NCBI RefSeq assembly: GCF_041270065.1
Contig: NZ_CP065958.1
Coordinates: 3,782,001-3,846,000 of the forward strand
Length of the DNA stretch: 64,000 bases
Reading direction: 5' to 3'
DNA from: Streptomyces fradiae
GTDB lineage: Bacteria > Actinomycetota > Actinomycetes > Streptomycetales > Streptomycetaceae
Both the position numbers and the translations under genes were made by a program. Under the pieces are notes generated by a model. It saw only the letters and a list, made by a program, of their open reading frames with translations. It was not told where the DNA came from and did not search any database. Shown piece after piece: positions 1 to 64,000 of the stretch (position 1 is the first letter of the stretch; every line of letters starts with the position of its first letter).

Positions 1-350
1 TCGGAGCGGCACAGCTCGTCCAGCACGGCGACCGCCCGCTCGGCTCCGAGGCCGATCATCCGCCGCGCGTACGCCTCGCTGCGCGCCCGTGCCTTCTCGT
101 CGTACTTGGCGGCCAGCACCCGTAAGTACATCGTCCCGCCCGCGTACGCAGCGAAGTCCTGAAACCGCTGCGCCAGCCCGAAATCACCGCACAGCACCGC
201 CTCCTGTGCCACGTCCTCCAGCGCATCGACCAATGGCCGGCCCTTGCCATAGCCCTGACCCCCGAGCACCGGACCCATGACACGTCGCACCACGTCGATC
301 CGCTCCCGCACGCTGGAATGCGCGCTGAGCTCGTACGCGTCGCTCACCAT
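1..350 (-). CDS. Unrecognised protein, cut by the left edge (C-terminus missing)
   Basis: An open minus-strand frame with strong codon bias runs off the left edge, giving at least 116 residues without a stop. The product is alpha-helical looking, with stretches such as VLGGQGYGKGRPLVDALED and FQDFAAYAGGTMYLRVLAA. I do not recognise the family and see no signal peptide or membrane segment. The ATG at 350 is preferred because a GACACT hexamer ends 7 nt upstream, a leaderless arrangement, and because it barely touches the divergent gene. An in-frame ATG at 383 would add 11 residues but has no ribosome site and overlaps the neighbour by 35 nt. It is divergent from the small HTH gene at 349. Confidence 0.6.
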   Translation of the reverse strand, partial: MVSDAYELSAHSSVRERIDVVRRVMGPVLGGQGYGKGRPLVDALEDVAQEAVLCGDFGLAQRFQDFAAYAGGTMYLRVLAAKYDEKARARSEAYARRMIGLGAERAVAVLDELCRS

Positions 351-594
351 GTCAAGGAGTGTCAGGCTGGATCGGAAGGTCATACCAGCGACCACGACAC
401 CGACTGCCTCCGGCGGGCCGTCCACGTGGACGGCGGAGGACGAGGACCGGCTCCTTGAGATGTACCGAGAGGGAATCACCGATACGAATCGGCTGTCGGT
501 GGCATTCGGGCGGCAGTCGGGTGGGATCCGGTCGCGTCTCATTCGGTTGGGGGTCCTTGAGCCGGGCGTCCGAAGGCACGAGGTCCGGGAATAG
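349..594 (+). CDS. Small helix-turn-helix (Myb/homeodomain-like) protein
   Basis: Encodes 81 residues. The C-terminal 55 residues begin STWTAEDEDRLLEMYREGIT and continue with AFGRQSGGIRSRLIRLGVL. This is the pattern of a short three-helix DNA-binding domain of the SANT/Myb or GcrA-like type, in which WT..ED..LL opens helix 1 and R..GGIR.RL..LG forms the recognition helix. The N-terminal 25 residues are basic and probably disordered. The ATG at 349 is chosen as the only sensible start before the domain; no clear Shine-Dalgarno is present. It starts head to head with the minus gene at 350. The function is inferred as DNA binding only; target and partner are unknown. Confidence 0.55.
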   Translation: MSRSVRLDRKVIPATTTPTASGGPSTWTAEDEDRLLEMYREGITDTNRLSVAFGRQSGGIRSRLIRLGVLEPGVRRHEVRE

Positions 595-659
595 AAGAGC
601 CCTGCGGGGTCGCCGGCCTCAGCCGGTCCTCGGCCGGATCAGCCCGCCCACGGCTGCCC

Positions 660-2021
660 TCAGGCTTCCGCCGCCGGCGGGCTCCCTTCCGTATCCGCGC
701 CGTCTTCCGCTCCAGCCCCTGTCTCTCCCGGCTCCTCCCCCAGGAAGTCCTTCACCGCCAGCGCGAAGACGAACGCCAGGGCCAGGGCCACGACCACCAG
801 GCCGGTCGGGTGGGACCAGAGGACGTAGGTGACGACGGTGGCCGCGACCAGGAGCCAGGTGAGGAGGGTGGAGTGGCGGTGGACGAAGGGGCCGACGGGG
901 CCGAGGCGCATGCCCGCGTGGTCGGCGGTGGTGCGGGTGGCCGTGATGCCAGAGCGCCAGAGGCCGCGGACCAGGCGGGCGGCGCGGCCGGGGCCGGAGA
1001 GCCAGGCGGCGAGGGCGACGATCAGGCCGATGGCCACGAAGACGCGGATCGAGGTGCGGAGGTAGCGGACCAGGATGTCGTAGACGGAGCCGGCGGCGGC
1101 CGCGTTGACGCCGGAGGGGAGGGCGTTGAGGTAGACCGTGCGGAAGACGGTGAGGCCGATGCCGAGGAGCAGGGAGGCCACCGCGAAGCCGAGGGCCGCG
1201 GCGATCAGGGTGCGGCGGCGGTGGACGGCGAGGAGGACGCCGCCGGCGACGAAGAGGACGGCGAGGACCGGCAGCCAGAAGCCCATCTTCTGGAGCAGGT
1301 TGAAGAGCGTCCGGACCTTGCCGATGTCGTCGGCCTTGACGATGGTGAAGTTGGTGTGGACCTCGGGGATCTTCGCCGCGACGCCCATTCCGGCGTCCAC
1401 CAGGCGTTGCTTCACCTGCTCCACGATCGGCGCGAGGTCGAGGGTCACGGTGTTCTCGTTGATCTTCACCGCGCCCTGGTCGCTGCCGGTCAGCGCCCGG
1501 TCGAGGGAGGTGTGGACGGCCCGGTTGGCGTCCGTCCACACCGTCTCGAAGGCGTCGGAGGCGACGACGTCCTGCGCCTTCTCGTGGACGAAGCTCTTCA
1601 CCGCGCCTTCCAGCGAATCGCCCAGCTTCCCCAGGGCCTTGGTGAGCCGCGGGCGATCGGCGGGGGCGACGTCCTCGAGGAGGGACTGGAGGTCGATGTG
1701 CTCCATGACGGCGTCGGTGACGCGGTTGGCGACCGCCGCCTGGACGTCGGCGTCGGAGGCGAGCGGCGCGACCGTGGCGACGTAACGGTCGGTGTCCCCG
1801 ATCTCGTCCGCCGTCCACGCCGCCACCAGTCCGAGCGGGGCAAGGACGCAGCCGATGACGATCAGCAGCGCCGCGAAGAACGAGCGGACCCGGTGGTGGG
1901 GCGGGCGCGGGGGCGTCGCGGCGGCTGCCTCCAGCGACGCGATGCGAGCCCGCAGCGCCGCGAGTTCGTCCGCGCCGTTCGAGGAGGACCCCTCCGGGGC
2001 CGGGGTGTCGGGCGTGCTCAT
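660..2021 (-). CDS. Multi-pass membrane protein with large extracytoplasmic domain, function unknown
   Basis: Encodes 453 residues. A short coiled stretch at about 18-36 (ELAALRARIASLEAAAA) precedes TM1 (47-70). A soluble region of about 175 residues follows (71-245), then TM2 (247-267), TM3 (270-293), TM4 (322-341), TM5 (386-402) and TM6 (407-425), and an acidic tail. The soluble part recalls conserved actinobacterial membrane proteins with no assigned role, and I cannot name a reaction. It is the last gene of a three-gene operon: its ATG overlaps the stop of the upstream gene (ATGA), and the first gene is an amino-acid permease. A role at the membrane with the 146-residue neighbour is plausible but unproven. 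Confidence 0.75.
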   Translation of the reverse strand: MSTPDTPAPEGSSSNGADELAALRARIASLEAAAATPPRPPHHRVRSFFAALLIVIGCVLAPLGLVAAWTADEIGDTDRYVATVAPLASDADVQAAVANRVTDAVMEHIDLQSLLEDVAPADRPRLTKALGKLGDSLEGAVKSFVHEKAQDVVASDAFETVWTDANRAVHTSLDRALTGSDQGAVKINENTVTLDLAPIVEQVKQRLVDAGMGVAAKIPEVHTNFTIVKADDIGKVRTLFNLLQKMGFWLPVLAVLFVAGGVLLAVHRRRTLIAAALGFAVASLLLGIGLTVFRTVYLNALPSGVNAAAAGSVYDILVRYLRTSIRVFVAIGLIVALAAWLSGPGRAARLVRGLWRSGITATRTTADHAGMRLGPVGPFVHRHSTLLTWLLVAATVVTYVLWSHPTGLVVVALALAFVFALAVKDFLGEEPGETGAGAEDGADTEGSPPAAEA

Positions 2022-2458
2022 CGGCGTACCGTCTCATCCGTCTTGAGGTCGTCGACCGCGTCGTCGAACTCGTCGAGCTTGTCGGGGCAGTAGACCTGGA
2101 GGACGATCCGCTCCGCCTCCACCGCCTTGCTGTCGGCGATGACCGGCCGCATGCCGGGGCCGGTGGCGCCGTTGGAGAGCGCCTGGATCTGGTAGAGGGC
2201 GGTCTTCAGGGCGTTGCCGGGTGCCTCGCAGACCTGGCCGCCGTCGGTGCCGAGCAGCCGCTCGGTGGTGTCCTTGTCGGGGGCCGGGTAGCCGGCCTTC
2301 ACCAGCGCCTCGCTCAGCTGGTCGGCCTTCTTCGAGGTCTCGCCGGTCCGCTTGACGGTGCTGTAGCGGATGAGCCCGGTGACGACCAGGCCGACCAGGA
2401 TGACGACCGCGCCCGCGTAGATCCACTTGTGCCGGGCGGCGAACTCGGTGGGACTCAT
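2018..2458 (-). CDS. Small single-pass membrane protein of the permease operon
   Basis: Encodes 146 residues. The short cytoplasmic N-terminus MSPTEFAARHKW leads into one transmembrane segment (about 13-29). The C-terminal domain of about 115 residues contains two cysteines (VCEAPG and VYCPDKLDEF) and probably faces outward, so a disulphide is possible. The ATG at 2458 has a good AGGGAGAGG ribosome site upstream. The gene sits 14 nt after the permease stop and overlaps the next gene by 4 nt, so the three are almost certainly co-transcribed. The family is not recognised; an accessory subunit of the permease or of the downstream six-TM protein is an inference from the operon alone. Confidence 0.75.
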   Translation of the reverse strand: MSPTEFAARHKWIYAGAVVILVGLVVTGLIRYSTVKRTGETSKKADQLSEALVKAGYPAPDKDTTERLLGTDGGQVCEAPGNALKTALYQIQALSNGATGPGMRPVIADSKAVEAERIVLQVYCPDKLDEFDDAVDDLKTDETVRR

Positions 2459-2472
2459 GACGCCTCTCCCTC

Positions 2473-3948
2473 CTACGCTTCCCGTGCTTCCGTCGCGGCG
2501 GCCGGCTGCCTCCAGCTCGGCTTGCGGAACTTCAGGAAGGCCCAGGGGATCAACAGCCCCAGGATCACCAGACCGCCGCCGACGATCAGGACGTACGACC
2601 AGACGCTGCCGCCGCCGAACTGCGAGGGCGGTACGAAGCCGATGGCGAGCGCCGCGGCGGAGGCGAGCAGTCCGGTCACGCACACCACGCCGATGGCCGG
2701 GACGCGATAGCCGCGCGGATGGTCGGGCCGGGTCTTCCGCAGCCGCATGGCCGCCGCGAACATCAGCAGATAGACGATCAGATACACCTGGGTGGTGATG
2801 GTCGAGAAGATCCAGTAGACGCTCGACACGTTCGGGATGAGTGCGTACCCGAGGGCGATGACCGAGGTGACGACGCCCTGCGTGACGAGGATGTTCTGCT
2901 GGATGCCGTACTTGTTGAGCTTCTGCAGGAACGGCGGCAGATAGCCCTCCTGGCGGGAGATCTCCAGGAGGCCCTTGGACGGCCCGGCGAGCCAGGTCAG
3001 CATGCCGGCGAGGGAGGCGGAGATCAGCATCACGGCGGCGATCGGGGTCATCCAGCCCACGCCGAAGTACGCGAAGAAGGCCTGGAACGCCTGCATCACG
3101 CCCGCCGTGAGGCTGAGCTTGTCGGCCGGCACGACCCAGCTGATGGCGAGCGCGGGCAGGATGAAGATCAGCAGGACGAGCCCCACCGCCAGGAACATCG
3201 ACTTCGGGTACTCCTTCGCCGGGTTCTTGAGCGAGGAGACGTGGACCGCGTTCATCTCCATGCCGGAGTAGGAGAGGAAGTTGTTGACGATCAGGACCAG
3301 GCTGGCGAGCCCGGTCCACTGCGGCAGCAGATGGTCGGCGGTCATGGGCGCGGCGGACGGGTTGCCCTGCGCCAGGAAGACCATGCCGAGCACGACGAGG
3401 ATCGTGCCGGGGACGAGCGTGCCGATGACCAGACCCCAACTGGACAGTCCGGCAAGCGTCTTGGTGCCGTGCGAGGACACCCACACACCGGTCCAGTACA
3501 GGACCATGATGACGATCGCCGTGTACAGGCCGTTGGCGGCGAGCGACGGATCGATGACGTACGCGATGGTCGACGCCACGAAGGCGAGCAGGCTCGGATA
3601 GTAGAAGATCGTCATCGCGAACTGGCACCACACGGCGAGGAAGCCGAGCGGCTTCGACAGGCCCTCCGCGACCCAGCGGTACACGCCGCCGCTCCAGCCC
3701 GAGGCGAGCTCGGCGGAGACCAGCGCGGTCGGGAGGAGGAAGACGATCGCCGGTACGAGGTAGAGGAAGACGCACGCGAGGCCGTACACGGCCATGGTGG
3801 GCGCGGCCCGGAGGCTGGCCACCGAGGCGGTGGTCATCAGGGCGAGCGTCACCCACGTCATGGTGGGGGTGGCGGGCCTGCGGTCGGCGGCGGCAGGCCG
3901 TTGGCTCACCTGGCGCGGCACCTCGGCGGGTACGTCCATGGAACTCAT
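2473..3948 (-). CDS. APC family amino acid permease (glutamate:GABA antiporter-like)
   Basis: Encodes 491 residues with about 12 hydrophobic segments starting near residue 30 (TWVTLALMTTASVASLRAAP). The early motif, long periplasmic loop and the segment NNFLSYSGMEMNAVHVSSLKNP fit the GadC/AGC branch of the APC superfamily. Such proteins exchange or import amino acids such as glutamate across the cytoplasmic membrane. The exact substrate cannot be read from sequence. The ATG at 3948 has GGGAG seven bases upstream. It is the first gene of a three-gene minus-strand operon and is divergent from the hydroxyacid dehydrogenase at 4146 across about 200 bases that hold both promoters. Confidence 0.85.
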   Translation of the reverse strand: MSSMDVPAEVPRQVSQRPAAADRRPATPTMTWVTLALMTTASVASLRAAPTMAVYGLACVFLYLVPAIVFLLPTALVSAELASGWSGGVYRWVAEGLSKPLGFLAVWCQFAMTIFYYPSLLAFVASTIAYVIDPSLAANGLYTAIVIMVLYWTGVWVSSHGTKTLAGLSSWGLVIGTLVPGTILVVLGMVFLAQGNPSAAPMTADHLLPQWTGLASLVLIVNNFLSYSGMEMNAVHVSSLKNPAKEYPKSMFLAVGLVLLIFILPALAISWVVPADKLSLTAGVMQAFQAFFAYFGVGWMTPIAAVMLISASLAGMLTWLAGPSKGLLEISRQEGYLPPFLQKLNKYGIQQNILVTQGVVTSVIALGYALIPNVSSVYWIFSTITTQVYLIVYLLMFAAAMRLRKTRPDHPRGYRVPAIGVVCVTGLLASAAALAIGFVPPSQFGGGSVWSYVLIVGGGLVILGLLIPWAFLKFRKPSWRQPAAATEAREA

Positions 3949-4145
3949 CTGCGCGGCTCCCTCTCCCCGTCCCCCGTGATCGGCGGATCATCCCGATTCT
4001 GTGGGGGAGGTGTGGGTTTGTCGCATCGGCAACTACCTCTGGGGGACCTCCGGGGAGACGCTCACTCGCCTGCCGCAGCTCGGCGCGCGGAAGGCCCGGG
4101 GCGGCTCTACGATCGACGCCCGCCACCCCGTACCCGTACGCGATC

Positions 4146-5147
4146 ATGTCGTGCATGAATCCCGACGCCCCGACCACGGTCCTGCCCCGCTGCGCGATCC
4201 TCGACGACTTCCAGGGCGTCGCCCTCGCCTCCGCCGACTGGAGCCCGCTCGACGGACGGGTCGAGGTCCGCGCGCTGCGCGAGCACATCGACCCGCTCGC
4301 CGACCCCGACGGGCTCGTCGTCGCCGTCGAGGACTGCGAGATCCTCGTCGTGATGCGCGAGCGCACCCCGCTCGGCGCCGACCTCCTCGCCCGGCTCCCC
4401 CGGCTGCGGCTGATCGTCACCTCGGGCATGCGCAACGCCTCGATCGACCTGGCCGCCGCCCGCGCCCGCGGGATCACCGTCTGCGGCACGGCCAGCGCCT
4501 CCGAGCCGCCCACCGAGCTGACCTGGGCGCTCATCCTGGGCCTGGCCCGGCAGGTGCACACGGAGAGCGCCGCGATACGGGCCGGCGGGCCCTGGCAGTC
4601 CACCGTCGGCCTCGACCTCGCGGGCCGCACGCTCGGCCTGGTCGGCCTCGGCAAGATCGGCGGCCGGGTGGCCCGGATCGGCCTCGCCTTCGGCATGGAC
4701 GTAGTCGCCTGGAGCCCGCACCTCGACGACGAGCGGGCCGCCGCGCACGGCGTACGGCGCGCCGCGAGCCTCACCGACCTGCTCGCCGCCGCCGACGTGG
4801 CCTCGCTGCACCTGGTGCTCTCCGACCGCACCCGCGGGCTGATCGGCGAGGCGGAACTGCGCGCGATGCGCCCCGACGCGTACCTCGTGAACACCTCGCG
4901 CGCCGGGCTCGTCGACGAGGCCGCGCTGCTCCGCGCTCTGCGCGAGGGGTGGATCGCGGGGGCCGGTCTGGACGTGTACGAGACGGAGCCGCTGCCCACC
5001 GACGACCCCCTGCGCACCCTGCCGAACGTGCTGGCGCTGCCGCACCTGGGGTATGTGACCCGCGGAAACTACGGCCGCTACTTCGGGCAGGCGGTGGAGG
5101 ACGTCGAGGCGTGGCTGGCCGGGAAGCCGGTGCGGGAACTGGGGTAG
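4146..5147 (+). CDS. D-2-hydroxyacid dehydrogenase family protein (NAD-dependent)
   Basis: Encodes 333 residues with the two-domain layout of the family. The Rossmann motif GLGKIGG lies at 167-173. The active-site trio is visible: Arg252 in NTSRAGLVDE, Glu281 in YETEPLP and His300 in LPHLGY. These enzymes interconvert 2-oxoacids and D-2-hydroxyacids with NAD(P)H. The closest visible style is the short 'phosphoglycerate dehydrogenase-like' group that lacks the ACT domain, so serine biosynthesis is unlikely to be its role. The start could be ATG 4146 or ATG 4155. It is monocistronic and followed at once by a strong terminator. Substrate unknown. Confidence 0.9.
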   Translation: MSCMNPDAPTTVLPRCAILDDFQGVALASADWSPLDGRVEVRALREHIDPLADPDGLVVAVEDCEILVVMRERTPLGADLLARLPRLRLIVTSGMRNASIDLAAARARGITVCGTASASEPPTELTWALILGLARQVHTESAAIRAGGPWQSTVGLDLAGRTLGLVGLGKIGGRVARIGLAFGMDVVAWSPHLDDERAAAHGVRRAASLTDLLAAADVASLHLVLSDRTRGLIGEAELRAMRPDAYLVNTSRAGLVDEAALLRALREGWIAGAGLDVYETEPLPTDDPLRTLPNVLALPHLGYVTRGNYGRYFGQAVEDVEAWLAGKPVRELG

Positions 5148-5154
5148 GACGCGC

Positions 5155-5192
5155 GTCGGCCCCGTACACCAGGCGCGGTGTACGGGGCCGAC
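5155..5192 (+). terminator. Intrinsic-type terminator hairpin after the dehydrogenase gene
   Basis: A perfect 16-bp inverted repeat (left arm gtcggccccgtacacc, 6-base loop) lies 8 nt after the stop. It has no T-tract, as is usual in Streptomyces. It could also act on cbtA transcripts arriving from the other side. Confidence 0.85.
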
Positions 5193-5200
5193 GAGTGGCG

Positions 5201-5230
5201 CGTACGAGAACGTACGAGAACGTACGAGAA
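5201..5230. repeat. Three perfect 10-bp tandem copies of cgtacgagaa
   Basis: Three uninterrupted copies sit between the terminator hairpin and the stop codon of cbtA. Each unit contains cgtacg, a self-complementary hexamer. No coding function is evident; it may be a slippage product or a binding site. Confidence 0.85.
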
Positions 5231-5231
5231 C

Positions 5232-6095
5232 TCAGGCGGCCGGGGCCGGAACCGCTTCCGGGGCCGGCTTCGGGGCGAGCAGACGCTCCGCGAGGAGCCC
5301 GAAGGCGAGCCCGAAGACCGCCCACAGGCCCGCCTGGATGCCGAGGGTCGCGAGCCGGAAGTCCCACAGCACGGCGGCCGGGAAGTCGGCCTGCACCGCG
5401 TCCGTGTTGGCGGGCAGGAAGGCGCAGGCGATCGCGACCGCGGCGACGAAGCCGGCGCCCGCGACGACCGTCGCGTTCCAGTTGCCGAGGCGCGGGGCGA
5501 GCCGGCGGCCCGCGATGACCGCGGCGATGCCGAGCAGCACGCTCAGCAGGATCATCAGGAAGAACAGCGTGGTGCGCTTCCCGATGGTGTCCGGGTTGCC
5601 GACCGCCGGCGGGGTCGCCGGGTACTTGAGGAACGGCACCAGATAGACCGTGGTGAAGGCCGCCGCCGCGACGAGCGCGGCCGTGGCCTTCGCGGTGAAC
5701 CTGCCGACCCGTCCCAGGACGAAGCAGAACGCGAGCGACGCGATGCCGCCGAGCGCGACCCCGTAGACGAGGACGCCGGTGGCGAGACCCGCCGTGGACT
5801 GGAGGTCCCGGCTGACGATCTCCTCCTCGGCGTCCTCGGCGTCGGCCTGGGTGGCCGCGCCGTTCGCGCCGTGATCGTGTGCCGAGGCGGAGTGTTCGGC
5901 ATGCCCGGCGTGCTCCGCCTTCGCGGCCGCCGCCTCCTCGACCGCGATCGAGGCGTTGACGGACGGCTCACCCGCGACGTACGCGACGCCGAAGGCGAAC
6001 AGTCCGGCGATCAGGCCCGCGAGCATGCCGCGGAGCAGAAGTCTGCCCACGAGCGAGCCGGAAGGCGCACCCGTGGGTGTGGTGGTGACTGACAT
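5232..6095 (-). CDS. cbtA: CbtA, cobalt transporter subunit
   Basis: Encodes 287 residues. Five or so hydrophobic segments fit the CbtA family: TM1 at about 18-41, then a loop, then segments from about 100. The loop at 62-76 is histidine rich (EHAGHAEHSASAHDHG), a likely metal-binding element. CbtA and CbtB form a predicted cobalt importer that feeds cobalamin synthesis. The start ATG at 6095 follows cbtB by 20 nt, so both are expressed from the riboswitch-controlled promoter upstream of cbtB. The stop is followed by a tandem repeat and the convergent hydroxyacid dehydrogenase terminator. Family and context agree, so the call is firm; transport itself is inferred. Confidence 0.9.
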   Translation of the reverse strand: MSVTTTPTGAPSGSLVGRLLLRGMLAGLIAGLFAFGVAYVAGEPSVNASIAVEEAAAAKAEHAGHAEHSASAHDHGANGAATQADAEDAEEEIVSRDLQSTAGLATGVLVYGVALGGIASLAFCFVLGRVGRFTAKATAALVAAAAFTTVYLVPFLKYPATPPAVGNPDTIGKRTTLFFLMILLSVLLGIAAVIAGRRLAPRLGNWNATVVAGAGFVAAVAIACAFLPANTDAVQADFPAAVLWDFRLATLGIQAGLWAVFGLAFGLLAERLLAPKPAPEAVPAPAA

Positions 6096-6115
6096 GTGCC
6101 CGGAAGCCCCTCGGA

Positions 6116-6343
6116 TCAGTGGCAGGGGAAACCGAGCAGGTGACGCCCGTCGTGGACCCACTCGTGCACGTCGCTGCCCGCGAACAGGGAGGTCGCCCCC
6201 TGCTCGGCACCGACGAAGTAGAGCGCGACGAGCATCAGGACGCCGGCGAACAGCGCCCACGGCAGCACGGCGCGGACCGGCAGCGAGACCGGAGCGACGG
6301 CAGGGGTGGACGTGACGGCGGGCGACGCGATGGCCTCGGCCAT
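6116..6343 (-). CDS. cbtB: CbtB, small cobalt transporter subunit
   Basis: Encodes 75 residues with one transmembrane helix (about 26-46) and the diagnostic C-terminal metal-binding tail HEWVHDGRHLLGFPCH. The histidine spacing matches the CbtB family. It pairs with CbtA, encoded 20 nt downstream, to form a putative cobalt importer in the cytoplasmic membrane. The ATG at 6343 has an excellent GAGGAGG ribosome site, which lies just past the cobalamin riboswitch on the same transcript. High B12 should therefore shut off translation or transcription of both genes. Nothing in the sequence looks damaged. Confidence 0.92.
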   Translation of the reverse strand: MAEAIASPAVTSTPAVAPVSLPVRAVLPWALFAGVLMLVALYFVGAEQGATSLFAGSDVHEWVHDGRHLLGFPCH

Positions 6344-6379
6344 GGTGGTACCTCCTCGGGAACTCGCGTCCCATACGGT

Positions 6380-6490
6380 GGTGCGCGACGACGGTCGTCG
6401 GGTCTGACTCACCACCCCGGGGCTCGGGGCGGCTCACAGTGGCGCGACCGTGCCGGACTTGCACCGGACTTCCGTCTCGCCGTCGTCGTT
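6380..6490 (-). promoter_or_regulatory. Cobalamin (B12) riboswitch upstream of cbtB-cbtA
   Basis: On the minus strand the leader contains the B12-box core cgccactgtgagcc, preceded by a ggaagtccggtgcaagtccg segment and followed by gtgagtcagaccc, in the class I/II order. A closing P1 helix can form between cgacgacgg (plus positions 6386-6394 and 6480-6488, complementary arms). The element ends about 40 nt before the GAGGAGG of cbtB, so ligand binding probably controls ribosome access. Confidence 0.9.
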
Positions 6491-6581
6491 CTGTGGAAAT
6501 GTCGACTGACCGTACCGCGCCGACCACTCCGCGCCAAGAGCGCATGGTTCCCGGGACGGCGAAGTGAGGGATGAATCACCC

Positions 6582-7154
6582 ATGACCGTACGGGTCTCCC
6601 TGATCGCGCCCGCCATGAACGCGGCCCTGCGCGAGGCCAGGTTCGACGACGCGGGGCCGGTGGAGCTGCCGCCGACAGGAGTACATCCGTTGTGCCTCGC
6701 GCCGAGGGTACGGGTGGTGAGCTCGCCGTCCGGGCGCTGCCGGGCGACGGCGGAGGCGCTGGGCCTGTCGGACGCGTACGAGGTGGAGCCGGCGCTCGCG
6801 GGCTGCGCGATGGGCCGGTGGCGGGGCCGGCGGCTCGACGAACTCACCGCCGAGGAGCCGGAGTCGGTGGCCGCCTGGCTCACCGACCCGGGCGCGGCCC
6901 CGCACGGCGGCGAGTCGCTGCGGGAGCTGCGCGCCCGGGTCGCGGAGTGGCTGGAGGGGCTGAAGGGCCTGGGCCAGGGGGAGCGGGACGTGTGGGCCGT
7001 CGCCGAGCCGGATGTGATCCGGGCGGCCGTGGCGCACGCGCTCGGCGCGCCGGAGGAGGTCTTCTGGCGGCTCGACGTGCGCCCGTTGTCCCGTACGACG
7101 CTGAGCGGGCGCGCCGGACGGTGGAACCTGCAGCTCGGAGCCCCGGTCGGCTGA
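6582..7154 (+). CDS. Histidine-phosphatase-fold protein lacking both catalytic histidines
   Basis: Encodes 190 residues with the histidine phosphatase fold order. The N-terminal strand is VRVSLIAPAMNAAL, the substrate-arginine region is VVSSPSGRCRATAEAL, then come CAMGRWRGRRLDEL, APHGGESLRELRARVAEWL and AVAEPDVIRAAVAHALG. In active members the first strand ends in RHG and the late motif is HGGVIRA. Here the first is absent and the second histidine position is Glu. Phosphatase chemistry is therefore unlikely, although context (divergent from cbtB-cbtA) suggests descent from a CobC-like alpha-ribazole phosphatase. The ATG at 6582 is preferred (gaggg upstream); a GTG at 6564 is possible. Similar degenerate proteins beside CbtAB are, to my recollection, usual in Streptomyces. 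Confidence 0.75.
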   Translation: MTVRVSLIAPAMNAALREARFDDAGPVELPPTGVHPLCLAPRVRVVSSPSGRCRATAEALGLSDAYEVEPALAGCAMGRWRGRRLDELTAEEPESVAAWLTDPGAAPHGGESLRELRARVAEWLEGLKGLGQGERDVWAVAEPDVIRAAVAHALGAPEEVFWRLDVRPLSRTTLSGRAGRWNLQLGAPVG

Positions 7155-7169
7155 GCCGCGTCGCCCCGG

Positions 7170-7526
7170 TCAGCTCAGGCTCGTACGCGCCAGCTCCAGG
7201 AACTCCTCGTCCGTCACGCCCAGTTGGCGGGCCTCGGCGACGAGGGCGCGAAGGCGTTCGACGAACTGGGCGCGGTCGGGGGCCTGGGCGCCGGGGACGA
7301 TGACGGCACCGCGGCCGCGGCGCAGTTCGATCAGGCCCTCCTCGCGCAGGCGCTGGTAGCCGCGCAGCACGGTGTGCACGTTGACGCCGAGGGAGTCGGC
7401 CAACTCCCGGGCGGCGGGCAGGCGTTCGCCGGGCGCGGCGCTGCCGTCGGCGAGGGCGCCGCGGACGCAGGCGGCGATCTGGTCGCCGAGCGGTACGGCG
7501 GAGGCGGGGTCGACCCGGAAGAGCAC
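7170..7526 (-). CDS. GntR family transcriptional regulator, YtrA subfamily
   Basis: Encodes 118 residues, the usual size for the short YtrA subfamily: an N-terminal winged helix-turn-helix (about 10-75, with GERLPAARELADSLGVNVHT and GYQRLREEGLIELRRGRG) followed by only about 40 residues. There is no ligand-binding domain of FadR or HutC type. YtrA-type regulators normally repress their own operon and adjacent membrane-protein genes. The GTG start at 7526 lies 2 nt after the stop of the DUF1648 gene, so the two are co-transcribed. An inverted repeat at 8539-8566 in front of the operon is the likely operator. Confidence 0.92.
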   Translation of the reverse strand: MLFRVDPASAVPLGDQIAACVRGALADGSAAPGERLPAARELADSLGVNVHTVLRGYQRLREEGLIELRRGRGAVIVPGAQAPDRAQFVERLRALVAEARQLGVTDEEFLELARTSLS

Positions 7527-7528
7527 GG

Positions 7529-8524
7529 TCAGATCCTCTCACCGGGAGGGGTGTGCGCGCCGGACCCGCTCCCGGATCCCCGCGCGGCGAGGGTGTTGAG
7601 CAGCGCCGCCGCGGTCTCGGCGTCGGCGACGGTGACCAGGAACTCGAAGCCGTTGGTGCGGCGTACGGACAGGGCCTCGCCGGAGCGCAGCAGCAGGGCC
7701 GAGCGGCGCGGCCGGGTGCGGTAGCCCCAGCCGCCGAACTCGGCGACGGCCCGCACGTCGTGGACGGTGGCCGAGGCGACCTCGTCGAGCGGGATGCGGA
7801 TCCGGGGGCGGGGGAGCAGCGCGGGGGTGACGGTCAGGCCGCGCCGGTCGACGCCGACCCGGACCCGGGAGAGGGCCACCCCGGGCACGCCGATGACCAG
7901 GCCGACCGCGGCGATCAGGGCGTACGGCCAGGGCGTGACAAGGACCGCGGGGAACAGCGCGCCCGCGCCGGCGACCACGAAGACGGCGCCGAACGCGGTG
8001 CCGGCCGTCGAGGTGGCGGCGCGCGACCAGCCGGCGAGCTCGTGCGCGCCGAGGTCGAGGCGGGGCGCCCGGACGGGCGGGACCGGGACGACGGGCTCGG
8101 GCGGTACGAGGCGGGGCAGGCGGGTGAGGGCCACGCCGGTGAGCCCGGCGAGGGCGCCGATGGCGGCGGCGACGGTGAACACGGCGAGCGGGGTGCTGAC
8201 CTCGGCCGCGTCGGCGGCGTCGAGGTTGTCGCGGAGCAGCAGGTCGAGCAGGCCGCCGGTGAAGCCGGCGGTGGCCCAGGCGCCCCAGAGCGCGGAGCGG
8301 CGGACGAACGCGACCCAGCCGGCGCCGAGCAGGAGGAGCAGGCCGGAGCTGATGGCGGTGTAGGCGGCGAGGCCGGTGAAGCCGTCGGCGCGGCCGCCGT
8401 CGATGGCGGAGAAGTGGGTGGCGAGCGGGTCGGGCAGCCGGTCGTGCCAGAGGGCGAGCAGCAGCAGATGGGCGGCGAGTGCGAGGACGAACGGCGCGGC
8501 GGCGAGCGCGCGAAGACGGTTCAC
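7529..8524 (-). CDS. DUF1648 domain membrane protein
   Basis: Encodes 331 residues. The N-terminus has a transmembrane helix followed by the DUF1648 signature LPDPLATHFSAIDGGRADG. Further hydrophobic segments follow at about 55-70, 90-105, 118-135 and a pair around 175-220. The C-terminal 110 residues are a soluble PH-like region (VGVDRRGLTVTPALLPRPRI). DUF1648 proteins such as SdpI-like proteins are membrane proteins often next to small regulators. The GTG start at 8524 has GGGAGGG upstream. It is first in an operon with the GntR regulator, which probably represses it. The molecular function is unknown. Confidence 0.82.
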   Translation of the reverse strand: MNRLRALAAAPFVLALAAHLLLLALWHDRLPDPLATHFSAIDGGRADGFTGLAAYTAISSGLLLLLGAGWVAFVRRSALWGAWATAGFTGGLLDLLLRDNLDAADAAEVSTPLAVFTVAAAIGALAGLTGVALTRLPRLVPPEPVVPVPPVRAPRLDLGAHELAGWSRAATSTAGTAFGAVFVVAGAGALFPAVLVTPWPYALIAAVGLVIGVPGVALSRVRVGVDRRGLTVTPALLPRPRIRIPLDEVASATVHDVRAVAEFGGWGYRTRPRRSALLLRSGEALSVRRTNGFEFLVTVADAETAAALLNTLAARGSGSGSGAHTPPGERI

Positions 8525-8538
8525 GAGACCCTCCCTCG

Positions 8539-8570
8539 GTTCTAGTTGTTAGCACTTTACTAGAACAACT
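8539..8570. promoter_or_regulatory. Candidate GntR/YtrA operator before the DUF1648-gntR operon
   Basis: Contains the 8-bp inverted repeat gttctagt ... actagaac (8539-8546 and 8559-8566) with an interlocked second pair agttgtt ... aacaact (8544-8550 and 8564-8570). It lies 15-45 nt before the GTG start in an AT-rich island, where a repressor would block the promoter. Confidence 0.65.
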
Positions 8571-8633
8571 TTCGGGGCACACTCCTCCCCGAGGAGGAGG
8601 GGCGAGACCGTCCGGGGAAGGTGTGGGTGGCGA

Positions 8634-9086
8634 CTACTCGCCACACTCATGGGCGGCCGGATCCACGACCACCCGGTCGAGCAGGCCCCGCAGCAGGGCC
8701 TGTTCGGTGGCGCTGAGGTCGCCGAAGAGCTCGCGCTCGGCCGCGCTCACCGCCTCGTCGATGCGCTCCAGGGCCTCCCGGCCGGCCGGGGTGATCTCCA
8801 CGATGTGTCGTCGGCGGTCGGCCGGGTCGCGGCGCCGCTCGCACAGCTCGGCGGACTCCAACTCATTGAGTATCGCGACCAGTTGGCTGGGGTCGACCTC
8901 CATCGCGGCGGCCAGTTCGCGCTGACTGGTGGCGCCGGGGGCGAGCCGCATCAGGGTCATGGCGTTGCGCGGGTGCAGGCCGTCGACGGCGAGCGCGGCG
9001 CGGATGCGCGCGCCGGTGAGCTCCCCACGGAAGGAGAGGAGGAAGCCGAGGCGGTCGTCGGGGTGCGCATCTGCCATGTCGTCCAC
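8634..9086 (-). CDS. MarR family transcriptional regulator
   Basis: Encodes 150 residues (147 if the ATG at 9077 is used). The winged helix is clear: LHPRNAMTLMRLAPGATSQR, then ELAAAMEVDPSQLVAILNEL, and the wing CERRRDPADRRRHIVEITPA, where the DxRxxR signature is intact. Flanking helices form the dimer interface. MarR proteins are usually repressors released by small aromatic or oxidised ligands. It is divergent from a DoxX-like membrane protein at 9187, with an inverted repeat between them, so it probably controls that gene and itself. GGAG lies 11 nt before the GTG, and a weaker GGTGG precedes the ATG. Confidence 0.92.
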   Translation of the reverse strand: MDDMADAHPDDRLGFLLSFRGELTGARIRAALAVDGLHPRNAMTLMRLAPGATSQRELAAAMEVDPSQLVAILNELESAELCERRRDPADRRRHIVEITPAGREALERIDEAVSAAERELFGDLSATEQALLRGLLDRVVVDPAAHECGE

Positions 9087-9120
9087 CGTAACAGCGGCTC
9101 CATTGTGGAGCGACGGGAAT

Positions 9121-9138
9121 CATTGTTACTGTTCAATG
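9121..9138. promoter_or_regulatory. Candidate MarR operator between the MarR and DoxX-like genes
   Basis: The sequence cattgttactgttcaatg has cattg/caatg arms around an AT-rich centre. It is 35 nt from the MarR start and 48 nt from the DoxX start, the usual place for a shared operator. Short arms limit confidence. Confidence 0.45.
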
Positions 9139-9186
9139 GTTTTCGAAGCTGGATCATCGTCCCCGCATCATCGTTGGAGCACCACC

Positions 9187-9534
9187 ATGTTCATCGGTTA
9201 CGTCGTCGTCGCCGCGCTGCTCGCGCTCGCGTCCACCGCCTCCGCCTTTCTCACCTTCACCCGCAATCCGCAGGTCGTGAGCAGCATGGAGAAGGTGGGC
9301 GTGCCGGACTCCTGGCTGCCCTGGCTCGCGACGGCGAAGGCGGCCGGCGCGCTCGGCCTGCTCGTGGGTCTGTTCGTCCCGGCGCTCGGCGCGGCCGCCG
9401 CGGTGGGCCTGGCGCTCTACTTCATCGGTGCGGTGACCTCCCACCTGCGCGTGAAGGACTTCAACGTGGCGCCGGTCGTCGTGCTCACGCTGCTCGCGGT
9501 GGCCGCGCTGGTGTTGCGCATAGCCTCCGCCTGA
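9187..9534 (+). CDS. DoxX family membrane protein
   Basis: Encodes 115 residues with four hydrophobic segments (about 2-20, 38-56, 62-82, 95-113), matching the DoxX-like family. It includes the typical LPWLATAKAAGALGLLVGLF segment, which carries the conserved Lys and Gly. DoxX-like proteins are cytoplasmic membrane proteins linked to quinone or thiosulphate redox and to oxidative stress; the reaction of this member is not known. ATG 9187 has GGAG eight bases upstream. The divergent MarR gene shares the intergenic region and probably represses it. Nothing follows in the same operon. Confidence 0.85.
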   Translation: MFIGYVVVAALLALASTASAFLTFTRNPQVVSSMEKVGVPDSWLPWLATAKAAGALGLLVGLFVPALGAAAAVGLALYFIGAVTSHLRVKDFNVAPVVVLTLLAVAALVLRIASA

Positions 9535-9552
9535 TCCCCTCCCCCTCCCCAC

Positions 9553-9572
9553 AAGACGAGACGGACCGTCTT
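9553..9572. promoter_or_regulatory. Palindrome in the leader region of the ABC-F gene (possible TetR-type site)
   Basis: aagacgagacggaccgtctt contains agacgg/ccgtct arms around a central A (9559-9571). The half-site acgagacg recurs at about 9610. It could be a repressor operator or a remnant hairpin; no regulator gene is adjacent. Confidence 0.35.
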
Positions 9573-9691
9573 GCACGCCCGTCCGGGCTGCCGTACGGTG
9601 GGGCACATCACGAGACGAGACGTCGCGTATTGCCATCCGCGCCGGGCCCGTCCCGTGACCTGCCCTGTCGCCAAGCCCCGGGAGGTCGCCC

Positions 9692-11374
9692 TTGTTCCGT
9701 GCCCAACTCACCGACGTCACCAAGCGCTACGACGACCGGGACGTCCACGACCGGCTCGTCCTCGACCGGGTCACCCTCACCGTCCGCGCCGGCGAACGCG
9801 TCGGCGTCGTCGGGGACAACGGCTCCGGCAAGTCCACCCTCCTGCGGCTGCTCGCCGGCCTGGAGGCCCCCGACAGCGGCACCGTCACCGTCGAGTCCCC
9901 CGGCGGCGTCGGGCACCTCGCCCAGACCCTGGACCTGCCCGGCACCGCCACCGTCGGGGACGCGATCGACCGCGCCCTCGCCGACGTACGGGAGCTGGAG
10001 CGGCGCATCCGCGAGGCCGAGGCCGCCCTCGGAACCGGCTCATCCGGCTCGTCCAGCTCATCCGGCTCGTCCGACGGCGACCTCGACGCGTACGCCGCAC
10101 TCCTCGCCGCCTACGAGGCGCGCGGCGGCGCGGACGCCGACCGGCGGGTGGAGACCGTGCTGCGGCGGCTCGGCGAACGCGCACCGCTCGCCCGTGACCG
10201 GGCCCTCGGCACCCTCTCCGGCGGGCGGCACTCCCGCCTCGCGCTCGCCGGGGTGCTCGCCTCGGACCCCGAGCTGCTGCTGCTCGACGAGCCGACGAAC
10301 GACCTCGACGACGAGGCCGTGGCCTGGCTGGAGGAGCGGCTGCGGCGCCACCGCGGCACCGTGGTCGCGGTCACCCACGACCGCGCCTTCCTCGACCGGG
10401 TCACCACCGCGGTCCTGGAGGTCGACCACGAGACCCGTACGGTCCGGCGGTACGGCAACGGGTACCCGGGCTATCTCGCCGGGCGGGCCGCCGACCGGGC
10501 GCGCCGCGAGCAGGAGTACGAGGAGTGGCGGGCCGAGACCGTGCGCCACGCGGCCGTCGCCGAGACCAACAGCGGGCGGCTGGCCGCGATCCCCCGCAAG
10601 GGGCCGCGCGGCTTCAGCGGCGCGGGTGCCTTCCGGGCCCGCTCCCGTACCCATGGCGCCACGGTCCGGATCCGGGTCGCCCGCACCCGGCTCCAGGAGC
10701 TCGCCGAGCATCCGGTGCCGAGGCCGCCCGAGCCGCTGCGGTTCGCCGCCCGCATCGAGGGCGAGCCGGCCGGGCTCGCGCTCGCGGACGTACGGGTGGA
10801 GGGCCGGCTCCGGCTGGACGCCCTGCGGCTCGTGCCGGGCGAGCGGCTGCTGGTCACCGGCCCCAACGGGGCGGGGAAGAGCACCCTGCTGCGGCTGCTC
10901 GCGGGCGAACTCGCCCCCGACGCCGGCACGGTGGCGATCACCGCCGGGCCGGACCGGATCGGGCTGCTGCGGCAGGACACGGCGGGAGCCGGGGACCCGC
11001 GCACGGTGGCCGAGGCGTTCGGCGGCACCGGCCGTGAGGCGGAACTGCTCGCGCTCGGTCTGTTCACCGCCCGGGACCTCACGATGCCGGTCCGCGCGCT
11101 GTCCGCCGGACAGCGCCGGCGGCTCGAACTGGCCCGGCTGGTGACCCGGCCGGCCGACCTGCTGCTGCTCGACGAGCCCACCAACCATCTGTCGCCCGGA
11201 CTGGTGGAGGAGCTGGACGCGGCCCTCGCGGGCTACTCCGGCACCCTGGTCGTGGTCAGCCACGACCGGCGGCTGCGGGCCGGGTTCCGGGGCCGGCGGC
11301 TCGACCTGGCGCCGTGGCACAGCGGGGTCGGCGAGGTCGGGGTCGGCGGGGTCAGCGCACCGTGTCCGGCGTGA
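9692..11374 (+). CDS. ABC-F family ATPase (ribosomal protection / translation factor type)
   Basis: Encodes 560 residues with two ABC ATPase domains and no membrane segments. Domain 1 has Walker A GDNGSGKST (41-49), signature LSGGRHSRLAL (about 176) and Walker B LLLLDEPTND (about 195). Domain 2 has Walker A GPNGAGKST (about 390), LSAGQRRR (about 470) and LLLLDEPTNH (about 490). This is the ABC-F plan, in which the linker between domains reaches into the ribosomal E site. Streptomyces members give macrolide, lincosamide or pleuromutilin resistance or act on translation generally; the class cannot be told here. A low-complexity GSSGSSSSSGSS run sits at about 115-126. The TTG start at 9692 is supported by GGGAGG seven bases upstream. 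Its 3' end overlaps the convergent lipoprotein gene by 23 nt. Confidence 0.88.
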   Translation: MFRAQLTDVTKRYDDRDVHDRLVLDRVTLTVRAGERVGVVGDNGSGKSTLLRLLAGLEAPDSGTVTVESPGGVGHLAQTLDLPGTATVGDAIDRALADVRELERRIREAEAALGTGSSGSSSSSGSSDGDLDAYAALLAAYEARGGADADRRVETVLRRLGERAPLARDRALGTLSGGRHSRLALAGVLASDPELLLLDEPTNDLDDEAVAWLEERLRRHRGTVVAVTHDRAFLDRVTTAVLEVDHETRTVRRYGNGYPGYLAGRAADRARREQEYEEWRAETVRHAAVAETNSGRLAAIPRKGPRGFSGAGAFRARSRTHGATVRIRVARTRLQELAEHPVPRPPEPLRFAARIEGEPAGLALADVRVEGRLRLDALRLVPGERLLVTGPNGAGKSTLLRLLAGELAPDAGTVAITAGPDRIGLLRQDTAGAGDPRTVAEAFGGTGREAELLALGLFTARDLTMPVRALSAGQRRRLELARLVTRPADLLLLDEPTNHLSPGLVEELDAALAGYSGTLVVVSHDRRLRAGFRGRRLDLAPWHSGVGEVGVGGVSAPCPA

Positions 11375-11813
11375 ACACCGGCTGCGGGGGCGGGGTGATC
11401 GTGACAACCATGACCGGCTCCGGCGGCCCGGTCGTCACGGGCACCTCGGGCGTCGGCGACGGACGGGGCGGCGCCGGCGGCGGGTTCGGGCCGGCGTAGG
11501 GGTTCTGCGGCTCCACCGCCGCCGTCTTCTTCGTCACCTTCGTCCTGCCCGTCGGGTACGGCTTCGCCGAGCGGCCGATGGTCGGCGGGGTCCGGGTGGG
11601 CGAGGGCGGCGCGCCGGTGGGCTTCGCCGAGGGCTCCTCGGAGGGGGTCGCGGACGGGGTCGGCGGGGCCGTGGGCGTCGCCGTGCTCGTCGCGCCCGGC
11701 TTCTTCCGGCCCTTGTCGTCCCCGTCCTCGTCCGGCCCCGAGCCCGAGCAGGCCCCCAGGGCCAGGCTCAGTCCGAGCACCACCGACACCGCCACCGCTC
11801 CGCGGGCACGCAT
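11352..11813 (-). CDS. Secreted proline/threonine-rich lipoprotein, function unknown
   Basis: Encodes 153 residues. The signal peptide ends in the lipobox LALGACSG, with the lipid cysteine at about residue 22. The remainder is low complexity, rich in Pro, Thr, Ser and Lys (GRKKPGATSTATPTAPPTPS, then PNPPPAPPRPSPTPEVPVTT), suggesting a flexible cell-wall-spanning chain rather than a folded domain. The ATG at 11813 is the natural start for the signal peptide. The gene is convergent with the ABC-F gene, overlapping its last 23 nt. It is upstream of nothing obvious and separated from cobN by about 90 nt. No function can be given. Confidence 0.7.
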   Translation of the reverse strand: MRARGAVAVSVVLGLSLALGACSGSGPDEDGDDKGRKKPGATSTATPTAPPTPSATPSEEPSAKPTGAPPSPTRTPPTIGRSAKPYPTGRTKVTKKTAAVEPQNPYAGPNPPPAPPRPSPTPEVPVTTGPPEPVMVVTITPPPQPVFTPDTVR

Positions 11814-11905
11814 GCCCACCACCCCACCCCTGGTCACGTCCTCGATCCGCACACATGTGCGGCCGGGATCGTAACGCGAGGTCGGAGGCCTCGGACCCAG
11901 GGCCC

Positions 11906-14900
11906 TCAGGCGTCGTCGTCGCCCTCCAGGTCGCCCTCCGTCTCCAGGAACACCCGGCGCAGCGCGGCCAGGGTCTCCGGGTCCGGCTTCTCCCACATGC
12001 CGCGGGACTCGGCCTCCAGGAGGCGTTCGGCGATGCCGTGCAGAGCCCAGGGGTTGGCCTCCTTCAGGAAGGCCTGGTTCGTCTCGTCGAGGATGTACTC
12101 CTGGGTGAGCTTGTCGTACATCCAGTCGGCGACGACCCCGGTCGTGGCGTCGTAGCCGAAGAGGTAGTCGACGGTCGCCGCCAGCTCGAACGCGCCCTTG
12201 TAGCCGTGCCGGCGCATGGCCTCGATCCAGCGCGGGTTGACCACGCGGGCGCGGAAGACCCGGGAGGTCTCCTCGACGAGGGTGCGGGTGCGGACGGTCT
12301 CGGGCCGGGTGGAGTCGCCGATGTACGCCTCGGGGGCGGTGCCGCGCAGCGCGCGGACGGTCGCCACCATGCCGCCGTGGTACTGGAAGTAGTCGTCCGA
12401 GTCGGCGATGTCGTGCTCGCGGGTGTCGGTGTTCTTCGCCGCGACCGCGATCCGCTTGTACGCCGACTCCATCTCGGCGCGCGCCGGGCGCCCTTCGAGC
12501 CCGCGCCCGTACGCGTAACCGCCCCACACCGTGTACACCTCGGCGAGGTCGGCGTCGGTGCGCCAGTCCCGCGAGTCGATCAGCTGCAGCAGACCGGCGC
12601 CATAAGTACCCGGCCGGGAGCCGAAGATGCGGGTGGTGGCGCGGCGCTCGTCGCCGTGCTCGGCGAGGTCGGCCTGGGCGTGGGCGCGCACGAAGTTGTC
12701 CTCGGCGGACTCGTCCGCCAGACCGGCGACAAGCCGCACGGCGTCGTCGAGAAGCCCGATGACGTGCGGGAACGCGTCTCGGAAGAAGCCGGAGATGCGC
12801 AGCGTCACATCGATGCGCGGGCGGCCGAGTTCGGCGAGCGGGACGGCCTCCAGACCGTTCACGCGGCGCGAGGCGTCGTCCCACAGCGGGCGGACGCCGA
12901 GCAGGGCGAGCGCCTCGGCGACGTCGTCGCCGGCGGTGCGCATCGCGCTCGTACCCCACAAGGAGAGGCCGACGGAGGTGGGCCACTCGCCGTTGTCGTC
13001 GCGGTAGCGGGTGAGCAGCGAGTCGGCGAGGGCCTGGCCGGTCTCCCAGGCGAGCCGGGAGGGCACGGCCTTGGGGTCGACGGAGTAGAAGTTGCGGCCG
13101 GTCGGCAGCACGTTGACCAGGCCGCGCAGCGGCGAGCCGGAGGGGCCGGCCGGGACGAAGCCGCCGTTCAGGGCGTGCACGGCGTGGGCGAGTTCGTCGG
13201 TGGTGGCGGCCAGGCGCGGCACCACCTGGGTGGCGGCGAACTCCAGGACGTCGGCGACGGCCCGCACGTGACCGGCGGCGACGGTCGCGACGGCGGCCGG
13301 GTCCCAGTCCGCCGCCTCCATCGCCTCGACCAGCTCACGGGCCTTCGCCTCCGCCTCGTCGGCGGTGGTGCGGGTCGCGGCCGACTCGTCCAGGCCGAGG
13401 GCCTCGCGCAGCCCGGGCAGCGCCTGCGTGCCGCCCCAGATCTGGCGGGCGCGCAGGATCGAGAGGACCAGGTTGACCCGGGCCTCGCCGGTCGGGGCGC
13501 CGCCGAGGACGTGCAGACCGTCGCGGATCTGGGCGTCCTTGACCTCGCACAGCCAGCCGTCGACGTGCAGCAGGAAGTCGTCGAAGCCGTCGTCGTCCGG
13601 CCGGTCGGCCATGCCCAGGTCGTGGTCCAGCTTGGCGGCCTGGATCAGCGTCCAGATCTGCGCGCGGATCGCCGGCAGCTTCGCCGGGTCCATGCTGCTG
13701 ATCTGCGCGTACTCGTCGAGCAGCTGCTCCAGGCGCGCGATGTCGCCGTACGAGTCGGCGCGCGCCATCGGCGGCACCAAGTGGTCGACGAGCGTCGCGT
13801 GCACGCGGCGCTTGGCCTGGGTGCCCTCGCCCGGGTCGTTGACCAGGAACGGGTAGACGAGCGGCAGGTCGCCGAGGGCCGCGTCCGGGCCGCAGGCGGC
13901 GGACAGGCCGGCGTTCTTGCCCGGCAGCCACTCCAGGTTGCCGTGCTTGCCCAGGTGCACCATCGCGTCGGCGCCGAAGCCGCCGTCCTCGGCCCGGGCG
14001 GCGATCCACCGGTAGGCGGCGAGGTAGTGGTGCGAGGGCGGCAGGTCGGGGTCGTGGTAGATCGCGATCGGGTTCTCGCCGAAGCCGCGCGGCGGCTGGA
14101 TGAGCACGAGCAGGTTCCCGCGGCGCAGGGCGGCGAGCACGATGTCGCCCTCGGGGTTCCGGGACCGGTCCAGGAACATCTCGCCGGGCGCCGGGCCCCA
14201 GTGCTCCTCGACCTGCGCGCGCAGTTCGGCGGGCAGCTCGGCGTACCAGCGCTTGTAGTCGGCGGCCGGGATGCGGACCGGGTTGCGGGCGAGCTGCTCC
14301 TCGGTCAGCCAGTCCTGGTCGTGGCCGCCGGCCTCGATGAGGGCGTAGATCAGCTCGTCGCCGTCGCCGGAGACCAGGCCGGGGATGTCCTCGACGGGCC
14401 CGAAGTCATAGCCCTCCGCGATCAGGCGCTTCAGGAGCTCCACGGCGGAGGCGGGGGTGTCGAGACCGACCGCGTTGCCGATCCGCGAGTGCTTGGTCGG
14501 GTACGCGGAGAGGACGAGCGCCAGCTTCTTCTCGGCGTTCGGGATGTGCCGCAGGCGCGCGTGCCGGACGGCGATCCCGGCGACGCGGGCGGCGCGCTCG
14601 GGGTCCGCCACGTACGCCGGCAGTCCGTCCTCGTCGATCTCCTTGAAGGAGAACGGCACCGTGATGAGCCGCCCGTCGAACTCGGGCACCGCGACCTGGC
14701 TGGCCGCGTCCAGCGGGGAGAGGCCCTCGTCGTTCTCCTCCCAGGCGGACCGCGACCCGGTGAGGCACAGCGCCTGCAGGATCGGCACGTCCAGCGCGGC
14801 CAGCGCACCCGCGTCCCACGCCTCCTCGTCGCCGCCCGCCTGCGCCTCGGCCGGCTTGGTGCCGCCCGCGGCGAGCACGGTGGTGACGATCGCGTCGGCG

Positions 14901-15532
14901 GTACGGAGGGTGTCGAGCAGCTCGTCCTCGGGGGCCCGCAGCGAGGCCACGTACAGCGGCCTGGCTTGGGCGCCCTGCGCCTCGATCGCGTCGCAGAGGG
15001 CGCCGACGAAGGCGGTGTTGCCGCTCATGTGGTGGGCGCGGTAGTAGAGCACGGCGACCGTCGGACCCTCGGTCCGGCCGGGCGTGCGGTCCAGCGCGCC
15101 CCAGGTCGGCGCGGGCGCCGGGGCCTCGAAGCCGTGGCCCGTGAGCAGCACGGTGTCGGACAGGAACCGGGCGAGCTGGGCGAGGTTCGTCGGGCCGCCG
15201 TGCGCGAGATAGGCGTGCGCCTCGGTGGCGACGCCGACCGGGACCGTGGAGGCGCCCATGAGCTGCGCGTCCGGCGCCTGTTCCCCGCTCAGCACCACCA
15301 CCGGCTTCCCGGCCGCGAGCACCGCGTCCAGGCCCTCCTGCCAGGAGCGGACGCCGCCGAGGAGGCGTACGACGACGAGCTCGGCGCCGTCGAGGAGGCC
15401 GGGGAGTTCGTGCTGGGGCAGCCGGGCGGGGTTGGCGTACCGCCACTCCACGCCCTCGCCTTCGGTCGCGGCGGCGTTCGCCGCGCGGGCACTGAGCAGG
15501 TCGGTGTCGGAATGCGACAGCAGCAGGAGCAT
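11906..15532 (-). CDS. cobN: CobN, aerobic cobaltochelatase large subunit
   Basis: Encodes 1208 residues, the normal length for CobN. It is the magnesium-chelatase-H-type subunit that binds hydrogenobyrinic acid a,c-diamide and inserts Co2+ with ATP-driven partners CobS/CobT or ChlD/I-like proteins, which are not in this window. Recognisable stretches include LLYRAHHMSGNTAFVGALCD-type text near residue 170 (VAVLYYRAHHMSGNTAFV), HLGKHGNLEWLPGKNAGLS and SDDYFQYHGGMVATVRAL, all family hallmarks. The ATG at 15532 (MLLLLSHSDTDLL) is chosen because the longer frame runs into the riboswitch. It is expressed behind a cobalamin riboswitch and is divergent from cobG. Confidence 0.95.
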   Translation of the reverse strand: MLLLLSHSDTDLLSARAANAAATEGEGVEWRYANPARLPQHELPGLLDGAELVVVRLLGGVRSWQEGLDAVLAAGKPVVVLSGEQAPDAQLMGASTVPVGVATEAHAYLAHGGPTNLAQLARFLSDTVLLTGHGFEAPAPAPTWGALDRTPGRTEGPTVAVLYYRAHHMSGNTAFVGALCDAIEAQGAQARPLYVASLRAPEDELLDTLRTADAIVTTVLAAGGTKPAEAQAGGDEEAWDAGALAALDVPILQALCLTGSRSAWEENDEGLSPLDAASQVAVPEFDGRLITVPFSFKEIDEDGLPAYVADPERAARVAGIAVRHARLRHIPNAEKKLALVLSAYPTKHSRIGNAVGLDTPASAVELLKRLIAEGYDFGPVEDIPGLVSGDGDELIYALIEAGGHDQDWLTEEQLARNPVRIPAADYKRWYAELPAELRAQVEEHWGPAPGEMFLDRSRNPEGDIVLAALRRGNLLVLIQPPRGFGENPIAIYHDPDLPPSHHYLAAYRWIAARAEDGGFGADAMVHLGKHGNLEWLPGKNAGLSAACGPDAALGDLPLVYPFLVNDPGEGTQAKRRVHATLVDHLVPPMARADSYGDIARLEQLLDEYAQISSMDPAKLPAIRAQIWTLIQAAKLDHDLGMADRPDDDGFDDFLLHVDGWLCEVKDAQIRDGLHVLGGAPTGEARVNLVLSILRARQIWGGTQALPGLREALGLDESAATRTTADEAEAKARELVEAMEAADWDPAAVATVAAGHVRAVADVLEFAATQVVPRLAATTDELAHAVHALNGGFVPAGPSGSPLRGLVNVLPTGRNFYSVDPKAVPSRLAWETGQALADSLLTRYRDDNGEWPTSVGLSLWGTSAMRTAGDDVAEALALLGVRPLWDDASRRVNGLEAVPLAELGRPRIDVTLRISGFFRDAFPHVIGLLDDAVRLVAGLADESAEDNFVRAHAQADLAEHGDERRATTRIFGSRPGTYGAGLLQLIDSRDWRTDADLAEVYTVWGGYAYGRGLEGRPARAEMESAYKRIAVAAKNTDTREHDIADSDDYFQYHGGMVATVRALRGTAPEAYIGDSTRPETVRTRTLVEETSRVFRARVVNPRWIEAMRRHGYKGAFELAATVDYLFGYDATTGVVADWMYDKLTQEYILDETNQAFLKEANPWALHGIAERLLEAESRGMWEKPDPETLAALRRVFLETEGDLEGDDDA

Positions 15533-15564
15533 GGCGAGGCTCAGGCCTTCCTCGGGGTGTCCGC

Positions 15565-15700
15565 GCCCCGGGTGGTCGTTGGACGGCGGGAGTTCCTGAC
15601 TCGCCGGCACCCGGGATCGCCCCGAGGCCGGCTCACAGTGGCGGGACCGCGCCGGATTCTCACCGGGCTTCCTCCCCGGGGTCCTGGGACCCCATGCCGA
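15565..15700 (-). promoter_or_regulatory. Cobalamin riboswitch upstream of cobN
   Basis: On the minus strand the leader reads ggaagcccggtgagaatccg, then cccgccactgtgagccgg (B12 box) and gagtcaggaactcccgcc, the canonical order and near-consensus sequence. P1 can form between ccccggg-type arms near the two ends. A TAGGAT hexamer at 15706-15711 is a plausible -10, which places the transcript start right at the aptamer. It controls cobN only; cobG reads the other way. Confidence 0.93.
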
Positions 15701-15786
15701 TCTGCATCCTATGGGGTTCGTCCCGCGATGGGGTGGGGTGCTGATCACAGGGTGGGGGCGGGAAACGCGTGGGTATGCTCGCCGCC

Positions 15787-17052
15787 ATGCCCGCCAGCCG
15801 ACACACCTCGTCCGGACGCCCCGGACAGGACGAACCTCTCATACGGGACCGCGGTGACGCCTGCCCCGGGGCGCTGCGTCTGCATCGCGCCGATGACGGG
15901 TTCCTCGCCCGACTCCGGCTGCCCGGCGGGAGGTTGACGGATCATCAGGTCGAGGTGCTGGCCGCGGCCGCCGAAGAGCTGGGCGACGGCGGGATCGGGA
16001 TCACCTCGCGCGGGAACGCCGAGCTGCGGGGGCTCGGGGACGGGTGCGGCGCGGAGCTGGCCGCGCGGCTGCGGCGGGGCGGGCTGTTGCCGTCCGAGAC
16101 GCACGAACGGGTGCGGAATCTGGTCGCCTCGCCGGCCGCCGGGCTTGACGGACTCGGGCACGGAGACGTGCAGTTGTGGGTGCGGGAGCTCGACGGGCTG
16201 CTGTGTGCGACGCCGCGCGCCGCGGCGCTTTCGGGGCGGTTCCTGTTCGTCCTGGACGACGGGCGCGGGGACGTCGCCGGGCTCGGCGGGGATGTGACCT
16301 TGCTCGCAGCGGCGGGATCGGCGGCGGGATCAGCGGAGGGCGGGGCCGCGCTGATCCGGTGCGCCGGGCAGACCCTCCGGGTCTCCGGCGCCGACGCGCC
16401 GCGCGCCGCGCTCGCCGTCGCGCTCGCCTTCCTCGACACCGCCGAGGCGGCCGGAAACGGTGCCTGGCGGGTGCGCGAGCTGCCCGAGGGGTACGCGCCG
16501 GAGCTCGCCGCCGCCCTGAGCGCCGCCGGGATCGCCGCGGAGCCCGTACAAGATCCACAGACCCCGCAGGCCGCGCCGCTCGCCCCCGGGCCGCTCGGCG
16601 CCGACGCCCTGCATGTGCTCGCGCCGCTCGGCCGGCTCACCGCCGCCCAGGCGCGGGCCCTGCTCCCGGCCGCCGAGGTCCGGCTCACGCCCTGGCGCGG
16701 AGTGGTCCTCGCCGAACCCACGGCCACTCCGGCGGAGCTCGCCGCGCACGGGCTCGTCACCGCCCCCGACGCCCCCGCCGTCGGCGTGACCGCCTGCACC
16801 GGGCGGCCCGGCTGCGCCAAGTCACTCGCCGACGTACGGGCGGAGGCCGTCCGCGCGCCCGCCGGCCCGCTGCCCGTGCACTTCTCCGGGTGCGAGCGCC
16901 GCTGCGGCCACCCCCACGGCACGTGGGTCGACGTCCTCGCGACGGGCGCCACCGGAACCACCGGCGACGGCGCCTACCTGGTGAACGGCGCGCCCACCCC
17001 CCGTACCTCCCTCCACGAAGCCATAGCCACGGCCCGCACCACCACGAGATGA
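15787..17052 (+). CDS. cobG: CobG-like precorrin-3B synthase (siroheme/Fe-S reductase fold)
   Basis: Encodes 421 residues. The two half-repeats of the nitrite/sulphite reductase fold are visible: [16 protein letters not shown] near 70 and a second set ending in the cluster motif. The [4Fe-4S] cysteines are Cys337 and Cys343 (CTGRPGC) and Cys369 and Cys373 (CERRC). In the aerobic pathway CobG hydroxylates precorrin-3A with O2 and contracts toward precorrin-3B. The ATG at 15787 is chosen because TATGCT (15774-15779) ends 7 nt upstream, the pattern of a leaderless promoter; ATG 15775 and GTG 15769 are alternatives. It overlaps cobH by 4 nt, so cobG-cobH-cobIJ form an operon without a riboswitch. 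Confidence 0.9.
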
Positions 17053-17702
17053 GCGAGAGCGACACGATGTTCGAGTACGAGAAGGACGGGGCGGAGATCT
17101 ACCGCCGGTCCTTTGCCACGATCCGCGCCGAGGCGGACCTCGCGGGGCTGCCCGACGACGTCGCCACCGTCGCGGTGCGCATGATCCACGCGTGCGGCAT
17201 GACCGACCTCGTCCGGGACCTCGCGTACTCCCCCGGCGTGGTCGCCGCCGCCCGCGCCGCGCTGCGCGCCGGCGCGCCGATCCTGTGCGACGCGCAGATG
17301 GTCGCCAGCGGCGTCACCCGCAAGCGGCTGCCCGCCGACAACGACGTGCTGTGCACCCTCTCCGACCCGGCCGTGCCGGGGCTCGCCGCCGAGCTCGGCA
17401 CCACCCGCTCGGCCGCCGCCATGGAGCTGTGGCGGGACCGCCTGGAGGGCTCCGTCGTGGCCATCGGCAACGCGCCGACCGCGCTCTTCCACCTCCTGGA
17501 GATGATCGCGAAGGGCGCCGGGAAGCCGGCGGCCGTGCTCGGCATCCCGGTCGGCTTCATCGGCGCCGCCGAGTCCAAGGACGCGCTCGCCGCCAACACC
17601 CTCGGCCTGGAGTACCTGGTGGTCCGCGGCCGGCGCGGCGGCAGCGCCATGACGGCGGCCGCGCTCAACGCCCTCGCGCACGAAGCGGAGATCCAGAAGT
17701 GA
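17049..17702 (+). CDS. cobH: CobH, precorrin-8X methylmutase
   Basis: Encodes 217 residues. The family signatures are all present: [25 protein letters not shown] (with the catalytic histidine), [23 protein letters not shown] and [15 protein letters not shown]. The enzyme moves the C11 methyl to C12, converting precorrin-8X to hydrogenobyrinic acid. ATG 17049 overlaps the cobG stop (ATGA) and the stop overlaps the GTG of cobIJ, so translation is coupled through the operon. Length and motifs are normal. Confidence 0.95.
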
Positions 17703-19201
17703 GCGACATCCAGGTGGCCAAGGGCAAGCTGTACGGGGTCGGGCTCGGGCCCGGCGACCCGAACCTGATGACCGTCGCCGCCGTGAAGGCCATCGCCGGC
17801 GCCGACGTCATCGCCTACCACTCGGCCCGCCACGGCCGGTCCATCGCGCGCTCCATCGCCGCCGAGCACATCCGCGAGGACCACGTCGAGGAGCGGCTGA
17901 TGTACCCGCTCACCGTGGAGACCACCGACCACCCCGGCGGCTACCGGGGCGCGCTCGACGACTTCTACGAGGAGGCCGCGGCCCGGCTCGCCGCGCACCT
18001 CGACGCCGGCCGCACCGTCGCCGTGCTCGCCGAGGGCGACCCGCTGTTCTACGGCTCGTACCAGCACATGCACAAGCGCCTCGCGGACCGTTACGACACC
18101 ACCGTCATCCCCGGCGTGACGTCGGTGAGCGCCGCCGCGGCGCGGCTCGGCGAGCCGCTGTGCGAGGCCGAGGAGGTGCTGACGATCGTCCCCGGCACGC
18201 TGCCGGAGGACGAGCTGACGGCCCGGCTCGCGGGCACCGACTCGGCCGTCGTGATGAAGCTCGGCCGCACCTTCCCGACCGTGAAGCGGGCCCTGGAGCG
18301 GGCCGGGCGGATCGACGACGCGCGGTACGTGGAGCGGGCGTTCATGGCGGGCGAGCGCACCGGGCGGCTCACCGACATCGACCCGGAGTCGGTCCCGTAC
18401 TTCTCGGTGGCCGTGCTGCCCTCCCGTATCGACCAGCAGGCACCCGTACGGGAGCAGGGCGAGGTCGTGGTCGTCGGCACCGGCCCGGCCGGGGCGCCCT
18501 GGCTGACCCCCGAGTCGCGCGGCGCGCTCGTCAACGCCGACGACCTCGTCGGCTACACCACCTACCTCGACCGCGTCCCGGTCCTGCGCGCCTCGCAGCG
18601 CCGCCACGGCTCCGACAACAAGGTCGAGTCGGAGCGCGCCGAGTTCGCCCTCGACCTGGCCCGGCGCGGGCGGCGCGTCGCCGTCGTGTCGGGCGGCGAC
18701 CCGGGCGTCTTCGCGATGGCCACGGCCGTCCTGGAGATCGCGGCGGAGGAGCGCTACGCCGACGTGCCCGTACGGGTCCTCCCGGGGGTGACCGCCGCGA
18801 ACGCCGCGGCCGCCGCCGCGGGCGCCCCGCTCGGCCACGACTACGCCACCATCTCCCTCTCCGACCGCCTCAAGCCCTGGGACGTCATCGCCGGCCGGCT
18901 GCGCGCCGCCGCCGAGGCCGACCTGGTCCTCGCGATCTACAACCCGGGCTCCAAGTCCCGTACGCACCAGGTCGCCGCGGCCCGCGAGCTGCTGCTCGAA
19001 CTGCGGGCGCCGGAGACCCCGGTGGTCGTGGCGCGGGACGTCGGCGGTCCGGAGCAGTCGGTGCGCGTGCTGACCCTGAAGAGCCTGGAGCCCGCCGAGG
19101 TCGACATGCGCACGCTGCTGCTCGTCGGGTCGTCGCAGACGCAGGTCACGGAGCGCGCGGACGGCCGCACGATCACCTGGACGCCGCGGCGTTACGGGTG
19201 A
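17699..19201 (+). CDS. cobIJ: CobI-CobJ fusion: precorrin-2 C20- and precorrin-3B C17-methyltransferase
   Basis: Encodes 500 residues made of two SAM-dependent tetrapyrrole methylases. The first (about 1-245) starts [18 protein letters not shown] and holds [19 protein letters not shown], typical of CobI/CbiL, which methylates C20 of precorrin-2. The second (about 253-490) starts [11 protein letters not shown] and holds [19 protein letters not shown] and [17 protein letters not shown], typical of CobJ/CbiH, which methylates C17 with ring contraction. This fusion is common in actinobacteria. The GTG at 17699 overlaps the cobH stop by 4 nt. The last 29 nt overlap the convergent serine hydrolase gene. 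Confidence 0.94.
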
Positions 19202-20804
19202 AGGTGCCCAGGCCCTCGGTGTCGAGGTACTCGACGGTGAACGACTTCCCGTCCGAGGCGAAGGTGACCCCGGTGCGGCCGACGGCGTTCTCGCCGCGGG
19301 TCTCGAAGCTGAACGTGTCGCCGTCGTAGTGCGTCAGCGGATACGACTGGGACTTCGGCCCCAGGCGGAGCGTCAGGGTCCCGTCGGGGGCGGCGACGAC
19401 CTCGGCGGGGCCGTAGTACGCGTTGGCGAAGCGGCCCGTGTAGGTGGCGGCGGCCTGCGCGGGGGCCGCGTCGGCGGGCGGGTGGGCGTAGTCGGTCTTC
19501 GACCGGCCGGCGTCCGCCTCCTGCTGGTAGAGCGCGTCGACGAGCGGGATCCAGTCGCGGCTGATCTCGCCGGTCTGCGCGATGTCGAAGAAGTCGAGGG
19601 CGACGGCGTCGGCGACGCCGACCGGTGAGGTGTTGGTGAGGACGACGATGCCGAGCTGTTCGCCGGGCAGCATCGTCACGTTGGTGTGCGCGCCCGAGGC
19701 GAACGCGCCGGTGTGCGAGAGGCGGAGCCGGCCCTCGTCGTCGTAACTCACGTTCCAGCCCAGGCCGTAGAAGCCGGTGCGGGCGGCGGGGGCGTGCGGC
19801 GGGTTGGAGACCGACTCGGGCCAGTGGGTGCGTTCCAGGGCCTCGGCGTCGACGATCCGCCGGCCGTCGAGCTCGCCGTTCGCGAGCTGGAGGCGCAGCC
19901 AGGTCGCCATGTCGCGGGCGGAGGAGCTGACCCCGCCGGCCGGGGACTGGGCGTCGGGGTCGCGGACGAACTCCGGTTTCCACGCGCCGTCGACCTGGAC
20001 GTGGCCCCAGGCGCGGTCGGGGGAGTTCGCGTAGTCGGCGAAGCGGGAGCTGGTGGCGTCCATGCCGGCCGGCTTGTAGAGGATGTCGTCGGCCAGCTTC
20101 TCCCAGGGCACGCCCTTCTCGTCGGCGACGGCCTGGGCGGCCGCCGTCAGGCCGAAGTTGGTGTAGGCGTAGCTCGCGCGGAACGGTGCGAGGGGCTCGT
20201 GGCGCAGGTGGGACAGGATGTACGCGCGGTCGTAGCCGAGGTCTTCGAGGAGGTCCCCGGCGTGGTCGGGGAGCCCGCTGCGGTGCGAGAAGAGGTCCTC
20301 GACGGTCACGTGGGAGGTGACCCACGGGTCCTTCAGGGCGAAGCCCGGCACGTGCGGGGCGACGGGCTCGGTCCAGCCGTCGGTGCCGACGGCGCCGGCG
20401 ACGATCGTCGAGGCGATCGGCTTCGAGACGGAGGCGAGCTGGAAGACGGTGTCGGCGTCGACGGCGGCCTGCTCGCCGGCCTTGCGCACGCCGTAGCCCT
20501 TGAGGTGGACGACCTTGCCCTGGTGGACGACGGCGACGGCGACGCCGGGCACGCCGGTGCGTTTCATCGCGTCCCGCACGACCCCGTCGAGCCGGCCGAC
20601 GGCCCGGTTCACGTCCGCGTCGTCGAGCTGGGGCGGGGGCTGGGGTGGCGGCGGGGACGGTGGAGGCGGGGTGGGGGTCGGGGTGGGGCCGGGTGCGGCG
20701 CCGGCCAGGGTGGGGGCGGTGGCGCCGAGGAGGGCCGCGAGACCGACCGTGGCAAGCCGTCGAACGGCACTCCGGCGAGCGGTACTCCGGTGAGCGGTGC
20801 TCAT
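19173..20804 (-). CDS. Secreted serine hydrolase, beta-lactamase / D-Ala-D-Ala carboxypeptidase fold (class C-like)
   Basis: Encodes 543 residues. A signal peptide (about 1-36, basic then hydrophobic) is followed by a Pro/Thr linker (37-59). The catalytic domain has SxxK as SVSK (125-128), YxN as YTN (214-216, in YAYTNFG) and the third motif HTG (364-366), so the active site is complete. The C-terminal 110 residues resemble the beta-barrel DUF3471-type domain often attached to such hydrolases. The enzyme acts outside the cell on an ester or peptide; antibiotic resistance is not implied. The ATG at 20804 lies inside the cobIJ-cobK stretch of the cobalamin cluster, with no visible functional link. 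Confidence 0.88.
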   Translation of the reverse strand: MSTAHRSTARRSAVRRLATVGLAALLGATAPTLAGAAPGPTPTPTPPPPSPPPPQPPPQLDDADVNRAVGRLDGVVRDAMKRTGVPGVAVAVVHQGKVVHLKGYGVRKAGEQAAVDADTVFQLASVSKPIASTIVAGAVGTDGWTEPVAPHVPGFALKDPWVTSHVTVEDLFSHRSGLPDHAGDLLEDLGYDRAYILSHLRHEPLAPFRASYAYTNFGLTAAAQAVADEKGVPWEKLADDILYKPAGMDATSSRFADYANSPDRAWGHVQVDGAWKPEFVRDPDAQSPAGGVSSSARDMATWLRLQLANGELDGRRIVDAEALERTHWPESVSNPPHAPAARTGFYGLGWNVSYDDEGRLRLSHTGAFASGAHTNVTMLPGEQLGIVVLTNTSPVGVADAVALDFFDIAQTGEISRDWIPLVDALYQQEADAGRSKTDYAHPPADAAPAQAAATYTGRFANAYYGPAEVVAAPDGTLTLRLGPKSQSYPLTHYDGDTFSFETRGENAVGRTGVTFASDGKSFTVEYLDTEGLGTFTRNAAASR

Positions 20805-20841
20805 TTCTCCATTGAAGGCCGCCCGGCCGCGTCTGTCGCGC

Positions 20842-21588
20842 TCAGGCCTTCCGGACCCAGGCCGCCGCTTCCTCGGGGGTGGCTGCCGTGGGGACCCCCT
20901 GCGGCACGGGCGGGCGGCGGACGACCACGACCGGGATGCCGGCCTCGCGGGCGGCCTGGAGCTTCGGGGCGGTCGCGGCGCCGCCGCTGTCCTTCGTGAC
21001 GAGGACGTCGATGCGGTGGCGGGAGAGGATCTCGCGCTCGCCGTCGAGGCCGAACGGGCCCCGGTCCAGGAGGACTTCGGTGCGGGCCGGCATCGGGGCC
21101 TCGGGGGCGTCGACGGAGCGGACGAGGAACCACTCGGGGCGGTCGGCGAAGGCGGCGAGTCCCATCCGCCCGGTGGTGAGGAAGACCCTGTCGACCCCGT
21201 CGCCGAGCCCGTCGAGGGCGGCGGCCGCGGCCTCCAGCGAGGCCACCTCGTGCCAGTCGTCCCCCTCCACCGGGACCCAGCCGGGACGGCGCAGGGCCAG
21301 CAGGGGAACATGGGCGGTGGCGGCCGCCCCGGCCGCGTTGAAACTGATCCGCTCGGCGAAGGGATGGGTGGCGTCGATGACCGCGTCCACGGAGTGCTCG
21401 CGCAGCCACGCGGCGAGCCCGTCCGCGCCGCCGAAGCCGCCGATCCGGACCTCCCCGGCGGGCAGCCGGGGCGTTGCGACCCGCCCGGCGAGGGAGCTCG
21501 TCACGCGCACGTCGTCGTGCAGCAGCCCGGCGAGGGCGCGGGCCTCGGTCGTCCCGCCGAGAATGAGTACGTGCAGGAGAGGCCGCAT
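20842..21588 (-). CDS. cobK: CobK, precorrin-6A reductase
   Basis: Encodes 248 residues. The N-terminus HVLILGGTTEARALAGLL is the CobK/CbiJ nucleotide-binding start, followed by VDAVIDATHPFAERIS, VFLTTGRMGL and DVLVTKDSGG, all standard motifs. The enzyme reduces precorrin-6A to dihydro-precorrin-6 with NADPH. The ATG at 21588 is only 21 nt from the divergent GTG of cbiD, so the promoters must overlap or lie within the opposite gene. It is downstream of, but not obviously linked to, the serine hydrolase 37 nt away. Confidence 0.94.
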   Translation of the reverse strand: MRPLLHVLILGGTTEARALAGLLHDDVRVTSSLAGRVATPRLPAGEVRIGGFGGADGLAAWLREHSVDAVIDATHPFAERISFNAAGAAATAHVPLLALRRPGWVPVEGDDWHEVASLEAAAAALDGLGDGVDRVFLTTGRMGLAAFADRPEWFLVRSVDAPEAPMPARTEVLLDRGPFGLDGEREILSRHRIDVLVTKDSGGAATAPKLQAAREAGIPVVVVRRPPVPQGVPTAATPEEAAAWVRKA

Positions 21589-21609
21589 GGGAGTCCGGGG
21601 GGTCCGTTC

Positions 21610-22755
21610 GTGAGTGCCGGCGGGCGTGCGGCCCAACTCAAGCACACCGGTCTGCGGCCCGGCTGGACGACCGGTGCCTGTGCGACGGCGGCGACGACCG
21701 CCGCGTACACGGCGCTGCTCACCGGCGAGTTCCCGGACCCGGTGACGATCACGCTGCCGAAGGGCCAGACGCCGGGGTTCGCGCTGGCGGTGGAGTCCCT
21801 GGACGGCACGGACTCGGCCACCGCCGGTGTGGTGAAGGACGCGGGCGACGACCCGGACGTCACGCACGGCGCGCTGATCCGCTCGACGGTACGGCTCCTG
21901 CCGCCCGGTTCCGGCGTCGTCTTCCGGGCGGGTCCCGGGGTCGGCACGGTCACCCTGCCCGGCCTGCCCCTGGAGGTCGGCGAACCGGCGATCAACCCGG
22001 TCCCGCGCCAGATGATGCGCGAGCACGTGGCCGAGGTCGCGGCCGCGCACGGCGGCACCGGCGACGTCGAGATCACGCTCTCCGTCGACGACGGCGCCGA
22101 GATCGCCCGCTCCACCTGGAACCCCCGGATCGGCATCCTCGGCGGCCTGTCCATCCTCGGCACCACCGGCATCGTCGTGCCCTACTCCTGCTCCGCCTGG
22201 ATCGACTCGATCCGGCGCGGCGTGGACGTGGCCCGCGCCGGCGGCCTCACCCACGTCGCCGGCTGCACCGGCTCCACCTCCGAGCGCACGGTCACCGAGC
22301 TGTACGACCTGCCGGAGATCGCCCTGCTCGACATGGGCGACTTCGCGGGCGCCGTCCTCAAATACGTGCGGCGCCACCCCGTGGACCGGCTGACCATCTG
22401 CGGCGGCTTCGCCAAGCTCTCCAAACTCGCCGCCGGCCACCTCGACCTCCACTCCGCCCGCTCCCAGGTCGACAAGCCCTTCCTCGCCGCCCTCGCCCGC
22501 ACGGGCGGCGCGTCCGACCCCCTGGCCGCGGAGATCGCCACCGCCAACACCGGCCTCGCCGCCCTCCGCCTCTGCGAGGCCGCCGGGGTGCCCCTGGGCG
22601 ACCTCGTCGCCGCCCGCGCCCGCGACGAGGCCCTCACCGTCCTCCGCGGCGCCCCGGTCGCGGTCGACGTCATCTGCATCGACCGTGCGGGCACGGTGGT
22701 GGGCCGGTCTGAGGTGAGGGGACCGGGCGCCGCGCCCGATGCGCACGATGCGTAA
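21610..22755 (+). CDS. cbiD: CbiD, cobalt-precorrin-5B C1-methyltransferase
   Basis: Encodes 381 residues. The family hallmark RPGWTTGACATAATTAA near the N-terminus, then GVVKDAGDDPDVTHGALI, NPRIGILGGLSILGTTGIV and VAGCTGSTSE, identify CbiD. It methylates C1 of the precorrin-5B stage, a step done by CobF in the classical aerobic route, so here an 'anaerobic' family enzyme works with CobG and CobN. The GTG at 21610 has GGGGGG a few bases upstream; longer in-frame starts overlap cobK antisense and are not credible. Divergent from cobK. Confidence 0.93.
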   Translation: MSAGGRAAQLKHTGLRPGWTTGACATAATTAAYTALLTGEFPDPVTITLPKGQTPGFALAVESLDGTDSATAGVVKDAGDDPDVTHGALIRSTVRLLPPGSGVVFRAGPGVGTVTLPGLPLEVGEPAINPVPRQMMREHVAEVAAAHGGTGDVEITLSVDDGAEIARSTWNPRIGILGGLSILGTTGIVVPYSCSAWIDSIRRGVDVARAGGLTHVAGCTGSTSERTVTELYDLPEIALLDMGDFAGAVLKYVRRHPVDRLTICGGFAKLSKLAAGHLDLHSARSQVDKPFLAALARTGGASDPLAAEIATANTGLAALRLCEAAGVPLGDLVAARARDEALTVLRGAPVAVDVICIDRAGTVVGRSEVRGPGAAPDAHDA

Positions 22756-22797
22756 AACCGCGGGACACGGGGCCGACCGGCTCCGGACAATGCCCGC

Positions 22798-23355
22798 ATG
22801 ACGACCGACTTCTCGCACAAGCCCACGCTCACCGGCGAACTCGTCGTGCTCCGCCCCGTCACCGAGGACGACGTCCCCGCGCTCCTCCCGATGCTTCAGG
22901 ACCCCGAGATCGGCCGGCTCACCGGCTCCCACGCCGACTTCGAGGAGTCCGCGCTGCGCGCCTGGTACGGGTCGCGGGGTGCGCAGAGCAACCGGCTCGA
23001 CCTGGCGGTGGTGGAGCGGGCGACGGGGCGGGTGGTCGGTGAGGTGGTGCTGAACGACTGGGACCAGGCCAACGAGAGCTGCAACTTCCGCATCTGCCTC
23101 GCCCCGGACGTCCTCGGCCACGGCCTCGGCACCGAGGCGACCCGGCTGATCGTCGGCTACGGCTTCGAGGCCGTGGGCCTCTACCGGGTCTCCCTTGAGG
23201 TGTACGCCTTCAACCCGCGGGCGCGCCGGGCCTACGAGAAGGCCGGCTTCCGCGCGGAGGGCGTGCTGCGCGGGGCGCTGCTGTGGGAGGGGGAGCGGGT
23301 GGACGCGACGGTGATGGCGGCGCTGGCGCCGGAGTGGGGGACTACTCGGGCCTGA
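22798..23355 (+). CDS. GNAT family N-acetyltransferase (RimJ/RimL type)
   Basis: Encodes 185 residues with the GNAT order: LTGELVVLRPVTEDDVPALL at the start, VVGEVVLNDWDQANESCNF on the central strands, DVLGHGLGTEAT (acetyl-CoA loop, Q/RxxGxG/A variant) and AFNPRARRAYEKAGF at the end. This is the RimJ/RimL branch, which acetylates protein N-termini, antibiotics or small amines. Substrate unknown. ATG 22798 has the hexamer GACAAT ending 6 nt upstream and no ribosome site, indicating leaderless transcription. The 3' end overlaps the convergent gene by 14 nt. Confidence 0.92.
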   Translation: MTTDFSHKPTLTGELVVLRPVTEDDVPALLPMLQDPEIGRLTGSHADFEESALRAWYGSRGAQSNRLDLAVVERATGRVVGEVVLNDWDQANESCNFRICLAPDVLGHGLGTEATRLIVGYGFEAVGLYRVSLEVYAFNPRARRAYEKAGFRAEGVLRGALLWEGERVDATVMAALAPEWGTTRA

Positions 23356-24163
23356 GCGCTCTGCGGCGCTCGTGCTCGGCGTGGAGCTCCGCGAGCTCGG
23401 CGCGGCCTGCGGCCGGCTCGGCCTCGGTGACCGGCGGGAACGGAAGTTCCTCGTCCTGCGGATAGCCGATCTCCGCGATGTCCTCGGCGAGGTCGGCGAG
23501 CTCCAGCTCCGGGTTGAGCACCGTGACGACCTCCTGCGTCAGGGGCTCCAGCGCCAGGACGTGGCGGACGGCCGCGACGTCGACCTCCGTCTCGTAGTAG
23601 TCGGCGGCCCACTCCGCGTACGCCTCCGCCGAGCGGTCGACGAGCAGCTCGAAGAGGTGATCGGCGCCGTCCGGCTCGCCGTCGCCCCGGGCCGGGAAGT
23701 CGATGGTGCCGGTGCGCCAGGCGGCGTCGGCGGATTCACGCCAGAGGCAGGCGGTGACGGCCGGCGCCGGCTCGCCGTCCTCGGCCTCGGAGACGTACGG
23801 GCGGAAGGCCTCCGGTACGGAGTCCAGGACGCCCAGCCAGACCTCCGGGTCGTCCTGCTGCGCCCAGGGGCTCATCGGGGCCTCGTGGGCGAAGCCCTCC
23901 GCGTAGGCCCCCGCCGCCGAGAAGACGATCCGGAACTCGTCGCCCTGACCGTCCCGCATGGAGGCCAGCTCCTCGCCCTCCGCCCAGTGGGCGTCGAACG
24001 AGTAGTACCTGCCGTCCCACTCCGGGCTCAGCACGGCCTCCAGCATCGCGAGCCCCCGGCAGTGGTCGCGCAGTTCCCCGATGCCCGGCAGCGCCCGGGC
24101 CACGTCGTAGACGGTCACGGGGACATGGAAGCGCACGGCACTGACAGTCGGGCGATTCCGCAT
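23342..24163 (-). CDS. Acidic cytoplasmic protein of unknown function
   Basis: Encodes 273 residues, rich in Asp and Glu, with no signal or membrane segment. Visible landmarks are FHVPVTVYDVARALPGIGEL at the N-terminus, the aromatic stretch WDGRYYSFDAHWAEGEEL, and a tail rich in Glu and Ala (EAEPAAGRAELAELHAEHER). I do not recognise the family; similar proteins occur in streptomycetes. The start is uncertain: ATG 24163 is chosen, but a GTG at about 24130 (MRFHVPVTVYDV) is also credible. Its last 14 nt overlap the GNAT gene, tail to tail. Divergent from the bL37 gene. Confidence 0.65.
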   Translation of the reverse strand: MRNRPTVSAVRFHVPVTVYDVARALPGIGELRDHCRGLAMLEAVLSPEWDGRYYSFDAHWAEGEELASMRDGQGDEFRIVFSAAGAYAEGFAHEAPMSPWAQQDDPEVWLGVLDSVPEAFRPYVSEAEDGEPAPAVTACLWRESADAAWRTGTIDFPARGDGEPDGADHLFELLVDRSAEAYAEWAADYYETEVDVAAVRHVLALEPLTQEVVTVLNPELELADLAEDIAEIGYPQDEELPFPPVTEAEPAAGRAELAELHAEHERRRALRPE

Positions 24164-24240
24164 GCGGGCCCCCGCCCCCGACCCTAGGCTGGCCACGGCA
24201 GTCCCCTACGCGTTACCGGAAGAACCGAAAGGGAGTCCCA

Positions 24241-24315
24241 TGGCGAAGCGCGGCAACAAGAAGCGGGCCCGCAAGAAGAAGAAGGCGAACCACGGCAAGC
24301 GGCCCAACGCCTGAG
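24241..24315 (+). CDS. Ribosomal protein bL37 (24 residues)
   Basis: A 24-residue, strongly basic protein: MAKRGNKKRARKKKKA then NHGKRPNA. The ATG has a very good ribosome site (AAAGGGAG with 5-nt spacing). Its length, KRG start and ANHGKRPNA end match what I know of bL37, the small actinobacterial large-subunit protein first seen in mycobacterial ribosome structures. It would bind 23S rRNA. It is monocistronic, between the acidic unknown protein and cobM. Such genes are often missed because of their size. A non-ribosomal basic peptide is the alternative, but the match is close. Confidence 0.82.
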
Positions 24316-24344
24316 TCCGTCCGGCCGCGGGGGCCGCTCGCGCT

Positions 24345-25094
24345 TCAGCAGGTGTGGCGGTCCCGGGCCGGGTCGTAGAGGTGGCTGTCGCGGAACTCGG
24401 CGGCGGCCAGCGTGCGGCCCACGACGATCACGGCGGTCTTGGTGATGCCCGCCGCCTTCACCTGGGCGGCGATGTCCTCCAGGGTGCCGCGCAGCACCAC
24501 CTCGTCCGGCCGGGACGCCATGGCGACGACGGCGGCCGGGCAGTCGGTCCCGTAGTGCGGGACGAGCTCGGCGACGATGCGGTCGACGTACCGCGCGCCG
24601 AGGTGCAGTACGAGAAGCGCGCCGCTGCGGCCCAGGGTGGCCAGGTCCTCGCCGTCCGGCATGGGGGTGGCCTGCTGGGCGATGCGGGTGAGGATGACGG
24701 TCTGGCCGACGGTCGGGACCGTCAGTTCGCGCTTGAGAGCGGCCGCGGCGGCGGCGAAGGCCGGGACGCCGGGCACGACCTCGTACGGGATGCCGGCCGC
24801 GTCCAGGCGCCGCATCTGCTCGGCCATCGCGCTGAACACGGACGGGTCGCCGGAGTGCAGCCGCGCCACGTCCTGGCCCGCCTCGTGCGCGGCGGCGATC
24901 TCCGCGACGATCCGGTCGAGGTCCAGGTTCGCCGTGTCGACCAGCTTCGCGTCCGGCGGGCACTCGGCGAGCAGCTCGCGCGGCACGAGCGAGCCCGCGT
25001 AGAGGCAGACGCCGCACTTGGCGAGGGTCCGCGCGCCGCGCAGGGTGATCAGGTCGGCCGCGCCGGGGCCCGCGCCGATGAAGTAGACGGTCAT
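24345..25094 (-). CDS. cobM: CobM, precorrin-4 C11-methyltransferase
   Basis: Encodes 249 residues of the tetrapyrrole methylase fold. Motifs VYFIGAGPGAADLITLRG, CLYAGSLVPRELL, ARLHSGDPSVFSAMAEQM and the EVVPGVPAFAAAAAALK segment are diagnostic for CobM/CbiF. It methylates C11 of precorrin-4 to give precorrin-5. ATG 25094 overlaps the cobL stop by 4 nt (ATGA), so cobL-cobM form an operon read toward bL37. Confidence 0.95.
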   Translation of the reverse strand: MTVYFIGAGPGAADLITLRGARTLAKCGVCLYAGSLVPRELLAECPPDAKLVDTANLDLDRIVAEIAAAHEAGQDVARLHSGDPSVFSAMAEQMRRLDAAGIPYEVVPGVPAFAAAAAALKRELTVPTVGQTVILTRIAQQATPMPDGEDLATLGRSGALLVLHLGARYVDRIVAELVPHYGTDCPAAVVAMASRPDEVVLRGTLEDIAAQVKAAGITKTAVIVVGRTLAAAEFRDSHLYDPARDRHTC

Positions 25095-26338
25095 TCCTCT
25101 GTACAACCCTTCGTTACGGACCACTGGGTGACCGGCATGGCCTGGCGCCAGCCGGTGAAGCCGCCGACCGGCACGGCGGCGGCGACCGCGAGCCGGATCA
25201 GTTCGCCGCCGTGGCGGCCGTACCACCGGGCGAGCAGCGCCTCGGACTCCAGGGTCACGGTGTTGGCGACGAGCCGGCCGCCGGCCGGGAGCGCGTCCCA
25301 GCAGGCGTCGAGCAGGCCGGGGGCGGTGAGTCCGCCGCCGATGAAGATCGCGTCGGGGACCGGAAGGTCCGCGAGGGCGGCCGGCGCGGGGCCGGTGACC
25401 ACCTTCAGGCCCGGTACGCCGAGGGCGGCCGCGTTGCGGGAGATCCGCGCCGCCCGCTGTTCCGACTTCTCCACGGCGACGGCCCGGCAGGCGCGGTGTG
25501 CCCGCATCCATTCGATGCCGATGGAGCCGGAGCCGCCGCCGACGTCCCAGAGGAGTTCGCCGGGCGCGGGCGCGAGCGCGGCGAGGGTCGCGGCGCGCAC
25601 GTACCGCTTGGTGAGCTGGCCGTCGTGCTCGTACGCCTCGTCGGGCAGGCCGGGGGTGAGGGCGAGCCGCGGGGCGGTGGCGGCCGGGTCGCGCAGGCAG
25701 TGGAGCGCGAGGACGTGGAGGGCGTCGGTCCGCTCGTACGGCCAGTCGGCGGCGGTGCCGTCGAGGACCCGCTCGGCCGGGCCGCCGAGCTGCTCCAGGA
25801 CCCGGATCCGGGTGCCGCCCCAGCCGCGCTCGCGCAGCAGCGCGGCGACCCGCGCGGGGCTCTCGGGCCCCTCGCCGAGGACGAGGAGCCGCCGCCCGTC
25901 GTGGAGGGCGGCGGTGAGCGCGTCGAGCGGACGGGCGACGAGCGAGACCGTCTCGGTGTGCTCCAGGGCCCAGCCGAGGCGGGCGCAGGCGTACGAGACG
26001 GAGGACGGGTGCGGCAGGACGCGGAGCCGGTCGGGGCCGACGGTCTCCGCGAGGGTGCGCCCGATTCCGTAGAACATGGGGTCCCCGCTGGCCAGGACGG
26101 CGACGGCGCGGCCCTGGTGGGCGGCGAGCAGGCCGGGGATCGCGGGGCGCAGCGGGCTCGGCCAGGGGACGCGCTCGCCCGGGCACTCGGCGGACGGCAG
26201 CAGGTCGAGCTGGCGGGGGCCGCCGATCAGGACGTCGGCGGCGCGGAGGGTGCGGCGGGAGGCCTCGGGGAGCCCGTCCCAGCCGTCCGCGCCGATCCCG
26301 ACGACCGATATGGCGGGCACCGATGTCGCAGCGTTCAC
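25091..26338 (-). CDS. cobL: CobL (CbiE-CbiT fusion), precorrin-6Y C5,15-methyltransferase, decarboxylating
   Basis: Encodes 415 residues. The N-terminal CbiE-type methylase (about 1-205) opens ISVVGIGADGWDGLPEASRR and has VAVLASGDPMFYGIGRTL. The C-terminal CbiT-type domain (about 220-400) has the class I SAM motif LLWDVGGGSGSIGIEWM and the DAIFIGGG strand. CobL methylates C5 and C15 and removes the acetate carboxyl at C12, forming precorrin-8. The GTG at 26338 starts the family sequence; the ribosome site is weak. First gene of the cobL-cobM operon; no riboswitch is visible in front of it. Confidence 0.95.
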   Translation of the reverse strand: MNAATSVPAISVVGIGADGWDGLPEASRRTLRAADVLIGGPRQLDLLPSAECPGERVPWPSPLRPAIPGLLAAHQGRAVAVLASGDPMFYGIGRTLAETVGPDRLRVLPHPSSVSYACARLGWALEHTETVSLVARPLDALTAALHDGRRLLVLGEGPESPARVAALLRERGWGGTRIRVLEQLGGPAERVLDGTAADWPYERTDALHVLALHCLRDPAATAPRLALTPGLPDEAYEHDGQLTKRYVRAATLAALAPAPGELLWDVGGGSGSIGIEWMRAHRACRAVAVEKSEQRAARISRNAAALGVPGLKVVTGPAPAALADLPVPDAIFIGGGLTAPGLLDACWDALPAGGRLVANTVTLESEALLARWYGRHGGELIRLAVAAAVPVGGFTGWRQAMPVTQWSVTKGCTEE

Positions 26339-26398
26339 GTCGGCGACTCTACGTGAGCCCTGCCGGTCGGCCGCTACGCGGTGTGGGTCACTCGCGGG

Positions 26399-26533
26399 TC
26401 ACTTCGGGGCGTGCTCGCCCACGTAGAAGAGCAGCCAGATGAAGCCGGCGAGGGCGTGGGTCACGAACACGTAGATGAAGACGCGGAGCATCACGCCCCG
26501 CTCTTTCCACCGTTCCAGATCGAAGTCCGCCAT
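26399..26533 (-). CDS. 44-residue membrane protein, DUF6126-like
   Basis: Encodes 44 residues: a charged N-terminus MADFDLERWKERGVM, one transmembrane helix of about 21 residues (MLRVFIYVFVTHALAGFIWL region) and a short tail ending HAPK. The pattern fits the small DUF6126 family of streptomycete membrane peptides, as far as I recall it. ATG 26533 is the only start; the ribosome site is modest. It lies 60 nt upstream of cobL in the same direction, so it may share a transcript, but nothing ties it to cobalamin. Role unknown. Confidence 0.65.
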   Translation of the reverse strand: MADFDLERWKERGVMLRVFIYVFVTHALAGFIWLLFYVGEHAPK

Positions 26534-26596
26534 GCCCACCAGAGTACGGGTGAATTGCGGGGGAATAGGGCGGCGGGTGGCGCCGTTGAGCGAGAC

Positions 26597-26612
26597 AGTT
26601 TAAAATTCAACC
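26597..26612. promoter_or_regulatory. Candidate operator (agtttaaaattcaacc) before the flavin monooxygenase operon
   Basis: An AT-rich 16-mer lies 50 nt before the ATG of the luciferase-like gene. It matches at 12 of 16 positions the element in front of the pirin gene (63684-63699, read on the minus strand as agttcagcattcaact). A shared MarR-type regulator is the simplest reading. Confidence 0.5.
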
Positions 26613-26661
26613 AATAGCGATCCAATGTGATCAGCAGCGGACCCCGCGAGAGGTGAGCACG

Positions 26662-27747
26662 ATGCAGTTCGGGATCTTCACCGTCGGTGACGTGACGACC
26701 GACCCCACCACCGGCCGCACCCCCACCGAGCACGAGCGGATCAAGAACACCGTCGCCATCGCGCTCAAGGCCGAAGAGGTCGGGCTCGACGTCTTCGCGA
26801 CCGGCGAGCACCACAACCCGCCGTTCGTGCCGTCCTCCCCGACCACGCTCCTCGGGCACATCGCGGCCCGCACGGAGAACCTGATCCTCTCCACCTCCAC
26901 GACCCTGATCACCACCAACGACCCGGTGAAGATCGCCGAGGACTACGCGACCCTGCAGCACCTCGCCGACGGCCGCGTCGACCTGATGATGGGCCGCGGC
27001 AACACCGGCCCGGTCTATCCGTGGTTCGGGCAGGACATCCGCCAGGGCATCCCGCTCGCCATCGAGAACTACGCGCTGCTCCACAAGCTGTGGAGGGAGG
27101 ACGTGGTCGACTGGGAGGGCAAGTTCCGCAGCGCGCTCCAGGGCTTCACGGCCACCCCGCGCCCGCTCGACGGCGTCCCGCCGTTCGTCTGGCACGGCTC
27201 CATCCGCTCGCCCGAGATCGCCGAGCAGGCGGCCTACTACGGTGACGGCTTCTTCGCCAACCACATCTTCTGGCCGAAGCAGCACACCGAGAAGATGATC
27301 CGGCTCTACCGCCAGCGCTACGCCCACTACGGGCACGGCACGCCCGAGCAGGCGATCGTCGGGCTCGGCGGGCAGGTCTTCATGCGGAAGAACTCGCAGG
27401 ACGCGGTACGGGAGTTCCGCCCGTACTTCGACAACGCGCCGGTCTACGGCCACGGGCCGTCCCTGGAGGAGTTCAGCCGCGAGACCCCGCTGACCGTCGG
27501 CTCGCCGCAGGAGGTCATCGAACGCACCCTGTCCTTCCGCGACTACGTCGGCGACTACCAGCGCCAGCTGTTCCTGATCGACCACGCCGGACTGCCCCTG
27601 AAGACCGTCCTGGAGCAGCTCGACATCCTCGGCGAGGAGGTCGTGCCGGTGCTGCGCAAGGAGTTCGAGAACCTGCGCCCGGCCGACGTCCCCGCCACCG
27701 CCCCGCTCCACCCGGCCGTCCAGCAGGCCCAGAACCAGGAGGTCTGA
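26662..27747 (+). CDS. Luciferase-like FMN-dependent monooxygenase (CE1758 family)
   Basis: Encodes 361 residues of the bacterial-luciferase TIM-barrel fold. Hallmarks are FGIFTVGDVT at the start, GLDVFATGEHHNPPFVPSSP (substrate/flavin loop), LSTSTTLITTNDPVKIAEDY and DLMMGRGNTGPVYPW. This group uses reduced FMN delivered by a partner reductase, which is encoded 2 nt downstream. The actinobacterial CE1758/CE1759 pair is a recognised gene couple with unknown substrate. ATG 26662 is better placed behind GAGAGG than the GTG at 26653. An AT-rich operator-like element lies 50 nt upstream. Confidence 0.9.
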   Translation: MQFGIFTVGDVTTDPTTGRTPTEHERIKNTVAIALKAEEVGLDVFATGEHHNPPFVPSSPTTLLGHIAARTENLILSTSTTLITTNDPVKIAEDYATLQHLADGRVDLMMGRGNTGPVYPWFGQDIRQGIPLAIENYALLHKLWREDVVDWEGKFRSALQGFTATPRPLDGVPPFVWHGSIRSPEIAEQAAYYGDGFFANHIFWPKQHTEKMIRLYRQRYAHYGHGTPEQAIVGLGGQVFMRKNSQDAVREFRPYFDNAPVYGHGPSLEEFSRETPLTVGSPQEVIERTLSFRDYVGDYQRQLFLIDHAGLPLKTVLEQLDILGEEVVPVLRKEFENLRPADVPATAPLHPAVQQAQNQEV

Positions 27748-27749
27748 CC

Positions 27750-28382
27750 GTGCGTACGTTGAAGCTGGTCGCCGTCTCCGCCGGCCTCAGCAGCCCGTCC
27801 TCGACCCGGCTGCTCGCCGACCGGCTCCTCCAGGCGGCCCGCTACCGGCTCGCCGAGCAGGAGTACGCCGTCGACGTCGAGGTGGTCGAACTGCGCGACC
27901 TGGCCGTCGACATCGCGAAGAACTTCGTGACGGGCTTCCCCTCCGAGAAGCTCCAGGAGACGCTCGACAAGGTCACGGGCGCGGACGGGGTCATCGCCGT
28001 CACCCCGGTCTTCACGGCCTCGTACAGCGGTCTCTTCAAGTCCTTCTTCGACCTGCTCGACCCGACCGCCCTGACCGGCACCCCGGTCCTCCTCGGCGCG
28101 ACCGGCGGCACCGCCCGCCACTCGCTGGTCCTGGACCACGCCCTGCGCCCGCTCTTCGCGTACCTCCGCGCCTTCGTCGCCCCGACCGCCGTCTACGCGG
28201 CCTCGGAGGACTGGGGCACGGGCGGCGACGAATACACCGAGGGCCTCCCGAACCGCATCAACCGGGCGGGCGCCGAATTCGCCGAACTGATCGCGGGCCG
28301 GCCGGAACGGGCGGCGGCAGAGGACGAGGTCGTGCCGTTCGAGCAGCAGTTGGCGGGGCTGGCGGATCTGCGCCTGGACTAG
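27750..28382 (+). CDS. FMN reductase (CE1759 family), partner of the luciferase-like monooxygenase
   Basis: Encodes 210 residues of the flavodoxin-like NAD(P)H:FMN reductase fold: LKLVAVSAGLSSPSSTRLLA (phosphate loop), GVIAVTPVFTASYSGLFKSF and VLLGATGGTARHSLVLDHAL (flavin-binding loops). It should supply FMNH2 to the monooxygenase encoded immediately upstream (2-nt gap, GTG start), giving a two-component flavin oxygenase. The pair ends at a perfect 24-nt palindromic terminator. The physiological substrate is unknown. Confidence 0.9.
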   Translation: MRTLKLVAVSAGLSSPSSTRLLADRLLQAARYRLAEQEYAVDVEVVELRDLAVDIAKNFVTGFPSEKLQETLDKVTGADGVIAVTPVFTASYSGLFKSFFDLLDPTALTGTPVLLGATGGTARHSLVLDHALRPLFAYLRAFVAPTAVYAASEDWGTGGDEYTEGLPNRINRAGAEFAELIAGRPERAAAEDEVVPFEQQLAGLADLRLD

Positions 28383-28414
28383 GGCCTGTCCGGCGGATCA
28401 GGGTCGGACAGACC

Positions 28415-28438
28415 CCGGGCCTGGTCGACCAGGCCCGG
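28415..28438 (+). terminator. Palindromic terminator after the flavin reductase gene
   Basis: A perfect 24-nt palindrome with 12-base arms (ccgggcctggtc) lies 33 nt after the stop. No T-tract. Confidence 0.8.
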
Positions 28439-28460
28439 ACCTCGCGATCCGATCACAGGA

Positions 28461-28472
28461 AAGTGCACACTT
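28461..28472. promoter_or_regulatory. Candidate Phd/RelE autoregulatory operator
   Basis: aagtgcacactt is a short inverted repeat (aagtg/cactt) 17-28 nt before the antitoxin ATG, inside a longer imperfect palindrome beginning at acagga. Its place fits toxin-antitoxin autorepression. Confidence 0.5.
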
Positions 28473-28488
28473 CTGTAAGGTGGTGAGC

Positions 28489-28749
28489 ATGACGGAGACC
28501 ACCTACTCGATCGTCGAGGCCCGCGCCCGGCTCGGTGCCATCGCCCGCGAGGTCAGCGCCACCCGCGAGCCGGTCGCCATCACCGACCACGGACACATCA
28601 TCGCCATACTGATCAGCCCCGCCGACGCTCTTGAGCTCCAGGAGATGCGAGCGCTGGCCGCTTACCGGGCGCGGCGAGAGCGCGGCGAGTCCGCCGGCAT
28701 CCCGCACGACGAGGCACTTCGCCGCGTCTTCGGCGGAGATGAGGCGTGA
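28489..28749 (+). CDS. Phd/YefM family antitoxin
   Basis: Encodes 86 residues. The N-terminal half TYSIVEARARLGAIAREVSA then EPVAITDHGHIIAILISP is the Phd/YefM DNA-binding fold. The C-terminal part (about 50-86, with AAYRARRERGESAGIPHDEA) is the flexible helix that wraps and neutralises the toxin. The ATG at 28489 has AAGGTGG upstream. The stop overlaps the toxin GTG by 4 nt, giving coupled translation with the antitoxin first, as is usual for type II systems. It is expected to repress its own promoter through the palindrome at about 28461. Confidence 0.92.
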   Translation: MTETTYSIVEARARLGAIAREVSATREPVAITDHGHIIAILISPADALELQEMRALAAYRARRERGESAGIPHDEALRRVFGGDEA

Positions 28750-29030
28750 CGTACCAGGTCATCTGGGAGCCCGAGGCCCTCGTCCAGGCGGAGCGGTTCG
28801 CCAAGGACGACCCCCACGGGGTGCGCCAGGTCTTCGCCGCCGTCGACCGCCTGGCAGACGATCCCCGCCCCGACGGCTCGTTCGGAAGTTCCGAGATCCT
28901 GCGCATCCACGTCGGGATCTACCGCGTCCTGTACGAGATCAGTGACCTGCAGGTCCGGGTCAGTGTGATCCACCTCGGCCGCCTGCGCCGAGGGGGCGGT
29001 ACGGGGTGGGCGGCGAGAGACCCCTACTGA
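28746..29030 (+). CDS. RelE/ParE family toxin
   Basis: Encodes 94 residues with the RelE-type order: TYQVIWEPEALVQAERFAKD, then VDRLADDPRPDGS, ILRIHVGIYRVLYEISDLQV and VSVIHLGRLR. The Arg in YRVLYE and the final strand match mRNA interferases of the RelE group that cut mRNA in the ribosome; ParE-type gyrase poisoning cannot be excluded by sequence alone. GTG start overlaps the antitoxin stop. The C-terminus (GGGTGWAARDPY) is slightly long and its last 7 nt overlap the convergent PP2C remnant. Confidence 0.9.
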   Translation: MTYQVIWEPEALVQAERFAKDDPHGVRQVFAAVDRLADDPRPDGSFGSSEILRIHVGIYRVLYEISDLQVRVSVIHLGRLRRGGGTGWAARDPY

Positions 29031-29500
29031 TCCACGGCGTCGGCGACGACGCACGCCACGTTGTCCGGGGCGCCCCGGTCGCGGGCCCGGGCGACGAGGT
29101 CACGGGCGGTGGCCGCCGGGTCGGCGCCCCGGGTGAGGGCGGGGGCGAGCTCCTGCTCCGGGACCACGGCCGAGAGGCCGTCCGTGCAGAGCAGCAGGCG
29201 GTCGCCCGGGCGGAGTTCGTGGAGGGCCAGCTGCGGTTCCGGCGGTACGGCCGCGCCGTCGAGGGCCTTCAGGAGCAGCGCCCGGTCCGGGCGGGCGGCC
29301 GCCTCCGCCGGCGAGAGCTCGCCCGCGTCGACGAGGACCTGGACCACGGTGTGGTCCCGGGTGAGCGGGCGCAGGGCGCCGTCCCGGAGCAGGTACGCCC
29401 GGGAGTCGCCCACGTGGGCGAGCGCGAGCCGGTTCCCGGCGAGGAGGGCGGCGGTGAGGGTGGTGCCTCCCGCACCCCGGCGGGGGCGGTGCCGGGGTTC

Positions 29501-29775
29501 GCCACCCCCGTGTGGGCATTCGTCCCGCTGGGGCTGGGGGTCCCCCCGGCGAAGCCAGGGGGAGGGTGGGCACACGGGACGGCGCCCATGCGGGCGCGCT
29601 CCGCACCCGGGCCTACCCGCACCACGAGCGCGGCGCCCTCGGGCTGAACGTCCAGGCGCGGAAGCCTAGGCCCGGCAAGGGGCGCCGTCCGTTGTGCCCA
29701 CCCACCCTCCCCCGACGGCTTCGCCCTGGGGGGACCCCCAGCCCCTGCGGAACGTATGCCCACAACGGAGGTGGC
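29501..29775. repeat. Large inverted repeat (about 90-bp arms) inside the broken merR-PP2C gene
   Basis: Arm A (29501-29586) and arm B (29680-29775) are imperfect reverse complements over their whole length. For example gctgggggtccccccggcga in A faces cgccctggggggacccccag in B, and gagggtgggcacacgggac faces gtccgttgtgcccacccacc. The spacer also has paired segments (cccgggcct/aggcccgg). This resembles the GC-rich intergenic repeats frequent in Streptomyces and could be a MITE-like insertion. Confidence 0.8.
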
Positions 29776-29824
29776 ACGGGGCGCCGCCCCGACGGGGCGA
29801 AGGGCCACAACGGAGGCGGCACGG
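29760..29824. repeat. Direct repeat of a 20-mer at the edge of the inverted repeat
   Basis: ccacaacggaggtggcacgg at 29760-29779 and ccacaacggaggcggcacgg at 29805-29824 differ at one base. They may mark duplication at the insertion boundary, or a second partial repeat copy. Confidence 0.75.
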
Positions 29825-30211
29825 ATCGCCCTGGCCGCACCGCCGGATCCGTCTCGTACCGCGCGCAGACCCGCCCGATCTCGGCCAGCGGCATGCCGAT
29901 CCGCCGCAGCCAGCCCACCAGACGGGCCCGCTCCACCTGCTCGCCGGCGTAGTACCGGTAGCCGGAGAACGGATCGACGCGGGCCGGCCGCAGCAGGCCC
30001 AGTTCGTCGTAGCGGCGCAGGGCCTTGGGCGTGAGGCCCGTCGCGCGGGCGAAGTCGCCGATCGTGAGCAGCGCGTCCATGGTCCCCAGCCTCCCCGAAG
30101 CCCGAAGCCTCCCTGTACCGGACCCCGTGGCCCGGCATCCGCCACGGTGGGCCTTCCCCGTGGGGGAAGGTCAACGGGCGGCCCGCAACCGCCCGACGCA
30201 TGATGGCGGGC

Positions 30212-30583
30212 ATGGACATCAAGCTGGAGCTGATCGGCGTTCCCGTCACCGACATCGACCGCGCCAAGGCCTTCTACGAACGGGTCGGCTTCCACGCCGA
30301 CCACGACGTGACCGTCAGCGAGGAGATCCGCTTCGTCCAGATGACCCCGCCCGGCTCGGCCTGCTCGATCGCCTTCGGCAAGGGCATCACCGAGATGACC
30401 CCGGGCTCCCTGGACAACATGCAGGTCGTCGTCACCGACATCGAGGAGGCACACGCCGACCTCACCGGCCGCGGCATCGACGTGAGCCCGATCGACGACC
30501 AGCCGTGGGGCTCCTTCGTCTACTTCGCCGACCCGGACGGCAACCGCTGGGCGGTGCAGCAGACCAAGCCCCGCGGGCAGTAG
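30212..30583 (+). CDS. VOC (glyoxalase/bleomycin resistance/dioxygenase) superfamily protein
   Basis: Encodes 123 residues of one VOC domain with paired beta-alpha-beta-beta-beta units: LELIGVPVTDIDRAKAFYER, then the middle strand MTPPGSACSIAFGKG and the end VYFADPDGNRWAVQQ. The DPDGN motif and Glu/His positions are partly kept, so a metal site is possible. These proteins bind small molecules or act as lyases or dioxygenases; function unknown. ATG 30212 follows CATGAT by 7 nt, a leaderless pattern; ATG 30200 is an alternative. A hairpin follows the stop. Confidence 0.9.
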   Translation: MDIKLELIGVPVTDIDRAKAFYERVGFHADHDVTVSEEIRFVQMTPPGSACSIAFGKGITEMTPGSLDNMQVVVTDIEEAHADLTGRGIDVSPIDDQPWGSFVYFADPDGNRWAVQQTKPRGQ

Positions 30584-30597
30584 GAGAAGTTACGAGC

Positions 30598-30625
30598 CCG
30601 GCGCCGCCCTGGTGGGCAGCGCCGG
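30598..30625 (+). terminator. Terminator hairpin after the VOC gene
   Basis: ccggcgc and gcccs pair with gggc and gcgccgg around a tggt loop, with one C-A mismatch. It lies 15 nt past the stop and could also serve the convergent membrane-protein gene at 30645. Confidence 0.65.
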
Positions 30626-30644
30626 ACTGTTCGCGGGGATCCCG

Positions 30645-31049
30645 TCAGTACGGCGCGGGGCGGCCGACCGCGTCCTCGTGGGTGTAGAAGGTGTAGAAGG
30701 TGGCGGCGGTCACCACCCCACAGGTGATCAGCCCGAGCATCGACGAGGAGAACACGCTCTTGCCGGAGAGGCTCACCAGGTAGCCGAGCGCGATGCCGGC
30801 GAGGGCGCCCCAGGCGACCGCGTGCAGCTCGCGCCGCAGCCGCCGGCCGTAGCGGTGGAGCGTGTGGATGGCGACGGCCAGCACGACGGCGCTGATCAGA
30901 CCGATCCAGAACTGACTCCAGGCCAGCGGGCCGCCGTCCCGGACGACGACCGGGGCGTACAGGCCGTAGCTGATACCGACGAGGACGGGCAGTCCCCAGC
31001 CGTGGGTGCTGAACTGCCTGCGGGCGGGGGCGGCTGCGTGTGCTGCCAT
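30645..31049 (-). CDS. Four-TM membrane protein, function unknown
   Basis: Encodes 134 residues with four predicted transmembrane helices (about 20-37, 46-66, 78-96, 104-122; for example FWIGLISAVVLAVAIHTL and SMLGLITCGVVTAATFYTF). The N-terminal 18 residues are Ala-rich and cytoplasmic. ATG 31049 has a good AAGGAG ribosome site. I do not recognise the family. It stands alone, upstream of nothing, between the VOC gene and the RidA fragment. Confidence 0.75.
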   Translation of the reverse strand: MAAHAAAPARRQFSTHGWGLPVLVGISYGLYAPVVVRDGGPLAWSQFWIGLISAVVLAVAIHTLHRYGRRLRRELHAVAWGALAGIALGYLVSLSGKSVFSSSMLGLITCGVVTAATFYTFYTHEDAVGRPAPY

Positions 31050-31155
31050 GGCGGAACTCCTTTCCCGCACGGTGCGCACCTGAGGGTGCACCCTCCAGGG
31101 CACACCCCCGCCCCGCCCGCCGCAAGTGGATCAGAGCGGATAAAGGCCCGCCCGT

Positions 31156-31437
31156 TTACGGACGGACGGCGACCGCGTCGATCTCGAACAGCATCCCGGG
31201 CAGCGCCAGAGCCGCCACCCCGCTGAGGGTCTGCGCCGGGAGCCGGTCGCCGAAGGCGGCGTGCAGGGCCTTGCCGAGGACCTCCAGCTTGGCGAGGTCG
31301 TGCTCGACGATGTACGAGCCGAGCCGGACCACGTGCTCGAAGCCGAGGCCCGCGCCCGCGAGGGCGTGCCGGAGGTTGGTCAGGGACAGCTCGACCTGGG
31401 CGGCGAAGTCTCCGGGGACGGGCGCGCCGGCGCTCAC
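31156..31437 (-). CDS. RidA family protein, N-terminally shortened
   Basis: Encodes 93 residues that align with the last three quarters of RidA/YjgF proteins: GDFAAQVELSLTNLRHALAG, then VVRLGSYIVEHDLAKLEVLG and PAQTLSGVAALALPGMLFEI. RidA proteins hydrolyse reactive enamine/imine intermediates. The usual 125-130 residue protein starts with about 35 more residues carrying the YVSGQ strand, which are absent here. The GTG at 31437 abuts the stop of the Rrf2 gene with no gap, and upstream sequence is that gene. So this is either a truncated pseudogene or a reduced form translated by coupling. The trimer's active site would be incomplete. Confidence 0.7.
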   Translation of the reverse strand: MSAGAPVPGDFAAQVELSLTNLRHALAGAGLGFEHVVRLGSYIVEHDLAKLEVLGKALHAAFGDRLPAQTLSGVAALALPGMLFEIDAVAVRP

Positions 31438-31917
31438 TCACGCCGCGGCGAACCACCGCCGGATCCGGTCCGGCGCCGACGGCGCCCGCCGTTCCGCCTG
31501 GGCGCGCACGTCGGCCAGGGTCCGCGCGGCCAGTTCGCGCCGCCAGGCCAGCTCCGCGCGGCCCATCGCCTCGGCGATGGCACACTCTGCGCTCGGGCGG
31601 CCCGTCGTCACCGCGCCGGGGCCCTGGCCGATGATCTCGGTGCAGCGGAAGGCCTCGTCGGGGCCCTCGATCGCCACGACCACGTCCATCAGCGTGATCC
31701 GGTCGAGCGTCCGGGCCAGCCGGAAGCCGCCCCGGGGTCCGGAGACGGAGGTCAGGATGCCGGCCCGGACCAGGGCCTGGAGCTGCTTGTTGAGGTAGGG
31801 CGCGGGCAGTTCGTGGTACGCCGCGAGCCGGGCGGCCGTGACCGCCCGCTCCTCGCCGATCCAGGCGAGGTTGAGGCAGCTGTGCAGCGCCCACTCCACA
31901 CCCTCGTTCATCCTCAT
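31438..31917 (-). CDS. Rrf2 family transcriptional regulator
   Basis: Encodes 159 residues. The winged helix is intact: EGVEWALHSCLNLAWIGEER, then YHELPAPYLNKQLQALVRAG and SVSGPRGGFRLARTLDRITL. The following region keeps one cysteine around FRCTEI and another at AECAIAEAMG, fewer than the three Fe-S cysteines of IscR or NsrR, so cluster binding is doubtful. Such proteins often respond to redox or electrophiles. ATG 31917 (or 31911) is used. An inverted repeat at 31922-31940 lies directly before the start and probably serves autoregulation. The stop abuts the RidA fragment. Confidence 0.88.
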   Translation of the reverse strand: MRMNEGVEWALHSCLNLAWIGEERAVTAARLAAYHELPAPYLNKQLQALVRAGILTSVSGPRGGFRLARTLDRITLMDVVVAIEGPDEAFRCTEIIGQGPGAVTTGRPSAECAIAEAMGRAELAWRRELAARTLADVRAQAERRAPSAPDRIRRWFAAA

Positions 31918-31921
31918 GATT

Positions 31922-31940
31922 CTGGATGCTACCTGTCCAG
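31922..31940. promoter_or_regulatory. Candidate Rrf2 operator
   Basis: ctgga ... tccag arms spaced by nine bases lie 5-23 nt upstream of the rrf2 start, where bound protein would block initiation. Confidence 0.45.
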
Positions 31941-32008
31941 GATAGGCCTGTCACTCGTACGGCTCAGCAGAAGGTTCGAAACCGAACAGACGCTCCCACG
32001 ATGAGCCC

Positions 32009-32461
32009 ATGAGCCAGAACACCGCATCCCCGCAGCAGCCACCCCGGCAGCCGCGGCAACCGCAGCAGTCGACGTCCGGCGCCTGGGCGTCCGGCGGCAC
32101 CATGTTCGCCGGTGTCCTCATGCTGGTCACCGGCGTCATGGACATCCTCCAGGGCATCGCCGGCATCGCCGAGGACGACATCTACACGCGCGTCGGCGAC
32201 TACGTCTTCAAGTTCGACCTGACGTCCTGGGGCTGGATCCACCTCTGCCTCGGCGTGATCGTCGCCATCGCCGGCGCCGGCATCCTCAAGGGCGCCGAGT
32301 GGGGCCGCATCGCGGGTATCTCCCTCGCCTCGCTGAACATCGTGGCGCAGTTCCTCTTCCTGCCGTACCAGCCGTGGTGGGCGCTGTTCTCCATGGCGGT
32401 GTCCGTCTTCGTCATCTGGGCGCTGGCGGCGGACAAGGACTACGGGAGTGAGACCTGGTGA
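32009..32461 (+). CDS. Four-TM membrane protein (DUF7144-like)
   Basis: Encodes 150 residues. A Gln/Pro-rich cytoplasmic N-terminus (1-26) precedes four transmembrane helices (about 28-52, 73-93, 100-119, 121-141) with the loop GDYVFKFDLTSWGWIHL between the first two. The pattern FAGVLMLVTGVMDILQGIAG and TSWGWIHLCLGV matches the actinobacterial DUF7144 membrane family as I know it. ATG 32009 follows CACGAT by 6 nt (leaderless). The stop overlaps the lipoprotein gene by 4 nt, so the two are co-expressed. Function unknown. Confidence 0.82.
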   Translation: MSQNTASPQQPPRQPRQPQQSTSGAWASGGTMFAGVLMLVTGVMDILQGIAGIAEDDIYTRVGDYVFKFDLTSWGWIHLCLGVIVAIAGAGILKGAEWGRIAGISLASLNIVAQFLFLPYQPWWALFSMAVSVFVIWALAADKDYGSETW

Positions 32462-32910
32462 GCCGGCGTCGTACGGCCCCGGCAGCCCCGGCCGCCGCGC
32501 TCCTCGCCCTGGCCGTGTTCGGTCCGGTCGCCCTGACCGGCTGCGACGAGGCCGCGGACAAGGCGGGCGAGATCGTCTCCTCCGCCACCGCCGCAGTGGC
32601 CTCGGCCGCGCAGCAGAAGATGGACGAGGTCAAGGACGGGATCAACGCGACCGGCGACGTGAAGGCCGGGTCGACGTCCACGGACGGGGACCGCACGGTC
32701 GCCGAGATCACCGCGACCAACCCCACGGACAAGGCCGCCGACTACACGGTGATGGTCAACTTCCGTGACGCGGACGGGAACTTCCTCGACTCCGTCGTCC
32801 TCAACATCGACGGCGTGGCGCCGGGGCAGTCCAAGACCGGCACCGCCCGCAGCAACCGGACCCTCTCCGGGGCCACCCAGGCCCAGATCGCCCAGGCCCT
32901 GCGGCACTGA
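32458..32910 (+). CDS. Lipoprotein with FxLYD-like domain
   Basis: Encodes 150 residues. The signal peptide ends in the lipobox VALTGC with the lipidated cysteine at residue 29. A helical Ala/Lys stretch (30-60) is followed by a compact beta domain: DRTVAEITATNPTDKAADYT, then VNFRDADGNFLDSVVLNIDG and VAPGQSKTGTARS. That strand order is typical of the immunoglobulin-like FxLYD domain of secreted actinobacterial lipoproteins. It overlaps the DUF7144 gene by 4 nt (GTGA). It is likely anchored on the outer face of the membrane; ligand unknown. Confidence 0.8.
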   Translation: MSRRRTAPAAPAAALLALAVFGPVALTGCDEAADKAGEIVSSATAAVASAAQQKMDEVKDGINATGDVKAGSTSTDGDRTVAEITATNPTDKAADYTVMVNFRDADGNFLDSVVLNIDGVAPGQSKTGTARSNRTLSGATQAQIAQALRH

Positions 32911-32989
32911 GCGCATCGACCCGTCCTGCGTACCCGATCGGCGTCCGCCCGCCTCGCGGAGCTGGCGCCGATCGGCCACGCTGGAAGAC

Positions 32990-33226
32990 ATGGAGAACGA
33001 CGAGATCCTCGAGAACATCGGCTCTCTCGTCGAGGAGGAACGCTCCCTGCGCCAGCGCGTCGGCGGCCTCCGTGACGAGGAGCGGTCCCGGCTCGCCGAG
33101 CTGGAGGTCCAGCTCGACCAGTGCTGGGACCTGCTGCGGCAGCGCCGCGCCAAGGCCGAGTTCGGCGAGGACCCGGACACCGCCGCCGTCCGCCCGGCGG
33201 CCGAGGTCGAGGGCTACCGCAGCTGA
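32990..33226 (+). CDS. DUF2630 family protein
   Basis: Encodes 78 residues, all helical: NDEILENIGSLVEEERSLRQ, then LAELEVQLDQCWDLLRQRRA and EFGEDPDTAAVRPAAEVEGY. This is the complete DUF2630 pattern, including the LDQCWDLLRQRRA hallmark. A two-helix coiled coil is likely. Function unknown. ATG 32990 follows CACGCT by 7 nt and has no ribosome site, so it is probably leaderless. Confidence 0.9.
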   Translation: MENDEILENIGSLVEEERSLRQRVGGLRDEERSRLAELEVQLDQCWDLLRQRRAKAEFGEDPDTAAVRPAAEVEGYRS

Positions 33227-33284
33227 CCGGGCACCTGACCGGGCCGTTGCTCCACGTGGCTCGCCTCCGCCGTAACGTTTGACC

Positions 33285-35327
33285 ATGGCGAAATCGGCGC
33301 AATCGGAACGGTCAGAGCGATCGGAGCGGTCGAGGCAGTCCCCACGGCTCTCCCCGCCCGCCTGGCTGACCGCCGGTCTGCGCCCGCAGCCGACGCCCGT
33401 ACCCTGGCCGGCCGTCGGCCGCGCCTCGGTCGCGCTCGCCGCGCCGCTCGCCGCCGGACTCGCCGCGGGGCAGCCCGCGTACGGGGCGCTCGTGTCGATG
33501 GGCGCCCTGTCCGGGGTCATCGGCGACACCGCCGACGCGTACCGGATGCGGTTCTTCAACATCGCCGTACCGCAGCTCTTCGGCGCCCTCGGCGTCACCC
33601 TCGGCACCCTGGTCTTCGGCCATGGCTGGCTCGCCGTCGCCGCGCTCACGCTCGTCGCGCTGGTCTCCGGGATGATCTCGTCGATCGGCGCCGTCGCCTC
33701 CGTCTCCGGTCTGCTGCTCCTGCTCAACGCGGTGGTCGGCGCCGGTCTGCCGATGCCCGACCCGTGGTGGAAGGCGCCGCTGCTACTCGGGCTCGGCGGG
33801 GTCGTGGTCCTGGCCCTCACCCTGCTCGGCTGGCCGCTGCGCGGCGGCGCGCCGGAGCGGACGGCGGTCGCCGGGACCTACCGGGCGGTCGCCGAACTCT
33901 TCGAGGCCGCGGGCACCGACGCGTACGACGAGAAGCGGCAGGCCGTCACCGGCTCGCTCAACCAGTCCTACGACCTGGTGCTCGCCCGCCGTGCCCGGCA
34001 GCACGGCCGGGCGCCCACCCTGGTGCGGCTGCTCGCCGAGCTCAACGTGCTCATCCCGCTCCTGGAGGCCGCGCCCGCCGCCCATCTCGCGGCCCGCCGG
34101 TTCCACCGGCCGCTGCCGCCGGAGATCCCGGCCGCCGTGCACGAACTCGCCGACAGGGTCGGACGGGAGGGGCAGCGGGACCGCGCCGGCCGGCGCCCGT
34201 ACGAGCTGAAGCTGCCCGAGGCCCGCCGGCCCTCCGAGAAGGCCGTCGACACGGCGCTGCGGCACGCGGCGAGCGTCGTGCACCGGACCGAGCCGGACCC
34301 GCACAACGTGGACGACCGGCTCGGCCGCCCCGCCGCGCTGCGCGTACGGATCCGGCGCACCGCCCGCAACGTGCTGCTCTCCGGCGCCTCCTGGCGCTAC
34401 GGCCTGCGGCTCGCGCTGTGCATCGGGCTCGCGCAGGCGCTGGTGTCGCTGATCGCCGTGCCCCGCTCGTACTGGGTGGCGCTCACCGTCACGTTCGTCC
34501 TGAAGCCGGACTTCGGCTCGGTGTTCTCGCGCGCGGTGCTGCGCGCCCTCGGCACCGCGGGCGGGCTCGTCATCGCCGCGCCGCTGCTCGCCTCGGTGCC
34601 GCGCGGGTGGTGGGACGTGCCGGTGATGGTGGTGCTCGCCGCGCTGATCCCGGCCTTCTCCGCGAAGGGGTACGCCTTCCAGACCGCCGCCATCACCCCG
34701 GTCATCCTGCTCCTCTCCGACCTGCTCAACCACCAGGGCTTCGACCTCGTCCTGCCGCGGCTGTACGACTCGCTGATCGGCTGCGGCATCGCGCTGGTCG
34801 CGGGCTATCTGCTGTGGCCGGAGTCCTGGCACACCCGGGTCGCGGACCGGCTCGCGGACGCGGTCGCGGACACCGCCGCGTACGTGACCCTGGCCTTCGC
34901 CCCCGCTGCCCTCGCCGCGCCCCTGTCCGGTCAGAACGACGACCCGACCGCCCGGCACCGCGCCCGCCGCAAGCTGTACCGCGACATGTCCTCCGTACGC
35001 TCGGAGTTCCAGCGCGCGCTGACCGAACCGCCGCCCGCCGGGGACCTCGCCGCCGCGTGGTGGCCGCTCGCCATCGCCGTCGAACGGATCGTGGACGCCA
35101 CCACCGCCGCCCGGATCCGCGTCGACCACGGCGCTCCACCGCCCGAACCGGCCGAGGTGGCCGCCGTGGAGAAGCAGCTGCGGGAGCTGGCGGACGGGCT
35201 GCGCTCCAGCGACGTGCTCGTGGAGGTACGGGCCGATCTCGGCGGCGACGAGGAGGGCGTGCTCGGCCCGCTCCGGCAGGAGGTGCGCGCGGCGCGCGCC
35301 ATCTCTTCCGCGCCTCCCGCGCCGTAA
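33285..35327 (+). CDS. FUSC family (aromatic acid exporter-like) membrane protein
   Basis: Encodes 680 residues arranged as two membrane blocks, each with a cytoplasmic domain. Block 1 (about 45-185) has several helices including GALGVTLGTLVFGHGWLAVA. A soluble region (about 190-365) follows. Block 2 (about 370-520) contains the FUSC signature PRSYWVALTVTFVLKPDFGS followed by VFSRAVLRALGTAGGLVIA. The C-terminal soluble part (525-680) is helical. FUSC proteins resemble AaeB and YccS and are thought to export aromatic or fusaric-type acids. TAACGT ends 6 nt before ATG 33285, suggesting a leaderless transcript. Confidence 0.88.
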   Translation: MAKSAQSERSERSERSRQSPRLSPPAWLTAGLRPQPTPVPWPAVGRASVALAAPLAAGLAAGQPAYGALVSMGALSGVIGDTADAYRMRFFNIAVPQLFGALGVTLGTLVFGHGWLAVAALTLVALVSGMISSIGAVASVSGLLLLLNAVVGAGLPMPDPWWKAPLLLGLGGVVVLALTLLGWPLRGGAPERTAVAGTYRAVAELFEAAGTDAYDEKRQAVTGSLNQSYDLVLARRARQHGRAPTLVRLLAELNVLIPLLEAAPAAHLAARRFHRPLPPEIPAAVHELADRVGREGQRDRAGRRPYELKLPEARRPSEKAVDTALRHAASVVHRTEPDPHNVDDRLGRPAALRVRIRRTARNVLLSGASWRYGLRLALCIGLAQALVSLIAVPRSYWVALTVTFVLKPDFGSVFSRAVLRALGTAGGLVIAAPLLASVPRGWWDVPVMVVLAALIPAFSAKGYAFQTAAITPVILLLSDLLNHQGFDLVLPRLYDSLIGCGIALVAGYLLWPESWHTRVADRLADAVADTAAYVTLAFAPAALAAPLSGQNDDPTARHRARRKLYRDMSSVRSEFQRALTEPPPAGDLAAAWWPLAIAVERIVDATTAARIRVDHGAPPPEPAEVAAVEKQLRELADGLRSSDVLVEVRADLGGDEEGVLGPLRQEVRAARAISSAPPAP

Positions 35328-35589
35328 ACCCGGCCAAAGGGGCGTACGGAAGCGGTTACCGGCGGTTGCGGAACCGAACCCTCCCACCGCCGTTACCGGA
35401 ACTCACGGGTACGACTACGATGCGCTCGAATTCACCGTGATCCGCGCCCCTTTCCGGCCACGAGCGAGCTCTGGTGGCACGATCACGCCGTCCCCGCCTG
35501 CCCGTCCCCACGCCGCACCCGTCCCCACGCCGCACGCCTCCCCACGCCGTACCCCTCCCCCCGCTCCCCGCGTACCCGAGGACACCGCC

Positions 35590-37095
35590 ATGCGCACAGC
35601 TCCCGGCAGTTCCGGCAGTTCCGGCAGATCCCCCGGCCGGGGCCTGCAGCCCAACGCCCTCGGCACGTTCGACACCCTCGTGATGGCCGTGGCGGGCAGC
35701 GCCCCCGCGTACTCGCTGGCCGCGACCACCGCCGTGCTGTTCGGCGCGGTCGGCCTCGCCGGACCGGCGTCGCTGCTCTACTGCGCGATACCGATGTTCG
35801 GCATCGTCCTCGCCTACGCCCGGCTCGGCCGGATCGACGTCAACGCGGGCGCCGGATACTCCTGGGTGGGCCGCACCCTCCACCCCTTCCTCGGCTTCCT
35901 CTCCGGCTGGGCGCTCGTCCTCGCCACGACCGTGTTCATGGTCGCCGGTTCGCTGCCCGCCGGGTCCCTCACGCTCTCGCTGTTCGACGCCGGACTCGCC
36001 GACGACACCGTGCTCGCTTCGCTCGTCGGCGCCGGCTGGTTCCTGATGATGCTGCTCGTCGTCCTCGGCGGCGTCCGGCTCACCGTCCGCGCCCAACTCC
36101 TGCTCTCCGGCCTGGAACTGCTGCTCCTCGTCGTCTTCCTGCTCGCCGCCCTCGCGCACCACGGGCACGCGACCGCCTTCGACTGGTCGTGGTTCGGCCT
36201 CGACCAGTTCCGCGGGCCGTCCGGCTTCGCGGCGGGCGCGCTGATCGCCGCCTTCTACTACTGGGGCTGGGACGTCACCAGCAACCTCAGCGAGGAGACC
36301 CGGAACAGCCGGCGCACCGCCGGGCTCGCCGCGCTCGTCGGCGTCGGGGTCGTCTTCCTGCTCTTCGAGGCCTTCACCGTCGCCGTCAACGTGCTGCTGA
36401 GCGCCGACCGCATCGAGCGCGGCGGCGCCAACGTCCTCGCCGTCCTCGGACAGGAGATCTGGCCCGGCGTCGGCGGCAAGCTGCTGATCCTCGCGGTGCT
36501 CCTGTCGACCGTCGCCACCCTGGAGACCACCCTCATCCAGGTCACCCGCTCGCTGTTCGCGATGGGCCGCGACCGCACCCTGCCCGCCGCCCTCGGCACC
36601 GTCCACCGCCGCTGGAACACCCCGTGGGTGGCGATCGCCGTCGTCGGCGCCGCCGCGCTCGTGATGTTCGCGGCCGCGGCCGCCGCCGGCTCGGTCGGCC
36701 AGGTCCTCGGCGACGCGGTGCGCGCGATCGGCCTGCTCATCGCCTTCTACTACGCGCTCGCCGGCATCGCCGCCGTCGTCGCCTACAAGGGTCTGCTGCT
36801 GCGCTCCGTGAAGGAGTTCCTGCTCGGCGGGGCGTGGCCGCTGCTCGGCTCGGCGTTCATGCTGTGGGCCTTCGTCGAGTCGCTCGGCGAGCTGTCCACC
36901 ACCTCGCTGACCATCGGCCTCGGCGGCCTCGCCCTCGGTGTCGTCCCGATGCTCGTGTACTGGCGGAAGGGCAGCGCCTACTACCGGCCGGCCCGCCTCG
37001 ACGCGGCCCGCGTGCTCGCCGCGGCCGAACCCTTCGCCGCGCCGGACTCGCCGCGGGCGCGCCGGGAGGACAAGTCGCTGGCGACGGACTTCTGA
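35590..37095 (+). CDS. APC family amino acid permease
   Basis: Encodes 501 residues with 12 transmembrane helices. The N-terminus LGTFDTLVMAVAGSAPAYSL is the first-helix substrate motif of APC transporters, followed by GYSWVGRTLHPFLGFLSGW and the mid-protein FYYWGWDVTSNLSEETRNSR. It should import an amino acid or polyamine by proton symport; the substrate is not readable. ATG 35590 has GAGGA nine bases upstream. The 260 bp upstream has three imperfect ccccacgccgcac repeats (about 35509-35565) and no other gene. Not related closely to the permease at 2473. Confidence 0.88.
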   Translation: MRTAPGSSGSSGRSPGRGLQPNALGTFDTLVMAVAGSAPAYSLAATTAVLFGAVGLAGPASLLYCAIPMFGIVLAYARLGRIDVNAGAGYSWVGRTLHPFLGFLSGWALVLATTVFMVAGSLPAGSLTLSLFDAGLADDTVLASLVGAGWFLMMLLVVLGGVRLTVRAQLLLSGLELLLLVVFLLAALAHHGHATAFDWSWFGLDQFRGPSGFAAGALIAAFYYWGWDVTSNLSEETRNSRRTAGLAALVGVGVVFLLFEAFTVAVNVLLSADRIERGGANVLAVLGQEIWPGVGGKLLILAVLLSTVATLETTLIQVTRSLFAMGRDRTLPAALGTVHRRWNTPWVAIAVVGAAALVMFAAAAAAGSVGQVLGDAVRAIGLLIAFYYALAGIAAVVAYKGLLLRSVKEFLLGGAWPLLGSAFMLWAFVESLGELSTTSLTIGLGGLALGVVPMLVYWRKGSAYYRPARLDAARVLAAAEPFAAPDSPRARREDKSLATDF

Positions 37096-37238
37096 CCGCC
37101 TGTCGCCTGCGAGGTACCGGGCGGCGGCACCGGAGCCGCCCGAACGCCCTCTTCGGATACGCCGAACCCGAACCCGTGTCCGTACGCCCCCAGTTGTAGC
37201 CGAAGCCGAAGCCGAAGTCCTCGCGAGGGAGGTACCCG

Positions 37239-38261
37239 ATGGCCGCACTGCGCCGCCGTTCGGCCAGACAGGGCCGTTTCGCACCCGACTTCGACCCCGA
37301 CTTCGGCGATCGGGCGCTCACCGAGGCCCGGCAGGACATGGTGATCGGGCGCTGGCAGGGCGTACGGGACCTGCTGCGGGCCACCGGGGACGACTGGCCG
37401 CGCCGTACGCACCGGCTGCGGCTGCTCTCGCACGCCGCGGCCGGCAGCTCGACCGTCGAGGCCTGGCGGGGCGCCGAGCCGGGCAACCCGGACGCGGCGG
37501 TGCTGCGGGCGGCCACCGAGGTGGTACGGGTCTTCGACGCGGCCATCGCCGCCGGGCGGGGCAGCGTCGTCGACCGGGGCCGGATCGACGCCTCCGTCGA
37601 CGCCTGTCTGACGGCGGCGGACGCGGCCCCGGCCGATCCGATGCCGTGGGTGTCGCTGCTCTCGGTGGCACGGCTCTACGAGGGCGGGGTGCCGCGGCGC
37701 CAACTACGGCACTGGTTCGACGAGTTGCGGCGCCGCGACCCGTACAACGTCGAAGGCCACGCGCAGGTGATGCGCTACTGGTCGGCGCGCTGGCACGGCA
37801 CGCACGGCGCGATGTACGACTTCGCGCGGGACGCGGCGGGCGTCGCGCCGCCCGGTTCACCGCTGCCGATCCTGGTGCAGATCGCGCGGGTCGAGGAGTA
37901 CCGGTACGTGGTGGACGGGGCGCTCGGCCGGGGGCCGGTGCGCGGCTTCGACCAGCACTGGAAGCACGAGCTCGCCGTGACCGAGCTGCGCCGCACGTAC
38001 GCCCGCTGGATCGGCGGGCGCGAGCTGGGCATGCCGGTGGCGCCGGAGGAGGTGGCCGACCTCAACTACCTGGCACATGCCGCCTGTTACGCGGGCCAGG
38101 TGGACATGGCGCGGGCGCTGCTCACGCTGCTCGGGGCGCGGGCGGCGTGGGTGCCGTGGGTGTACACGGGGGAGCCGGAGGAGCAGTTCGTACGGTTCCG
38201 GGAGGGCGTCGGGATCGGTGCCGGCGGCAACGGCAGCGGCGCGGAGCAGGGGACGGGCTGA
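37239..38261 (+). CDS. Unrecognised cytoplasmic protein with TPR-like helices
   Basis: Encodes 340 residues, helical and Arg/Ala-rich, without signal or membrane segments. Paired helices with W and Y at regular spacing (DMVIGRWQGVRDLLRATGDD, then PMPWVSLLSVARLYEGGVPR and NYLAHAACYAGQVDMARALL) suggest a tetratricopeptide-like solenoid. Similar proteins of this length are common in streptomycetes and carry no assigned function. ATG 37239 has an excellent GGGAGG ribosome site. It is convergent with the PhoX gene; the tail ends in a Gly-rich stretch (GIGAGGNGSGAEQ). Confidence 0.75.
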   Translation: MAALRRRSARQGRFAPDFDPDFGDRALTEARQDMVIGRWQGVRDLLRATGDDWPRRTHRLRLLSHAAAGSSTVEAWRGAEPGNPDAAVLRAATEVVRVFDAAIAAGRGSVVDRGRIDASVDACLTAADAAPADPMPWVSLLSVARLYEGGVPRRQLRHWFDELRRRDPYNVEGHAQVMRYWSARWHGTHGAMYDFARDAAGVAPPGSPLPILVQIARVEEYRYVVDGALGRGPVRGFDQHWKHELAVTELRRTYARWIGGRELGMPVAPEEVADLNYLAHAACYAGQVDMARALLTLLGARAAWVPWVYTGEPEEQFVRFREGVGIGAGGNGSGAEQGTG

Positions 38262-38294
38262 CGCCCGCCCCCTCACTCGACCGGTCGGGTCTCG

Positions 38295-40382
38295 TCAGAC
38301 GCCGATGTCGCGGCCGTCGGTGCGCCACACGGCGACGACCGACGGGCGGACGATCTTTCCGGGGCCGTCGGGCCAGACGGAGGCCGGCTTCTCGACGGAG
38401 GCGCCGTCGAGCTCGCCCGGGTGCTGCACGGAGACCAGCACCCGGCGGTCCTGGACCAGCGGGCCGCAGGTCTCGGCGCCGGTCGGCACGGTCAGGAACT
38501 GCTTGAGCTCACCGCGCCGCTCGCCCTGCGTGGCGACGCCGAACAGGCCGTCGTGGGAGCCGAGCTGGTTGCCGTCGGTGGAGATCCACAGGTTGCCGTG
38601 CGGGTCGAAGGCCACGTTGTCCGGGCAGGAGATGGGGCTGACCTTCTCCTTCGGGAAGCCGGAGAAGTAGGTGGCCGGGTCGTTCGGGTCACCGGCGACC
38701 AGGAAGAGGCGCCAGGCGAAGCCGTCGGAGGCCGGGTCGTCCCAGTGCTCGGCGAGCTCCAGGATCTGGCCGTGCTTGTTGAGGTTGCGCGGGTTGGCCT
38801 CGTCGGCCGCCGCCTTGCCGGCCTTGCCGCGGTCGGAGTTGTTGGTGAGCGCGACGTACACGCGGCCGGTGCGCGGGGACGGCTCGACGTCCTCGGGGCG
38901 GTCCATCTTGGTGGCGCCGACCTTGTCACCGGCGAGCCGGGTGAAGACGTACACCTCCTCGGCGGTCATGCCGGGCACGTGCGACACGGCGCCGTCCAGG
39001 CCGGCCGTGGCCAGCGGGATCCAGGTGCCGGAACCGTCGAACTCGCCGTCGGCGGGCAGCTTGCCGGTGCCGTCGATCTCGGCGGCCGGGGAGTCGCCGG
39101 TCAGCTTGGCGACGTAGAGGGTGCCCTCGTCGAGCAGGGTGAGGTTGTGCGCGTGGGCGGCGCGCGAGCCGCCCTTCTTCATCCGCTTCGAGGAGACGAA
39201 CTTGTAGAAGTAGTCGAAGCGCTCGTCGTCGCCCATGTAGACCACCGGACGCCCGTCGGCGGTCAGGCGCGGCTGCGCGGCCTCGTGCTTGAAGCGGCCG
39301 AGCGCGGTGCGCTTGCGGGGCGTGGACTCCGGGTCGTACGGGTCGAGCTCGACGACCCAGCCGAAGCGGTGCGCCTCGTTGGGCTCCTGCGCGAGGTCGA
39401 AGCGCTTGTCGAAGCGCTCCCACTTGCGCTCGGAGGCGCCGGTGCCGATGCCGTACCGCTTGTCGGTGGCGGAGGAGGCGTGGGCGAAGTACTGGTTGAA
39501 GTTCTCCTCGCCGTGGAGGGTGGTGCCCCACGGGGTGGTGCCGCCGGCGCAGTTGTTCAGCGTGCCGAGGACGGTGCGGCCGGCCGGGTCCGCGGAGGTC
39601 TTCACCAGGGCGCCGCCCGCCGCCGGGCCGGTGAGCTCGAACCGGCTGGTGGCGGTGAGCCGCCGGTTGAGGTGGTGGCGGGTGACCGGGGTCAGCCGGC
39701 CGGTGCGGTGCTCCTCCTGCACGACGACCACGGACAGGCCGTGCGCCGCCCAGGCGATCTCGACCTGCTCGCGGGTCGGGTTCGCGGGGTCGTAGCCGCG
39801 GAACATCAGGTTCTCGTCGGTGTACTCGTGGTTGGCCACGAGGACCTGGCGGTGGTGCTCGCCGCGCAGCGGGAGCAGGGAGAGGAAGTCGTTGTTGTAG
39901 CCGAACTGGCCGGCCTGCGCCTTGGCCGTCTGCTTCTCGGAGTCGAAGGCCGGGGCGCCGCGGAGGATGGGCTCGCCCCAGCGGATGACCACGTTCTGGG
40001 AGTAGCCGGCGGGGACGGTGACCTGGTCGGCGGTGTTGGGCGCGACGGGCGCGAAGCGCAGGCCGCGGGCGCCGTCGGCCTTGGCGGCGCCGCCGTGGCC
40101 CTTGCCCTTCGCCGGCTCGTGCGCCTCGGCGGCGGGCGCGTTGCCCAGCGCGACGGCGGAGCCGGCGGCGGTGGCGACGGTCACGACGGCCGCGGCGCGC
40201 ATGAGCGAACGGCGCGAAAGCGCACCGGCTATGACATCACCGACGTACTCGTTGTCGCTGGTGTTGGGGACCTCCTGAAAACAGGCGTCACCACAGCGGT
40301 AGCGGCAGGTCAGGGCGGAACGGCCGCCTCCGTGGGCGTGGTTGCTCAGCAGCGGCAGCAGTTTGCGCACGTCGTCCTCCAT
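38295..40382 (-). CDS. PhoX family secreted alkaline phosphatase
   Basis: Encodes 695 residues. A Tat signal is present (SRRSLMRAA at 57-65 followed by a hydrophobic run), after an unusually long 56-residue cytoplasmic leader typical of streptomycete PhoX. The catalytic beta-propeller shows LVANHEYTDENLMF, NNCAGGTTPWGTTLHGEENF and DRPEDVEPSPRTGRVYVAL, where the acidic and Cys/Glu residues bind the Fe3+-Ca2+ cofactor. The enzyme releases phosphate from phosphoesters outside the cell under starvation. A PHO box lies about 55 nt upstream, so PhoP control is expected. ATG 40382 is the start. Confidence 0.92.
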   Translation of the reverse strand: MEDDVRKLLPLLSNHAHGGGRSALTCRYRCGDACFQEVPNTSDNEYVGDVIAGALSRRSLMRAAAVVTVATAAGSAVALGNAPAAEAHEPAKGKGHGGAAKADGARGLRFAPVAPNTADQVTVPAGYSQNVVIRWGEPILRGAPAFDSEKQTAKAQAGQFGYNNDFLSLLPLRGEHHRQVLVANHEYTDENLMFRGYDPANPTREQVEIAWAAHGLSVVVVQEEHRTGRLTPVTRHHLNRRLTATSRFELTGPAAGGALVKTSADPAGRTVLGTLNNCAGGTTPWGTTLHGEENFNQYFAHASSATDKRYGIGTGASERKWERFDKRFDLAQEPNEAHRFGWVVELDPYDPESTPRKRTALGRFKHEAAQPRLTADGRPVVYMGDDERFDYFYKFVSSKRMKKGGSRAAHAHNLTLLDEGTLYVAKLTGDSPAAEIDGTGKLPADGEFDGSGTWIPLATAGLDGAVSHVPGMTAEEVYVFTRLAGDKVGATKMDRPEDVEPSPRTGRVYVALTNNSDRGKAGKAAADEANPRNLNKHGQILELAEHWDDPASDGFAWRLFLVAGDPNDPATYFSGFPKEKVSPISCPDNVAFDPHGNLWISTDGNQLGSHDGLFGVATQGERRGELKQFLTVPTGAETCGPLVQDRRVLVSVQHPGELDGASVEKPASVWPDGPGKIVRPSVVAVWRTDGRDIGV

Positions 40383-40436
40383 GATTGGGCGCGGTCCGCC
40401 GTGACGTTAGGTGCGCCCGCCTGCACGATGACGGCG

Positions 40437-40458
40437 GCAGAGTGAACGCGCGATGAAT
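40437..40458 (-). promoter_or_regulatory. PHO box (PhoP binding site) upstream of the phoX gene
   Basis: On the minus strand two 11-nt direct repeat units, attcatcgcgc and gttcactctgc, stand back to back. The g/aTTCA cores are exactly 11 nt apart (plus 40442-40447 and 40453-40458), as in Streptomyces PHO boxes built on gttcacc. Its position relative to the start fits activation by PhoP. Confidence 0.7.
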
Positions 40459-40599
40459 CTGCGGCAACCGCGGGCGCCCGGGTCGTAGGGGCCGGGGAGG
40501 GCGGCCGCTAACCTTACGTGTCCGCCCTGGCCAGGAATCGCCGTTCCGCCGGGGACATAGGACGCATACCGCACCCAACTCATGTGAAGGGGTTCGCCC

Positions 40600-42036
40600 A
40601 TGGGTATTCGGAGCTTGCTGCGCAAGGTGTTCGGCCGCGACCGCGCGAACGGCGCCGAATCCGAGGTCCCGGAAACGGCGGCCTCCGTCGTCCCCGCCCA
40701 GGCGACGTCCCCCGAGGCGGAGCCGGTGAAGGTCGCGGCGGAGCCGGCGGCGAAGGCCGTGGCGGAGGTGGCCCCGGTGCCGGCCCCGGTGGTGGCCGAG
40801 GCTCCGGCGGAGCCGGAGCTCGCCCCTGAGCCGGAGCCGGAGGCGGAGGCGAAGCTGGAGGCCAAGCCCGAGACGCCCGCTCAGCGGGCGGCGGCGGACC
40901 TGGTGGCGGCCGCCTTCGACAACCCGCAGATCCCGCAGGCGCGGCGAGCGGGGGACGAGGCGGAGGTCACGGAGGCGGCTGAGCCGGAGGTCGTGGCGGA
41001 GGCGGAGGTCGTGGCGGAGGCGGAGCCGGAGGCGGCTGGGCCTGAGGCGGCTGAGCCCGTGTCGGAGGTCGCGCCCGTACAGGAAGAGCCCGTGGCGGAG
41101 GTCGCGCCCGAGCCCGAGCCCGTACAGGAAGAGCCGGAGGCGGAGGTCGCGCCCGAGCCCGAGCCCGTACACGAAGAGCCGGAGGCGGAGGTCGCGCCCG
41201 AGCCCGAGCCCGTACACGAAGAGCCGGAGGCGGAGGTCGCGCCCGAGCCCGAGCCCGTACACGAAGAGCCGGAGGCGGAGGTCGCGCCCGAGCCCGAGCC
41301 CGTACACGAAGAGCCGGAGGCGGAGCCGGCCCCGGCCGAGGAGCCGGTCGCGGCCGCCGTCGGCAAGCCCGCGCTCTCCCTCGCCAAGGTGAAGGCCGCC
41401 GCGCCGCACCTCGCCGACGCGTACAAGGCGGCCGGCACCGTACTGAAGAAGCAGGGGCTGACCGGGGCGCGGGCGGCGGTGTACCTGGTGGTGGACCGGT
41501 CGGGTTCGATGCGCCCGTACTTCAAGGACGGCTCGGTCCAGCGGCTCGCGGAGCAGACGGTGGCGCTCGCCGCGCACCTCTCCGAGGACGCGGCCGTGAC
41601 GACCGTCTTCTTCTCGACGGACATCGACGGCACGGCCGAGCTGACCCCCGCCGAGCTCACCCCCACCCGCCTGGAGGAGATCAACGCGACCCTCGGCCGC
41701 CTCGGCCGGACGAACTACCACCGCGCCGTCGAGGAGGTCCTCGCCCTCCACGACAAGTCCGCGGACCCGACCCGCCCGGCCCTGGTGATCTTCCAGACGG
41801 ACGGCGCGCCGGAGTCGAAGACGGCCGCGACCCAGGCCCTGACGGACGCGGCGGAGCGCCCGGACCGGGAGATCCACTGGCGCTTCACGGTGTGGGGCGA
41901 GGAGGACGGCAAGGCCTTCGACTACCTCCGCAAGCTGGCCACACCCCGTACGGGTGTCCACTTCGCGGGCGCGACGCCGGTCGAGACGGCGCACACGGCG
42001 TTCTACCGCGGCGTGCTGGCGAACTGGTCGCTCTGA
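40600..42036 (+). CDS. VWA domain protein (TerF-like) with Glu/Pro/Ala repeat region
   Basis: Encodes 478 residues. The first 260 residues are low complexity, rich in Glu, Pro, Ala and Val, and include five tandem 15-residue units (EEPEAEVAPEPEPVH type, about 162-236). The C-terminal VWA domain (about 285-478) has the metal-binding MIDAS motif DRSGSM (about 304-309), TNYH and FQTDGAPES, close to the tellurium-resistance TerF/TerY group. A role in protein-protein assembly at the membrane or in stress response is inferred, and the acidic region likely acts as a spacer. GGGG five to eight bases before ATG 40600 gives the ribosome site. A strong terminator follows. Confidence 0.87.
   Translation: MGIRSLLRKVFGRDRANGAESEVPETAASVVPAQATSPEAEPVKVAAEPAAKAVAEVAPVPAPVVAEAPAEPELAPEPEPEAEAKLEAKPETPAQRAAADLVAAAFDNPQIPQARRAGDEAEVTEAAEPEVVAEAEVVAEAEPEAAGPEAAEPVSEVAPVQEEPVAEVAPEPEPVQEEPEAEVAPEPEPVHEEPEAEVAPEPEPVHEEPEAEVAPEPEPVHEEPEAEVAPEPEPVHEEPEAEPAPAEEPVAAAVGKPALSLAKVKAAAPHLADAYKAAGTVLKKQGLTGARAAVYLVVDRSGSMRPYFKDGSVQRLAEQTVALAAHLSEDAAVTTVFFSTDIDGTAELTPAELTPTRLEEINATLGRLGRTNYHRAVEEVLALHDKSADPTRPALVIFQTDGAPESKTAATQALTDAAERPDREIHWRFTVWGEEDGKAFDYLRKLATPRTGVHFAGATPVETAHTAFYRGVLANWSL
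41083..41307. repeat. 45-bp tandem repeat, five units, within the VWA gene
   Basis: Units at 41083, 41128, 41173, 41218 and 41263. Units 3-5 are identical over most of their length; unit 1 differs at two codons (PVAE and Q). A partial sixth unit runs to about 41330. Exact-length multiples keep the frame, so copy number can change without breaking the protein. Confidence 0.9.
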
Positions 42037-42074
42037 CCAGTCGGCCTACCGAGCCGTGACCGAGCTCTGATCAT

Positions 42075-42124
42075 GGACCGGCCCGGGGCCGGAGGGCGAC
42101 CGCCCCCCGGCCCCGGGCCGGTCC
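42075..42124 (+). terminator. Strong terminator hairpin between the VWA gene and metG
   Basis: Perfect 18-bp stem (left arm ggaccggcccggggccgg, right arm 42107-42124) with a 14-nt loop that can itself pair. It lies 38 nt after the VWA stop. Confidence 0.88.
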
Positions 42125-42174
42125 CGGCTTTATCCGTGTGAGGGCAGGTCCCCCCGACCGTTAAAATTCGGACC

Positions 42175-43782
42175 ATGGCGGCCACTGGATCCGAGAAGCA
42201 GGGCTCGAAGGCGTTCTACGTCACGACCCCCATCTACTACGTCAACGACGCTCCTCACCTGGGCCACGCCTATACGACCGTCGCAGGCGACGTGCTCACC
42301 CGCTGGCACCGCCAGCGCGGTGAGAAGGTGTGGTACCTCACCGGCACGGACGAGCACGGTCAGAAGATCATGCGCACCGCGGAGGCGAACGGCGTCAGCC
42401 CGCAGGAGTGGTGCGACAAGCTCGTCGAGGAGGCCTGGAAGCCCCTCTGGGAGCACCTGAACATCGCGAACGACGACTTCATCCGCACCACCCAGAAGCG
42501 TCACACCGACCGCGTCCAGGAGTTCGTGCAGGACCTGTACGACAAGGGCGAGATCTACAAGGGCGGCTACGAGGGCCCGTACTGCGTGGGCTGTGAGGAG
42601 TTCAAGCTCCCCGGCGACCTCATCGAGGCGGAGGACGGCACGAAGCTGTGCGCCGTCCACAAGAAGCCGGTGGAGATCCTCAAGGAGGAGAACTACTTCT
42701 TCAAGCTGAGCGAGTACGGTCCGAAGCTGCTCGAGTTCTACGAGGCGAACCCGGGCTTCGTGCAGCCGGAGTCGGCCCGCAACGAGGTGCTGAACTTCGT
42801 CAAGCAGGGCCTTGAGGACCTCTCCATCTCGCGCTCGACCTTCGACTGGGGCATCCCGGTGCCGTGGGACAAGGAGCACGTGATCTATGTCTGGATCGAC
42901 GCGCTCCTGAACTACGCGACGGCGGTCGGCTACAACGAGAACCCGGAGAAGTTCGACGCGACCTTCCCGGCCAACGTCCACCTCATCGGCAAGGACATCC
43001 TCCGCTTCCACGCGATCATCTGGCCGGCCATGCTGATGGCGCAGGGCCTGCCGGTGCCGGGCCGGGTCGCGGCGAACGGCTGGCTGATGGTCGGCGGCGA
43101 GAAGATGTCGAAGTCGAACCTGACCGGCATCAAGCCGCAGGACCTGACCTCGCACTTCGGCGTGGACGCGTACCGCTGGTACTTCCTGCGGGCGATCGCG
43201 TTCGGCCAGGACGGCTCGTTCTCGTGGGAGGACTTCTCCGCCCGCTACACCTCCGAGCTGGCGAACGACTACGGCAACCTCGCCTCGCGCGTGGCGGCGA
43301 TGGTCGGCAAGTACTTCGGCGGCGAGCTGCCGGCGGCGACGGCCGAGGGCGACGCGGAGAAGGCGCTGCACGAGGGCCTGGCGAAGGCCGTCGAGACGGC
43401 GGACCGGAAGATCGGCGAGGAGCTGGACTTCCAGGCCGGCATCCTGGCGATCTTCGACTTCGTGAAGCAGGTCAACGGCTACATCACGGAGCAGGAGCCC
43501 TGGAAGGTCGCGAAGGACGAGTCTGAGGAGGGCCGGGCCCGCCTGGCGACCATCCTCTACACGGCCGCCGAGTCCCTCCGCGCGGTCGCCGTCCTCCTCA
43601 ACCCGATCATGCCGGAGACCTCTCAGGCCCTCTGGGAGTCCCTGGGCGCCGAGCCCTCCCTGGGCGCCCTGGCCACCCAGCCGGTCCAGTCCGCCGCCAC
43701 CTGGGGCCAGCTCCCGTCCGGCGCGACGATCACGAAGGGCGCGGTGCTCTTCCCGCGCCTGGAGGACCCGAAGAAGGCCTGA
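42175..43782 (+). CDS. metG: Methionyl-tRNA synthetase
   Basis: Encodes 535 residues, class I synthetase. HIGH-type motif is HLGH (28-31, in NDAPHLGHAYTT) and KMSKS is at 310-314 (GGEKMSKSN). The connective peptide has one cysteine pair (YCVGCEEF) and a later LCAVH, so the zinc knuckle is of the single, reduced type. No C-terminal dimerisation extension is present. It charges tRNA-Met with methionine in the cytoplasm. TAAAAT at 42162-42167 ends 7 nt before ATG 42175 and no ribosome site is present, so this gene is probably leaderless. A hairpin follows. Confidence 0.96.
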   Translation: MAATGSEKQGSKAFYVTTPIYYVNDAPHLGHAYTTVAGDVLTRWHRQRGEKVWYLTGTDEHGQKIMRTAEANGVSPQEWCDKLVEEAWKPLWEHLNIANDDFIRTTQKRHTDRVQEFVQDLYDKGEIYKGGYEGPYCVGCEEFKLPGDLIEAEDGTKLCAVHKKPVEILKEENYFFKLSEYGPKLLEFYEANPGFVQPESARNEVLNFVKQGLEDLSISRSTFDWGIPVPWDKEHVIYVWIDALLNYATAVGYNENPEKFDATFPANVHLIGKDILRFHAIIWPAMLMAQGLPVPGRVAANGWLMVGGEKMSKSNLTGIKPQDLTSHFGVDAYRWYFLRAIAFGQDGSFSWEDFSARYTSELANDYGNLASRVAAMVGKYFGGELPAATAEGDAEKALHEGLAKAVETADRKIGEELDFQAGILAIFDFVKQVNGYITEQEPWKVAKDESEEGRARLATILYTAAESLRAVAVLLNPIMPETSQALWESLGAEPSLGALATQPVQSAATWGQLPSGATITKGAVLFPRLEDPKKA

Positions 43783-43798
43783 GCCTTCCGTACGCGCT

Positions 43799-43836
43799 GA
43801 AGGCCGCCGTCCTGGGACACCGGGGCGGCGGCCTTC
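43799..43836 (+). terminator. Terminator hairpin after metG
   Basis: gaaggccgccg pairs with cggcggccttc around a 16-nt loop, 16 nt past the metG stop. Confidence 0.75.
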
Positions 43837-43893
43837 GCCGTATGGCCGAAAACCGCGCTGCGCCCCCTGGCCCCCGCCCTACGGTCTCGCCCC

Positions 43894-44688
43894 ATGTCGA
43901 CACCACCGCCCCACCCCGCGTATGGCCACCCCGGGTACGGCCACCCCTCGTACGGCCACCCCACGTACGGCCACCCGCCGCAGGGCCCGTACCAGCAGCC
44001 GGGCCCGTACCCCGGCTGGGGACCGCCGCCCCCGCCGCCCGAGCCGAAGAACCGGACCGGCATGATCCTCGGCATCGTCGCCGCGGGCATCGCCGGGGTG
44101 CTGCTCCTGTCCTGGATCGGCAACGGCGGCCTGCGCGGCGGCGCCGACTCCGCGTTTCCGGCCGCGACACACCGGCTGGTGCTCCCGAAGACGCTGCTCG
44201 ACGGCCGCTACACGCTCGGCAAGGACGAGTCCCAGCGCGCCGAAGCCGGCCTCGCGGGCACCGACAGGACCATGATCCGGAATCCGAAGGGCGTGGCGGG
44301 CCAGTATGCGGGCTCCGGCGAGGACGGCGCGGGGATCCTCGTCATCACGGGTCTCTACGGCCGGATCAAGGACCCCGACACCGCTCGCCGGAACATCCTC
44401 AAAGGCGCGGCGGAGGGCAAGGGCACCACGGTCCTGGTCCCGCCGAAGGACGTGACGCCACCCGGCTCGGACACCGAGATCACCTGCCAGGTCCTCGCCA
44501 CGGAGCAGTCCGACGGCGGCGGCCGGCTCACCTACCCCGTGTGCGCCTGGGCGGACGCCAACACCAACGCGGCCGTCGCGGAGATGTCGGCCGGAACGGT
44601 GTCCGCCGCCCCGGAGTCCCTCGACCTCACGAAGGCCGCCCGCACGACCCTCACGATCCGCACCGAGACCCGCCGCCCCGTGAGCTGA
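43894..44688 (+). CDS. Single-pass membrane protein with YGHP-rich N-terminus
   Basis: Encodes 264 residues. The cytoplasmic N-terminus contains four YGHP repeats (43921-43980, 15 bp per unit) and Pro/Gly-rich text up to residue 50. One transmembrane helix follows (about 56-74, GMILGIVAAGIAGVLLLSW). The outer domain (about 85-264) is a soluble fold with a Cys pair (TCQVLA and VCAWAD), suggesting a disulphide. Such YG/P-rich plus TM plus small domain proteins are frequent in actinobacteria; function unknown. TACGGT ends 8 nt before ATG 43894. No operon partner. Confidence 0.78.
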   Translation: MSTPPPHPAYGHPGYGHPSYGHPTYGHPPQGPYQQPGPYPGWGPPPPPPEPKNRTGMILGIVAAGIAGVLLLSWIGNGGLRGGADSAFPAATHRLVLPKTLLDGRYTLGKDESQRAEAGLAGTDRTMIRNPKGVAGQYAGSGEDGAGILVITGLYGRIKDPDTARRNILKGAAEGKGTTVLVPPKDVTPPGSDTEITCQVLATEQSDGGGRLTYPVCAWADANTNAAVAEMSAGTVSAAPESLDLTKAARTTLTIRTETRRPVS

Positions 44689-44777
44689 CGAACGAGCCGT
44701 CCCCTTTCGGCCATCAACTGCGGTCCTGCGCCGTCACCCGTGGGGGTGACGCGACCCCACTCCACCCCGCCGGGTCG

Positions 44778-45164
44778 GTGGCATATGCCAGCCTAGGCCT
44801 GCGCATCGAGGCGTACCGCAAGGGCAACGCCCGTCCCGACTGCGTACTCGCGCCGAACGACACCTTCGCCGGCCAGGGCGAGTGGGCCTCCCCCGACGGC
44901 GTTCTCATGGCGGTGGAGGTGACCTCCCACGACTCCGACACCGACCGCCGCGACCGCGTCGAGAAGCCCCGCGCCTACGCGGAGAGCGGCGTCCCGGTCT
45001 ACCTCCTGATCGACCGCGCGGCCGGCGAAGTGCTCGTCCACTCCCAGCCGGGCGACGGTCGCTACGACATGGTGGTCACGGTCACCCTCGGCAAGACCGT
45101 GACTCTGCCGGATCCGGTGGGCATGGAGCTGGACACCGAGCCCCTGACGGCCTGGGTCGACTGA
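44778..45164 (+). pseudogene. Uma2 family endonuclease, N-terminally truncated
   Basis: The frame encodes the C-terminal two thirds of a Uma2 (PD-(D/E)XK-fold) protein: YRKGNARPDCVLAPNDTFAG, then PDGVLMAVEVTSHDSDTDRR and PVYLLIDRAAGEVLVHSQPG. The catalytic Asp in RPD and the ExT in EVTS are present. Complete homologues have about 65-70 further N-terminal residues, which have no counterpart upstream: the preceding 90 bp (44689-44777) do not translate into family sequence. A GTG at 44778 could start a 128-residue fragment. Probably a remnant at the edge of the accessory island. Confidence 0.65.
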
Positions 45165-45236
45165 ACCGGCCACTTCCAGCCGCCATCGGCCGTATGTTCG
45201 TTGCTCGTGGAAATATCCGCATGACACCATGCGTGA

Positions 45237-45740
45237 GTGAGTGACAACGGGGACGACATAGCGAAGCCTCAACGGGTTTCGAAATTGGTCGAGTTGGCGG
45301 CTTCTTCCGTCCCGGCGACTCCGGACGTAGCCGTCCACATCGCTCCCACGGCAGCGCCGACCGACGAAGAGGCGTCGGCCAGGCGGGAGTTCGCGCGTTT
45401 GCTCGGCGAATTCCGGCGTACCGCGGTGCTGGTGCCGTTCGATGAGTTCGGGAGTCTGTGGACGTCCGACTTCGGCGGGGTGCGGTGGATCTGCGCGTTC
45501 TCGGACGAGGAGGCGCTGGCCCGGTTCGCGGTGGCGCGGAAAGAAGCGGGGCGGGAGTGGGCGTACCGGACGGTTCTGGGTGCGCGGTTGCTTGACGTGA
45601 TGGTGCCGATGCTGCCCGGTCCGGGCGGAGTCGCGCTGGATGCCGGAAGCGCGGACGGGGTGGTGTTTCCGCCGGTGGCGGGGGTCGTCCCGGACGAGGT
45701 GGCGGTGGATCTCGGGGGAACGGGGGCGGGGACGCGGTGA
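45237..45740 (+). CDS. SseB-like domain protein, first gene of the RHS toxin operon
   Basis: Encodes 167 residues. The core FARLLGEFRRTAVLVPFDEF then GGVRWICAFSDEEALARFAV and MLPGPGGVALDAGSADGVVF matches the SseB N-terminal domain in order and spacing. In streptomycetes this domain is common next to polymorphic toxin genes, where it may act as adaptor or chaperone for secretion. GTG 45237 is used; the stop overlaps the next GTG by 4 nt. It is the first gene of a three- or four-gene operon ending in the RHS toxin and immunity genes. Function is inferred from neighbours. Confidence 0.75.
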   Translation: MSDNGDDIAKPQRVSKLVELAASSVPATPDVAVHIAPTAAPTDEEASARREFARLLGEFRRTAVLVPFDEFGSLWTSDFGGVRWICAFSDEEALARFAVARKEAGREWAYRTVLGARLLDVMVPMLPGPGGVALDAGSADGVVFPPVAGVVPDEVAVDLGGTGAGTR

Positions 45741-46369
45741 GTGGGAACGAGCCTGAGCTGGTGGCGCCGGCGGCGGCGCTGGCGGAGATCGCGAAGGGCA
45801 TCGACCTGGCGCATTCCGAGCTGAAGGATCTCGGAATGATCGGCCAGGCGTCGGTGGGGCGGGGGTTCTCCGGCCTGGCGCTGTCGGGGCTGGAACTGGG
45901 GCACGGTGGGCTGGCGTCGGAGTTCGAGACGTTCTGCAACCGGTGGGAGTGGGGTGTGCGGGCGCTGACCCTGCGGGGGAACGGTTTCGCGCAGGGGGTC
46001 GGCCTGTCGGCGGGCTCGTTCGCGGAGCAGGAGCAGTACGTCAAGGACACGTTCAAGATCGGCTTGAACTCCCTGAACGGAAACCCGCATCTGTCCGAGG
46101 ACGAGGTCAAGCAGATGCGCTGGGAGACCATCCGCGACCAGCATGCGTGGGACGACGCGGACTGGAGCGAGGAGTCGTTCGCCAAGGCCGACGAAGAGAT
46201 CAAGCAGACCTGGAAGAACACCGGTTACGACGTCCTGGACGCGCAGATGGACTCGATGGAGCGCTCGGGGCTGATCGACTCGGCGGACCGCAAGGTCATG
46301 GACGAGCAGATCAAGGACGTCTACGACCCTGACCAGGCGACGATCGACCAGGCCGAGCAGCCGCGGTAG
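45737..46369 (+). CDS. Accessory protein of the RHS toxin operon (WXG/ESX-like helical protein)
   Basis: Encodes 210 residues, mostly helical. The N-terminal part (PAAALAEIAKGIDLAHSELK) resembles helical pairs of WXG100-type secretion targets, and WEWGVRALTL holds a W-x-W-G turn. The C-terminal half is acidic (NPHLSEDEVKQMRWETIRDQ, ADEEIKQTWKNTGYDVLDAQ). I do not recognise a named family; homologues appear, from memory, directly upstream of RHS toxin genes in Streptomyces. GTGA overlap with the SseB-like gene and a 14-nt gap to the RHS gene show operon membership. A chaperone or secretion partner of the toxin is the likely role. Confidence 0.7.
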   Translation: MSGNEPELVAPAAALAEIAKGIDLAHSELKDLGMIGQASVGRGFSGLALSGLELGHGGLASEFETFCNRWEWGVRALTLRGNGFAQGVGLSAGSFAEQEQYVKDTFKIGLNSLNGNPHLSEDEVKQMRWETIRDQHAWDDADWSEESFAKADEEIKQTWKNTGYDVLDAQMDSMERSGLIDSADRKVMDEQIKDVYDPDQATIDQAEQPR

Positions 46370-46383
46370 GGGGAGAGCAGCTG

Positions 46384-49300
46384 ATGGTCAACTGGCGGGA
46401 CTGGGGCGACCGGATCGTCGACGGGGTCGACCGGCGTATCGACAGAGGCAAGGAACTCGTCGGCGAAGGCGTCGACTACGTGACCGACAAGACCGGCCAG
46501 GCCCTGGACAAGGCGGGCGCCCATGGCTGGGCGGACGCGGTCGAGGACTGGGGCGACGAGACCGCCTCCTCCCTGGGCGCCGAGGTCGGGGAGCGGCAGC
46601 TCGGGCAGACCGAGCAGGCGGACGAGCTGATCCACGGCAAGCCGGAGGCGATCGCCGCCACCGTGAAGAACCTGCGGGACTTCCAGAAGGCGTTCGACCT
46701 GGTCGGCGGCGGTATGCGGAAGCTGGACTCCAGCCATTGGAAGGGGGCCGCGGCCAACACCTTCCGGGAGAAGTTCCAGACCCTGCCGACGGACTGGCTG
46801 CACGCGGCGGACGCGATGGAGAACGCGGCCAAGGCTCTGGAGGCGTACTCGGATGCTGTCGTCGGTGCCCAGGGCACGGCGCGTGAGGCCATCGCGCTGT
46901 ACAAGGAGGGCGACAAGGAGACCAAGGCGGCACACGACGCGCATCAGAAGAAGGTCGCCGCCTACGAGACGGCCCGCACCGGTGACCACCCGCTGCCGGA
47001 CCCCGGGGACTTCTCCGACCCGGGCGAGTCCAGGCGGCAGCGCGCACGGGAGATCCTGCAGAACGCCCGGAGCGCTCGCAACGAGGCGGGGGAGAGAGCG
47101 AAGACAGCCGTCCGTGCCGCGCTCGCGCACGCGCCGAAGGAGCCGACGGGCCTGGAGAAGGCCAAGCTCGAGCTGGTGGACTACAGCCTGGAACAGGGTT
47201 TCGAGCTGGCCCACGTCGGAGGCGGCGTCGTCAAGGGCACGGCCGGGCTGATCAACTTCGTCCGCTCGCTCAACCCGCAGGATCCGTACAACGTGACCCA
47301 CCCGGCGGAGTACCAGAAGGGCGTCCACATGACGCTCGCCGGCCTGGTCTCCACGGCGGCCAACCCGGACCGGGCGCTGAAGAACGCCTGGGAAGCGTTG
47401 AAGGACGACCCGGATGAGTTCTTCGGCCGGCTCGTACCGGAAGCGCTCGGCACGAAGGGCGCGGGCGGGCTGAAGACCCTCAACCGCCTCAAGCACCTCG
47501 ACGACGTCCCCACGAAGAAGCCGGGAGGCGCCAAGGGCCCGGCCCGTGACGCCCAGGCGGAGGACCCGCACGGCGCCGGCCGGAAGCCGGACGAGATGTG
47601 CGAGTGCGGCGACCCCGTGGACATGGCCACGGGCCGGGTCATCCTGCCGCAGACGGACCTCGCGCTGGCGGGCGCCCTGCCGGTGGTTCTCACCCGACGC
47701 TACGAGTCCTCGTACCGCGCGGGCCGCTGGTTCGGACCGTCATGGGCGAGCACGATCGACCAGCGGCTGGAAATCGACGCGGAGGGGGTGCTGCTGCTCT
47801 GCGAGGACGGCAGCCTGCTCGCCTATCCGCATCCAGCACCCGGCGTCCCCGTGCTGCCGACCCACGGCACCCGCCGCTGGGCGCTGGACCGGGACCCCTC
47901 GGACGGCACGTACACGGTGACGGCCCCGGAGACGGGTGTCGTACGCCACTTCGCCACGGTTGGGGACGGAGACGAGGCCGTCCTCGTTCAGATCGACGAC
48001 CGCAACGGCAACTGGATCACCTTCGGCTACGACGCGGAGGGCGCGCCCACAGAGGTCGTCCACCACGGCGGATACCGGCTCCGGCTGACCACGGACGGAT
48101 CCCGGATCACCGCGCTGCACCTGGGCGACCAGGAGATCCGCCGCTATAGCTACGCCGACGGCCACCTGACCTCCGTCGCCGACTCCGCAGGCCACCCGCT
48201 GTGCTTCGGCTACGACGAGCGGGGCCGGATGACGTCCTGGACCGACAGCAACGGCCACCGCTACGAGTACGTCTACGACGACCGCGACCGCTGTGTGTCC
48301 CAGTCGGGCCGCGACGGCGTCATGGCCGGACGCTTCACCTGGGACGACGGCGAGTCGACCTACACGGACGCACTCGGCCGCACGACCCGCTTCGAGGTGA
48401 ACGACCAGGCCCGGATCACCGCCGAGACGGCACCCGACGGTGGGGTCACCCGGTCCACGTACGACGGTCGGGGCCGTCTGCTGTCCCGTACGGATCCCCT
48501 GGGCCACACGACCTTCTTCGCCTACGACGGGGAGGGCCGGCTCACGACCGTCACCCGCCCCGACGGACGGACCACGACGGCCGAGTACGACGCCCTCGGG
48601 CTGCCGGTGCGGGTACGGCGCGCCGACGGTACGACGGTCCGGCAGACGTACGACGAGCGCGGCAATCGCACGTCGGTCACGAGCGCCTCTGGCGTGCGCA
48701 CGGAGTTCGGGTACGACGACCGGGGACGGCTCACGACCGTCACGGATCCGCTCGGTGCGGTCGCCCGGGTCCGCACCGACGACGTGGGGCTTCCGGTCGC
48801 GGTCACCGACCCGCTGGGCAGCACGACGTCGTACGCGTACGACGCCTTCGGCCGTACGGTCCGGGTCACTGACGCGCTCGGCGCGGAGACCCGGCTGGAG
48901 TGGACGCCCGAGGGCCGACTCAGCAGCCGGGTGAACCCGGACGGCGCCGTCGAGTCCTGGACGTACGACGGCGAGGGCAACTGTCTGACGCACACGGACG
49001 CCGTCGGCGGCACCACGGTCTTCACCTACGGGGACTTCGACGTCCTGGCGACGCGCACCGACCCCGACGGAACGCGCTACGCCTTCACCCACGACGCGGC
49101 CCTGCAGCTGACGGGCGTCACCAACCCGCAGGGTCTGACCTGGACATACGCCTACGACGCGGCGGGGCGCACGGTCTCCGAGTCGGACTTCGACGACCGG
49201 ACCCTGACGTACGCGTATGACGCGGCGGGCCGCCTGCTGTCCCGCACCAACGGCGCGGGGGAATCGGTCACGTTCGAGCGGAACACACTCGGCCAGATGC

Positions 49301-50934
49301 TCCGCAAGGACGCGGACGGTGCGGTCACGACGTACGAATACGACGTGTTCGACGAGTTGGCGATGGCGGTGAGCCCGGACGCGACGCTGACGCGCCTGCG
49401 GGACCGCGACGGCCACTTGATATCGGAGACGGTCAACGGTCGCACGCTGAAGTTCGCTTACGACGAGGTCGGCCGCCGAACCGGCCGCACGACGCCGGGC
49501 GGGGCGGTGAGCGCGTGGTCCTACGACGCGGCGGGCCGCCGCACGGAGCTGACCACGTCGGGCCGGACGATGTCCTTCACGCACGACGCCGTGGGCCGCG
49601 AACTGACTCGCACGATCGGCGACTTCGCGTCCATGACCTCGGCCTTCGACGAGGCCGGCCGACTGACCGCGCACGAGGTGACGAGCCGGGGCCGACGCCT
49701 CCAGCAACGCGCCTACCACTACCGCCCGGACGGAAACCTGGTCGGGATCGACGACCACCTCGCCGGCCCGCGCCGTTTCGACCTGGACGCGGCGGGCCGG
49801 GTGACGGCGGTACGCGCCGACCAGTGGACGGAGCGGTACGCGTACGACGAGGCCGGCAACCAGACGGAGGCCGTGTGGCCCCGCGATACGGAGGCGACGG
49901 GCCCGCGCACCTACACCGGCACCCGCATCACCCGCGCGGGCGGCGTCCGCTACGAGCACGACGCCCAGGGCCGGACGATTCTGCGCCAGAAGACCCGCCT
50001 GTCGCGGAAGCCGGACACCTGGCGCTACACCTGGGACGCCGAGGACCGCCTGACCTCCGTCATCACCCCCGACGGCACGGAATGGCGCTACGTCTACGAC
50101 CCGCTCGGCCGCCGCATATCCAAACAATCCCCGCTGGAGACCGTCCACTTCACCTGGGACGGCACCACCCTCTGCGAGCAGTCCACCGAAGCCGTCACCC
50201 TGACCTGGGACCACTCCGGCCTGCGCCCCCTCGCCCAGACGGAACGCCGCCGCGACACCGACGAGACCCGCTTCTTCGCCATCGTCACCGACCTGATCGG
50301 CACCCCGACCGAGTTGGTCGACGAGTCCGGCACCCTGGCCTGGCGCTCCCGCACCACCCTCTGGGGCACGACCTCCTGGACGAAGTCGGCGACGGCCTAC
50401 ACCCCCCTCCGCTTCCCGGGCCAGTACTTCGACCCGGAGACAGGCCTCCACTACAACCACTTCCGCTACTACGACCCGGAACCCGGCCGCTACCTCTCCC
50501 AGGACCCGCTGGGCCTGGCCCCGGCCCCAAACCCGGCGACGTACGTCCACAACCCGCACACGTGGAGCGACCCGCTGGGGCTCGGCCCGTGTCCGACGGA
50601 TGCCAAGGGGGCCTGGGAGAACAAGGCAGACTTCTCCAGCCAGAAGGTCATGAGCAAGAAGTTCGATGCCCACGCCGGAGACTTCCTGGACGCGCCAGGA
50701 AACCGCAACAAGGTCAATCTGCAGAGATTCGAAGAAGCGATGCGTGAGCACATGACAGCAGATGGAACGAAGATATACCGCTACAATTACCGAAATCAGG
50801 GACAAGCGGTCGGATTCATCGATCCTGCGACCCAGAAAATGGTCATGCTGCACACTGACGGGACATTCTGGTCAGCATGGAAACTCGGAGACAAGCAGTT
50901 TCAGGGCATCGTCGACAAGGGATTCCTGTGGTGA
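46384..50934 (+). CDS. RHS-repeat polymorphic toxin with colicin-D-like C-terminal domain
   Basis: Encodes 1516 residues. An N-terminal helical region with the turn SSHWKGAAANTF (about 117-128) looks like a type VII secretion (WXG/LXG-like) module. DUF6531 follows at about 405 (CECGDPVDMATGRVILPQTD). About 30 YD/RHS repeats (530-1330; YDERGNRTSV, YDAAGRTVSE and so on) form the shell. The RHS core lies at about 1340-1395 (RFPGQYFDPETGLHYNHFRY, then LSQDPLGL). The variable toxin tip is residues 1400-1516: FDAHAGDFLDAPGNRNKVNL, YRYNYRNQGQAVGFIDPATQ and DGTFWSAWKL. This pattern resembles colicin D-type tRNases. GGGGGAGAG precedes ATG 46384. The tip's GC content is lower than the shell, as expected for an exchanged module. 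Confidence 0.88.
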   Translation: MVNWRDWGDRIVDGVDRRIDRGKELVGEGVDYVTDKTGQALDKAGAHGWADAVEDWGDETASSLGAEVGERQLGQTEQADELIHGKPEAIAATVKNLRDFQKAFDLVGGGMRKLDSSHWKGAAANTFREKFQTLPTDWLHAADAMENAAKALEAYSDAVVGAQGTAREAIALYKEGDKETKAAHDAHQKKVAAYETARTGDHPLPDPGDFSDPGESRRQRAREILQNARSARNEAGERAKTAVRAALAHAPKEPTGLEKAKLELVDYSLEQGFELAHVGGGVVKGTAGLINFVRSLNPQDPYNVTHPAEYQKGVHMTLAGLVSTAANPDRALKNAWEALKDDPDEFFGRLVPEALGTKGAGGLKTLNRLKHLDDVPTKKPGGAKGPARDAQAEDPHGAGRKPDEMCECGDPVDMATGRVILPQTDLALAGALPVVLTRRYESSYRAGRWFGPSWASTIDQRLEIDAEGVLLLCEDGSLLAYPHPAPGVPVLPTHGTRRWALDRDPSDGTYTVTAPETGVVRHFATVGDGDEAVLVQIDDRNGNWITFGYDAEGAPTEVVHHGGYRLRLTTDGSRITALHLGDQEIRRYSYADGHLTSVADSAGHPLCFGYDERGRMTSWTDSNGHRYEYVYDDRDRCVSQSGRDGVMAGRFTWDDGESTYTDALGRTTRFEVNDQARITAETAPDGGVTRSTYDGRGRLLSRTDPLGHTTFFAYDGEGRLTTVTRPDGRTTTAEYDALGLPVRVRRADGTTVRQTYDERGNRTSVTSASGVRTEFGYDDRGRLTTVTDPLGAVARVRTDDVGLPVAVTDPLGSTTSYAYDAFGRTVRVTDALGAETRLEWTPEGRLSSRVNPDGAVESWTYDGEGNCLTHTDAVGGTTVFTYGDFDVLATRTDPDGTRYAFTHDAALQLTGVTNPQGLTWTYAYDAAGRTVSESDFDDRTLTYAYDAAGRLLSRTNGAGESVTFERNTLGQMLRKDADGAVTTYEYDVFDELAMAVSPDATLTRLRDRDGHLISETVNGRTLKFAYDEVGRRTGRTTPGGAVSAWSYDAAGRRTELTTSGRTMSFTHDAVGRELTRTIGDFASMTSAFDEAGRLTAHEVTSRGRRLQQRAYHYRPDGNLVGIDDHLAGPRRFDLDAAGRVTAVRADQWTERYAYDEAGNQTEAVWPRDTEATGPRTYTGTRITRAGGVRYEHDAQGRTILRQKTRLSRKPDTWRYTWDAEDRLTSVITPDGTEWRYVYDPLGRRISKQSPLETVHFTWDGTTLCEQSTEAVTLTWDHSGLRPLAQTERRRDTDETRFFAIVTDLIGTPTELVDESGTLAWRSRTTLWGTTSWTKSATAYTPLRFPGQYFDPETGLHYNHFRYYDPEPGRYLSQDPLGLAPAPNPATYVHNPHTWSDPLGLGPCPTDAKGAWENKADFSSQKVMSKKFDAHAGDFLDAPGNRNKVNLQRFEEAMREHMTADGTKIYRYNYRNQGQAVGFIDPATQKMVMLHTDGTFWSAWKLGDKQFQGIVDKGFLW

Positions 50935-51713
50935 CACATTCGGCATACGAGCGATCCCCAGACTTCACCATCATGCTTGGCGAGGATGGGGCCTTCAACC
51001 CCGTTTGGCTACGCGGCAAGAACATCGTCCCTGTCCCTGTGGGGCGACAGCTGGACGCGGCCCTGGCTCGTCGCATCGTGGCCGGCTGCCGTGCCGTCGG
51101 GGCACCACATGCGCTGTGGACTGACCTTTCGAACGGCGCCGACGGAGCGGACTCCGTGGTTGCCGCACTTCCGCTGGACTCCGGCCGTGGACAGATGCGC
51201 CCACCGGGCCTCGTCTACACCCCGGACCTGCAAGGTGCCGTCCTGCTTCCCGAGGAGGGCTACGCACTCGTCGGTGGAACAGCCCACTTCATGGCGGCCG
51301 CTGTCGGCGAAGGCATCGACGAAGCGCGCACCCGCTTCGCCCGCTATGCCCACAATCTCGCGCATCGCCACCCCGACCTGACCGCGGTAGCGGACGCCTA
51401 CCCCTCCGCGCACCGGGCATGGTCCCGACCGACCGACGTCGAACCTGGTAGCGCGGCGGCGCGACAGCTGACGATGCTGCACGAGTTCATCATCGGCGCT
51501 TGTAGCGCGCAGGAGTTCGCACGCGGATGGTGGGAAGCTCGTCGAGAATCCCAGGCAATCGGGGAACGCATTCGGGGCCCACTCGCCGATCTGTTCAACC
51601 GGGTCTTCATGAGTTTGGAAGACTATGCGATCGAGCCCGATCTGAGGGAACCCGGCGACCTCTCTGATGCGGAACTCCAAGCAGTGGTACGTGAGATCAT
51701 GAAGGGGGATTGA
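50931..51713 (+). CDS. Immunity protein with colicin-immunity domain, paired with the RHS toxin
   Basis: Encodes 260 residues. The last 85 residues (LHEFIIGACSAQEFARGWWE, then RIRGPLADLFNRVFMSLEDY and EPDLREPGDLSDAELQAVVR) fit the colicin D immunity-domain family: four helices with the Y.I.P.LR.P.DL signature. This supports a colicin-D-like toxin immediately upstream. The first 165 residues are a separate domain I do not recognise (FTIMLGEDGAFNPVWLRGKN). GTG 50931 overlaps the toxin stop (GTGA), coupling immunity to toxin translation. Cytoplasmic. The fused N-terminal domain is unusual. Confidence 0.75.
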   Translation: MTHSAYERSPDFTIMLGEDGAFNPVWLRGKNIVPVPVGRQLDAALARRIVAGCRAVGAPHALWTDLSNGADGADSVVAALPLDSGRGQMRPPGLVYTPDLQGAVLLPEEGYALVGGTAHFMAAAVGEGIDEARTRFARYAHNLAHRHPDLTAVADAYPSAHRAWSRPTDVEPGSAAARQLTMLHEFIIGACSAQEFARGWWEARRESQAIGERIRGPLADLFNRVFMSLEDYAIEPDLREPGDLSDAELQAVVREIMKGD

Positions 51714-51991
51714 AATGGGTTGGCAAAGAGCGCGGGAAGAACCTGACACATCGCCACCACCGGTCTGACAGTCTCACACGACTCCGCACCTGAGAACGCA
51801 CCTTCAGTCCCCGAGGCGCTGCGGAGTGTTGCTCATTGCGCCATTTCCAACCTGACAGCGGTCGCCGTGTGTTGTGACTGAGCGCTTCATTGCTGACTGC
51901 GTCCGGACGAAGCCAGCCAAGCTGGAATCAACTGGGCGATCGATCCCAGTCATGACAGGATGACGGTTCAGGACGGGGGAGGCGGGGCGGT

Positions 51992-52591
51992 ATGGGGCTG
52001 GACTACAGCTATGAGATCTTCATGCCCCCTCGGAACGTTGCGAGAGCACTGACCCGGCTGGCCGAGCTCGCCCCCCAAGGCGGCGAGACGCCGCCGCTTC
52101 CGGTGACCCTGCCGGGCGGAGAGCAGTTGATCGTGCCGTTCACCTCGAAGTTCAAGAGCGAACCGGTCGACTGTTCAGCAGGCGGCTCGCTCGACCTGGA
52201 CACCTCGATCGTCGTCGGCGTTGACGAAGCGGTGCGCGAGTTCTTCCTTCGCGATTGCGACAGGGTCGACGAGCAGGGACGAGCGTCGGTCGGGTACATC
52301 TACCTGACGGTCAGGTTCTCCCCCGCATGGCACCCGAACTTTGCGTCACTGCAGTTCACAGCCGCTACCTCAAGCATGAGCCGGATGTTCGTGCAGTCCG
52401 CGAGCGTCAGGAAGATGTTCACCGACCTCACCGCCACCACCGGTGGTGTGTGCTGCCTCCTCGACACCGAGACCGACATCTTCGACATCTGCTGGCTCAA
52501 CGGCGAGACGTTCAGTGGTGAGACTGTTCCCGGCACCCGTTTCTCGCGCTTCCACGATCTCGTCGCCGCCTGGTGCGAGCCGGTGGAGTAG
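51992..52591 (+). CDS. Hypothetical protein downstream of the toxin-immunity pair
   Basis: Encodes 199 residues: MGLDYSYEIFMPPRNVARAL, then GGSLDLDTSIVVGVDEAVRE and YIYLTVRFSPAWHPNFASLQ. No signal or membrane segment. The N-terminal MGLDYSYEIF start and overall size resemble small immunity-like proteins found near toxins, but I cannot assign a family. About 280 bp separate it from the immunity gene, so it has its own promoter (GGGGGAGGCGGGG precedes ATG 51992). It could be an orphan immunity gene left by a former toxin tip, or an unrelated gene. The 51714-51991 gap holds nothing I can recognise. Confidence 0.6.
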   Translation: MGLDYSYEIFMPPRNVARALTRLAELAPQGGETPPLPVTLPGGEQLIVPFTSKFKSEPVDCSAGGSLDLDTSIVVGVDEAVREFFLRDCDRVDEQGRASVGYIYLTVRFSPAWHPNFASLQFTAATSSMSRMFVQSASVRKMFTDLTATTGGVCCLLDTETDIFDICWLNGETFSGETVPGTRFSRFHDLVAAWCEPVE

Positions 52592-52753
52592 AACGGGGAC
52601 GGCGCCCGCAGGGATACGGCGCACCTGTCCGGCCAACGCTCAACCGACCAACTGAAGTGCTCAGTCACATATGTTGGGCGGATCTGCGGAACGACGAAGC
52701 TCCTGGTAGACGGGTTCTCGACCAAGATCGCCCGCAGCCACCAGGACCTTCGT

Positions 52754-53432
52754 GTGCTTGTCTACCCGTCGTCGATCGACCTGTCCAGTCGCACCCTGCG
52801 GTACCTGACCGGGCGACTCGCTGTCCGGCAAGGGGAGATCGGGACTCGGTGGCGGCGTCTGACCGCCGGCCGTCAGGCTCTGCTCGCTCTGGCCCATCTG
52901 CGCTGTGGTGACACCTACGCCCAGCTCGCCGCCGGGTTCGGGGTCGGCATCGCGACCGTGTACCGCTACATACACGAGGCCGTCGACGTACTGGCCGCCC
53001 TCGCGCCCACCCTGGCCGAGGCGATGCGCATCGCGCGGACCAAGGCGTTCGTGATCCTGGACGGCACCCTGCTGCCTTTCGACCGGATCGCCGCCGACAC
53101 CCCGTACTACTCGGGCAAACACAAGCGTCACGGCATGAAACGTCCAAGTCCTCACCGACCCGGTCGGCCGCCTGTTGTGGGCCTCGCCCGCGTTGCCCGG
53201 CTCCACCCACGACCTAACCGCCGCCCGCACCCACGGCATCGACGATGCATTCACCGACGCCGACCTCAAGTGCTGGGCCGACAAGGCATACCAGGGCGCC
53301 GGCGGGTCCATCCGGGTGCCCTTCCACGGCCGTCGCCTCAAGCGGTGGCAGCGCCGCCACAACAGCACACACGCCAAGATCCGCTGCCTCGGCGAGCAGG
53401 CCATGGTAAGCGCGGATGGCCACGCTCGGTGA
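52754..53432 (+). pseudogene. IS5-family-type transposase, frameshifted and truncated
   Basis: Frame 1 (52754 to about 53140) gives the HTH and first DDE part: GEIGTRWRRLTAGRQALLAL, then HLRCGDTYAQLAAGFGVGIA and DGTLLPFDRIAADTPYYSGK. After an A run (53138-53140) the reading continues in another frame: VQVLTDPVGRLLWASPALPG, then STHDLTAARTHGI and DLKCWADKAYQGAGG. One extra A in the cggcatgaaac region explains the shift. The protein then stops after LGEQAM, where the usual C-terminal 50-60 residues are absent and host-like sequence begins. No terminal inverted repeats could be placed. Inactive. Confidence 0.8.
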
Positions 53433-53893
53433 CGTGATTCAGAAGAACTCCCTTGATTTCCGCGTCCAGTTGTCGCCGACTCTGCGCGGGGCGCGGCTCG
53501 CCCGGCTGCTGGCCGTCGAGTGGTTGCAGGCCCGCGAACTGCCGTACGGCATCGGCGAGGCGGCCACGCAGATCGTCGCCGAGCTCGCCACCAACGCCGT
53601 GACCCACGGGCGGGTGACCGGCCGGGACTTCCTGGCCGCGCTGGCGGTGGACGCGGGCACGCTCCGTATCGAGGTCACGGACACCCGGGGCAACCGCCTC
53701 CCCGACGCCGACCGGGGCGGAGCTCGGGCTGTTGCTCGTCGAGGCGCTGGCCGACCGGTGGTGCGTCGAGCTCGGGCCCGTACCCCGGAAGACGGTGTGG
53801 GCGGAGCTGGATCTCACCGGTTCACCGGAGTTCGATAAACCGGGTTCCGGTGCTTCGGGTGGTCCCAAGTGCCAAGTACGAGAGGGGAAATGA
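53416..53893 (+). pseudogene. HATPase-type ATP-binding protein (anti-sigma-like), frameshifted
   Basis: The N-terminal half reads normally: DFRVQLSPTLRGARLARLLA, then GIGEAATQIVAELATNAVTH (N box with Asn) and VDAGTLRIEVTDTRGNRLPD. After about 53720 the continuation shifts by one frame: LGLLLVEALADRWCVELGPV then PRKTVWAELDLTGSPEF. The join lost part of the G-box region (E.GRGLLLVEALADRW is expected, but E.GRG is missing), so a small deletion caused the shift. Such proteins are SpoIIAB/RsbW-like kinases of streptomycetes. The 5' end abuts the transposase remnant. Not functional. Confidence 0.75.
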
Positions 53894-53950
53894 CCCCACC
53901 AAGCCCACCCTTTCCCTCCAAGGGCGGCTCGGTCACCCTTGCAGGTGAAA

Positions 53951-53996
53951 TATGCCAACTGGGCTGGCGTCCGGCCGGGTTGCCTGATCTACGCTC
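53951..53996 (+). promoter_or_regulatory. Promoter-like module 1: tatgcca - gggttg - ctacgctc
   Basis: tatgcca at 53951-53957, gggttg at 53977-53982 and ctacgctc at 53989-53996 sit at fixed distances of 26 and 12 nt. It lies 96 nt before the ATG of the HTH gene at 54092. The same words and the same spacing occur at 54972-55017. ctacgctc could be a -10 (tacgct). Confidence 0.6.
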
Positions 53997-54091
53997 AGCT
54001 CGACCGGCACAACCGCAGACATGCGTCGGCCCCCGCAGGGACTGCAATCCCGGTGCGAGGGCCTGACCATCCAGGAAGTAGGAGCTTCCCG

Positions 54092-54970
54092 ATGGGTAAC
54101 CAGAACATTAGCGTGCGCCCGTACGCCCCGTCCCGTAACGGCGGGAAGAACCACCCTCACCGGCGTACGAGTGGTGGCGTCATTCACGAGCACACGCGCC
54201 ACACCGAGCGGTTCACGGTCGTCGGCAACGACCTCATCCAGCACTCGGAGATGACGGGGCTGGCCCGCGCGATCGGCGCGTACATCCAGTCGTTGCCCAG
54301 CGGCTCGCCCGTCGACATCAAGACCATCGCCGCACAGATGCACGAAGGCACCACCCGTACCGCCGCCGCCATGCGCGAGCTGGAGGCCCACGGCTATCTG
54401 CGACGGGAGCGCGTACGCCTGCCGAACGGGCGGATCGTGACGCGGACGGTGTTCTGCAACCAGCCGGGCCGCGGCAAGGCCGAACCTCCAACCGCGCGGC
54501 CGAAGCCGAAGCCGAAGCAGGCATCGAGGACGACACAGACAGACCGGCCCGAACCGCGTCGCCGCGCGCTGCCCGCCGTGCCGCAGCCGGCGTGGCCGAG
54601 GCCCGACCTGATCGAGACCGCGCACGCCCTACTCGCCTGCCTCCGCCTCGAAGACCGCCGGCTGCTGCTCTCCGCCGCCGAAACCGAGCACCTGGCCCAG
54701 GGTGTCGTCGCCTGGCTGGAACGGGACCTCGCTCCCGACCAGATCCACCGCGTACTCACCTCCGACCTGCCGGAGCCGCTGTACCGCCCCGCCGCCCTCC
54801 TGGCCCACCGCCTCGCCGACCGACTCCCCGCCGCACCCCTGTTCCGGGCGTCACGACATCTCCCGCTCCAGAACTGCGACACCTGCGACCACGCCTTCCG
54901 GGGCCCCGCGCCCGGCCGCTGCGCGGCCTGCCGCCACACCGGACCGGGAGCCGATCACTCACCCGAGTGA
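54092..54970 (+). CDS. Helix-turn-helix protein with C-terminal zinc-finger-like Cys cluster
   Basis: Encodes 292 residues. The N-terminal domain (about 30-125) is a winged helix: RHTERFTVVGNDLIQHSEMT, then GLARAIGAYIQSLPSGSPVD and AAMRELEAHGYLRRERVRLP. A basic linker (130-165, PKPKPKQASRTTQTD) precedes a helical part (166-260). A C-terminal CxxC...CxxC motif (NCDTCDHAF ... RCAACR) probably binds zinc. Such proteins are frequent in Streptomyces, where they resemble replication-initiator-like or phage-type regulators. ATG 54092 follows GGAG. A short paralogue begins at 55061, and both share the upstream module. DNA binding is inferred; target unknown. Confidence 0.78.
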   Translation: MGNQNISVRPYAPSRNGGKNHPHRRTSGGVIHEHTRHTERFTVVGNDLIQHSEMTGLARAIGAYIQSLPSGSPVDIKTIAAQMHEGTTRTAAAMRELEAHGYLRRERVRLPNGRIVTRTVFCNQPGRGKAEPPTARPKPKPKQASRTTQTDRPEPRRRALPAVPQPAWPRPDLIETAHALLACLRLEDRRLLLSAAETEHLAQGVVAWLERDLAPDQIHRVLTSDLPEPLYRPAALLAHRLADRLPAAPLFRASRHLPLQNCDTCDHAFRGPAPGRCAACRHTGPGADHSPE

Positions 54971-54971
54971 A

Positions 54972-55017
54972 TATGCCAAATGCATGGGCAGCGAGGTGGG
55001 TTGTCCTCCCTACGCTC
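54972..55017 (+). promoter_or_regulatory. Promoter-like module 2: tatgcca - gggttg - ctacgctc
   Basis: tatgcca at 54972-54978, gggttg at 54998-55003 and ctacgctc at 55010-55017 have exactly the spacing of module 1 although the intervening bases differ. It begins 2 nt after the stop of the first HTH gene and ends 44 nt before the GTG of the second. Confidence 0.6.
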
Positions 55018-55060
55018 GTCGCGACCGAAGACCACCGGAATCCGGAAGAAGGACCTTCCC

Positions 55061-55330
55061 GTGCGCGACGACGACCTCGACGTCGACTCCGTCCTCACCC
55101 ACCAGAACGTCGACCTGACCGGCGGCTTCATCCTGCTCGACAACGAGCTCATCCACGACCGGACGCTGTCCTCGCTCGCTCTCGGCCTGGCGGCGCACAT
55201 CCTGTCGCTGCCCGCCGGCACGCCCTACGACGCCGAAAGCCTTGCCGAGCGATTCCCCGAGGACGGTGGCGTCACCAACATCGCCGCCGCCCTGGGCGAG
55301 CTGGAGGCGCGCGGGGTCCTGCCGCTCTGA
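55061..55330 (+). CDS. Short HTH paralogue (truncated after the DNA-binding domain)
   Basis: Encodes 89 residues. It aligns with the winged-helix domain of the protein at 54092: FILLDNELIHDRTLSSLALG then LAAHILSLPAGTPYDAESLA and AALGELEARGVLPL, against FTVVGNDLIQ...SLPSGSPVD...AMRELEAHGYL. It stops at the point where the first protein enters its wing, so the C-terminal linker, helical part and zinc cluster are missing. GTG 55061 follows AAGAAGGA. It is either a reduced dominant-negative-type regulator or a decaying copy. Its promoter module matches that of its neighbour. Confidence 0.7.
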   Translation: MRDDDLDVDSVLTHQNVDLTGGFILLDNELIHDRTLSSLALGLAAHILSLPAGTPYDAESLAERFPEDGGVTNIAAALGELEARGVLPL

Positions 55331-55391
55331 ACGCCCGGCCCCGGCCGCCACCCCGCCACTACCCGCACCGCACCGCACCGCAAGGAACCCC

Positions 55392-56300
55392 ATGGTCAGT
55401 TCGCCCCATGAGGCGATGCACCGCATCTTCCAGGAACATCCGGGACTCTTCTCCCGGGTCTCGGAGGTACTCGGCGTCGACTTCGCCCCTCCCGTCTCCG
55501 TCACCGTCCTGCCCAACGACCTCACCGAGACCCGCCCCCTCGAACGCCGCGTCGACACGCTGCTGCGACTCGAGACGGAGGACGGCGGATGCTTCCTCCT
55601 CGCTGTCGAGGCCCAGGGAAAGAAGGACCCGGACAAGCCCGCCAGTTGGGCGTACTACGCCTCGTACCTGCTCACGAAGTACCGGTTGCAGCCGATGCTG
55701 CTGGTCGTCTGCCAGGACCGTGCGACCGCCGAATGGGCTGCACGCCCGGTCCGCTTCGGCCCGCCCCAGTGGCCCCTGCTCACCCTGTGCCCGCTGGTCG
55801 CGGGGCCGCACAACATGCCGGTGATCACCAATCCCGCCGAAGTCCGGAAGGACCTCGCGCTCGCCGCCCTGTCCGCGATCACCCACGCCACAAGTCCGGA
55901 CATCGGGGCCATACTCAAAGCAATGACACACGTTCTGCCGGACACTCCGGCAGAACTCGCCGACCCGATCATCGAACTCATCTCGCAGGGCCTGGGCAAG
56001 CACCCGGTCGCAGCACTCTGGAGGAAACTGGTGGCCGTGGACCTCTCCTTCTACAAGTCGTACATCTCCGAAGAGATCCGGGACGAAGGTCGTGCCGAGG
56101 GCCGCGCCGAAGGCCGCGCCCAGGACATCCTCACCGTCCTCGCGGAACGGGGCATCGATGTCCCCGAGGAGGCCCGTGCGCGGATCACCGGCTGCGGCGA
56201 CCCCGAGACCCTGAACCGCTGGCTCCGGCGCGCCGTCACCGCCCCCTCCGCCGGGGAGATCTTCGCGGACGGCGACGAGGACGGCGACGAGGACGCGTAG
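55392..56300 (+). CDS. PD-(D/E)XK nuclease-like protein (Rpn/YhgA-like)
   Basis: Encodes 302 residues. The first domain (about 1-150) has VDTLLRLETEDGGCFLLAVE, then AQGKKDPDKPASWAYYASYL, which places D, E and the QxK of a PD-(D/E)XK nuclease in order (DTL..E..VEAQGK). The C-terminal tail contains the repeat GRAEGRAEGRAQDIL (about 237-251) common in Rpn (recombination-promoting nuclease) and YhgA-type proteins. It ends in an acidic DGDEDGDEDA run. ATG 55392 follows AAGGA. It lies 61 nt after the short HTH gene, so the three genes may act as a unit. A terminator follows. DNA cleavage is inferred only. Confidence 0.72.
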   Translation: MVSSPHEAMHRIFQEHPGLFSRVSEVLGVDFAPPVSVTVLPNDLTETRPLERRVDTLLRLETEDGGCFLLAVEAQGKKDPDKPASWAYYASYLLTKYRLQPMLLVVCQDRATAEWAARPVRFGPPQWPLLTLCPLVAGPHNMPVITNPAEVRKDLALAALSAITHATSPDIGAILKAMTHVLPDTPAELADPIIELISQGLGKHPVAALWRKLVAVDLSFYKSYISEEIRDEGRAEGRAEGRAQDILTVLAERGIDVPEEARARITGCGDPETLNRWLRRAVTAPSAGEIFADGDEDGDEDA

Positions 56301-56314
56301 TACCAGCGCGTACG

Positions 56315-56353
56315 AAGGGGCCCGGAACCGTCCACGTCGGTTCCGGGCCCCTT
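56315..56353. terminator. Bidirectional terminator between the nuclease-like gene and aspS
   Basis: A perfect 15-bp inverted repeat (aaggggcccggaacc, 9-nt loop) lies 14 nt after the nuclease stop and 22 nt after the aspS stop on the other strand, so it can end both transcripts. Confidence 0.9.
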
Positions 56354-56375
56354 CAGAGCCGAAGGCTCAAGCGCG

Positions 56376-58199
56376 TCAGCCGCGCGCCGCGTCCGGGTGG
56401 ACCGCTTCCGTGACCGGGCGGACGCCCTCCGTGGGCTTCGGCTCGGCCGGCTTGCGGAGCTGGATGTTGAGCTCGCGGAGGCGGGACTCGTCGAGCTCCG
56501 TCGGGGCGCCCATCATCAGGTCCTGGGCGTTGCCGTTGAGCGGGAAGGCGATGGTCTCGCGGATGTTGGGCTCGTCGGCGAGGAGCATCACGATGCGGTC
56601 GACGCCCGGGGCGATGCCGCCGTGCGGCGGGGCGCCGAACTGGAAGGCGCGGAGCATGCCCGCGAACTCGGTCTCGACGACCTCGCGCGGGTAACCCGCG
56701 ATCTCGAAGGCCTTGAACATGATGGCGGGCTCGTGGTTCCGGATCGCGCCGGAGGAGAGCTCGATGCCGTTGCAGACGATGTCGTACTGCCAGCCGAGGA
56801 CGTCCAGCGGGTCCTGGGTCTCCAGGGCCTCCAGGCCGCCCTGCGGCATCGAGAAGGGGTTGTGCGAGAAGTCGATCTTGCCGGTCTCCTCGTCCTTCTC
56901 GTACATCGGGAAGTCGACGATCCACGCGAAGCAGAAGACGTCCTCCTCGAACTGGCCGGCGCGCTTCGCGGCCTCGACCCGGACCGGGCCCATGATCTTG
57001 GAGACCTCGTCGAACTCGCCCGCGCCGAAGAACACGGCGTGGCCGGCGGCCAGGCCGAGGCGCTCGGTGAGGACCTTGACGTTCTCCTCGGTGAGGAACT
57101 TGGCGATGGGGCCGGTGAGGGCGCCCTCCTCGCCGACGCGCACCCAGGCCAGGCCCTTGGCGCCCAGCGAGACCGCGAAGTCGCCGAGGCCGTCGAAGAA
57201 CTTGCGCGGCTGGTCACCGGTGTTCGGGACGGCGAGCGCGCGGACGTGCTTGCCGGCGAAGGCCTTGAACTCGGAGTTCTCGAAGACGTCGGTGATGTCG
57301 ACGAGCTCCAGCGAGGTCCGCAGGTCCGGCTTGTCGTTGCCGTACTTGAGCATCGACTCGCGGAACGGGATCCGCGGGAACGGGGAGGTGACGTGCCGCC
57401 CACCGCCGAACTCCTCGAAGAGCTCGGTCATCAGCTTCTCGATCGGCTGGAAGACGTCCTCCTGCTCGACGAAGCTCATCTCGACGTCGAGCTGGTAGAA
57501 CTCGCCCGGCGAGCGGTCGGCGCGGGCGTCCTCGTCGCGGAAGCAGGGCGCGATCTGGAAGTAGCGGTCGAAGCCGGAGATCATCAGCAGCTGCTTGAAC
57601 TGCTGCGGCGCCTGCGGCAGCGCGTAGAACTTGCCCGGGTTCAGACGGGACGGGACGACGAAGTCACGGGCGCCCTCGGGGGAGGTCGCGGTGAGGATCG
57701 GGGTCGCCATCTCGTTGAAGCCGAGCGCCACCATCTTGGAGCGGATCGCGGCGATGACGGCGGAGCGCAGCATGATGTTCTTGTGCATGCGCTCGCGGCG
57801 CAGGTCGAGGAAGCGGTACTCCAGGCGCCGCTCCTCGTTCACCCCGTCGTCGGTGTTGATGGTGAAGGGGATCTGCTGGGCCGCGCCGAGCACCTCGACC
57901 TCGGCGGCCTCGATCTCGATCTCACCGGTCGCGAGCTCCGGGTTGACGTTCTCGGCGCCGCGGGAGACGACCTTGCCGTCGACGCGGACGACGGTCTCCT
58001 TGGTCAGCTTGTCGAGGACCTCGGCCGCGGCGGTGCCGGGACGGGCGACCAGCTGAGTGATGCCGTAGTGGTCGCGCAGATCGATGAAGAGGATGCCGCC
58101 CAGGTCGCGCCGATTGTGCAGCCAGCCGCTCAGCCGGACGTCGGTGCCGACGTCAGAGGCGCGGAGCTCGCCGCAGGTGTGGGACCTGTACCGATGCAT
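56376..58199 (-). CDS. aspS: Aspartyl-tRNA synthetase
   Basis: Encodes 607 residues, the bacterial-type class IIb enzyme. The N-terminal OB-fold has [20 protein letters not shown]. Motif 2 is in [20 protein letters not shown], and motif 3 is [14 protein letters not shown]. The GAD insertion domain (about 290-420) is present. It charges tRNA-Asp. Whether it also charges tRNA-Asn (non-discriminating, with GatCAB) cannot be settled from this window. ATG 58199 is the standard start. It is convergent with the accessory island and shares the terminator at 56315. Divergent from the SpoIIE-type regulator gene. Confidence 0.97.
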
Positions 58200-58334
58200 C
58201 GTCGTTCATCCAGTTCTTCGGGATCCGTGGGTCCGCTTGATATGTCAAGCCCACCCAGGGTACCGGCCCACCCAAGATCGCGATTCGAATACTCTCGGTG
58301 GCGGCCCGCAGTCCGATCTTCATAAAGTGGGGCA

Positions 58335-60452
58335 ATGCGCACCGAGGACGTCCTGGCCGCCATCGCGACCGGCCTGTGGAGCTGGGACAACGCCTCCGGG
58401 ATCGTCTCGCTCGACGCCGAGGCGGCCCGGCTGCTCGGGCTGCCGACGGCCCCCGTCCGGCTCACCGAGGCCCAGGTGCGCGCCCGCTTCCACCCGGTCG
58501 ACTGGAACGAGATCGACGGGGTGGTCAACCTCGCCGTCGCCGAGGGCACCCTCGCCGAGTCCCGGCTGCGGATCATGGACGAGCACGGCCGGGTGATCCG
58601 TACGGTACGGAGCAGGTCGAAGCCGCTCGTCGAGGGCAACGACTACCGCCTGGTCGGCACCCTCCAGGAGGTCGCCGACCCGCAGCCGGGCGCCTCCGGG
58701 CCGCACACCCCCATCACCGGCGACTGGCGGCGCTCCCGCGAGGCCTTCCTGCTCGACGCGGGCCGGGCGCTCGCGGAGGCCCGGTCCACGGCCGAGGTGC
58801 TGCGGGTGGCGGCCTCGCTCTCCATGCCGGGCTTCTCGCCGGACGGGCTCGCCGTCTTCGGGATGGCGGGCGAGTGGCTCACGGTCATCGGGCACCACGG
58901 GCACGGCGACGGCGACGAGGGCCCCTTCACCTCGATGACCCTCGACACCGACTATCCGGCGGCCGAGGTGGTACGGACGGGGCGGGCGATCTATCTGCCG
59001 ACCCCGGCGGAGTACGCCCGCCGCTACCCCATGACCTGGCCGCTCGCCCAGCGCTTCGGGCGCCGCTCCTGGGCCTTCGTGCCGCTGGTCGTCGCCGGGC
59101 GCACCATGGGCGCGTGGATGGCGGCGTTCAAGCACCCGGTGGCCTTCACGCCCGACGAACGCTCCGTCCTCACCACGGTCGCCCGGATGCTCGCGCAGGC
59201 GCTGGCCCGGGCCGGGGTCGCCGAGTCCGAGCGGGAGCTGTCCCTGGGCCTGCAGCGGGCGATGATGCCGGTCCTCGGCCCCGGCATCCCCGGCGTCCAG
59301 GTGGCCGCGCGGTACGTGCCCACCGGCGGCGGGCTCCAGGTCGGCGGCGACTGGTACGACATGATCCGGCTGCCCGGCGGCTCGGGCGCCGGCCGGATCG
59401 CGCTGGTCATCGGCGACGTGCAGGGCCACGACGTGCGGGCGGCCGGCCTCATGGGGCAGCTGCGGATCGCCCTGCGCGCGTACGCCTCCGAGGGGCACCG
59501 GCCCGACGCCGTGCTGTCCCGCGCCTCGCGCTTCCTCGCCGGGATCAACGAGGGCGCGGACGACGAGCGGCCGAGCGGCGGGGCGCGCTTCGCGACCTGC
59601 CTCTATCTGGAGGTGGACCTGGAGACCGGCACCGTCGACATCGCGCGGGCCGGGCACCCGGACCCGGCGGTGCGGATGACCGACGGAACGGTTCTGCTCC
59701 GGCCCACCGCCGGCGGTCTGCCGCTCGGCATCGACCCGGACTCCGACTACCCCACCACCCGGCTCGGCCTGCAGCCCGGCGAGACCCTGATGATCTGCAC
59801 CGACGGGCTCCTGGAGACCGGCGGCCACGACCTCGACACCGGCTGGGACCGCATCCGCCGGCTCCTGGAGGCGGACGACGGCGAGGACCTGGAGGCCCTC
59901 GCCGACCGGCTCGTCGAGGCCGTCCACGGGCCCGGCTCGCACCACACCACCGGCCCGCTCGCCGACCGCCGCGAGGACGACATCGCCGTCCTCCTCCTCT
60001 CCCGCCAGGCCGGCGGCCGGGGCGCGGCGCTGCGGGAGGCCCCGCGCCGCACCATGATGACCGTCGCCCAGGCCGAGCCGGAGCGCATCGCCGCCGCCCG
60101 CGAGCAGATGCGCCAGCTGCTGCACGACTGGAACGACGAGGACCAGGTCGACTCGGCCGTCCTGATGGTCTCCGAGATGGTCACCAACGTCCTCGTGCAC
60201 ACCGACGGCGACGCGCTCCTCGTCGCCGAGGTGGCCTGCCGCGAGGGCGCCCGCCGGCTGCGCGTCGAGGTCGCCGACGCCAGCGACGAACTCCCGCACA
60301 AGCGCCACCCGGGCGAGATGGCGTCCAGCGGACGCGGCCTGCTCCTCATGGAGATGCTGGCCCACGCGTGGGGCGTGGACCCGCGCGGCGAGGGCAAGGC
60401 GATCTGGTTCGAGCTGGACGAGCCGGCCTCGGGGGACGGCTGCTGCGCCTGA
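58335..60452 (+). CDS. PAS-GAF-SpoIIE phosphatase-HATPase fusion (anti-sigma regulatory type)
   Basis: Encodes 705 residues. A PAS-like N-terminus (about 1-110, starting ATGLWSWDNASGIVSLDAEA) is followed by a GAF domain (about 130-295). The PP2C/SpoIIE domain is at about 298-556 (LQRAMMPVLGPGIPGVQVAA, then GGDWYDMIRLPGG and VIGDVQGHDVRAAGLM; metal-binding Asp residues present). The HATPase domain is at about 575-700 (VDSAVLMVSEMVTNVLVHTD, then GRGLLLMEMLAHAWGV; N and G boxes intact). Such proteins dephosphorylate anti-anti-sigma factors and may bind sigma factors through the ATPase. TAAAGT ends 6 nt before ATG 58335, a leaderless pattern. Divergent from aspS. Confidence 0.92.
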   Translation: MRTEDVLAAIATGLWSWDNASGIVSLDAEAARLLGLPTAPVRLTEAQVRARFHPVDWNEIDGVVNLAVAEGTLAESRLRIMDEHGRVIRTVRSRSKPLVEGNDYRLVGTLQEVADPQPGASGPHTPITGDWRRSREAFLLDAGRALAEARSTAEVLRVAASLSMPGFSPDGLAVFGMAGEWLTVIGHHGHGDGDEGPFTSMTLDTDYPAAEVVRTGRAIYLPTPAEYARRYPMTWPLAQRFGRRSWAFVPLVVAGRTMGAWMAAFKHPVAFTPDERSVLTTVARMLAQALARAGVAESERELSLGLQRAMMPVLGPGIPGVQVAARYVPTGGGLQVGGDWYDMIRLPGGSGAGRIALVIGDVQGHDVRAAGLMGQLRIALRAYASEGHRPDAVLSRASRFLAGINEGADDERPSGGARFATCLYLEVDLETGTVDIARAGHPDPAVRMTDGTVLLRPTAGGLPLGIDPDSDYPTTRLGLQPGETLMICTDGLLETGGHDLDTGWDRIRRLLEADDGEDLEALADRLVEAVHGPGSHHTTGPLADRREDDIAVLLLSRQAGGRGAALREAPRRTMMTVAQAEPERIAAAREQMRQLLHDWNDEDQVDSAVLMVSEMVTNVLVHTDGDALLVAEVACREGARRLRVEVADASDELPHKRHPGEMASSGRGLLLMEMLAHAWGVDPRGEGKAIWFELDEPASGDGCCA

Positions 60453-60619
60453 CGGGGACGGTGCCTGACGCCGACGCCGACCGCTTCGCCTGACGGGCGC
60501 GCACCCGCCAGGCGGCGGAGACTGGTGTCGTACGGCCGCCGGTGACTCGTACGGCCGCCGCAATGCACCGACCCGCAAGGCCGCCGTAAGCCCACCGGGG
60601 GGACCACGGAGCGAGCGTC

Positions 60620-61441
60620 ATGGACACCCACAAGGTCGGCAGCGACACCACCGTCCTGGCAGACAGCCTGGAAATCCCGGGGATCGGCCACATCCCCGTC
60701 AACGCCTACGTCCTCAAGGCCCGCGAGCCGGTCGTCGTCGACACGGGTCTGTCGGTCTCCGACCGCGACTTCGTGGACACGCTCGGCTCCGTCATCGACC
60801 CGGCCGACGTGCGGTGGATCTGGCTCACCCACCCCGACCGCGACCACACCGGCGGGATCTTCGACCTGCTGGTGGCGGCGCCGCGGGCGCGGGTCGTGAC
60901 CACCTTCCTCGGCGCCGGGATCATGACCACCGAGCGCCCGCTGCCCATGGACCGCGTCTACTTCCTCAATCCGGGTCAGTCCCTCGACGTCGGCGACCGC
61001 CGGCTGCGGGCCTTCCGGCCGCCGCTCTTCGACAATCCGGCCACCGTGGGCTTCTACGACGAGAAGACCCGGATCTGCTTCAGCTCGGACTGCTTCGGCG
61101 GCCCGATGCCGACCGCCGAACTCGCCGAGAGCGGCCACGCCAACGACCTGAAGCCGGAGGAGCTGCGGGCGGCGCAGCTGCTGTGGGCGGCGGTGGACAG
61201 TCCGTGGGTGCACGTCGTCGACCCGGTGAAGTACCGGGCGTCGATCGAGCCGCTGCGGGAGATGAGCCCCGAGATCGTGCTGTGCACGCATCTGCCGCCG
61301 GCGGTCCGGATGACCACCGGCATGATCGAGACGATCACCATGGCGCCGGACGCGGACCCGTTCGTCGGCCCGGACCAGGCGGCCCTGGAGGAGATGCTGA
61401 AGGCCTTCGAGCCCGGGAGCACCCCGGCGGCCGCCACCTAG
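60620..61441 (+). CDS. Metallo-beta-lactamase-fold hydrolase
   Basis: Encodes 273 residues. The dinuclear metal motif is LTHPDRDHTGG (HxDxDH variant: His, Asp, Asp, His), preceded by EPVVVDTGLSVSDRDFVDTL and followed by the SSDCF strand and TH at LCTHLPP. This resembles flavodiiron-type or 'ODP' MBL proteins without a flavodoxin domain. Likely metal is iron or zinc, and the substrate is unknown. ATG 60620 follows GGAG. In the 60453-60619 gap only short gtacggccgccg-type repeats were seen. Convergent with the AI-2E gene. Confidence 0.9.
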   Translation: MDTHKVGSDTTVLADSLEIPGIGHIPVNAYVLKAREPVVVDTGLSVSDRDFVDTLGSVIDPADVRWIWLTHPDRDHTGGIFDLLVAAPRARVVTTFLGAGIMTTERPLPMDRVYFLNPGQSLDVGDRRLRAFRPPLFDNPATVGFYDEKTRICFSSDCFGGPMPTAELAESGHANDLKPEELRAAQLLWAAVDSPWVHVVDPVKYRASIEPLREMSPEIVLCTHLPPAVRMTTGMIETITMAPDADPFVGPDQAALEEMLKAFEPGSTPAAAT

Positions 61442-61453
61442 GCCGGCGACCGC

Positions 61454-62512
61454 TCAGGACGGGCCGGCCGGCGCCCCGTACCGGCTGCGCAGCTCCCCGA
61501 CGACGCCGAAGAAGGCGGCGGTCAGCGGCACGGCGAGGAGCATGCCGAGGATGCCGGCGACCGAGGCCCCGGCGGTGATCGCCAGCATGACGACGGCCGG
61601 GTGCATCTGCACGGTGCGGGACTGGACGAGCGGCTGGAGCAGATAGCCCTCGATCATCTGGACGGCGAGGACGACGCCGAGCACCCACAGCGCGATGACG
61701 AAACCCCGGTCGGCGAGGGCGACGAGTACAGCGATGGCGCCGGAGAGGAAGGCGCCGAGGTACGGGATGTAGGCGGTGATGAAGACGAGCGCGGCGAGTC
61801 CGACCGCGCCCGGCACCCGCAGCACGAGCAGGCCGGTCCCGATCAGGACCGCGTCGACGAGCGCCACGAAGGTCGTCCCGCGCATGAAGCCCTCGACGGC
61901 CTCGAAGGCGCGCCGCCCCATCGCCTCCACGACGTCGCCGGTGGAGCGGGGGGCGACCGAGCGGAGCACGTCCACCGCCCGGTCGGAGTCGCGCAGGAAG
62001 AAGAAGATGAGGACGAGGGCGAGGGCGGCGGTGGCCATCATCTGGCCGACCACGCTGAGCCCGGAGATCACCCCGGAGGCCGCCGTCCCGCCGAACTTCG
62101 CGAGGAGCTGCTTCGCGTTCTCGGCGAGGTCGTCGAGCGAGGTGCCGGCCGCGCCGAAGTGCTTGGCGATGTCCTGGGCGGCCTGCCGCAGCGAGTCGAC
62201 GATCTGGGCGCCGGTGTCGACGAGGGCGGCGACGACGACGTACGTGGCTCCGCCCACCACCGCGAGCACGGCGAGCACGGTCAGCCCGGCGGCCAGCGAC
62301 TTCTGCACCTTCATGCGCAGCAGCCGCCGGTGGAGCGGGCCGAGGAGCGCGGTGCCGAGCAGGGCGAGCAGGGCCGGGGTCACCGCCGTCTTGAAGACCA
62401 CGCACAGCCAGACGAAGACGGCCGCGACCCCGGCGACGAGCAGCGCGACGCCGCACCAGGCGGCGGTGCGGCGGGCGCCTTCGGGCAGCAGCGGGCGTGC
62501 TTCGGCGGGCAT
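61454..62512 (-). CDS. AI-2E family transporter (TqsA/PerM-like membrane protein)
   Basis: Encodes 352 residues with eight or so transmembrane helices: a helix pair at about 18-60, then a cytoplasmic loop with several amphipathic helices (100-150) and C-terminal helices with the family signature ITAYIPYLGAFLSGAIAVLV and MIEGYLLQPLVQSRTVQMHP. AI-2E proteins are exporters or ion/proton exchangers; the quorum-sensing role proposed for TqsA does not apply automatically. ATG 62512 is used; no strong ribosome site. Convergent with the MBL gene, 12 nt apart. Confidence 0.92.
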   Translation of the reverse strand: MPAEARPLLPEGARRTAAWCGVALLVAGVAAVFVWLCVVFKTAVTPALLALLGTALLGPLHRRLLRMKVQKSLAAGLTVLAVLAVVGGATYVVVAALVDTGAQIVDSLRQAAQDIAKHFGAAGTSLDDLAENAKQLLAKFGGTAASGVISGLSVVGQMMATAALALVLIFFFLRDSDRAVDVLRSVAPRSTGDVVEAMGRRAFEAVEGFMRGTTFVALVDAVLIGTGLLVLRVPGAVGLAALVFITAYIPYLGAFLSGAIAVLVALADRGFVIALWVLGVVLAVQMIEGYLLQPLVQSRTVQMHPAVVMLAITAGASVAGILGMLLAVPLTAAFFGVVGELRSRYGAPAGPS

Positions 62513-62604
62513 GGACCCACCGGACCACGGCGCCCGGCGTGTCGTCGCGCGCTGCCGGGCCGTACGGGTGACGCCGTGTCAGGCCCCCGGACGTAGGACG
62601 CGGA

Positions 62605-62647
62605 GACGGTACGGGGACGAGAGCGGCGCCCTCGTCCCCGTACCGTC
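62605..62647 (-). terminator. Terminator hairpin after the pirin gene
   Basis: A perfect 17-bp stem (gacggtacggggacgag on the left) with a 9-nt loop lies 15 nt downstream of the pirin stop on the minus strand. Confidence 0.88.
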
Positions 62648-62661
62648 GTCGCTGACAAGCC

Positions 62662-63624
62662 CTACTCGCCCATCCCGTGCACCGCCGGGATCGTGCCGAG
62701 CCGGCCCGCCTGGAAGTCCTCGAAGGCCTGGCGGAGTTCGGCCTGGGTGTTCATGACGAACGGGCCGTAGTGCGCCATGGGCTCGCGGATCGGCTGCCCG
62801 CCCAGGAGCACGACCTCCAGGTCCGGGGTGTTCCCGTCCTGCTTCTCGTCGGCGCGCACGGTGAGCGCCCCGCCCTTGCCGAAGACGGCCGTCTGGCCCA
62901 TGTGGACCGGGCGCCGGTCGGCGCCGACGGTGCCGCGGCCGGCCAGGACGTACGCGAGGCCGTTGAAGTCCTCGCGCCACGGCAGGTTGATCTCGGCGCC
63001 GGGGCGGATGGTCGCGTGGATCATCGTGATCGGGGTGTGGGTGATGCCCGGGCCCTGGTGCCCGTCCAGCTCGCCGGCGATGACGCGGAGCAGCGCGCCG
63101 CCGTCGGGCGTGGTGAGCAGCTGGACCTGGCCGCCGCGGATGTCCTGGTAGCGGGGGGCCATCATCTTGTCGCTCGCCGGCAGGTTCACCCACAGCTGGA
63201 GGCCGTGGAAGAGGCCGCCGCTGACGACGAGGTGCTCCGGCGGGGCCTCGATGTGGAGCAGGCCCGAGCCGGCGGTCATCCACTGGGTGTCGCCGTTGGT
63301 GATGGTGCCGCCACCGCCCTGCGAGTCCTTGTGGTCGAAGATCCCGTCGATGATGTAGGTGACGGTCTCGAAGCCGCGGTGCGGGTGCCAGGGCGTGCCC
63401 TTGGGCTCGCCCGGCGCGTACTCCACCTCGCCCATCTGGTCCATCATGATGAACGGGTCGAGGTACTGGTAGTTGATGCCCGCGAAGGCGCGGCGCACGG
63501 GGAAGCCCTCGCCCTCGAAGCCCTGCGGGGCCGTGGTCACGGCGAGCACCGGGCGGGCGACGGCGTCGGCGGCGGCGCTGACGCGGGGCAGGGTGAGCGG
63601 GTTCTCGACAGTCACGGCGGGCAT
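62662..63624 (-). CDS. Pirin family protein (bicupin, quercetinase-like)
   Basis: Encodes 320 residues. The N-terminal cupin carries the iron-binding motif GTPWHPHRGFETVTYIIDG (HxH) and later SGLLHIEAPPEH (His and Glu). The C-terminal cupin (about 200-300) lacks metal ligands, as usual. Pirins bind iron and some oxidise quercetin-like flavonols. The ATG at 63624 has a perfect AAGGAGGT ribosome site; a longer start at 63648 is not needed. An operator-like element shared with the flavin-monooxygenase operon lies 60 nt upstream (63684-63699). A terminator follows. Confidence 0.92.
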   Translation of the reverse strand: MPAVTVENPLTLPRVSAAADAVARPVLAVTTAPQGFEGEGFPVRRAFAGINYQYLDPFIMMDQMGEVEYAPGEPKGTPWHPHRGFETVTYIIDGIFDHKDSQGGGGTITNGDTQWMTAGSGLLHIEAPPEHLVVSGGLFHGLQLWVNLPASDKMMAPRYQDIRGGQVQLLTTPDGGALLRVIAGELDGHQGPGITHTPITMIHATIRPGAEINLPWREDFNGLAYVLAGRGTVGADRRPVHMGQTAVFGKGGALTVRADEKQDGNTPDLEVVLLGGQPIREPMAHYGPFVMNTQAELRQAFEDFQAGRLGTIPAVHGMGE

Positions 63625-63683
63625 GGCGGGACCTCCTTGGACACGCACCTTCGTGGGTACGGGGCACGTTGTACGACCACTTT

Positions 63684-63699
63684 AGTTGAATGCTGAACT
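63684..63699 (-). promoter_or_regulatory. Candidate operator before the pirin gene
   Basis: Read on the minus strand this is agttcagcattcaact, matching agtttaaaattcaacc at 26597-26612 in 12 of 16 positions. agtt/aact arms make it partly palindromic. Confidence 0.5.
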
Positions 63700-63721
63700 T
63701 CCTGCCACCCGGAACGCGAAA

Positions 63722-63747
63722 CGCCCGGGAGGAATTCCTCCCGGGCG
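63722..63747 (-). terminator. Palindromic terminator after the SseB family gene
   Basis: A perfect 26-nt palindrome (13-base arms, cgcccgggaggaa on the left, zero loop) lies 29 nt past the SseB stop on the minus strand. Confidence 0.85.
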
Positions 63748-63776
63748 CTCTCGCCTACGCCAGACACGAGCCTGGC

Positions 63777-64000
63777 TCAGCCGTACATCCGCCGCATCGC
63801 GTAGTCGACCATCTGCTCCACGGCCTTGGCGTCGAAGACCATCCGGTGGTCGCCCTCCATGTCGAGGACGAAGCCGTAGCCGGTCGGGAGCAGGTCGATC
63901 ACCTCGGCGCCGGTGATCACGAAGTACTTGGACTCCTTGCCCGCGTACCGCCGCAGCTCCTTCAGCGTGGTGAACATCGGGATCACCGGCTGCTGGGTGT
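63777..64000 (-). CDS. SseB family protein, N-terminus beyond the right edge
   Basis: The visible 73 residues end a minus-strand frame with no start inside the window except an internal Met. TQQPVIPMFTTLKELRRYAG, then KESKYFVITGAEVIDLLPTG and HRMVFDAKAVEQMVDYAMRR match the C-terminal half of actinobacterial SseB-domain proteins of about 140 residues. A palindromic terminator lies just downstream. The pirin gene follows on the same strand, so they are neighbours but not one operon. Unlike the SseB-like protein at 45237, this copy lies in core sequence. Confidence 0.85.
   Translation of the reverse strand, partial: TQQPVIPMFTTLKELRRYAGKESKYFVITGAEVIDLLPTGYGFVLDMEGDHRMVFDAKAVEQMVDYAMRRMYG

Follow-up and report, generated by a model that had tools for sequence, protein, structure and literature searches.

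A predicted type VII RHS toxin operon of Streptomyces fradiae with an SseB-family gene, a WXG100-like partner gene and an exchangeable tip-immunity cassette

To our knowledge, most of what is established about the factors that target toxins to type VII secretion comes from Firmicutes and mycobacteria. In mycobacterial ESX systems, PE and PPE proteins form a helical pair that is exported as a unit and is attended by a dedicated chaperone, EspG. In the T7SSb of Firmicutes, polymorphic LXG toxins have a helical N-terminal domain and are encoded beside small helical partners, Lap1 and Lap2; the FxxxD motif of the Lap partner has been compared to the YxxxD/E export arm, and its mutation in Lap1 abolishes secretion of the LXG toxin (PMC9600955). 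The EsaD-EsaE-EsxBCD-EsaG system of Staphylococcus aureus combines a nuclease toxin, WXG100-like partners, a non-WXG chaperone and immunity in one cluster (PMC10653861). The same source, which also covers the PE/PPE-EspG substrate arrangement, reports that EsaE is EspG-like and that the helper genes of the EsaD system are also found ahead of an EsaD-like gene whose toxin domain differs. The nearest actinobacterial case found in the literature is AaEAS, an LXG-type effector of Amycolatopsis whose gene is preceded by a predicted targeting gene and followed by a likely immunity gene (PMC12691689).

Two further groups of toxins have parts comparable to those described below. Colicin D with its immunity protein ImmD, and CdiA-CT toxins with Colicin_D tips (PMC9990079, PMC3482391), belong to a nuclease family in which residues K607, K608, H611, D614 and S677 of colicin D are essential (PMC3482391); the 2012 table in the accessible part of PMC3482391 lists neither actinobacteria nor a T7SS for the Colicin_D toxin. 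In the Rhs toxins of type VI secretion systems, DPxGL marks the boundary between shell and tip, and the toxins undergo self-cleavage (PMC10763514).

Operon layout and genomic setting

We analyzed a stretch of 64,000 nucleotides from Streptomyces fradiae (hereafter, the window), in which four consecutive genes probably form an interbacterial polymorphic toxin operon of the actinobacterial type VII (ESX, T7SSa) pathway, with a WXG-like partner, a probable SseB-family chaperone, a predicted tRNase tip and an immunity protein. The features of the operon and its surroundings, with the evidence for each, are as follows.

45237..45740, + strand: SseB-family gene (167 aa); open reading frame, Pfam, hhalign and structure model
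45737..46369, + strand: gene for a 210-aa helical protein, a WXG100-like partner with a C-terminal extension; open reading frame and hhalign
45941..45955, + strand: RWxWG motif, residues 69–73 of the 210-aa protein; alignment of 118 sequences
46019..46033, + strand: FxxxE, residues 95–99 of the 210-aa protein, a putative export arm; hhalign alignment
46384..50934, + strand: T7SS-signal/RHS-shell toxin gene (1516 aa); open reading frame and Pfam
46429..47145, + strand: T7SS_signal domain PF21725, residues 16–254, with WKG at 119–121; Pfam, 309.5 bits
47608..50583, + strand: DUF6531 and RHS/YD shell, residues 409–1400; PF20148, PF05593, PF25023 and TIGR03696
50554..50583, + strand: P-x4-DPxGL shell/tip boundary motif, residues 1391–1400; direct match
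50605..54872, no strand assigned: exchanged stretch containing tip and immunity gene as well as a hypothetical gene (199 aa) and the remnant of a transposase; blastn against locus L076
50653..50904, + strand: Colicin_D nuclease tip, residues 1424–1507; PF11429 at 30.7 bits and alignment to solved colicin D
50931..51713, + strand: immunity gene (260 aa), an unnamed N-terminal part and a C-terminal Colicin_immun-like domain; open reading frame, Pfam and relatives 3' of tip relatives
About 51468–51701, + strand: Colicin_immun-like domain of the immunity protein; Pfam match under the cut-off

The four + strand reading frames are separated by a 4-nt overlap, a 14-nt gap and a 4-nt overlap, as first noted in the preliminary description, and this spacing suggests that the genes may be read as one transcript. 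A sigma-70-type scan of positions 44900–52100 returned no promoter-like or terminator-like sites. The program-made list of open reading frames starts the immunity frame at 50877, not at 50931. Protein relatives of the operon genes came nearly all from Streptomyces, among the matches with listed names. A functional tie between the tRNase tip and the flanking metG and aspS genes was considered and rejected, because relatives with metG beside the operon bear other tips.

The genome that holds the window is a single contig of 7.88 Mb with two PF21725 genes; the helper pair, that is, the SseB gene and the 210-aa gene, lies upstream of both, and the two tips differ. An ESX locus is found ~2.1 Mb from the window, with EccB at 5911214, EccC at about 5925466–5928114 (800 bits) and, between them, a WXG100 pair of which one member scores over the Pfam cut-off. 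Among 295 same-genus genomes, EccB was detected in at least 263, with up to 5 candidates per genome scored, so that some absences may be false. It is present in all 132 genomes that carry the second gene of the operon versus 131 of the 163 that do not (Fisher p 2e-9, a value that ignores kinship).

The two helper proteins

The 210-aa protein matches no Pfam family over the cut-off, and neither it nor the 21 sequences aligned as its family match WXG100 (PF06013) at E ≤ 0.1. FAD_binding_7, at 16 bits against a cut-off of 27 and in 2 of these 21 sequences, was taken as a chance match. A PDB sequence search with the profile of the protein gave nothing meaningful. Its structure model, computed for the protein alone, is poor (pLDDT 57), with VIA matches that span residues 120–210, and the fold, presumably a two-helix hairpin, was therefore inferred from homology.

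This homology is to small WXG100-like partners, proteins of ~100 residues encoded directly upstream of shorter PF21725 matches that begin at profile position 43–71 and occur across the class, in other families as well as in the same genus. Eight such upstream proteins, two of them from same-genus genomes (L183, L184), were picked by eye from 14 fetched loci with partial PF21725 matches (L171–L184). L171, which has a small upstream gene, was left out of the alignment together with L176, L177, L178, L181 and L182, where no clear upstream partner was read. An invariant W and a YxxxD motif are common to all eight partners, and six match PF06013 weakly (E ≤ 0.1). Aligned by hhalign, the 210-aa family and the partners match over residues 7–107 (96.9%, E 1.8e-10) with a score of 65.5. 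None of 100 controls with shuffled columns scored above 20.6; the reversed profile reached 12.2, and four other profile pairs did not exceed 15.0. The match still reaches 93% with the four partners that are least like the other four.

Two conserved elements stand out in the 118 aligned sequences of the 210-aa family. The RWxWG motif has R69, W70 and G73 in every sequence and W72 in 117, and the YxxxD of the small partners aligns with F95xxxE99, where position 99 is aspartate or glutamate throughout (118/118) and position 95 is phenylalanine or tyrosine in 90 sequences and another residue in 28. We regard the protein as WXG100-like by profile homology and not as a member of PF06013, with a length of 210 aa versus the ~100 residues of that family. 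The preliminary description had suggested that the first two genes could encode adaptors for type VII export. For the second gene, this proposal has good support from the profile homology, the adjacent T7SS_signal gene and the tie to EccB; for the SseB-like gene, such a role is plausible.

The 167-aa first protein barely exceeds the Pfam cut-off for SseB (PF07179, 21.1 bits versus 21). PF07179 also matches 19 of 27 aligned relatives at E ≤ 0.01, and hhalign against three PF07179 matches from elsewhere in the same genome gave 95.9%. A structure model with a well-modelled core at approximately residues 50–140 was compared to the PDB (Foldseek, VIA); TTHA0547, Tic22 and two chloroplast motor chains were the best matches, all with modest scores. 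There was no EspG-like match among the PDB chains listed, a result that excludes nothing, and a PDB sequence search with the protein's profile returned nothing meaningful. The SseB-like protein is probably an effector-specific chaperone.

Three-gene chassis and tip-immunity cassette

Matches to the second protein were found in at least 132 of 295 same-genus genomes, with up to 10 candidates scored per genome, so that some absences may be false. We read 121 loci, in two batches of 41 and 80, around the second gene, which correspond to 117 distinct loci once the duplicates L078, L087, L093 and L142 are merged. The gene-order survey proposed with the preliminary description upheld the association of the first three genes: in 116 of these 117 loci retrieved by the second gene, the SseB gene is immediately followed by the second gene and the latter by the T7SS_signal gene, all on one strand, a recurrence beyond chance; the exception is L077, whose contig stops behind the second gene. 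The profile match of the second gene starts 4 nt inside the end of the SseB gene in 87 of the 121 loci, the four duplicates included. Because all these loci had been found via the second gene, a reverse search was made with PF21725 in 296 genomes of the class. Among 17 fetched loci with a match from profile position 1–3 (L004, L005, L156–L170), several of them shared with the first set, the second gene lies directly upstream in 16 and the SseB gene is present in 15; L170, which matches PF21725 profile positions 1–148, has neither helper, and L169 has no detectable SseB gene.

The T7SS_signal frame runs into RHS in 97 of the 116 loci. In 13 others, the helpers precede a T7SS_signal frame of 556–844 residues without RHS, and in the last six (L039, L089, L100, L113, L125, L140) this frame is short or broken. 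Since the same helpers also precede RHS-less frames, it is the secretion domain that they go with, whatever the shell or the tip. Where the T7SS_signal frame lacks RHS, the C-terminal parts of five loci were scanned: three matched Stv, Gln_amidase and a Scabin-like domain, and two, one of them from the broken-frame locus L140, matched no Pfam family. The WXG of the signal domain is conserved, with W119 in 109 and G121 in all of 116 aligned sequences. Identity matrices of 94 loci correlate most closely between the second gene and T7SS_signal (r 0.93), followed by SseB and the second gene (0.87) and SseB and T7SS_signal (0.86), and shared ancestry contributes to these values.

The same data bear on a different reading, in which the helpers are exported along with the RHS shell as its components or plugs, or are effectors in their own right, and T7SS_signal alone directs export. 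The joint occurrence of helper and toxin genes in 116 of 117 loci would fit this reading, as would the report that the WXG100-like proteins EsxB, EsxC and EsxD can themselves be secreted (PMC10653861). However, the 13 loci in which the helpers stand before a frame without an RHS shell, and the close tracking of T7SS_signal by the second gene, argue against it, and we consider it unlikely.

The 94 loci are those with T7SS_signal and RHS in one frame (98), minus L041, L086, L124 and L138, where the frame is broken or the contig ends; L045 is missing from them because its second, non-RHS T7SS_signal gene was taken. Their tips fall into 34 families (before merging of duplicates, 99 tips including that of the window, in 35 families, without L041, L086, L124, L125 and L138). 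Where the second proteins of two loci have 85% identity or more, the tips belong to one family in 3 pairs and to different families in 56. A scan of ten tips identified Ntox30, Ntox28 and, twice, Tox-HNH-EHHH, and left six without a family. P-x4-DPxGL is found in 82 of the 94 related RHS proteins.

The exchange can be seen against L076 (Streptomyces sp. SKN60), the closest of the 80 loci in the larger batch, which is 95.1% identical to the window over 44792–50604, a block that covers SseB, the second gene, the signal and the shell (blastn). Identity breaks at residue 1407 of the toxin, seven residues past P-x4-DPxGL; there is no match over 50605–54872, and identity of 97.2% resumes at 54873. 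A plasmid search with positions 50605–52600 returned 8 records, seven of which cover most of the 199-aa gene and one 6% of the query, with no match to the tip among them. The operon is a three-gene chassis with an exchangeable tip-immunity cassette: of the four-gene system proposed in the preliminary description, the first three genes are fixed, but the tip and immunity gene form a swappable cassette and not a fixed part. An internal toxin-antitoxin or phage-defence unit that is never exported could also have tip and immunity genes that overlap in one operon. Yet the operon encodes a T7SS_signal domain and an RHS shell, and both the 34 tip families on one chassis and the exchange seen here are typical of exported polymorphic toxins, which makes the internal unit very improbable.

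The tip itself was confirmed as Colicin_D by the Pfam profile (PF11429, 30.7 bits with a cut-off of 25) and aligns to solved colicin D with E 6e-10. Residues K1425, K1426, H1430, D1433 and S1497 align with all five essential residues of colicin D, numbered here by counting from the alignment, and one extra residue is found between the lysines and the histidine. The best reading of the tip is that of a predicted tRNase.

The C-terminal part of the immunity protein matches Colicin_immun (PF09204) at 19.0 bits, under the cut-off of 22, and 17 of 29 sequences aligned with it match at E ≤ 0.01 (best 4.7e-8). In a search of the PDB with the immunity profile, the colicin D immunity protein appears only at E 0.55, below unrelated signal-recognition-particle rows (0.46–0.51). 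The colicin-type immunity claimed at first probably applies to the C-terminal third, which is Colicin_immun-like; the protein is longer, with an extra, unnamed N-terminal part. The idea that short relatives of the immunity protein represent this N-terminal part was rejected: among 115 aligned sequences, 9 start at query residue 100–123 and so represent the C-terminal part, and 1 ends at 148.

The tip matches 9 same-genus genomes including that of the window, and we read the other eight loci. The pairing of tip and immunity proposed at the outset recurs in six of them (L197–L202), where the tip, or a fragment of it, is immediately followed by a relative of the immunity gene; none was found at L203 (39% tip identity over 51 residues) or L204 (two short pieces). 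In L200, the tip fragment is an orphan, and immunity relatives occur apart from a matching tip in L086 and L088. The tip of L197 is 89% identical to that of the window, with 50% identity for the second protein and 62% for the shell; in L198, the corresponding values are 78%, 36% and 53%. In L199, a 76% identical tip belongs to an RHS protein for which neither a T7SS_signal domain nor helpers were detected.

The L199 protein is in keeping with another explanation, namely that the toxin is wall-associated or released by lysis, its type VII domain vestigial and the SseB-like protein a regulator or general stress protein. The location of the T7SS machine, which is not adjacent to the operon, and the three further SseB-family matches elsewhere in the genome point the same way. 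Against these observations stand the conservation of T7SS_signal with its WXG, the presence of EccB in all 132 carriers and the WXG100-like nature of the second protein, whose acidic motif residue is found in 118 of 118 sequences, and we judge this explanation distinctly unlikely compared to export by the type VII pathway.

Proposed mechanism and comparison with described systems

For the type VII toxin operon that we favor, we infer complex formation, secretion, a chaperone role, shell cleavage, tRNA cleavage and immunity in the following scheme. Before export, the 210-aa protein would use its WXG100-like part to pair with the toxin's N-terminal T7SS_signal domain, which bears the WXG. F95xxxE99 of the 210-aa protein may supply the export arm in place of YxxxD/E, and, together with WKG, could form a composite signal read by EccC. 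The SseB-family protein, as a dedicated chaperone, would keep the pair soluble and pass it to the EccC motor, like EspG or EsaE elsewhere. The RHS shell is predicted to enclose the colicin-D-type tip until delivery; freed at the DPxGL boundary, the tip would cut tRNA in a susceptible neighbor that lacks the immunity gene, and the immunity protein would block it in the producer.

The operon offers two candidate targeting factors, one of them without any family, the second of the pair being present in at least 132 of the 295 same-genus genomes sampled. Its predicted export motif can be targeted by mutation, and the replacement of the tip beside unchanged helper genes amounts to an experiment made by nature. 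The passage of a caged RHS toxin through a type VII machine thereby becomes directly testable in a laboratory strain of Streptomyces that is harmless.

In the open-licence literature searched, we found no paper on the exact layout, nor one that treats SseB and type VII secretion jointly; the suggestion in the preliminary description that the layout is undescribed stands to this extent, but published analogues exist. On present evidence we put forward, as a tentative proposal that could well prove wrong, that the SseB-family and large WXG100-like proteins are an unrecognised dedicated T7SSa targeting pair equivalent to Lap1/Lap2, with a chaperone family that would be the third after EspG and EsaE, and that with PF21725 they form a composite signal that exports giant, RHS-caged toxins with interchangeable tips in at least 132 of 295 genomes.

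The toxin resembles T6SS Rhs effectors in its RHS shell and in the DPxGL that precedes a variable tip, and differs in having T7SS_signal where those have PAAR and a T6SS; cleavage is only predicted here. With colicin D/ImmD and CdiA-CT, it shares the nuclease family, the five essential residues and, probably, a related immunity family. Unlike these, it is built on a T7SS/RHS chassis in Streptomyces, and its immunity protein has an extra N-terminal part. AaEAS is likewise an actinobacterial T7SS toxin flanked by candidate targeting and immunity genes; however, it has an LXG domain, and the accessible part of PMC12691689 mentions neither an RHS shell nor an SseB gene for it.

The likeness to PE/PPE-EspG lies in a helical pair with a dedicated chaperone, as proposed for the window operon, and a Pfam scan of the operon proteins gave no match to the PE, PPE or EspG families. 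The EsaD system has the set of roles proposed for the operon, from nuclease toxin to immunity, in one cluster, but its families differ from those of the operon by the matches found, and the SseB-like model showed no EspG resemblance in the searches made. LXG-Lap systems likewise place small helical partners beside a polymorphic toxin with a helical N-terminal domain. In contrast to them, the operon belongs to T7SSa, has PF21725 and not LXG, and encodes an RHS shell along with a member of the SseB family and a single WXG100-like protein of 210 aa that is extended at its C terminus. The operon would work like LXG-Lap and EsaD-EsaE-Esx and belongs to the polymorphic toxins, with different helper families and in a T7SSa setting.

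Immunity protein relatives and an orphan tip

The 260-residue immunity protein carries a Colicin_immun-like domain in its C-terminal part, preceded by an N-terminal segment.

50931–51290, + strand: N-terminal part of the immunity protein, first ~120 residues

No Pfam family was found for this segment, and 9 of the protein's 115 relatives lack it, starting at a position equivalent to residue 100–123. Relatives of the immunity gene also lie upstream of RHS operons in two other strains, apart from any matching tip (locus L086, 5172–5927; locus L088, 1699–2349). A further locus, L200, holds part of a colicin-D tip as an orphan, accompanied by a broken relative of the immunity gene (7359–8172); both adjoin another RHS toxin that bears a different tip.

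Contents of the exchanged stretch and additional SseB-family matches

Two features fall within the region that differs by exchange from Streptomyces sp. SKN60, the nearest of the 80 named loci, and an SseB-family match lies at the end of the window.

51992–52591: gene for a 199-residue hypothetical protein without family
53175–53432: DDE_Tnp_4 transposase remnant
63816–64000, − strand: SseB-family match (PF07179, 35.4 bits), crossing the right edge of the window

A Pfam scan found no family for the 199-residue protein; in the plasmid search, seven Streptomyces plasmid records match the DNA of its gene at 70–74%. At locus L125 (7428–8692), one frame covers the matches to SseB and the operon's second gene, with pieces in another frame, an arrangement that probably reflects frame breaks rather than a fusion.

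The interval between metG and aspS

The operon is bracketed by two tRNA synthetase genes, with one ORF immediately upstream of it.

42175–43782, + strand: methionyl-tRNA synthetase gene (metG)
43842–45164: ORF with a C-terminal Uma2 domain
56376–58199, − strand: aspartyl-tRNA synthetase gene (aspS)

In six loci, the match to the Uma2-domain ORF is confined to residues from ~310 onward. A search of 129 loci for metG gave a close relative at 15 of them, and the aspS side is matched in 8 of 10 further loci compared with the window. Tips vary among the loci sharing either flank, which marks the metG–aspS interval as a preferred site for toxin islands of this type.
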